Shown here: positions 1 through 30,261 of the stretch, in pieces
Position numbering within the stretch: the first letter of the stretch is position 1
How the letters are laid out: each line of letters begins with the position of its first letter
Source of the DNA: Saccoglossus kowalevskii
Taxonomy: Eukaryota > Hemichordata > Enteropneusta > Harrimaniidae
Length of the DNA stretch: 30,261 nucleotides
Assembly (NCBI RefSeq): GCF_000003605.2
Contig: NW_003151257.1
Span: 19,847 to 50,107 of the forward strand
Reading direction: 5' to 3'
Notes under the pieces: generated by a model
Told to the model about the DNA's origin: nothing
The model's input: only the letters and a program-made list of their open reading frames with translations
Databases searched by the model: none
Program-made: the position numbers and the translations under genes

Positions 1-580
1 TAGATAAGCCGGTAGAGAAACAGTTGCAATGTTGAGAGGGAAACACGGTTTCAATGTTGATAGGTAAACGTGGTTGCATTGTTGATATGGAAACGTAGTC
101 GCAATGTTGATAGGGAAACAGTTGCAATGTTGTTATGCAAATAGTAAGCCGGTAGAGAAACAGTTGCAATGTTTACAGGGAAACACAGTTTCAATGTTGA
201 TAGGTAAACGTGGTTGCCTTGATGATATGGAAACGTAGTTACGATTTTGATAAGGAAACAGTTGCAATGTTGACATGGAAACATAGTTGCAATGTTGACA
301 GATAAACGTAGTTGCGATGTTGCTAAGGAAACGTAGTTAAGATGTTATTATGGATGTATAGTTGCAATGTTGACAGAGAAACATTAGTTGCAATGTTGTA
401 ATGGCTGTATAGTTGCAATGTTGATAGGACAGTTACAATAAGGATAAGGAAACATAGTTGTATGTTGACAGGGAAACATAATTGCAATATTGATGGGGAA
501 ACATAGTTGCAATGTTGAGAAACAGATACACTGTAAGGGAACAATTGCAGTATTGCCTGGGTTAACATGATTGCAATTTT
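1..580. repeat. Degenerate minisatellite, about 22-25 bp unit, with 140-bp higher-order repeat
   Basis: The stretch is built from diverged copies of a unit like GGAAACGTAGTTGCAATGTT plus GATAG. The segment beginning AAGCCGGTAGAGAAACAGTT occurs at 6 and again at 146, so a block of about six units was duplicated as a 140-bp higher-order unit. Copies decay rightwards, with fainter GATTTGCAATGAG-like relics to about 830. The long minus-strand reading frames here (51-284, 323-568) are by-products of the repeat (recurring NIATVSLSTL). The array may continue off the left edge. Confidence 0.9.
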
Positions 581-2690
581 AACGAATCAGATCAGAAATC
601 ATCTACACCAGTTTACAAGGATATAATTTACAGTGATTTGAAGTATAATTCTGAAACATGATTTGCAATGAGATTTGAATTCTAAATCAATTACACTAAA
701 ATACGACGATTTGTTGTCAGTTCAATCATAAATTACACTAGTACAGGATATTATTGGTTTGCAGTAAATTGAATTATAAAATATCTGTATTACAATACAC
801 AGACTAAGATTTGTAATGAGTCCTGTAATAAATCATCTAGTATACGTATATTATCATCTACTATTGTATTCATTGTAATTGTGTAGTTACACGTATTTGA
901 ATCCCGATTCACGTACATGTACTAATTCCCCCTCCCCCGTGTCATTTAATTAAAACAAATAATTGCCATCTTCTTAACACACTAGCCAGTGGAAAAATGT
1001 TATTTAGCATGAATTGGAGTGGTGATATGGTTCGGTCGTGACAGTTCATAGCATGGACTGATTACAACATACTGTTGTGTATCATTCGGTGTTGTTGACA
1101 GGCACATTTACTGTGAGAGACAGCTAGGGTGCCACTCACGACAAATGGATTATCACTGATTGGCTAATTCAATGTATTACCAGAGAGTTCAGTGTGGTCC
1201 ACTTCTCTTTATTCGGGCGGGGCAGACAGTCAGCACAATTTACTGCTCCGGGTATCATAAATTCAATCAATTACGCATTGCCGCTTTTGTGCACTAAATT
1301 TAGAGTGTCCTATTTGACCAGGGGACGTTACCCCCAGTGCAGTTCGGCGAAACAACGCCGGTGTGTATATTCGAATTGTACGCAGCTTGGCAGTGAACAA
1401 AACCATACTAACAAAAAATGTGCAATCTAATATTTAAGAAACTACTCGACACTATAAACGGGCAATTTAAATACGGGTAAACTAATTTTTTAAGCTTTTG
1501 AAGCAAATTGGTTATCCAATCAGACAACAATGTCTTTAAAGGCTTCACGTGAATTCGCAAACTGATTATCCAATCAGAATCACACTTTTGGCGTGCACCA
1601 CATGTACTCACAACATGCAATCAGAAACGATGTTCGAGATGCCATGGTGATTATACGTTGGTGTTGGAATATTTTCCAATGGTTTTAACTGTTTCAGATA
1701 GTAACTGTTGATATTCAGAAAATCCCACTCTCCGCCCTGTGATCGGAATTTTTTTTACGACAAACGAAAATCGTGTTCGATCCCAGCCATGCAGATCTCA
1801 TGATATTGAGTTGTCGATGTTATGGCGATCGTAAGTATGTACGTGCTGGTCGGTTTCACGTGTCATTGTATAGAAACAACGCACGATTTGCACCAATCGT
1901 CACTCGTTTCCGTAAACGTCTTTTTGTTATCAAAAGATACTCAATCACTGCCCAGGCACCTTATACCTCCGAGAGAAACCGTATGCGGGATTTCAGACCA
2001 CTAAAAGGAAGGGGTATGAGGTTTGATTGGCGACAATTCGTGCTTGAACTTAGGGTGAAACAGCCTGTCCCGTGAGTATCCGTTAATTATCAGTGTTTCA
2101 TTTCACAGAACCTAAAATATTTGAACTGTTCCGTTTGATATGCAGTATATGACACAAAATGGATTTTATAAGATGAATGTCGTATTGTTCAGTTTGCTCA
2201 AGGTCGCGGCTAATACGTCGTTTGAAGTTTGTAAAGTTGGGTACACACACTGAGACTTCTGCGTATTACTAAAATATGTAACAACTTGATCCTAGTCGGT
2301 TAATTGGCGTATCGACATGCCTTAAACATCCCGGCAAATATCACGAATTTCACACATGCATAACCCCTCTCATTTTATAATTACCGTTTTATATATATAC
2401 ACGGAATTCGTTGACCTGGACTCGGATGTGGTGTCGTCGCGATACGAATGGTCCGCTCAGGCTGACCGTGAGCTCTGATTCATGCGCGGTTCTCATTGAC
2501 AGCCTCGAGAAACTGCGCTGACGTGTTGCGTTGACGCGGTGCCAACATGTACGCCGCAAATACTAGTAGTATACCCTACCTATTAGCAATTATGTATGTT
2601 ATTCACGTTTTTTAACAACCTGTCATGTTTATTTAGAAAGCAAAAATCACAATTGCGATGCAAACCCATAATCATTTTCTCTTTTCAGTG
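581..2690. other. 5' intergenic sequence, no gene recognised
   Basis: AT-rich sequence. The only structure I see is the decaying tail of the first array (to about 830) and a direct repeat of TTATCCAATCAGA at about 1509 and 1565. A 100-codon open frame at 1773-2075 resembles no protein I know and has no supported splice or start context. I leave it uncalled. Confidence 0.6.
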
Positions 2691-2714
2691 GTCAGTGGTT
2701 CGAGTCGACGCCGG

Positions 2715-2758
2715 GTTCGAATTTCGTGTAAACAAACATTGCTCGCGTTGTATACGTC
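2715..2758 (+). repeat. Dispersed repeat, copy A (related to 24408-24458)
   Basis: Starts GTTCGAATTT and ends CGCGTTGTATACGTC. The same two blocks flank a similar GTAAACAAACA core in a second copy at 24408-24458, which is 7 bp longer. Homology probably extends further right in diverged form (GACG...CGACGAT). It looks like an old transposon remnant. The GGTTCGA motif hints at a tRNA-derived SINE, but no full A and B boxes are seen. Confidence 0.65.
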
Positions 2759-3057
2759 GCATTGGGACCGACGTCACGTGGCGACGATGATAGCAACCGT
2801 GCGTATGTATACATTTGCCAGAGAGATATGCTAATTGGTTTTATTGAAATTAGTGAGTTATATGATATGAACATTTTAGTTCTATGTTTATGAAATTTGT
2901 TGGAATTACACACTTATTGTTGCCTGGCTTCGACATTTTTTCAAGCTACAGAGAAACTGTTTCAATCCTGGTTTAGCACAGATTGCGTGTTTGCAGTTAC
3001 GTATTTTTTGTTATTGTTTTTTGTTTTTGTGAGCACCTTTTTTCACTACATCTGTTT

Positions 3058-3305
3058 AGTGTGTAATGATTGGCTGTGTGGTGATTGGTGCGCAGTGATT
3101 GGTATTCGGTGATCGGTGTACGATAGATAATTGGTGTGCGATGATCGACTGCGCGATGATTGGCGTGCGGTGATCGACTGCGCGATTATTGGTGTGCGGT
3201 GATTGGCTGTGCGTTGATTGGCGTGTGGTGATTGGCTTCGCTAATATTTGGCTATGTGGTGATTGGATGTGCGATGATTGGCTGTTCAATGATTGCCTGT
3301 GTGAA
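3058..3305. repeat. Minisatellite, about 16-17 bp unit rich in GATTGG
   Basis: About 15 imperfect copies of a unit like GTGCGGTGATTGGCGT. Most carry ATTGG, the reverse complement of CCAAT, so the array is also a cluster of potential NF-Y sites. Its GC level is above that of its surroundings. The minus-strand reading frame over it (a run of HRQSPHSQS-type residues) is a repeat artefact. Confidence 0.9.
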
Positions 3306-4560
3306 GAATCGGCAACAGGCGTCATGTGCTGGCGAGCCAGATGATATTAAATACCATTATGTAATAATATACTAACGAGTATATTTTACATTCAGCAAAT
3401 ATGACAAACTATCTGCTAGACGTATTAAATAACCAAGAAATTCATTATTAAATTAATTCGTTGTATGCTTGTAACTTCTGTGCGTGTGTGTGTCCAGAAG
3501 AGGGATGATGACGTTTAAATACCTTTATATTTAGCGCCTAACAGTGACTATGGGACCTCAGAACAAACTTTTCTTACATGATAAATGTCACGATATAACC
3601 TTGGGTCGTAAGAAAAAAAAATCAGGAAAGATGTGCCACCTCCAATTGAGTTTCCATGTCGTACTATTCTGGGTCCGCTGATGTCACATATGACGTAGCT
3701 CTCCATGTCTCTACGGGATATTAGTATGTATACATAGAGACTGGTCATATACGAGCTTAATTGGTCTATACGTGGCTTCTGCCAGAGTTCGCCAATTAAA
3801 TGTTTTCTATTTCACCCACGGTATAGCTGGAGGTTCACGTTTCTATAATATATTTTAACAAACAAACAGCATAATATTTACACTGTACTTATAGAGAGAG
3901 AACAAAAATTGGGTCAATGGGATGAGATTATGCATACAGATTGACGAATTCGTATGGAAAAGTATACTTTTGTCACATTGAAAGCGAACGCCGAGGGATT
4001 ATTATTTAATCTCCCCCTCTTCGTTGTCAATACTCGATATTTTTAAGTGATATACGGCGGTATAATTGGGAATTTTAAGATGAATAATTCATAGCTAACC
4101 AATCGTGATGCGAATTATTTTATTATTTGTGTTCTCCAACTATTGCTTTTCCGACTCACTAGCTGGAATAATTGCAAGCAATATTGCGTTGCTTTTGTCG
4201 TAAAAAAAAGATATTCATCTGTCACATCATTCCACACTGAAATTGGACTGTGAAAATGTAAAAAAAAAAAAATGCCTAAAAAGTAGAGGCTTGAAGGTAA
4301 AAATTTAGTTGAAGACTCGGGCATATCACATTAAATTTACAAAATGACAACAAAAGACAAATTAATAAGATAATCGACATGCACTCATGTCCCGTGATTT
4401 CCTGGCGCGATCCCAGGGATTTAATTACTTCTTCCCCTTTAAGAAACAAACGAATACACATTGCGAGTAGTCACATAACAGAATGTGTGGGAATATGATT
4501 TGTTGTTTTCAGATGGCCAATTGAGACACTCGTATAATATGTTCCGGACAGCCCGTACCT
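3306..4560. other. Intergenic sequence, nothing recognised
   Basis: AT-rich, with short homopolymer runs (poly-A at 4201-4208 and 4260-4271). I see no exon, repeat family or RNA gene that I can support. Confidence 0.6.
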
Positions 4561-4799
4561 CATCAATGTGCGTGGGCCATTACAAGACGTATCCACTTTT
4601 TTTTGTAGAGACCTCTTAGCGTTGTGTTCTTCTTTCCAGATTTATTCCCTTCTTTACGATTGGTTCAACGAATGCTTACATCACAACGTTACCACGACAA
4701 CAGATCAAGATCATTTCGTTAATCTTAGTGGCGTGCACAGGGTATTATCTCCAGGGTCTGTGTGTGTTTTCCCTACTCATCATCGCCAATTTGAAAGTC

Positions 4800-6010
4800 G
4801 GTGAGTCGCGATTACCGTATTACCATGACGACCTCTCTGCGTGCTCCCGAACGACGCGGAAGATGATCTGACGTGCATTATTCCTCGTGCCACACCAACG
4901 AGCAAGCAATTCTCGTGAGCGCCCTCTTAGGCAAGCAGGTGTCTTTGCGGGGCGCCTTGCATCGTAAATTCAGTGCCTGCAAGGCCGGGACTCGGCGCAT
5001 GATTAGCGCCTGGCTGCGAACAAGCTGCCATGTTCTCGCCGGGCAGTACGCCTAAGTAAACCGTGTAGTAAACATATGCATTATAGCAATATTAACTGCA
5101 AGAAATGTGATATAAGGAAAACAACAACAAATTATCACGCAATTATTACAAATAATTAACGAATGCGTTTGTTTTAATGCGAGCTGTGTAATTTTAGTGA
5201 GTGATGTAAGTAAATAGTGAAATATGATTTATATCTCATATATACTGTGCAAGGAGAGTCGGATGGCATTCGGCTACTGTCGGAAATACTGTGTGGAATA
5301 TCAGACGATGTGCAGAAATATTTTAATATAGGTCGAGTTACGGCGGCTGCCCTAATTGTTGGTAATTATGTGTATCGGGCATAGTCTTATTTAATTTTTT
5401 GTCGCATTTGCGGGCTCTCGTATCCGTCTGCTTTGCTTGGTTCATTTTGACAAGGTCGATATTTGCATAATGCCCGAGCGCCGACGTTCCACTCGGAACA
5501 TGAATATACAGACCCCTGCGTGAGCACGGAAAGCAGTGCATTCATTTCGCCAAGATCATTATGATCTAACAAAAGGGAGTCGATCAGCCAATAGCAGGGC
5601 GTCTTTTATCGTGCATTGGTTGAGTAGCTTATCGTGTTTCTGTTCGCTTTACAGTTGCTACATAGCTCGAGAAGGCCACACTCCTGCGACGACTACTGTG
5701 CGTGTACTGACTGCTTGGTACTACGTTGGACGTTAAAATCGACTCCTAACCGGTGCCCCATCAGGTGAGGGGAAATGACACACAAGGAGCTCGGTGCTCC
5801 TTACTCAGATCTACGAAACAATACACTCAATTGTTTGCACTGTCTCAACAACTGTAATTTTTCCTGTGTGACGCGTGTTTTTCATTGAATACATGACTAC
5901 TTCAGCCTTGGAACTGTCTGCTGAAACTGGTGTGCTTACGGCGGTTGCCTCCGCGGTATTCCCACATTTAACGTGACAACAGAGAGGCATCTTCCAACGG
6001 GCGCTCTCGA
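4800..6010 (+). promoter_or_regulatory. Candidate promoter or 5' UTR region of the Trk-like gene
   Basis: Two stretches (about 4840-5050 and 5460-5770) are visibly richer in GC and CpG than the rest of the flank. They lie within 1.2 kb upstream of the start codon. CCAAT boxes occur in both orientations (GCCAATAG 5587-5594; ATTGG 5615-5619). A donor-like CAG|GTGAGG (cut after 5764) and an acceptor-like ACTTCAG (ending 5905) could bound a small 5' UTR intron. This is inference from composition and position. No transcript evidence is available. Confidence 0.35.
5784..5802. other. Short perfect hairpin, 7-bp stem
   Basis: AAGGAGC / GCTCCTT arms around a TCGGT loop, 239 bp upstream of the start codon. 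If it lies within the 5' leader it could form an RNA hairpin. It is not a histone 3' stem-loop, because the loop and flanks do not match. Confidence 0.5.
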
Positions 6011-6040
6011 ATATATAAAGTGACAGGAGAATAATCGACA

Positions 6041-6231
6041 ATGTACACCTTAAAGATTTTAGGTTTTTTAATTTATTTGCTGGTGAATATTTCTGCAGTT
6101 GTGTCGGTCAGCGGTTCCAAGTCGTATGTGTGCCCGACACACTGTACATGTACGAACGAAGAGATAGTTTGCCAGGAGAAAGATACGATGTCTTACATCC
6201 CGGATATTAGGTCGAGCTCGGTCACTGAAGT
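6041..6231 (+). CDS. Trk-like receptor, coding exon 1: signal peptide and LRRNT cap
   Basis: Residues 1-64, the last codon being split. A hydrophobic stretch at about residues 4-23 (KILGFLIYLLVNISAVV) is a typical secretory signal peptide. Cysteines 31, 35, 37 and 44 follow the pattern C-x3-C-x-C-x6-C, the LRRNT cap of Trk and other extracellular LRR proteins. The motif is CPTHCTC. The exon ends in SVTEV, the position of the ITEI segment that leads into the first Trk LRR. The start ATG has A at -3, and an in-frame TAA lies at 6032-6034, so this is the first possible start in this exon. The donor GTAAGT begins at 6232. Reading through it hits an in-frame TAA at once (6233-6235), so intron retention would give only a 64-residue secreted stub. 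The intron is phase 2. Confidence 0.92.
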
Positions 6232-7160
6232 GTAAGTACTTTTATAATATCTATTCGTGAATATTTCGTCCTAATTAGTGGCAAATCAATGTTGTTAATT
6301 TGTAGCGGCGGCCATTTACAGTACAGCTAAATGCGAGTGTGACGGAAAAGCGCCGTTAAGTCCCTCCCTGAGATATGATGTCGTCGCTGCAGTAGAACAG
6401 CTCCTATGTTAGTGGGACAGTGCTGTTTTGAACCTGTGCTTCTGCGTTCGTACTTGGCAGCGACTAACAAAAAAAAACTGAGCCCAGCAAAGCTCCCTAT
6501 TATAATACAGAGCAGCTTTAACAATTCTGGTATCGTAGCTTTGTTTACAGAGATGCCCCCGACTATGAAACTGTGTTCAATCAACGAACAGTGCGCTTTT
6601 CAGTGTTGTATAGTATGCTTGGGTGAGCACCGAAGCGTCCGTTCAAACGTGGAACATATACACCAACGACAAGTCACCTCCAGTGCAAATGCAAATAAAT
6701 TAATGACATTTGTTTTACTGAGGAGCCGGGAATAATTTTACAGAACTCGAGAAGTTCGGTAGAACTCCTTCCGTGTTGTATAATCATACGTATTACGGCT
6801 GTATGGACGGAATTGAGGCGGGGGGGGGATACTTTCTCCATATAATTATTTCTGATGTGACTATCTGTTATCAACATCTACATCTACCTCATTTAATATA
6901 AACTCTCCACCCGTTAGCGGCAGCAATTATTGGGTTATTTGGTGTTTCTCGCTTGCTGTTGTCGTGCGTCCGACAGTGTGTTCATGTAAATATAGGAACG
7001 ACGTCGGAGTGTTGATTGAAACGCGCATTTGCAAGTCACGGATAATTGCGCGAATTTGAGATGTGATGCGACACACAACACGCGAGTGAATTTACGAAAG
7101 CGTTTAAGAATTGACAGGGGAAAACAACAAGCAAAATGGATGGCACCGGCTCTGATCCCG

Positions 7161-7173
7161 GTTACTAGGCAAC
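7161..7173. promoter_or_regulatory. RFX X-box-like site
   Basis: GTTACTAGGCAAC matches the X-box pattern RYYNYY-N-RRNRRC with a one-base spacer, about 0.9 kb into intron 1. RFX factors bind such sites in ciliary and neuronal genes. The loose pattern occurs by chance many times in 30 kb, so this is only a motif match. Confidence 0.3.
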
Positions 7174-8194
7174 CGCAACTGTTCATTTTCATCCCATTTT
7201 TATGGGGTTAATTGCGCAAGGAGCTGTTTGTCTGTTTCATTGGTGAAATTTGTTTTTAAAAGACGTTTTCATGTTCATGCCATTTAGCGCAACCCAATCC
7301 AGGCACTGCATTATTCGGCACTCTTCACAACTCGTGGTGGAATTTCATATTAAGCGGAATTATGCCGATTGTACTTATTAAGTATTTGGATCAAATTAAA
7401 ATGTATACGCCGTGTTCTTCCAAGGTCAGCGATATGCGACGCTTCGTTTCATTGACCAGCGCCGTGTTACATCGACTGTACACGTACACAGCGGGAGACA
7501 ACTTACAAAAATAGCAGTATTCGCTGGCACAAGCTGGATCAAGTCTCTCATTTTCTCCCTATCCACAACCACCCACGTGCAGTTAGGCGAGTCACGTTCT
7601 ATTGTCACCCACTCCATAGTGTTGAAATCGCAATGAATTGTTTAATGTGTAAAACCATTACTTTTTTTTTTTCAACTCCATGGTAACACATCTACAAAAT
7701 GAACACATTTCTCAGTACTATTGCCCTGTTCGTCATTTCATTAAAACTGTTATTATATCATTAACGTGGAACGGTCTCAGACTCAAACCACCGTTTAGAA
7801 TACCGTGACCATGGTGGTAACGACCGCTCTTTATCTCTATGTACGTGCTCGACTCGGCCTTGCAGATGAGTATTGTTGTCACCTATTTTTCTTGCGATTA
7901 TGTTAATGTGAAATTATTTATACAAATAATTAGAATCAATAAATACCACCGTTAACATGCCCCCCCTTCACCATTCAATTTTGCTTCTCCGCTGTGATTT
8001 TGAGCGATCCTGAATATCACCACTTATAAATAAATCGCGAAATTTAAACCAGACGAAAACGACTTCACTTTGGCCTGGCAAAGTATTTTCCGTTGTGTAC
8101 TGAATACTAAGAACTCTTTGCACGTCCTCATAATCCCGAGTTAAAATCCTGAGCCATCTTGATCAGCATGTATAGCAATACTCTATTCTTGCAA

Positions 8195-8215
8195 TGACGT
8201 CACTAGTTGACGTCA
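8195..8215. promoter_or_regulatory. Two perfect cAMP response elements
   Basis: TGACGTCA at 8195-8202 and again at 8208-8215, separated by CTAGT. Together they form an almost perfect palindrome. They lie 2 kb downstream of coding exon 1. CREB/ATF bZIP dimers bind this octamer. The pairing is very unlikely by chance, since under one copy of the octamer is expected in the whole window. Confidence 0.65.
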
Positions 8216-9118
8216 TGAAACATCCATATACGCATTAGGCAGGTATCACCGGCAACCGAGTTCAGCACCGACATCGATGTACAGATTGCTCTAAATATAT
8301 TTCCCACTCGTCCATTTTCGCTCTGTTTTACGCAGTTTTGCACTCTATCAAATTTCCCAGTCTGCGCTGTTTTAAAACTCGCTGCTTCGCTTGAATACTT
8401 GAAGGACTAAAATCGGTCAAAGTTCGACGACCTCGCGTAACACGTAGTTTATTTTGAATAGGCGATACGCCCGAGTCAAGTGTTCTGCTTCGCCTTTTAA
8501 ATAAAACATGTTTACTTTAACTGGGTTTCTCCTCAATTTTCAGCAACATGTGAAAATAGCTGCAAACAACATGCGTCGTCAGCACCTGTGAGCCTAAGGT
8601 AAAACGCCGTTAAACAAGGCACCGTTAAAATGGCGTAACTCTGTCAACGCTTTATCAATATGTCTCCAATTCAACAATCTCGAATTAACATGTTTTTCTA
8701 CCTCAGATGCTGGGTTGTCTGTTACGTAACAGACAGTGTGGCCTTGCATAATCCATTTATTAATGCCCGCATGCATGGCTTTTACAAACTAACTACAAAT
8801 GATTTTAAAGGTTTTTTTTTTTCAATTCAATTGGTCATCGACCTATTAATGCTAACTATTGTGATGTACTTGTAAGTTTGCCTTCCATTGTAGCGAGTCA
8901 AGGACAATAATTAAACTGGTCACATTTTAAAGTCTACGCTACGCTACGGTACGGCCATTGGGTTCTGTTGGGTTCCGAAGCCAATAAAAGGAGATGTTGG
9001 TTTCGTGCCTCATTTAAATTTTAAGGTCCATATACTCGTCAAACAAAACATTGAAGATTAGACAGAAAAAAATGACATGAACGATAATACAACAGGGATT
9101 TTTTTAAACAAGGGAACA

Positions 9119-9133
9119 GGGGCGTAGCGCCCC
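9119..9133. other. GC-rich hairpin in a possible transposon remnant
   Basis: GGGGCG / CGCCCC arms around TAG, in a locally GC-rich block (about 9110-9530) inside AT-rich intron. The GGGGCGTAGCGCCCC motif looks like a type seen in invertebrate repeat families, from memory only. I found no second copy in the window and no terminal repeats. Confidence 0.4.
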
Positions 9134-11295
9134 CATGCCATGGTCATGCGCCCGTTTACCCGGGGAGTAGATCCTCTGGCAACCATAAAGTTCTGATTGA
9201 CCAGGGATCATGGCCACAGTCTTCAACTGTGACCTGTCTGATAGTAATTTTGGCCCCAAGGAAGCCATAGAATGCTCCATTTTAACTTAGAATTATCAAA
9301 AACACCACACCCTGGTAGGGAGAACCCTATCTCCCCCACTTGGCGGTGCCGCTGAATTGCAATGCTCCCTCTTGCAGTTTTTTTTTCTAGAAAAAACCCT
9401 GATACAATGTATTCCTGGTTCGCAATAATAGAATACGGATAATGTGGAAGCTGCATGGTTGATCCGCCGGTACGTGCGGGGTGGGGGTGTCTGCATATGT
9501 CAAACAACCGAATTGTCTGAATCGGGGGAACCGTTGAATCTTATCATTCCCCAGAGAAGGCGTATGATCATTAGCACAGGTTTAACCACTGGTTTGTACT
9601 TAGATATCGCCTCGAGATTTGTTCTTCCCAATTACAGTCGTTAGAGTATATACCCGTCAATACTGTACCCATTGGCGGTTATTTTATGCAGTATCAAATT
9701 AAAATCTGAATAACCAAACATTTTCTGGGGGAAAGGGGCAAATTATATATTCTACCTACTAATAACTGATCGAGTTAAAGCGAACAAAAAAAATCATGAA
9801 CGAGATTATGAGATATCCACTATGTATGCAGGGTAATGGATGGACGTCTGTTGACATTATTTGTTTTTATTAAAACATATTTTTATACGAGCACATCGAG
9901 CTTGCCATATGGAAATTACCTTTATCAGTTTGTTTTCCGTAAAAGCCGTAAATTTCGTCGATTCGCATTAAATAGACTGACTACCATGGCGCATGAAAGC
10001 TGATCAGTGAAGAAAGATAATTTGATCTCCGTCGTTTTGGTTAACTGAATCCGTAATTTGTAACTCATCGCTTTCACCCTTTATTAAAATCGGATCCGAT
10101 GAGTGGTGTTATGCTGCGAGGATAGTCAATAGGATCACGTTCTGTATATGTGTGTTCGATTCGCCAGGAACTGAAATCATTAAAGTGTACCGATAGAATA
10201 ACAGACGCTCCGACTTACAGTACATTGGGCGCGACCACACTCCAACGTTTCATGTTTTCTGATAACACAAAATGAAGTGGTGTTGTATGTTTTCTCAGCC
10301 ACGGTGTTGCACAGTCCTTGATAATTGAACGGTAGAGAGAGGTCTCGCCGCTTGTGTGAACTTCAAATATGAGAAGTCTAAATTTTATTAAAAATGACTA
10401 GATGGTTTCGTAATTATCACCCTGGAACACGCTGTATGCAATTTCTGTGGTCTGATATTTCAAAAAATAATCTCAGGCAACTTATAAAAAATGAACTCAG
10501 TGGTGCCTTTAAGATGCGTAAACGGCTAATAAAAATAGACTCATAGCATTTATTCATAATATCCAGTCGATCAATTAATTTTATCAGCGCTGTGTCGATG
10601 CCCGCACGGCTGTTGGCTCTAACCGCTAGTGTATCTGGATAAAATGCGTAGGCGATTATAGGACGTGATCGACCACCGACTTTACTCAGAGACGTTCATC
10701 TGTAACAGTGGGACGAGCAAGGGATTATTCGGAGCGCAGACGCCACGCGAACATCGCGGGTGACCATTAGGTCACGGTGGTTGAAACGGATAGGTGGCAT
10801 GATCAAGTTTATTGATCGAGTTTGAACCGGCGAGAAAGCGCTCACAGTCAGATAATAAAAATCACCAATGGTTACACAAGAACGCAATCACGCGTGTCTC
10901 GGGTTATTTTATAATTATGTTGTCCATCCAATGAAATTGCGTCTGCGCAAATCTCGGCACTTTCTATAGGGCGACAAACGCGATTTCGTCTTGCCATATA
11001 AATAAAAGGATCTTTGAGTCTGATTTGAGTAATAACGAGTCTGTGGCACATGGCAGTGACTTCAATTTCCTTGATACTAATGCAGTATAAAATACGATAA
11101 ACGCGCGGAAATAAATCATTTTGTGCGTGTCAGTATGATTGGACGTGATATATTTTGTCGAAAGTCATCATCCAATCAGATAGTTTGTTCTTTATAGTTT
11201 GTTGCTGTGCGTGCTATAATAACTCGAACACCCCCAATATCAACCTGTCACGTGGTGACCTGGCCAGACGCATACATACTAGTGCATGTACTTTA

Positions 11296-11473
11296 TTATA
11301 GCTGGAATTAATTTTCGCTGAAAAGACTTTTTGGGTATTTTGTATGGAATTTATTTTCACTAATTTTTGACAAGTTGAATGTAAAATATAGGAATAAAGG
11401 TATATTCACTGGATTTTATTTTCACTGAATCAGCCCTTCAGCGAAAATAGCAAAAAGAAAATCCAAGCTATAA
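11296..11473. mobile_element. MITE-like element with compound terminal inverted repeats (178 bp)
   Basis: Left end TTATAGCTGGAATTAA then ATTTTCGCTGAA (to 11322). The right end is its inverse: TTCAGCGAAAAT (11437-11448), then ATCCAAGCTATAA (to 11473). The inner arms pair perfectly over 12 bp. The outer arms pair with one or two mismatches, and the right arm carries about 10 extra bases between the two blocks. Two further internal copies of a GGAATTTATTTTCACT-like motif occur at about 11346 and 11411. There is no coding capacity. The element ends in TATAGC, compatible with a TA target duplication, but the exact boundary is uncertain. Confidence 0.75.
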
Positions 11474-12955
11474 TTAAGTATTTTACATTATTTGATTTTA
11501 AGGCGAGGCGGATCGTACCATACGCGGGGATTGGGAACGAGCACAATAACAACACACACTGAAACGCAAGGTTCATAAGTAGACTCGTGAACTTGTGAAA
11601 AAAACATACGCTATAGCCTTCTGCCGCATGTTCTGGAGAAGACCCATCGCTTTAGCGTATTGCCAAATCGTGGGAATCAATGTAAACACTCAGCCCGAAC
11701 AGTCAGTGCAAATTTGGATGTATACTGCGACTGCCAATCAGTCTGAAAAAAAACATCACGTGCACGAGAAACCCCGCAAATACTAGTATTCATTTTCATA
11801 GTTGCTATAGGAAAAGTTCGATGCAGTGGGACGTTACGTGACCAGTTATCTGCCCACCTTCCAAATCCCCATTACACATCTCGCGTCGGTGTACTAACCC
11901 ATGTAGGCTGTACTCTAATCACATTCATCCATTCCTAAAATTACTAGTAATGGCTTAGAAAAGCATTAAACTGAATAATTTAATTATTTACATGTATATT
12001 GACAATGGACGCTAAAATGTCACGTGATATACTGATTACCATTCTGTTAGAAAATTGTCACCTTCGGTACACGTCCTAAATTACAGTTTGAATTGATATG
12101 GAACATTTAATGCAATAAATATACTAGTACACTTTTTTGGGGGGTTACTTCATCCACGCCATGCACGTTTTGAAACGAGCTGCTCAATGCGCGATCTTAA
12201 CAATCAACACGACAACCCAGACGGCTTCGATAAGTCACTCAGACACGCATACAGCGGAAATACCTAAGTACAGACTTACGTATGTTCACACGTCTTATGA
12301 GATCGCACAATGGCGATTGTTTTTACCCCCGGCCAAATTAATTCCAAAGTGGCGTGTATTACGTAAACGGGTTATTATGTATCCGTATCCGTTTCCCTAC
12401 ACAGTTTCCTAAGAAATAGTAAAGCAGTTTTATCGGACGCCAGATGTGATTTTTGCGTGATTATGTTACGTTTCGTCGATGCCAGATTTCTTGCCTTTGT
12501 TTTCATTTAGAAACAAAATGTCTAAGTATAACAACGTAATTATCGTTTCCAAATTGGGAGAAATGCTTCGGGCTGATCTAGCTTGTTGTAGACATTTTCA
12601 TAATCTGATTTTAAAATGTGTGTGTTTGCTCCCAGCAAAACGCGTGGATCTTTAAAGCTGAAAAAAAGTCATGATTATATTACTAACCAAATACTGACGA
12701 GGAGATACATGAATTAAACACGGTAACAGACTCGAAATAATAAAGATGATACAACAATAACAATAATCTTATTTGATATGAAATCGTGCAAATTTTGTGA
12801 TTGCATAGCTTGAAAGTTGGGAAATTGCCGGCTCGGTGAAGATGAAGCGTGCGTGATTCGCGGCTTCAGTCACGATTTGTCCTCGGCCGGAGGCTGTTAT
12901 TGTTTTCCCAGCAATCAGCGGAGTATTCATGGTAAGTTTATGTGGAACGGGTTAC

Positions 12956-13065
12956 ATAATATATAATATGATATAATATGATATAATATAATATAATATA
13001 ATATAATATAATATAATATAATATAATATAATATAATATAGTATAATATAGTATAATATAATATA
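12956..13065. repeat. (TATAA)n microsatellite, about 22 copies
   Basis: Nearly uninterrupted 5-bp repeat with a few G substitutions (TATAG, TATGA). The minus-strand frame through it is a run of YYIIL and is not a protein. Confidence 0.97.
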
Positions 13066-14384
13066 GGAGCATGATGTTAACATTTCTAAGTCACTCGCAC
13101 GCAATGTGCATTGTTCAAACACAAGGGTATTTATATTTATTAGAAATAAACAGAGAATCCCATTCGTTTTTCTCATGTCGGGTATATTATTGCATACACT
13201 GCTTTGTAACACACCTATTCATCATGGCGTCTTACGGTGCTGGCATTTATCCAGCTGTTTCCACCTCCATCTCTAACAGTGATCCATGTGAATTCAGCTG
13301 CTCGTAGTCAACATACTCTCTTTCTCCAAGTCCCCGGCATTGAAGGGTGCCCGCCCATAAAACACTGCGATGCTCACACTCGGCCGGAAAACACGTACTG
13401 CTGTGATTCTTGCTTTTCGCCTCTCGCGAGACTTGCCCGCGAAGCCGCGGCTGCTTCATTAGATATTACATTGACAACTTGATCAACGCGGCGCGGTATA
13501 CGCGAGCTATGATTTACTTTTAAAAATTGATGTAGGCATAAGAAATGGGCTTGTTGTCACTACATGGTAATGGAATAATAATGGCAAGAAACATATAATT
13601 ATGCTAAATATTCCTCTCATTCAAGTCCTAGCCGGTTTTGTGTTTTCTCTGTAATGCATAATTTATTTAGTTCAGGTATACCAGCGCACTTTTAATTAAA
13701 AAAAAAACGCACACAAACAAAGCAACTGGGCGTAGGGGTGTGGTAAGTGGATACGCACTACTTTTCGTTGAACGTGGGCTCGCTGGTATGGAACATAATT
13801 ACAACTGAGTTTTTGGTTGCTATCATATTTTTAACCTCATCTGTTGAGTCAAAATATGGACGAATATTGTGGCCTCAATGTTTTTTTTCCTTTTATTCTC
13901 GATCGACTTTGGAGTGGAGTATATACATATATATTTGGTGGGTCAATCGCAGTATTACATTTTGTTAGATCTGATCCCAATATATCAGATTTATACGCTC
14001 AATGGGGGCGTTGATTCTAATCCAACGTTTGAATATAGTGTTCCCCAGCGTCCTCGTGGGGTTCATTTTAATGTCACAACCACAGTCCCATTAGAGGAAC
14101 TATTTCATAACTAAAGAAATTCAACTTGAAAACTCGTCATTTTAACAATTAATGTGTATGATGGTGATACACTAGTGTGTCTGTGAAAACAAGATGTGAA
14201 TTGCATATTTGCAGAATCACCGAGTGGTGAATTTTAAATCAATAATAATTATCTTCGAAAGTTGGTGTGCAAGGTGGTCTTACAGTTCTGGTGAGGTGTT
14301 TTGCATCTCGTACAGGCTGGTATAAACGCATACTCTGTTTCTCTCCAAATTAAACTTCAACCATCTTGAACTACATGTACTCAC

Positions 14385-14417
14385 GGAGGTAGAAAAAGAG
14401 ATCTCTTTTCTACCTCC
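14385..14417. other. Near-perfect 33-nt inverted repeat
   Basis: The GGAGGTAGAAAAAGAGA arm pairs with TCTCTTTTCTACCTCC, with one bulged A and no loop to speak of. Related CATGGAGGTA decamers recur at 14823 and 17675, so it may be two head-to-head ends of a repeat family. Confidence 0.75.
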
Positions 14418-14859
14418 ATGATGTACTCGGTAAGCGTGCTTGTAAATACTGTGTATGTGTCAATTGGAAGATGATTTGCATATTTGCTTACATAATGTTG
14501 CTCTAATGTTAATCTTGTGATACAAGATGTGTATATGGTCTTTTTAGGTGTGATTTCGTTCACAGTTGGTTTTAACTTCGATCTTTCCAGGAGCTCTTTA
14601 TCATTGAGGGTGTCAGGAGGAGTGTCTAGAGTTAAGCAACTATGAGTTTTCGTCGTGTACTCTGGGCTACCTGGCTCTTTTTTTCTCAAAATGTTTTAAT
14701 TTTCAAACTTGGCGTTTATATATGAAACCTATAGGGACAATGAATCGATAACACAGTAATTGTTATCGTCGCTTTTTAGGTTCAATTTCGACTTAGTCGG
14801 CAGAGCGGAGCAGTTCATATATACATGGAGGTAAAAATGATGATATATACCAGTAACTG

Positions 14860-15145
14860 ATTGTCCGTCGTCGTTCGGCGTCAACTTTTACATTTTCGAC
14901 TTGTTCTAGAAAACGACCTCTCTCAGATTTGTTCATTTTGTGACGTTACCTTCAATTTTTTAATTTTACTGAACATTTTTGGTTAAAAAAAGCCATTTTT
15001 GACCTCTTCTTGAACATGGCAAGCCTCATTGCTTCTATATTTCATATGTGGACACTTTTGGTGAACCTCAGTCATATTTGTTCATTCTGTCAACAATAAG
15101 TTTAATTTTCTAATTTTGGTGAATAATTTTGGTAAAAATGTTCAA
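14860..15145. repeat. Diverged tandem duplication, period about 149 bp
   Basis: TTTGTTCATTTTGTGACG... followed by TTTTAATTTTACTGAACATT (from about 14928) is repeated in diverged form from about 15077 (ATTTGTTCATTCTGTCAAC..., TTTCTAATTTTGGTGAATAA). The left end contains CCGTCGTCGTTCGGCGTCAA. The whole looks like an old interspersed repeat, by general appearance only. Confidence 0.5.
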
Positions 15146-15747
15146 CTGTACAGCAGAGCTATATCACGTCAACAGGCTGCTTGTTTATTGTATTGCCAAT
15201 TATTGTTTCCTATGGCACAAGTTTATAGAATCTCTCGCGTGGTAATTTCGAGTTGGGCCACGATTTAAATAAGAATATATAAAATTGCCATGTCTAAGCC
15301 TAGCTGCTTTTTTTCAAGTTATCGCGCTTTGGGCGTAACTCTCGCGTGAGATGGTGTGACAATGAACGGCGCCCCCAGCCATCGTTATAGAAAACACGTT
15401 CGATAGCAGACCAGCCTCTTATGTTCTCACCCGTGGTACGCGATCCCAAATGCTAATATTGCAAGAATCATATTTATATTGTCCATGATCTCAGTAAACA
15501 CCTAGTAAAACGTACAATATATACCCTTTGCTTAAATGAACAAAATACTTTCTATTCAGTAAAGGTCGACAATTTGGGGGCAGAATTGAAAAATATTGCA
15601 CGGAAAATATCATGGCAAATGCCAGTACCAGAAAAACAATGCACATTTAAATCGCAGGGAAAAAATGTTTCCATAAAAACTACGCTACGCCTCTGGGTAA
15701 GTGGCGTTTATTCAATCAGAAACATCTTTCCAAGCTTTTCTCAGCCT

Positions 15748-15954
15748 GCATCCACAGTTTTTTTTCAAATTCAGCATCCACAGTTTTTTCAACTTGCATC
15801 CAATTTTTTTCAACAATGCATCGACAGATTTTTCACACAGCGTCCACAGTTTTCTCATCAGCATCCACATTTTTTTCAACATATGCGTCCACAGTTTTTT
15901 TTTTTCAAAATCACTGGCAGCATCCGCAGTATTTTTCAACATCTGTTTCCACAG
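15748..15954. repeat. Minisatellite of about 22 bp: GCATCCACAG plus poly-T
   Basis: Nine copies of GCATCCACAG (variants GCGTCC..., GCATCGACAG) start at 15748, 15774, 15796, 15818, 15840, 15861, 15885, 15920 and about 15945, each followed by 6-12 T and often CAAC. Two + frames and one - frame stay open across it because the unit lacks stops. The predicted proteins (FFQ.., HSFF..) are artefacts. Confidence 0.9.
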
Positions 15955-18288
15955 TTTTCCCAAAAAAATTCTCAAATTGGTTCAAAATTATTAAAATGAT
16001 TATTAAAAAAATCATAAAAGTAAGTAGGCTAAACGTTCGCACCCAACTTTCGGCAAAAAACATAATGGTCCCCAAAGGATTAAAATTAATTTTTACATTT
16101 TAAGACTGATATCAAGAAAGTACTTGATTAGCATTTGAATTTACTATTGACAATTCCACTATGGTATGAAAGCTATTCTCTGAATTGCTTATTGCGGGGT
16201 TGACACCCCCAGCCCCGCCCATGTGGTGTGGGCATTTTTAGTCGCTTTGGTAGTCGGAAATGATGCCTATGGTCAGTTGAAACATTCGTTATAATTATAG
16301 CATTTGTGGTTAACTTAATAAAATTAAACAAAGAATACACTTTGCATTTATAAATAGCATTTTTGAGATATTTCACCTGTTTTAAGTTCATCAATTCCGA
16401 TTGTTGCTCTTGTGGGCGAGCTGCCGGGTGTTCGCTATAATACTGCCGACCTTCAAATCTGTTTCATCTGCTTTTTATGTCTATTAACGGGCATTTGTTT
16501 TTTTCCACGTATTTGTTAAAATGCGAGGGTGACTATCGACAACGTCCGGCTTGGTTTTCATTTCGGCATAGCATAATCGCAGATACTTCCGGCTTTCAAA
16601 TACTGCATCGAGGTACATCAGGAGGTTTTAGCTTCTCTCTAGTCGCGTCATCATCCCACCGCCAAGGAGAGTCTTCATCTCTCGATCCCCGGTTGCCTGG
16701 TTACCGTGGCTGCCCACAGTTACCAATTTTCTCGAGAATTTTGATTTGTGGGCGTGAAACTATTCATGTCTCGTGTTACGGACGTATGAGCAGCAGAGTT
16801 TGCCATGGTAACCGTCGCTTCTTGGAAGTCTTACTTTTGTACGATAATTTGACGTTCATTGTAGTTGTTTAAGCATATTCGTTACAATGTCATCATTAGG
16901 TGTCCATGATATTACGAAGAAACGAAGAATATACGACATCTAATTGCGAACCGTATAACCGAGGGCAAATAATTAATACAGAAATTGATTGTACAGAATG
17001 TATATTGCACCACATCAACAACCGACTTTGATGCCATGTGACCTTTTTTTAACGTTTGTCACCTGTAAAAGTGATACTAAACGCATCGAGCTAGTGCGCA
17101 TTGTATTATGGGAAGGGAAAGACCATTGAATATTATGTCATTTAATTGTTAGATTTTTTTTTAATGTGTATATTTGGCTAGATTTCAAGGAATATATCCA
17201 TTTTTAGACACACATATACAACATGCAAAAATAATTAAGATTCTTCGCTCGGGTTAATTTTACCCTCATAAATCGTCTCACCGATACACTTTTTTCAGCA
17301 GTGCCTAGTAAGGTTCATTGTTAACTGCATCATCGTCCCAACTTTCGTAAGATAACCTGCTCACATGGCATGAGCACACATAAAATCAACGTGTGTTGTG
17401 TGTTCGCATATACAATGTAATCGCGTATCATGACGCTTCTGTTGGAGATACACTTCTAATAGAACAAATACGGTATATTGATTTATTCCCAATATACGTG
17501 CTTGCCATGTAAGAGACTGTCATCCAAATCAGTGAACAGCTTCCAAACGCGTAATTATGACGTGTGCCAACCATGGTGCTGATTAATGCGCCGTTTCCCC
17601 GGGAAAGTAAGGCTCTACATAACATGAACTGTCAAGCCACAACTACATTACGTAAATAGTATTACATGTATATCATGGAGGTATATATACACCCGCTAGG
17701 ACGGGAAAAGTTTAATGGAATCAGGTTTTTAATTTAGTTATTGAGGTACAATAAAAAACAAGGTCATTACGATTCCGCGATAGCATATTTTATTATAGAA
17801 TGCGCACACGGGAAATTTGAACTACTCCAGCTACAGTAAACTACACTTCCGACAAACATCTATTAAAATCAAATTGCGCATATAGAGAATGCGAGTACAC
17901 GGAAGATAATAGCGTGTGACAGGATGCAGATCAGTGGTTATTATGTGAATTTCTAGCAATTGGATTTACCAACACGCCGGGATCTTTTCTTGTTGACAGG
18001 AATCATTGTCGATTGGTCCTGTTAGACGACCTGCTATGAGATTATTTCGTGTTTTGGACACAATCTTTTCAGCGGATGTGTCATCGCAAAGTATGATAAT
18101 TCGGCGACTTGTCAGACGGATCGTAGCATTTAATTTATGCCCGATCACCGTATTAGTTGTTTGCATAGGATAGAGGAAAGAAACCCTTATAAAGAATGAC
18201 CTGGTTTCATATATATAATACTAATATACGTATATCGGATTAGCTGTAATTCGTCTTTCATTTGATCTAATCCGTAGAATGTTACCGC

Positions 18289-18313
18289 AATAATAATAAT
18301 AATAATAATAATA
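18289..18313. repeat. (AAT)8 microsatellite
   Basis: Perfect AAT repeat of about 24 bp running into an AT-rich tail. Confidence 0.95.
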
Positions 18314-18424
18314 TATTATATTTATTATCTCTCAAGTATGAGACAGTCAATGTTATTGGCCAAAACAGTCACGTGATCGTATGATTGGACATTGAATTTG
18401 GCTTGTCTCCCTGTGTATTTCTCG

Positions 18425-18590
18425 CCTCTGACGTAATGTGTGTTACTGGCCTCTAATATCATAACGCTTACTGTCTCTTTAGGGTGTAATACAACAGTTA
18501 TTGCCTCTGACGTAATGTGTGTTACTGGTCTCTGATATCATAACGCTTACTGTCTCTTTAGGGGTAATACAACAGTTATTGCCTCTGACT
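18425..18590. repeat. Tandem duplication, 79-bp and 78-bp units plus partial third
   Basis: Units begin CCTCTGACGTAATGTGTGTT at 18425 and 18504. A third copy at 18582 stops after CCTCTGACTTC. Units 1 and 2 differ by two substitutions and one deleted T (TTTAGGGTGTAAT versus TTTAGGGGTAAT), so the duplication is recent. The overlapping minus-strand frame repeats RGNNCCITP for this reason. Confidence 0.93.
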
Positions 18591-19049
18591 TCGGTCGATG
18601 ACAACGAGATCAATAACTGTAATTTTGCTATAATTGTCAGTGAGTGTTTTGCGAATAATGTTTGTGAAAAGAAAAAACTTTTTCGGTTGTAATGTTCGTG
18701 ATGAAACGAATACTGTGATACAACAACAGCGTTGAGCAGTCCCTCGCCTACGTAACCCCACGTAGTATGTAAAGATAGGCCTTTCCTACTCATTTACATA
18801 TATAGAACGTACCTTAAACACATTTCATTTCAAGTAGTCATACTATTTCCATGAAGTGGACGGACGACACCGTCAGATGGTCATACACAATATAAAAACA
18901 TTGTTTTCGCATTTCACCGACGTTTGAGATTAGTGAGACCGTCTCGCGCGCGTTTCGAAAAATTGGTATGTTGAATTTGTCCACAATTAAGAGAACGCTT
19001 TTACATCTTTAAGAGTTGATCACTGTTTAATCTGTTTTCAACTTTTTGA

Positions 19050-19290
19050 GCATAACGGAACACTTGTGAATTCTTGAGAGCAACATCGAACACTTACCAG
19101 TGATATTTTCAACACAATTATAAGGAAACAATTGTGAATTCCTGGGGCAAATAATTGAGCACTATTACGAAACGCTGTTGTGAAGATAATAAGGTAACAC
19201 TTGTAAATCTCTGATTGCAATCGTAGAACGCGGTTCAATACTTGTGAATAATAAGGAAGCAATTGTAAAATGACATAATACGGGAACACG
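19050..19290. repeat. Degenerate minisatellite related to the 1-580 array
   Basis: Recurring GAACACTTGTGAATTC, GGAAACAATTGTGAATTCC, GGTAACACTTGTAAATC and GGAAGCAATTGTAAAATG segments, irregularly spaced. The GGAAACARTTG core is the same as in the array at the left edge, suggesting a shared family, although copies are much decayed. Confidence 0.55.
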
Positions 19291-19537
19291 TGTCTGAACT
19301 TAGTAATCGAACATTCCTTCCCTCTGAAGTCCACTTTGCATCATGGGTAATCCAAGAAGCATTTATTTTCGCAAAGCGTCACACGTGCGTCAGTAAATCA
19401 CACATAAATGTTGAGAACTTCATTTCTATTTATTGAATATTGTGAATGAATGGTCCTGTCACTGGGGTGATACGAATGCTTCAGGGGCCTGAAAGCTTAA
19501 TGATGGAGTGTTTAACATCCTGAACGTTTCGTGTCAA

Positions 19538-19550
19538 AGGTCAAAGGTTG
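19538..19550 (+). promoter_or_regulatory. DR1 nuclear-receptor half-site pair
   Basis: AGGTCAAAGGTTG: one perfect AGGTCA and one AGGTTG half-site spaced by a single A, as bound by RXR, HNF4 or COUP-TF type receptors. Motif match only. Confidence 0.3.
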
Positions 19551-19586
19551 GAAGTTTGCCAGAAGGATTTCAATTACTCATTGAGA

Positions 19587-19604
19587 GTGTGTGTGTGTGT
19601 GTGT
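19587..19604. repeat. (GT)9 microsatellite
   Basis: Short perfect GT dinucleotide run. Confidence 0.9.
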
Positions 19605-20826
19605 TTGTTTGCGCGTAGATTGGTTTACTTACTCCTCAGTAATTTTGCGACGATTTGCTATTTGTCTGGGATATAACAAACATTAATGTCTTCACCACAA
19701 GAAAAAATAACACGGTCAAATTGCCACTAAGACGAGTTTGTTTGCAGTCTTGTGATATAGAAGGACAATCATTTTCATATTTATTATCTTTTTTTATTTA
19801 TCCGTCTGATAAAGAAATGATATATCTAAAGTCATCATCCTAAGCTGCCCGATAATAATTTGCGTTACCATGACGATGAATTCGCATTGATGCGAAATGA
19901 TTCGAGAGATGCGACTTAACGATTCTTTAATCTTGCTTTTTGCAGTGTGATGATAAAACTATTTTTATTTTCCGGTCCTTGCTCTGAATGAGGGGGGGGG
20001 CAAGTTAAAATTTATGCATGAGTATTGACTGCCTTTACATGTTTGACATAATATCATCAGTATTTTATATCCATCATTTTAGGGGTGACATTGGCGCCAT
20101 ATTTGCCAGCTTTAGTGGCTAAATAAGTTTTTTAGGTGGGTTGTCATGTAAAATAATAAAAATGGCGACGGTTCTTATCAGCTGTCCCATAATTACAATG
20201 GATTTCTTATATGATTGTAATTGTATATTTCTATATGAATAAAAAAATCGCTCATGGAGTCGACGAATGGAAACTTTTTTACTTTTCGGTAGAAATGTCA
20301 ACTGGTAAATGAGATTTTATCTGTTATGCTTAGGTGATATATTTTTTGATACACATTTTCATCCTATTTATATACGTATATTCGTAGTAGACACATCCTA
20401 ATCGTATATCAGTGTATAGACATTAGTGTGGTGACTACTATGTTGAATTGAACAAACTGCCAAGTGCCAACATCACTGAACTGACTGCTCACGATGTTTC
20501 AAGTACATTTTGACCTAAGTTATTGCCAATCAGGCTCAAACACAATTGCGCGGTACAATTCCACTTTTATGACTGGTTCGAGGCTGAGACGATCTATCTA
20601 GGACCGCCTACCTGTCTTGTATACCCGTGAGAAGTTATTAAATGAAAAAAAAACTTAAAGCGGTGGAAATTCAGTCCTGATGTCCAAAACATTCACATAA
20701 CAACGCATGCCAAAAAATGCAAAGGTTCATGGGTAGAGGCGCTTGTTCGTAAACAACGACTGTGCAAGTGACGACTCCCCCACTTGACAGAACATATTTT
20801 GTTCATTCTTTTTTTTTTTTTTACAG

Positions 20827-20901
20827 TGTTATAGAAAACCAAAGAGACCTTCTTGAAATTAACGAGACTTCGCTGCAGTACCTACTACGCCTCGAGAAAC
20901 T
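20827..20901 (+). CDS. Trk-like receptor, coding exon 2: first leucine-rich repeat
   Basis: A 75-nt exon with acceptor TTTTTTTTTTTTTTACAG and donor GTAAGT, phase 2 at both ends. It completes V64 and encodes VIENQRDLLEINETSLQYLL followed by RLEK, with L89 split. The ENQ..L..IN pattern lines up with the ANQ..L..IN segment of vertebrate Trk LRR1 without gaps, and the exon has the same 25-codon length. NET (residues 76-78) is an N-glycosylation sequon. Leucines at 72, 73, 80, 83, 84, 86 and 89 give the LRR spacing. The exon is far too short to be called as an ORF in a simple scan and is recognised only by joining it to its neighbours. Confidence 0.9.
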
Positions 20902-21862
20902 GTAAGTTTCTCATCATATATCATGTCTTGTGTCTTGTCATATTATATCTTCTAATATTTCGTGTCCTATCATATCATGCCATACTAGTATATGATTCTA
21001 AGTCCTATATATTATATGTCACCATGTATATATCATATCACCAATTTCAACTGATCTTATCTTAATATCAGTCGTAAAATGTGATAATTAATATTAATCA
21101 TTTTGGGACCACGATGTTTTCCGGGTAAGAACGTCAGTTTTCCCATTTTGGGGGGATGTTTCTATAATTATTTTGACAGTTTTGAACCAAATTTATATCT
21201 TTCTATTTTGTCCAAACATTAAAGTCGCAATATATCGTCAATTTAACCATATTATAAACTTGGCTGTTGAACAGTTCTTCGTGGTAGGATGTATTTGAAC
21301 AATTCGTTTTATCGAAATTAGTGTTGATAGTCATTTAAAAAATAGTATTCTTCAGAAATTCCCAATAATTCGGGACACTGCTCTTCTTACGTGATTTTTC
21401 ACATTAAGTATCCAAACGACATTTTAAGATACCATTTTTTTTCACCATAGGAACCAATGTAAATGACACAAAAAATCGCCATTTTCATGGGGTCTTTACA
21501 CATTTTTTTGTGCGAAAAGTAGTTTGATGACCATATTATTCGGATTATATGAGCATCTGCATATATCAAATCCATATAACAAAGGTCAAAGTAGTCTAGT
21601 TTTAATGACAGCCAACTACATTAACGGCAAATATTTCAGACTTGAAAATAATTATCCATACACTGAATTTTAGAATAACCCTAACCCTAAAACTCTGACA
21701 TATCCGCTGACGATGTACAACGCCTGGCTTATATATATAATGTGTTTCCTGCAACTTTGAATTCAGTTGTTTCCGTAAGAGCGTACTAGCAGAGTACTAT
21801 GGTTTGTTTGTCACGTTCATGTTCATGTTCACCGTCTTTTAACCTCTCTCTTACATCCTCAG
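20902..21862 (+). other. Intron 2 of the Trk-like gene (961 bp)
   Basis: Phase 2, GTAAGT to CCTCAG. The first 160 bp are low-complexity sequence of the TCATATCATGTC type. A two-and-a-half unit telomere-like tract, TAACCCTAACCCTAA, lies at 21676-21690. No other feature is seen. Confidence 0.88.
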
Positions 21863-21934
21863 GACGATCGTTAATTGCAAAGTAAAAAAGATAACTCCAC
21901 GAGCGTTTTACGGTAACCGAAACCTGCATTTCAT
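21863..21934 (+). CDS. Trk-like receptor, coding exon 3: second leucine-rich repeat
   Basis: A 72-nt exon with acceptor CTTACATCCTCAG (ending 21862) and donor GTAAGT at 21935, phase 2 at both ends. It encodes the end of L89, then TIVNCKVKKITPRAFYGNRN and LHFI, with I113 split. This corresponds gap-free to the Trk segment LTIV..GL..V...AF..N.NL..I, again with an equal length of 24 codons. Cys94 sits where vertebrate Trks have Ser, in the N-C position that many LRRs occupy with cysteine, so it may be buried rather than disulphide bonded. Neighbouring introns are 961 bp (upstream) and 3487 bp (downstream). Confidence 0.9.
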
Positions 21935-22133
21935 GTAAGTGACGTGACGTTAATTTCTTTTCGCTATACCACGTGCCTGTCGCTGTCAATTGGATTCTAT
22001 TTTTGTAATCCCTTCTCGAAATAAAACGGCTTAAATTGACCCAAATTGGATATGCAAGTGCATAGAGAAAATACGATCTCTGTCAACGTTCCATTATACG
22101 ATGTATCTAATAGTACGCCACTGATATGTAAAT

Positions 22134-22646
22134 GCTTTGTCACTGAATCCAATATGAAATGCACATTTTAGTCAAATGTTATGCAAATGTTTGTCAATGA
22201 TATGCAAGTGATATTCAGTGAAACTGCTACCCCGCAGTGTAATGAATTCGTGACAACATCTTACCAGACACTATTGCCTCTTTTGCTTTGTCACTGAATC
22301 CAATATGAAATGCACATTTTAGTCAAATGTTATGCAAATGTTTGTAAATGATATGCAAGTGATATTCAGTGAAACTGCTACCCCGCAGTGTAATGAATTC
22401 GTGACAACATCTTACCAGACACTATTGCCTCTTTTGCTTTGTCACTGAATCCAATATGAAATGCACATTTTAGTCAAATGTTATGCAAATGTTTGTAAAT
22501 GATATGCAAGTGATATTCAGTGAAACTGCTACCCCGCAGTGTAATGAATTCGTGACAACATCTTACCAGACTCTATTGTCTATTTTGCTTTGTCACTAAA
22601 TCCAATATAAAATGATTATTTTAGTCAAATGATTTGCAAATATAGA
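22134..22646. repeat. Satellite array, 151-bp unit, three copies plus a diverged partial fourth
   Basis: Units start GCTTTGTCACTGAATCC at 22134, 22285 and 22436. The fourth start at 22587 reads GCTTTGTCACTAAATCC and decays after about 60 bp. Copies 1-3 are nearly identical; the visible change is TTTGTCAATG to TTTGTAAATG. Each unit holds the octamer ATGCAAAT (22181, 22332, 22483) and an inverted repeat TCACTGAAT...ATTCAGTGA (22140-22148 and 22213-22221 in unit 1). Confidence 0.97.
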
Positions 22647-22938
22647 ATAATTTAAATGGGTATCGCCCGTTCATAGTGGGCAAATTCGTTTATTTTAATC
22701 TCGTAAAAGTAAAATTAAATAAAATTTAAAAAATGATAACGTTTCGGCTCGGTTAGCCTGCTTTTCTAAATTCAAAAAAACAAATCAGGTTAAAAAAACG
22801 GTAAAGGACAGTAAGTCCCCAGTAGAAGGATGCTTATTTATTACTTTCCTTATTTTGAAAATGAAAAATTAACAAGAACATGTAATTTTAATATTGATGT
22901 TGGGTACTTCAAATTGATGAATTTACTACAGTACGCAT

Positions 22939-23066
22939 TGACACTGATTAGCCTGACAATGTCGCGTGAGTTGCGCCCTCCTCGATGCTCCAAACCCAGT
23001 GAGGTATGATGCCGTTCGGCCGGCGAAGGCGCCACTCACGCCTACATGTCAGGCTATGGCACTGAT
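22939..23066. mobile_element. Foldback MITE (108 bp) with terminal inverted repeats and 10-bp target-site duplication
   Basis: The element spans 22949-23056. Its left terminus TAGCCTGACA is the exact inverse of the right terminus TGTCAGGCTA, and pairing continues inward in imperfect form (GCGTGAGTTGCGCC against GGCGCCACTCACGC). It is flanked directly by TGACACTGAT (22939-22948) and TGGCACTGAT (23057-23066), a 10-bp repeat with one mismatch. It is much GC-richer than its surroundings. It has no coding capacity. TSDs of 9-10 bp are typical of Mutator-like elements, but the superfamily is an inference. Confidence 0.85.
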
Positions 23067-24314
23067 CTTTTTGATGCGCATGCGTGGAAGCGATTTTTAT
23101 TTTTGATCGAACCAGTACTTTTGTGTGTGCCCCAAAAGCAATGTATTCATTATAAGCAATTTGATCATCAACATGCTTTATCAAACAACAATATTACAAA
23201 AAATATGTTTTCGTCCATATTGGATCCTCGTGAATAGCACTACAATGTATCGCAGTGGCATGAATACACGCCTGAAATTACAATCAGAAAAGATCGCATG
23301 TCTCCAATGACGTGGCGTAGAAAATACTGTAACACAATGTTAGCAACAAAGAGGGCGTGTGTGTTTACTTCATATGCAAAATAGCTGGACTTGAACTCTG
23401 GTCTCCCAATAGACAGGATGAATGATAGAAATTGATCAATTTACAAACTCTTGTCTGTAAATTTCCGTCATTTCCTTTGACACACTATCATTAAGGAATT
23501 GAATGAGAGAGGGCTTCCTCGTGTAGACCGGGTCATCTCCAAATTCGTTGCTAAATGCGGTATATAATTTATATTTCAAAAATAATTTCCCCGTATGCAT
23601 AATCACCTTGGCAGTTGCCCTGAGCGTGTTTACTTCATGCGTTCTATTTATCAGTATTAAATACGTTTTTCCCATTCATACGTACATGGACTCCGGTCAA
23701 AACGTACTTAATTAATTCTACTTTCCAGCAGAGAAAGAAAAATCGATTCAGAGATTCGCACGCAAGGTTTTGACCCCTCCCCCTAATTTGTATATTTTAC
23801 TCTTTCACTAGTCCGAGTGAATACTAGTTCGTTTATGAAATCGATCTAATAGTCGCGAGCTGCTCTATATTCAGTATTTTCAGCAAGTATATATTTTCCC
23901 GCTGATGTCTTGTTATAATTTTATACATATCGCCCGGAGGCTTTCAATACTTATAATGATAATAATATTGATGACAATCCTGCGGATAAAATTCTAATAT
24001 TTAATCTGCCACGATAAACTCCTTGCCGCTTCATCAATTTGAACCGCATCCTATTATACTGTGCAAACATGACGTTCTATATTTGCCGCGGTGGGTTACA
24101 TCATAACCTCGGGGGGGGGGGGCTCCGTACACGTCATAATGCTTGAACGAATATCTCCTAATATCCAGCGCTTATTCTATACCCGCAACAAGATAATATT
24201 AATATCGACCAATTCTGTCGCCAGAATCCGGAAGTTAATATTAATGCTACGACAAATATGGCCTACACTTCAACTTCATTTGTAATTTGCATGAATACAT
24301 TCAAACTCGCCCTT

Positions 24315-24510
24315 TTAAAGGACGACTAATAGTCGATTATGTGTTTTTCAATAAAACGCTTGAACTTTCGCTCGTTCTTAAAGCGCGGTGGTCGTCGCGC
24401 AGCGCGTGTTCGAATTTTATGTAAATAAACAATGTATTTTACACGCGTTGTATACGTCACTATGAGTCCCATATCGAACAGGACGCAGCACGACGACTGC
24501 CGCCCTTTAA
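24315..24510. mobile_element. Dispersed repeat copy B, possibly a TTAA-flanked MITE
   Basis: The core 24408-24458 matches copy A at 2715-2758. The larger block is bracketed by TTAA (24315-24318 and 24507-24510). Its ends read AGGACGAC and, inverted, AGGGCGGC, identical in six of eight bases. A palindrome CGACTAATAGTCG sits at 24323-24335. TTAA duplication is the hallmark of piggyBac-type elements. Boundaries and class are tentative, since copy A lacks recognisable ends. Confidence 0.45.
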
Positions 24511-25421
24511 CTTCGCTCGCAAAATCTTGGCTTCTTTGTTGTCGTCTTTTCCAATTTTAAATCACCTTGATTATATACGTTATACAAAGTACACAAAGGC
24601 TGGGGCTTTTACAACGTATTACATTTTAACAATGAAGGCTAGTAACCCCAGCTTGCAACTAATCAAATATTGTACAGTAACGCCTATTTATCAATCTTCC
24701 TACAGTTAGGTCGTTTTTTTTCTTTCCCATCCGAATCGCGGTCGCGTATGATAATCGCGCACTTGAATTGCCGTACAGTGGAGTACAAAACGCATATTAT
24801 GCAGCAAATCGCTTAATTAATAAGCAGGATGTGTGTTTGTAAAAGCATTCAGGCCTCATGATGTACATATCCTGTTGCCGAAAATTGTATTTTATTCATT
24901 CCATTTTGACGTACATGACAAAGATGTCCGCTTGGCACCGGGTTCAAAAACCGGGCAACTGAACGTAGAAAATATTCACAGAAACATTAAGGTCACATCT
25001 CCCGTAAATTAATTAGCCTATTCTCATTAGTTTTGTAAATGTTCCTTCTTTGATCTTTCCTCTTTGAGTGTTGGACTGATACGTCCGTTAAGGTTCTGTC
25101 CACTTCTGTTCATTTGGCTTGAGATTTAAATATGTATTACCACACGTGTGTTATTACTTCGACCCATCGGGAACTATTAACTCCATTAAGCACCATCTGG
25201 GACGGAAGTAGGTGCACGATAAATACACAAATGACGCGCGTTCATTACCATATTAAACTAGTGCGTTGCTTTGAAATCTTGGACATGTGCCTGTGTTCTC
25301 TTCTCCGCTTCACTAGACATGCATTATCAATTTATTTTCTTCTGTGATTTTGTAATGCCATGTTTAACAAGAACACTCAAAACTATTTTTAACTATTTTT
25401 TCACTTTGTTTTTTTTTACAG

Positions 25422-25490
25422 TGATTTACAGAATAACGATATTGATAGATTAAGTTGGGAGCCGTTTGATGGATTAAATATCTCGCAGTT
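25422..25490 (+). CDS. Trk-like receptor, coding exon 4: third leucine-rich repeat
   Basis: A 69-nt exon with a strong polypyrimidine tract and acceptor TTTTTTTTTACAG (ending 25421), and donor GTAAGT at 25491, phase 2 at both ends. It completes I113 and encodes DLQNNDIDRLSWEPFDGLNI followed by SQ, with codon 136 split as TT and so Leu or Phe. DLQNNDI is a textbook LRR strand (LxLxxNxI). The exon matches the Trk repeat of the form INF..N.L..L....F..L.L.EL in length (23 codons) and in key positions. NIS (residues 132-134) is a glycosylation sequon. The next exon should open with a residue completing Leu and then the LRRCT cap. It is not found in the remaining 4.8 kb. Confidence 0.91.
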
Positions 25491-27306
25491 GTAAGTATAT
25501 TGGAATGTTCACAATATATTTGTAGATGAATCCACGATATCACCTTACCATATCTTGGCAAACACCTCGTTTATACTTGATTAGTGTTATATATGTCTAT
25601 GGCCACAGTTTCTAACCACATCTCTAGGTGGCTGATACCGCAAAAGTAACGTCCCCTGCATTCCAGAGTCCATATCAAAGTCAATTTATCGAGTGAACAG
25701 AATCCGGTTTTCCGAACATCACTTGTGCATGTATTCCCATGGGCTCTCGAGCACTATCGTCCATGATTTATTCAGTATCAGCTGGCATTGGTTTTTCAAA
25801 GCTTGTGCTGCCCGTGTCCCTTGTGGTCACTTGCGATAACAAATATTCAGTATCACTGGCGGAATTTAATGCTGGTATAACGTATTTTCTTAATCGTGGT
25901 GGTTTTAGTAAACTTCGCATATATTACAGCTCATGGTGTCTTGTTGGCCAACAACCCTTAATTTTACAAATCTGCCAGTTCCTAACGTTTTGAAATACTC
26001 GTCAGCCACATACATACAAGTGCTTCAACTTAACTGACTGAGTCCGCTGACCCGGTTATACCGTCTCCATACTGTCATAATATTAGCGTTCTACTCTGGA
26101 TGTCACTCTGAAATTATACCTGCGTTTCCTTAACATTTCTGAAACAAAGATGGGAATTAATATGTTACACGTGAAATTAAATCGAAATTTAACATCGCAT
26201 CTGTCTGCCACTTTCCTTCATTGATTTAATATCATTTTTTGTGGTTAGCAACTGAAAAAAGTGTATTTTTATCTGTAGTATCGTTGTAATCATTACGAAT
26301 ATAATGCGTTCTGCTAACACCGGTCTATGTGCCAAGATGTGACTATTATGTTACATGTTTATATCATTTTAGTGTGAAATGAGTGGTACATAAAATATTA
26401 TTTTACCTCATGACAGCCAATCAGACTCGCGCATTACAGGTAGACATACTAGTATTCCTGCTACCTGCTGACATATTCGCATGTCTGCCTCCATCCGGGT
26501 ACCTTCCTCCCGAATTTACCTGATTTCCGCCAATAAATTGTCGAAGAAACACAATATAATGCGCTATATTCATTGAAATAACTAATTTGCTTTCATTATT
26601 TGACTATTTTACTGGAGAGAAAACTAGGGAATTTTTAAAGATTTAGTCGCGTTTGTCATGAGTTTCGCCAGCCCGCTCGGCTACGCGCTTTGAGACATTC
26701 AATCTGCGGCTGCGCAACTCGTCTCTCTAACAATAGTAAGTCGTGAACTTGCCGTGGACGGCATCGATGTGTTTTTGTTACGTATTTTGTGTATTTTGAT
26801 AGTATGTCTACAATGTATTTGTTGAAAGAGAATTGTATTGACATAAGCCGTGTTGCGTACTGCTGCGCACAGAATGGCGCCGTGTGTGTTTGTAAAAATT
26901 AATTCTTCGTCAGACTGAAGCTGCTGAAATTAGGTTTATAAAACCATGTAGGTGAAAAAGGCGTCAATGAAAAAACTCTATAAAATTAAATCACTGCTTT
27001 TGGATTCTTTGCTTACATGCATTCAGCTCTTCGAGGATGACCTGCATGGAATATTGTCACGATTAAGTGTCACAATTTCCGTTTTAAGGTTTATTCGGTG
27101 TAATAATAATTACAAATGTTCACCACAACATGTTTATAATGTTAATCATTCTGGACTATCTAATGTATTGGAGAAAAGTGATAAACTACTTTCACCTCTC
27201 ACTTTAATCAGTTATTATTAAAAAGTATCACAGTCGTCATGTTTTGTTCAAATCCCTTTGAAATCCGCGCCATAAAGTTGGTATTTTAACTTGATCGTTG
27301 CGTACT

Positions 27307-27322
27307 AGAATACTAGTATTCT
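27307..27322. other. 16-bp perfect palindrome
   Basis: AGAATACTAGTATTCT reads the same on both strands. The TACTAGTA core recurs in the window (for example 11781 and 26450), so this is probably sequence-composition habit or a repeat fragment. Confidence 0.6.
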
Positions 27323-28018
27323 CAGATTCCGCAGCTGGCGGTGATGTTACGGGTGCGTAATGCAGCAGCCTCCACTCTATATACAAGCTATAACCTTTTT
27401 ATCTGTAATCATTAAACGAGTAAATGAGCGTGTTTTATCAATAACGCCGTTTATTGGACCCTACTGTTCATAATAATCTTGGTCATTTAGCTTTGATTTG
27501 TTTTTACGGCCAATGTCGATATAAGGCCTTCTTCCTTGAACTTGTAATAACCTGGGCTTTACTGGTCACTCGCTCCGTGCGATATAGCCTATTAAATCTC
27601 AGGTTTATGACCATAAATACAGCCGTTTTATCTCACTTCACCAATTTGCTTGAATAAAATGGCCACAACTTCCGTGCAGTATAAGTTTTCATTTCCGAAG
27701 AGCTGAGAAAGGGAATAAGCATAGAAACACGATGATTAAATCTGTCAACGGAAGCATAATTTGTCTTCGTTTAGTGATTTTCCCTGAGCTTGTACCTATT
27801 TATAGTGCGACCTACGTCCAGTCATGCGCGTTTAGATTGGCCTATCTACTTCACTTTCAATTATTTGTTTGTCACATTTCATGATATAGGTATTACTGGC
27901 GACCGAAAGGAATTTTGGCTAAACGCACGTTTATTAGAATTCACCTAAAACAACAAACATGTAAAACACTCTGTACAGGCTACTAAATTCCCCTTTGAGC
28001 AGATGATTGATTATACGT

Positions 28019-28026
28019 TGACGTCA
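28019..28026. promoter_or_regulatory. Perfect cAMP response element
   Basis: TGACGTCA, the third perfect copy in the window. It lies 60-120 bp left of the E-box inverted repeat. Confidence 0.4.
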
Positions 28027-28083
28027 TAACAACCGATGGCACTTAACCATTAAACGATATTCGTGAAAATACACGGCCACTCG

Positions 28084-28141
28084 AACATCACGTGGTATCG
28101 GTTCAGCCAATGGCAGCAGCTTGGTGTGATCACGTGATGTT
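28084..28141. promoter_or_regulatory. Paired E-boxes in an 11-bp inverted repeat with CCAAT between
   Basis: AACATCACGTG (28084-28094) and CACGTGATGTT (28131-28141) are exact inverses, with GCCAATGG between them and a GC-richer stretch to the right. CACGTG is bound by USF, TFE/MITF or Myc-type bHLH factors. It could be an intronic enhancer or promoter. Confidence 0.45.
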
Positions 28142-28808
28142 AATTTCCTCAATTTCGGTCACGCACCGCTGCGCGCCTTCCAAGTAAAAAAAACGTTAAT
28201 GCCTTCTTTTTCAAACATTTCCCTACTTTCGTCACTTCTCCGAAGAATCGCTTCAGTGGTGTTTAAAAAACAACTGAGAACCTGAAATAGGAATCTCATT
28301 ATCTCGTTGCAAGCACGACAATTTAATTTGGGATATATCTGAGTTCAAGTTGGTAACTGCGAAATGCTAGAAATATCACGACTGTTCGTGTTCGACGTGG
28401 GTCCAATGCGGCGTTATACAAAGCGTGTATAATATATTGCTCATACATAATTCAAACACGTTGGGCACGGAAACTGTAGCACTTTAACCTTCTAATATTT
28501 TAATAATATAATAAGAATGTAATGGCTCCTGAATTACGCACACAGTTCGAGTATAACATTTTAAGAAAACAATAGCATCTTCATGGAACTACTAAAACTA
28601 TCATTCAATCGTCGCTACACATCACAGACGCACAATTGATTTACAAGAATTCGTGAACAAATTGAAAACAAATGTTACTAACTTTTGTTTTTTGAATTTT
28701 TTGCACGAGAAATTGGCGGTGTTAGATTTATTATTATTTTGATTGCCGTCGTATTCAAATAATTGGGTCTATAGAACAGTGTATATGGTCTTCGCACGAG
28801 CGTCTTAT

Positions 28809-28828
28809 TTTGCATATCATATGCAAAT
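28809..28828. promoter_or_regulatory. POU-type palindrome containing an octamer
   Basis: TTTGCATAT-C-ATATGCAAA is a perfect 9-bp inverted repeat, and its right half gives ATGCAAAT (28821-28828), the octamer bound by POU-domain factors. Motif match only. Confidence 0.45.
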
Positions 28829-30261
28829 GACAACGGACGTGTTGTTACTCATCTCGCCGTCAGTTATCAGTCAAGTTCAAATTGATCTTTCAGAAACGTA
28901 CACAGCGTATATCAGAGATTTTGGCGCAAAAATCGAACGTGGAATAGAACTCTGCCTGGGAGATTGTACGACGCTATGACCTTTGTTTGTCCTGTTTTAC
29001 GTTCGATTTCACGCAGAACGCGTAATTCTCGCAGTGAACTGAAAATGATCTACTGAACTGTGATATAAAGTGTTATTGTATATAAACGTGTACATATGAC
29101 GTGTTGACAGCTTAACAGTTTCCAAAAAATCAATTATTGAAAGTTTTCCCTCGTTCCTTTAGTCATTTCAGTTCAGTTTTAGTGCAGTCTCGTTTTGAAC
29201 TCTATTCACAACTGCCATTTTAAAGGACGTGACATTATTTTGCATTTTAAATAATACCATTTACAATCGAATACGATTTCGTAGTGTAACGACCAGGAGG
29301 AAACTCCCACAGTGCACACAGTCGTCATTAACGACACTTATAAAATTAATCCTTAAAAGGTAGTGGGCGGGTTCGTGAAAGAAGAGGTGTATGTGCAGGG
29401 GCTGACGGTGTGTATTGTATCAGTAATATGTGTGTGCGAACAAATATTACCCGTATGAGTATCTGTATGTCGTGACTGCCGTCAGCGTGGGTGTAACACT
29501 ATAGTGAGTATGAAGAAAACCTGTCTGAGGTCGCCATTTTGTCATCGCGTGAAGTAAAATCAACGCTGTGATAGCAACGTGGGCAGAGAGATAACGGGAA
29601 ATTAATGCGTCATGAATTCGGCATATCTCATGCACATGCACGAATTAAATATCAGAGGGGGGGGGCGAAATATCCCCAAATTTCGGATGACTTCGTGACA
29701 AAGATCGGCTCCCCAGATTTTGATTGTATTCCCGTCTGTGTGGCAGCAAATTCAAAAGTAAGCGTCTATTTGCAGTTGCTGGACATCTTCAAATGAACTA
29801 CTGTGAATCGATTTCGTGCATTCCAGTGCATTTTAAAAATATAGATCAAATAATAGCCCTATATTCCCTGGACGCGTGATATTCTCTCATATTTTACGTA
29901 GATTTGTATATGTAAACATTTTATTCGAAACATGCATATCGCCGCTGAACAAACAAGGAATCATTAGCCCATGTGACACAACCGAAGCTGCTTAAGTACT
30001 CAATATATAATATTTCCCGAACTGCGGTCAAGTCAACTGAAGTTCATTAGTCTGTTTTTTAAAAGTTCTCGTCCGTTGAGGAATCAATTGAGCTGAGGAA
30101 AGGTAAACATTAGACACGGGGGAAAATAACATGACAAATCGATTTAAGAGCGAGGATATTGAATATTTAGATCGCTTAAAAGGATCTGCATGTCGCTCTT
30201 GGCCAACTAACTGCCACTGAAGATTGGTGATTTCCGGCCTGAAAATTATCAATTACAAAGA

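What the first reader, a model, noticed from the sequence alone, without database searches (positions are those of the whole stretch)
6041..25490. Trk-like receptor with one-LRR-per-exon architecture and uniform phase-2 GTAAGT introns
Exons of 75, 72 and 69 nt each encode one leucine-rich repeat, and every junction is phase 2 with an identical donor hexamer. As I recall the vertebrate Trk genes, the LRR block has the same 25-, 24- and 23-residue modules, which would mean that this exon structure predates the split of the lineages. The uniform phase would let single repeats be skipped or duplicated in frame, so LRR-deletion isoforms like those reported for vertebrate Trks are possible here.
Basis: partly seen in the sequence, partly recalled or inferred. 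Interest (0 to 1): 0.7.

Follow-up and report, generated by a model that had tools for sequence, protein, structure and literature searches.

The report
First exons of an animal Trk receptor
The stretch holds the first four coding exons of what is very probably an animal nerve-growth-factor-type (Trk) receptor gene, cut in the places known from human; this shared layout was already reported in 2009, so it is a sound but ordinary find.

Summary
Four exons (6041-6231, 20827-20901, 21863-21934, 25422-25490; 191, 75, 72 and 69 nt) join in frame into 135 codons plus two bases. All four donors are GTAAGT and every exon ends in phase 2. The product looks like a signal peptide, an N-terminal cysteine cap and three leucine-rich repeats. 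Its best match among solved structures is the neurotrophin receptor TrkC, one stretch over residues 31-132, E 2.2e-15. A human TrkA/B/C profile ranks the four exon segments first among 1416 six-frame segments. Human NTRK1 exon 2 is c.213-287 (75 nt, phase 2 at both ends) and exons 3+4 are c.288-428 (141 nt = 72+69).

The reading as a Trk gene with old exon structure is supported, but not new: Wilson 2009 gives the same domain layout for the first five Trk exons in Daphnia, amphioxus and vertebrates. GTAAGT is the ordinary donor consensus (recalled). Skipping exons 2-4 keeps the frame; such isoforms are reported in rat TrkA but were not detected in human. Whether this gene makes them is untested. 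The C-terminal cap, Ig domains and kinase were not found in the window; the species is unknown.

The parts
6041..6231 (+). Trk exon 1: start codon, hydrophobic signal-peptide-like stretch (by eye, no predictor run), N-terminal cysteine cap (CPTHCTC...C), ends phase 2 in GT|gtaagt
   Evidence: top hit of the human Trk profile (14.8 bits)
6232..20826 (+). Intron 1, 14595 nt, GTAAGT...TTTTTTACAG
   Evidence: no further Trk-like exon recognised in it
20827..20901 (+). Trk exon 2, 75 nt, first LRR module (VIENQRDLLEINETSLQYLLRLEKL)
   Evidence: (6.5 bits)
20902..21862 (+). Intron 2, 961 nt
21863..21934 (+). Trk exon 3, 72 nt, second LRR module (TIVNCKVKKITPRAFYGNRNLHFI)
   Evidence: (9.8 bits)
21935..25421 (+). 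Intron 3, 3487 nt; holds a 151-bp tandem repeat array
25422..25490 (+). Trk exon 4, 69 nt, third LRR module (DLQNNDIDRLSWEPFDGLNISQ, then TT|)
   Evidence: (7.3 bits)
25491..30261 (+). Start of intron 4, at least 4771 nt; no exon for the C-terminal cysteine cap recognised before the window ends

Best explanation
This is the 5' coding part of an animal Trk-family neurotrophin receptor gene. [quoted passage not shown] The introns sit at the Trk positions, each splitting in phase 2 the hydrophobic codon that ends a module. In the finished receptor this block would form the outermost LRR domain ahead of two Ig domains, a membrane helix and a tyrosine kinase; those parts are inferred and were not found in the window. 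Shown here: exons, frames, splice signals and similarity to the Trk ectodomain. Inferred: the downstream domains, ligand binding and kinase signalling. Possible but untested: isoforms lacking one or more LRR exons.
For: Best PDB hit of the 135-residue product is TrkC, E 2.2e-15, with one stretch of 58.5 bits over residues 31-132; the best single stretch printed for the runners-up was 26.0 bits for LGR4 and 12.5 for LRIG1 (60 of 162 matches shown, 4 alignments printed). A profile of human TrkA/B/C gives 70.4 bits over residues 29-134 of the joined product, and its four best hits among 1416 six-frame segments are the four exon segments. The collinear four-hit sum of 26.9 compares with at most 18.9 in 100 shuffles. 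The junctions fall on the same residues as in TrkA: TEL|YIENQ, RNL|TIVKS, SRL|NLSFN and QEL|VLSGN against TEV|VIENQ, EKL|TIVNC, HFI|DLQNN and the end of exon 4 (the third TrkA position uses the recalled c.359). Human NTRK1 exon 2 is c.213-287 and exon 4 ends at c.428 (passages of PMC10689924 and PMC13372274). The domain-to-exon layout equals that stated for Daphnia, amphioxus and vertebrate Trk (section 20 of PMC2772990).
Against: For the whole product LRIG1 follows TrkC closely by total score (E 5e-14, a sum of six weak stretches), and TrkA itself reaches only E 2.5e-07. With the three LRRs alone (72 residues) TrkC is sixth: LRIG1 leads with 53.3 bits against 41.0, although LRIG1's total is a sum of seven stretches with a best of 14.3 bits, while TrkC has one stretch that passes on its own. 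No LRRCT exon, Ig domain or kinase was found in the window. Pfam places only LRR_8 above its cut-off; LRRNT is below it (14.9 against 25.8 bits). tblastn of single Trks is weak. There is no transcript evidence.
Confidence: 0.94

Rival explanations
1. Another extracellular LRR receptor (LRIG, LGR, Slit or similar) whose first LRR exons happen to look Trk-like.
For: For the LRR block alone, LRIG1, LRRC15, the acid-labile subunit and LGR5 outscore TrkC in total bits. One-LRR-per-exon, phase-2 genes occur in several LRR families (recalled, not tested).
Against: The whole product hits TrkC first, in one stretch across the cysteine cap and all three repeats. The 75-72-69 series and the junction residues fit Trk.
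Confidence: 0.04
2. A Trk-related receptor that keeps the LRR block but has an altered remainder, such as Lymnaea LTrk, which lacks the two C2-type Ig domains, or a truncated Trk without kinase. This is a sub-case of the main explanation, so its odds overlap with it.
For: Only the LRR block was found in the window. Lymnaea LTrk is described so in PMC2772990 (passages).
Against: Nothing in the window argues for it; it is simply not excluded.
Confidence: 0.15
3. A pseudogene or partial duplicate of a Trk gene.
For: The rest of the gene is not seen.
Against: Four exons with open frames, consensus splice sites, a start codon behind an in-frame stop, and no internal stop.
Confidence: 0.02

Closest known systems
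Human NTRK1 (TrkA) exons 1-4
   Same: Junctions at the same residues and phase 2; exon 2 is c.213-287 (75 nt) and exons 3+4 are c.288-428 (141 nt), as here.
   Different: Human exon 1 has 212 coding nt (from c.213-1G>A), here 191. Intron 1 here is 14.6 kb. The N-cap reads CPDACC in TrkA and CPTHCTC here, which is closer to TrkB and TrkC (TrkB and human TrkC letters recalled).
Daphnia pulex Trk (Dappu-Trk) and amphioxus Trk
   Same: First exon for signal peptide and N-terminal cysteines, LRRs over exons II-IV, C-terminal cysteines in exon V (PMC2772990 section 20).
   Different: Their sequences, exon lengths and phases were not available here (the figure is not held; the word phase does not occur in the text). 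The paper counts two LRRs in Daphnia Trk. The downstream part of the window's gene is unknown.
Rat TrkA L0/L1 and TrkB LRR-deletion isoforms
   Same: L0 and L1 lack exons 2-4 and 2-3; the same skips are in frame in the window's gene up to exon 4.
   Different: No evidence of skipping in this gene. L0 and L1 were not detected in human TRKA.

Membership tests
Trk neurotrophin receptors | N-terminal cysteine cap followed by three LRR modules of 25, 24 and 23 residues | tested here: met
   Pfam's LRRNT model itself stays below its cut-off
Trk neurotrophin receptors | Sequence similarity to Trk ectodomains in one continuous stretch | tested here: met
   TrkC E 2.2e-15; TrkA/B/C profile 70.4 bits
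Trk neurotrophin receptors | Intron positions and phases as in vertebrate Trk genes | tested here: met
   NTRK1 c.213, c.287 and c.428, mapped; c.359 is recalled. NTRK2 and NTRK3 not checked.
Trk neurotrophin receptors | C-terminal cysteine cap (LRRCT) | tested here: inconclusive
   Not found in 25491-30261; expected in the next exon, which may lie beyond the window
Trk neurotrophin receptors | Two C2-type Ig domains, transmembrane helix | not testable with these tools
   Expected beyond the window; the genome search machine did not answer
Trk neurotrophin receptors | Trk-type tyrosine kinase domain | not testable with these tools
   Expected beyond the window; same reason
Other LRR receptors (LRIG, LGR, Slit) | Better match than Trk over cap plus repeats | tested here: not met
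   TrkC is first for the whole product, although LRIG1 and four other chains lead on total score for the LRR block alone

The most novel reading that the evidence does not exclude
The three in-frame LRR exons are used as cassette exons in this animal too, so that LRR-deleted Trk isoforms, known to me only from vertebrate Trks, would be an ancient way of tuning ligand binding rather than a rodent or vertebrate oddity.
Probability: 0.1. Interest if true: 0.45.

Novelty: new member of a known kind. Interest (0 to 1): 0.15.

Why it matters
It adds one more animal gene to the evidence that the Trk LRR block and its exon cuts are an old inheritance. It also corrects the emphasis: the shared layout of these exons has been in print since 2009, and the uniform donor hexamer means little by itself. 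The open part, whether LRR-skipping isoforms exist outside vertebrates, can be tested with ordinary RNA reads.

Tried and rejected
Duplicate or alternative LRR exons: 504 open phase 2-2 candidates of 60-90 nt on both strands were screened with a loose LRR pattern. It listed 11: exon 3, exon 4, a shorter form of exon 4, and 8 others, none with a GTAAGT donor or (by eye) a pyrimidine tract. The pattern missed exon 2, so it is not sensitive.

C-terminal cap exon: a motif scan gave six matches, none of LRRCT form by eye. Downstream of exon 4 the Trk profile gave 10 + strand hits; the two in the C-terminal part of the profile scored 1.8 and 0.6 bits, which is noise.

Other genes: ten open frames picked from the list (a part of that list) gave no Pfam match above a curated cut-off; 3 of 10 had weak matches below it. 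Rfam at gathering threshold and the tRNA scan found nothing (the latter with a bacterial code setting).

The idea that the GTAAGT donors are special was rejected: it is the metazoan donor consensus (recalled).

Papers on phase-2 LRR exons in other receptor families: two searches gave nothing usable (one paper's passages seen), so the statement that such genes occur is recalled. A search for LRR-lacking Trk isoforms in invertebrates listed 8 of 9 papers, none with that subject in its title or the start of its abstract; of these only PMC2772990 was opened, for other questions. A search for TrkA exon skipping with all six terms found none.

No structure prediction was run.

Full report
What is there. 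Each is followed by GTAAGT, and exons 2 to 4 are preceded by a pyrimidine-rich tract ending in AG. Joined, they give 407 nt, which is 135 codons without a stop plus two bases; every exon ends in phase 2. An in-frame TAA starts 9 nt before the ATG. The introns are 14595, 961 and 3487 nt long (from the coordinates).

What it encodes. The product starts with a hydrophobic stretch that looks like a signal peptide (by eye), then a CPxxCxC cysteine cap, then three leucine-rich repeats. Pfam recognises LRR_8 (56.4 bits against a cut-off of 27), and LRRNT only below its cut-off. Against PDB sequences the best hit is the NT-3 receptor TrkC (E 2.2e-15), one stretch over residues 31-132; LRIG1 follows at 5e-14 by adding weak stretches, and TrkA stands at 2.5e-07. 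A profile built from the human TrkA/B/C N-terminal regions (TrkB and TrkC from recall) scores 70.4 bits on the joined product and has the four exon segments as its four best hits among 1416 six-frame segments. With a profile made only from TrkA and chicken TrkC letters confirmed or printed by PDB searches, single exons are weak (9.9, 8.7, 4.9 and 3.4 bits; ranks 1, 2, 4 and 8), and one shuffle gave a single hit of 10.7. The best collinear sum, 26.9, equals the sum of the four exons and exceeds the best in 100 dinucleotide shuffles (maximum 18.9). tblastn with single Trks does not set the exons clearly apart (best E 0.006). The three repeats alone score higher in total against LRIG1 and four other chains than against TrkC; the alignments printed show such totals as sums of weak stretches, while TrkC has one stretch that passes on its own.

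Exon structure against known Trk genes. In the alignment with human TrkA the window's junctions fall on the same residues. Published variants in NTRK1 place the start of exon 2 at c.213 (c.213-1G>A, passages of PMC10689924), its end at c.287 (passages of PMC11116696, PMC13372274 and PMC10689924) and the end of exon 4 at c.428, with exon 5 as c.429-574 (PMC13372274). Human exon 2 is thus 75 nt, with phase 2 at both ends, and exons 3 plus 4 are 141 nt ending in phase 2, the same as 72 plus 69 here. The split between exons 3 and 4 at c.359 is recalled. Wilson 2009 (PMC2772990; [quoted passage not shown] Exon lengths and phases are not in the text seen there.

Skipping. The four exons end in GT, CT, AT and TT, so any junction codon is NTN: a hydrophobic residue and never a stop. 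All combinations of exon 1 with exons 2-4 in order (8 of 8 examined) stay in phase 2 without a stop; the join to exon 5 could not be examined. Precedents are rat TrkA L1 (exons 2-3 missing) and L0 (exons 2-4 missing). A study of human TRKA did not detect them and suggested that they might be rodent-specific (passages of PMC4652384). TrkB variants lacking LRR motifs are cited in PMC2772990 as unable to bind TrkB ligands. No RNA data for this species could be consulted.

Limits. The window stops at least 4771 nt into intron 4. No C-terminal cap, Ig or kinase exon was found in it. The genome search did not answer in six tries, so neither the species nor the rest of the gene could be established.

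Verdict. A real and probably functional start of a Trk gene, with a conserved and already described exon layout. Low novelty.

Noticed in passing
22133-22641: Tandem array of a 151-bp unit, 3.4 copies, 96% matches, inside intron 3.
   Followed up: no
23-518: Degenerate minisatellite, about 20 copies of a 25-bp unit GTTGCAATGTTGATAGGGAAACATG, 68% matches.
   Followed up: no
3066-3301: Degenerate tandem repeat with periods of about 14-15 and 29 bp (ATGATTGGCTGTGCG), upstream of the gene.
   Followed up: no
15736-15900: Degenerate repeat of a unit like TTTTTTCAACTTGCATCCACAG inside intron 1; it makes open frames of 180 and 150 codons that look like repeat, not gene.
   Followed up: no
18424-18589: About two copies of a 79-bp unit, 96% matches, inside intron 1.
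   Followed up: no
12961-13065: ATATA pentanucleotide array of about 21 copies inside intron 1.
   Followed up: no
6230-6231, 20900-20901, 21933-21934, 25489-25490: Each exon ends in NT before a phase-2 intron, so any exon join yields a hydrophobic residue and no stop; this may be a general reason why LRR exons tolerate skipping.
   Followed up: partly
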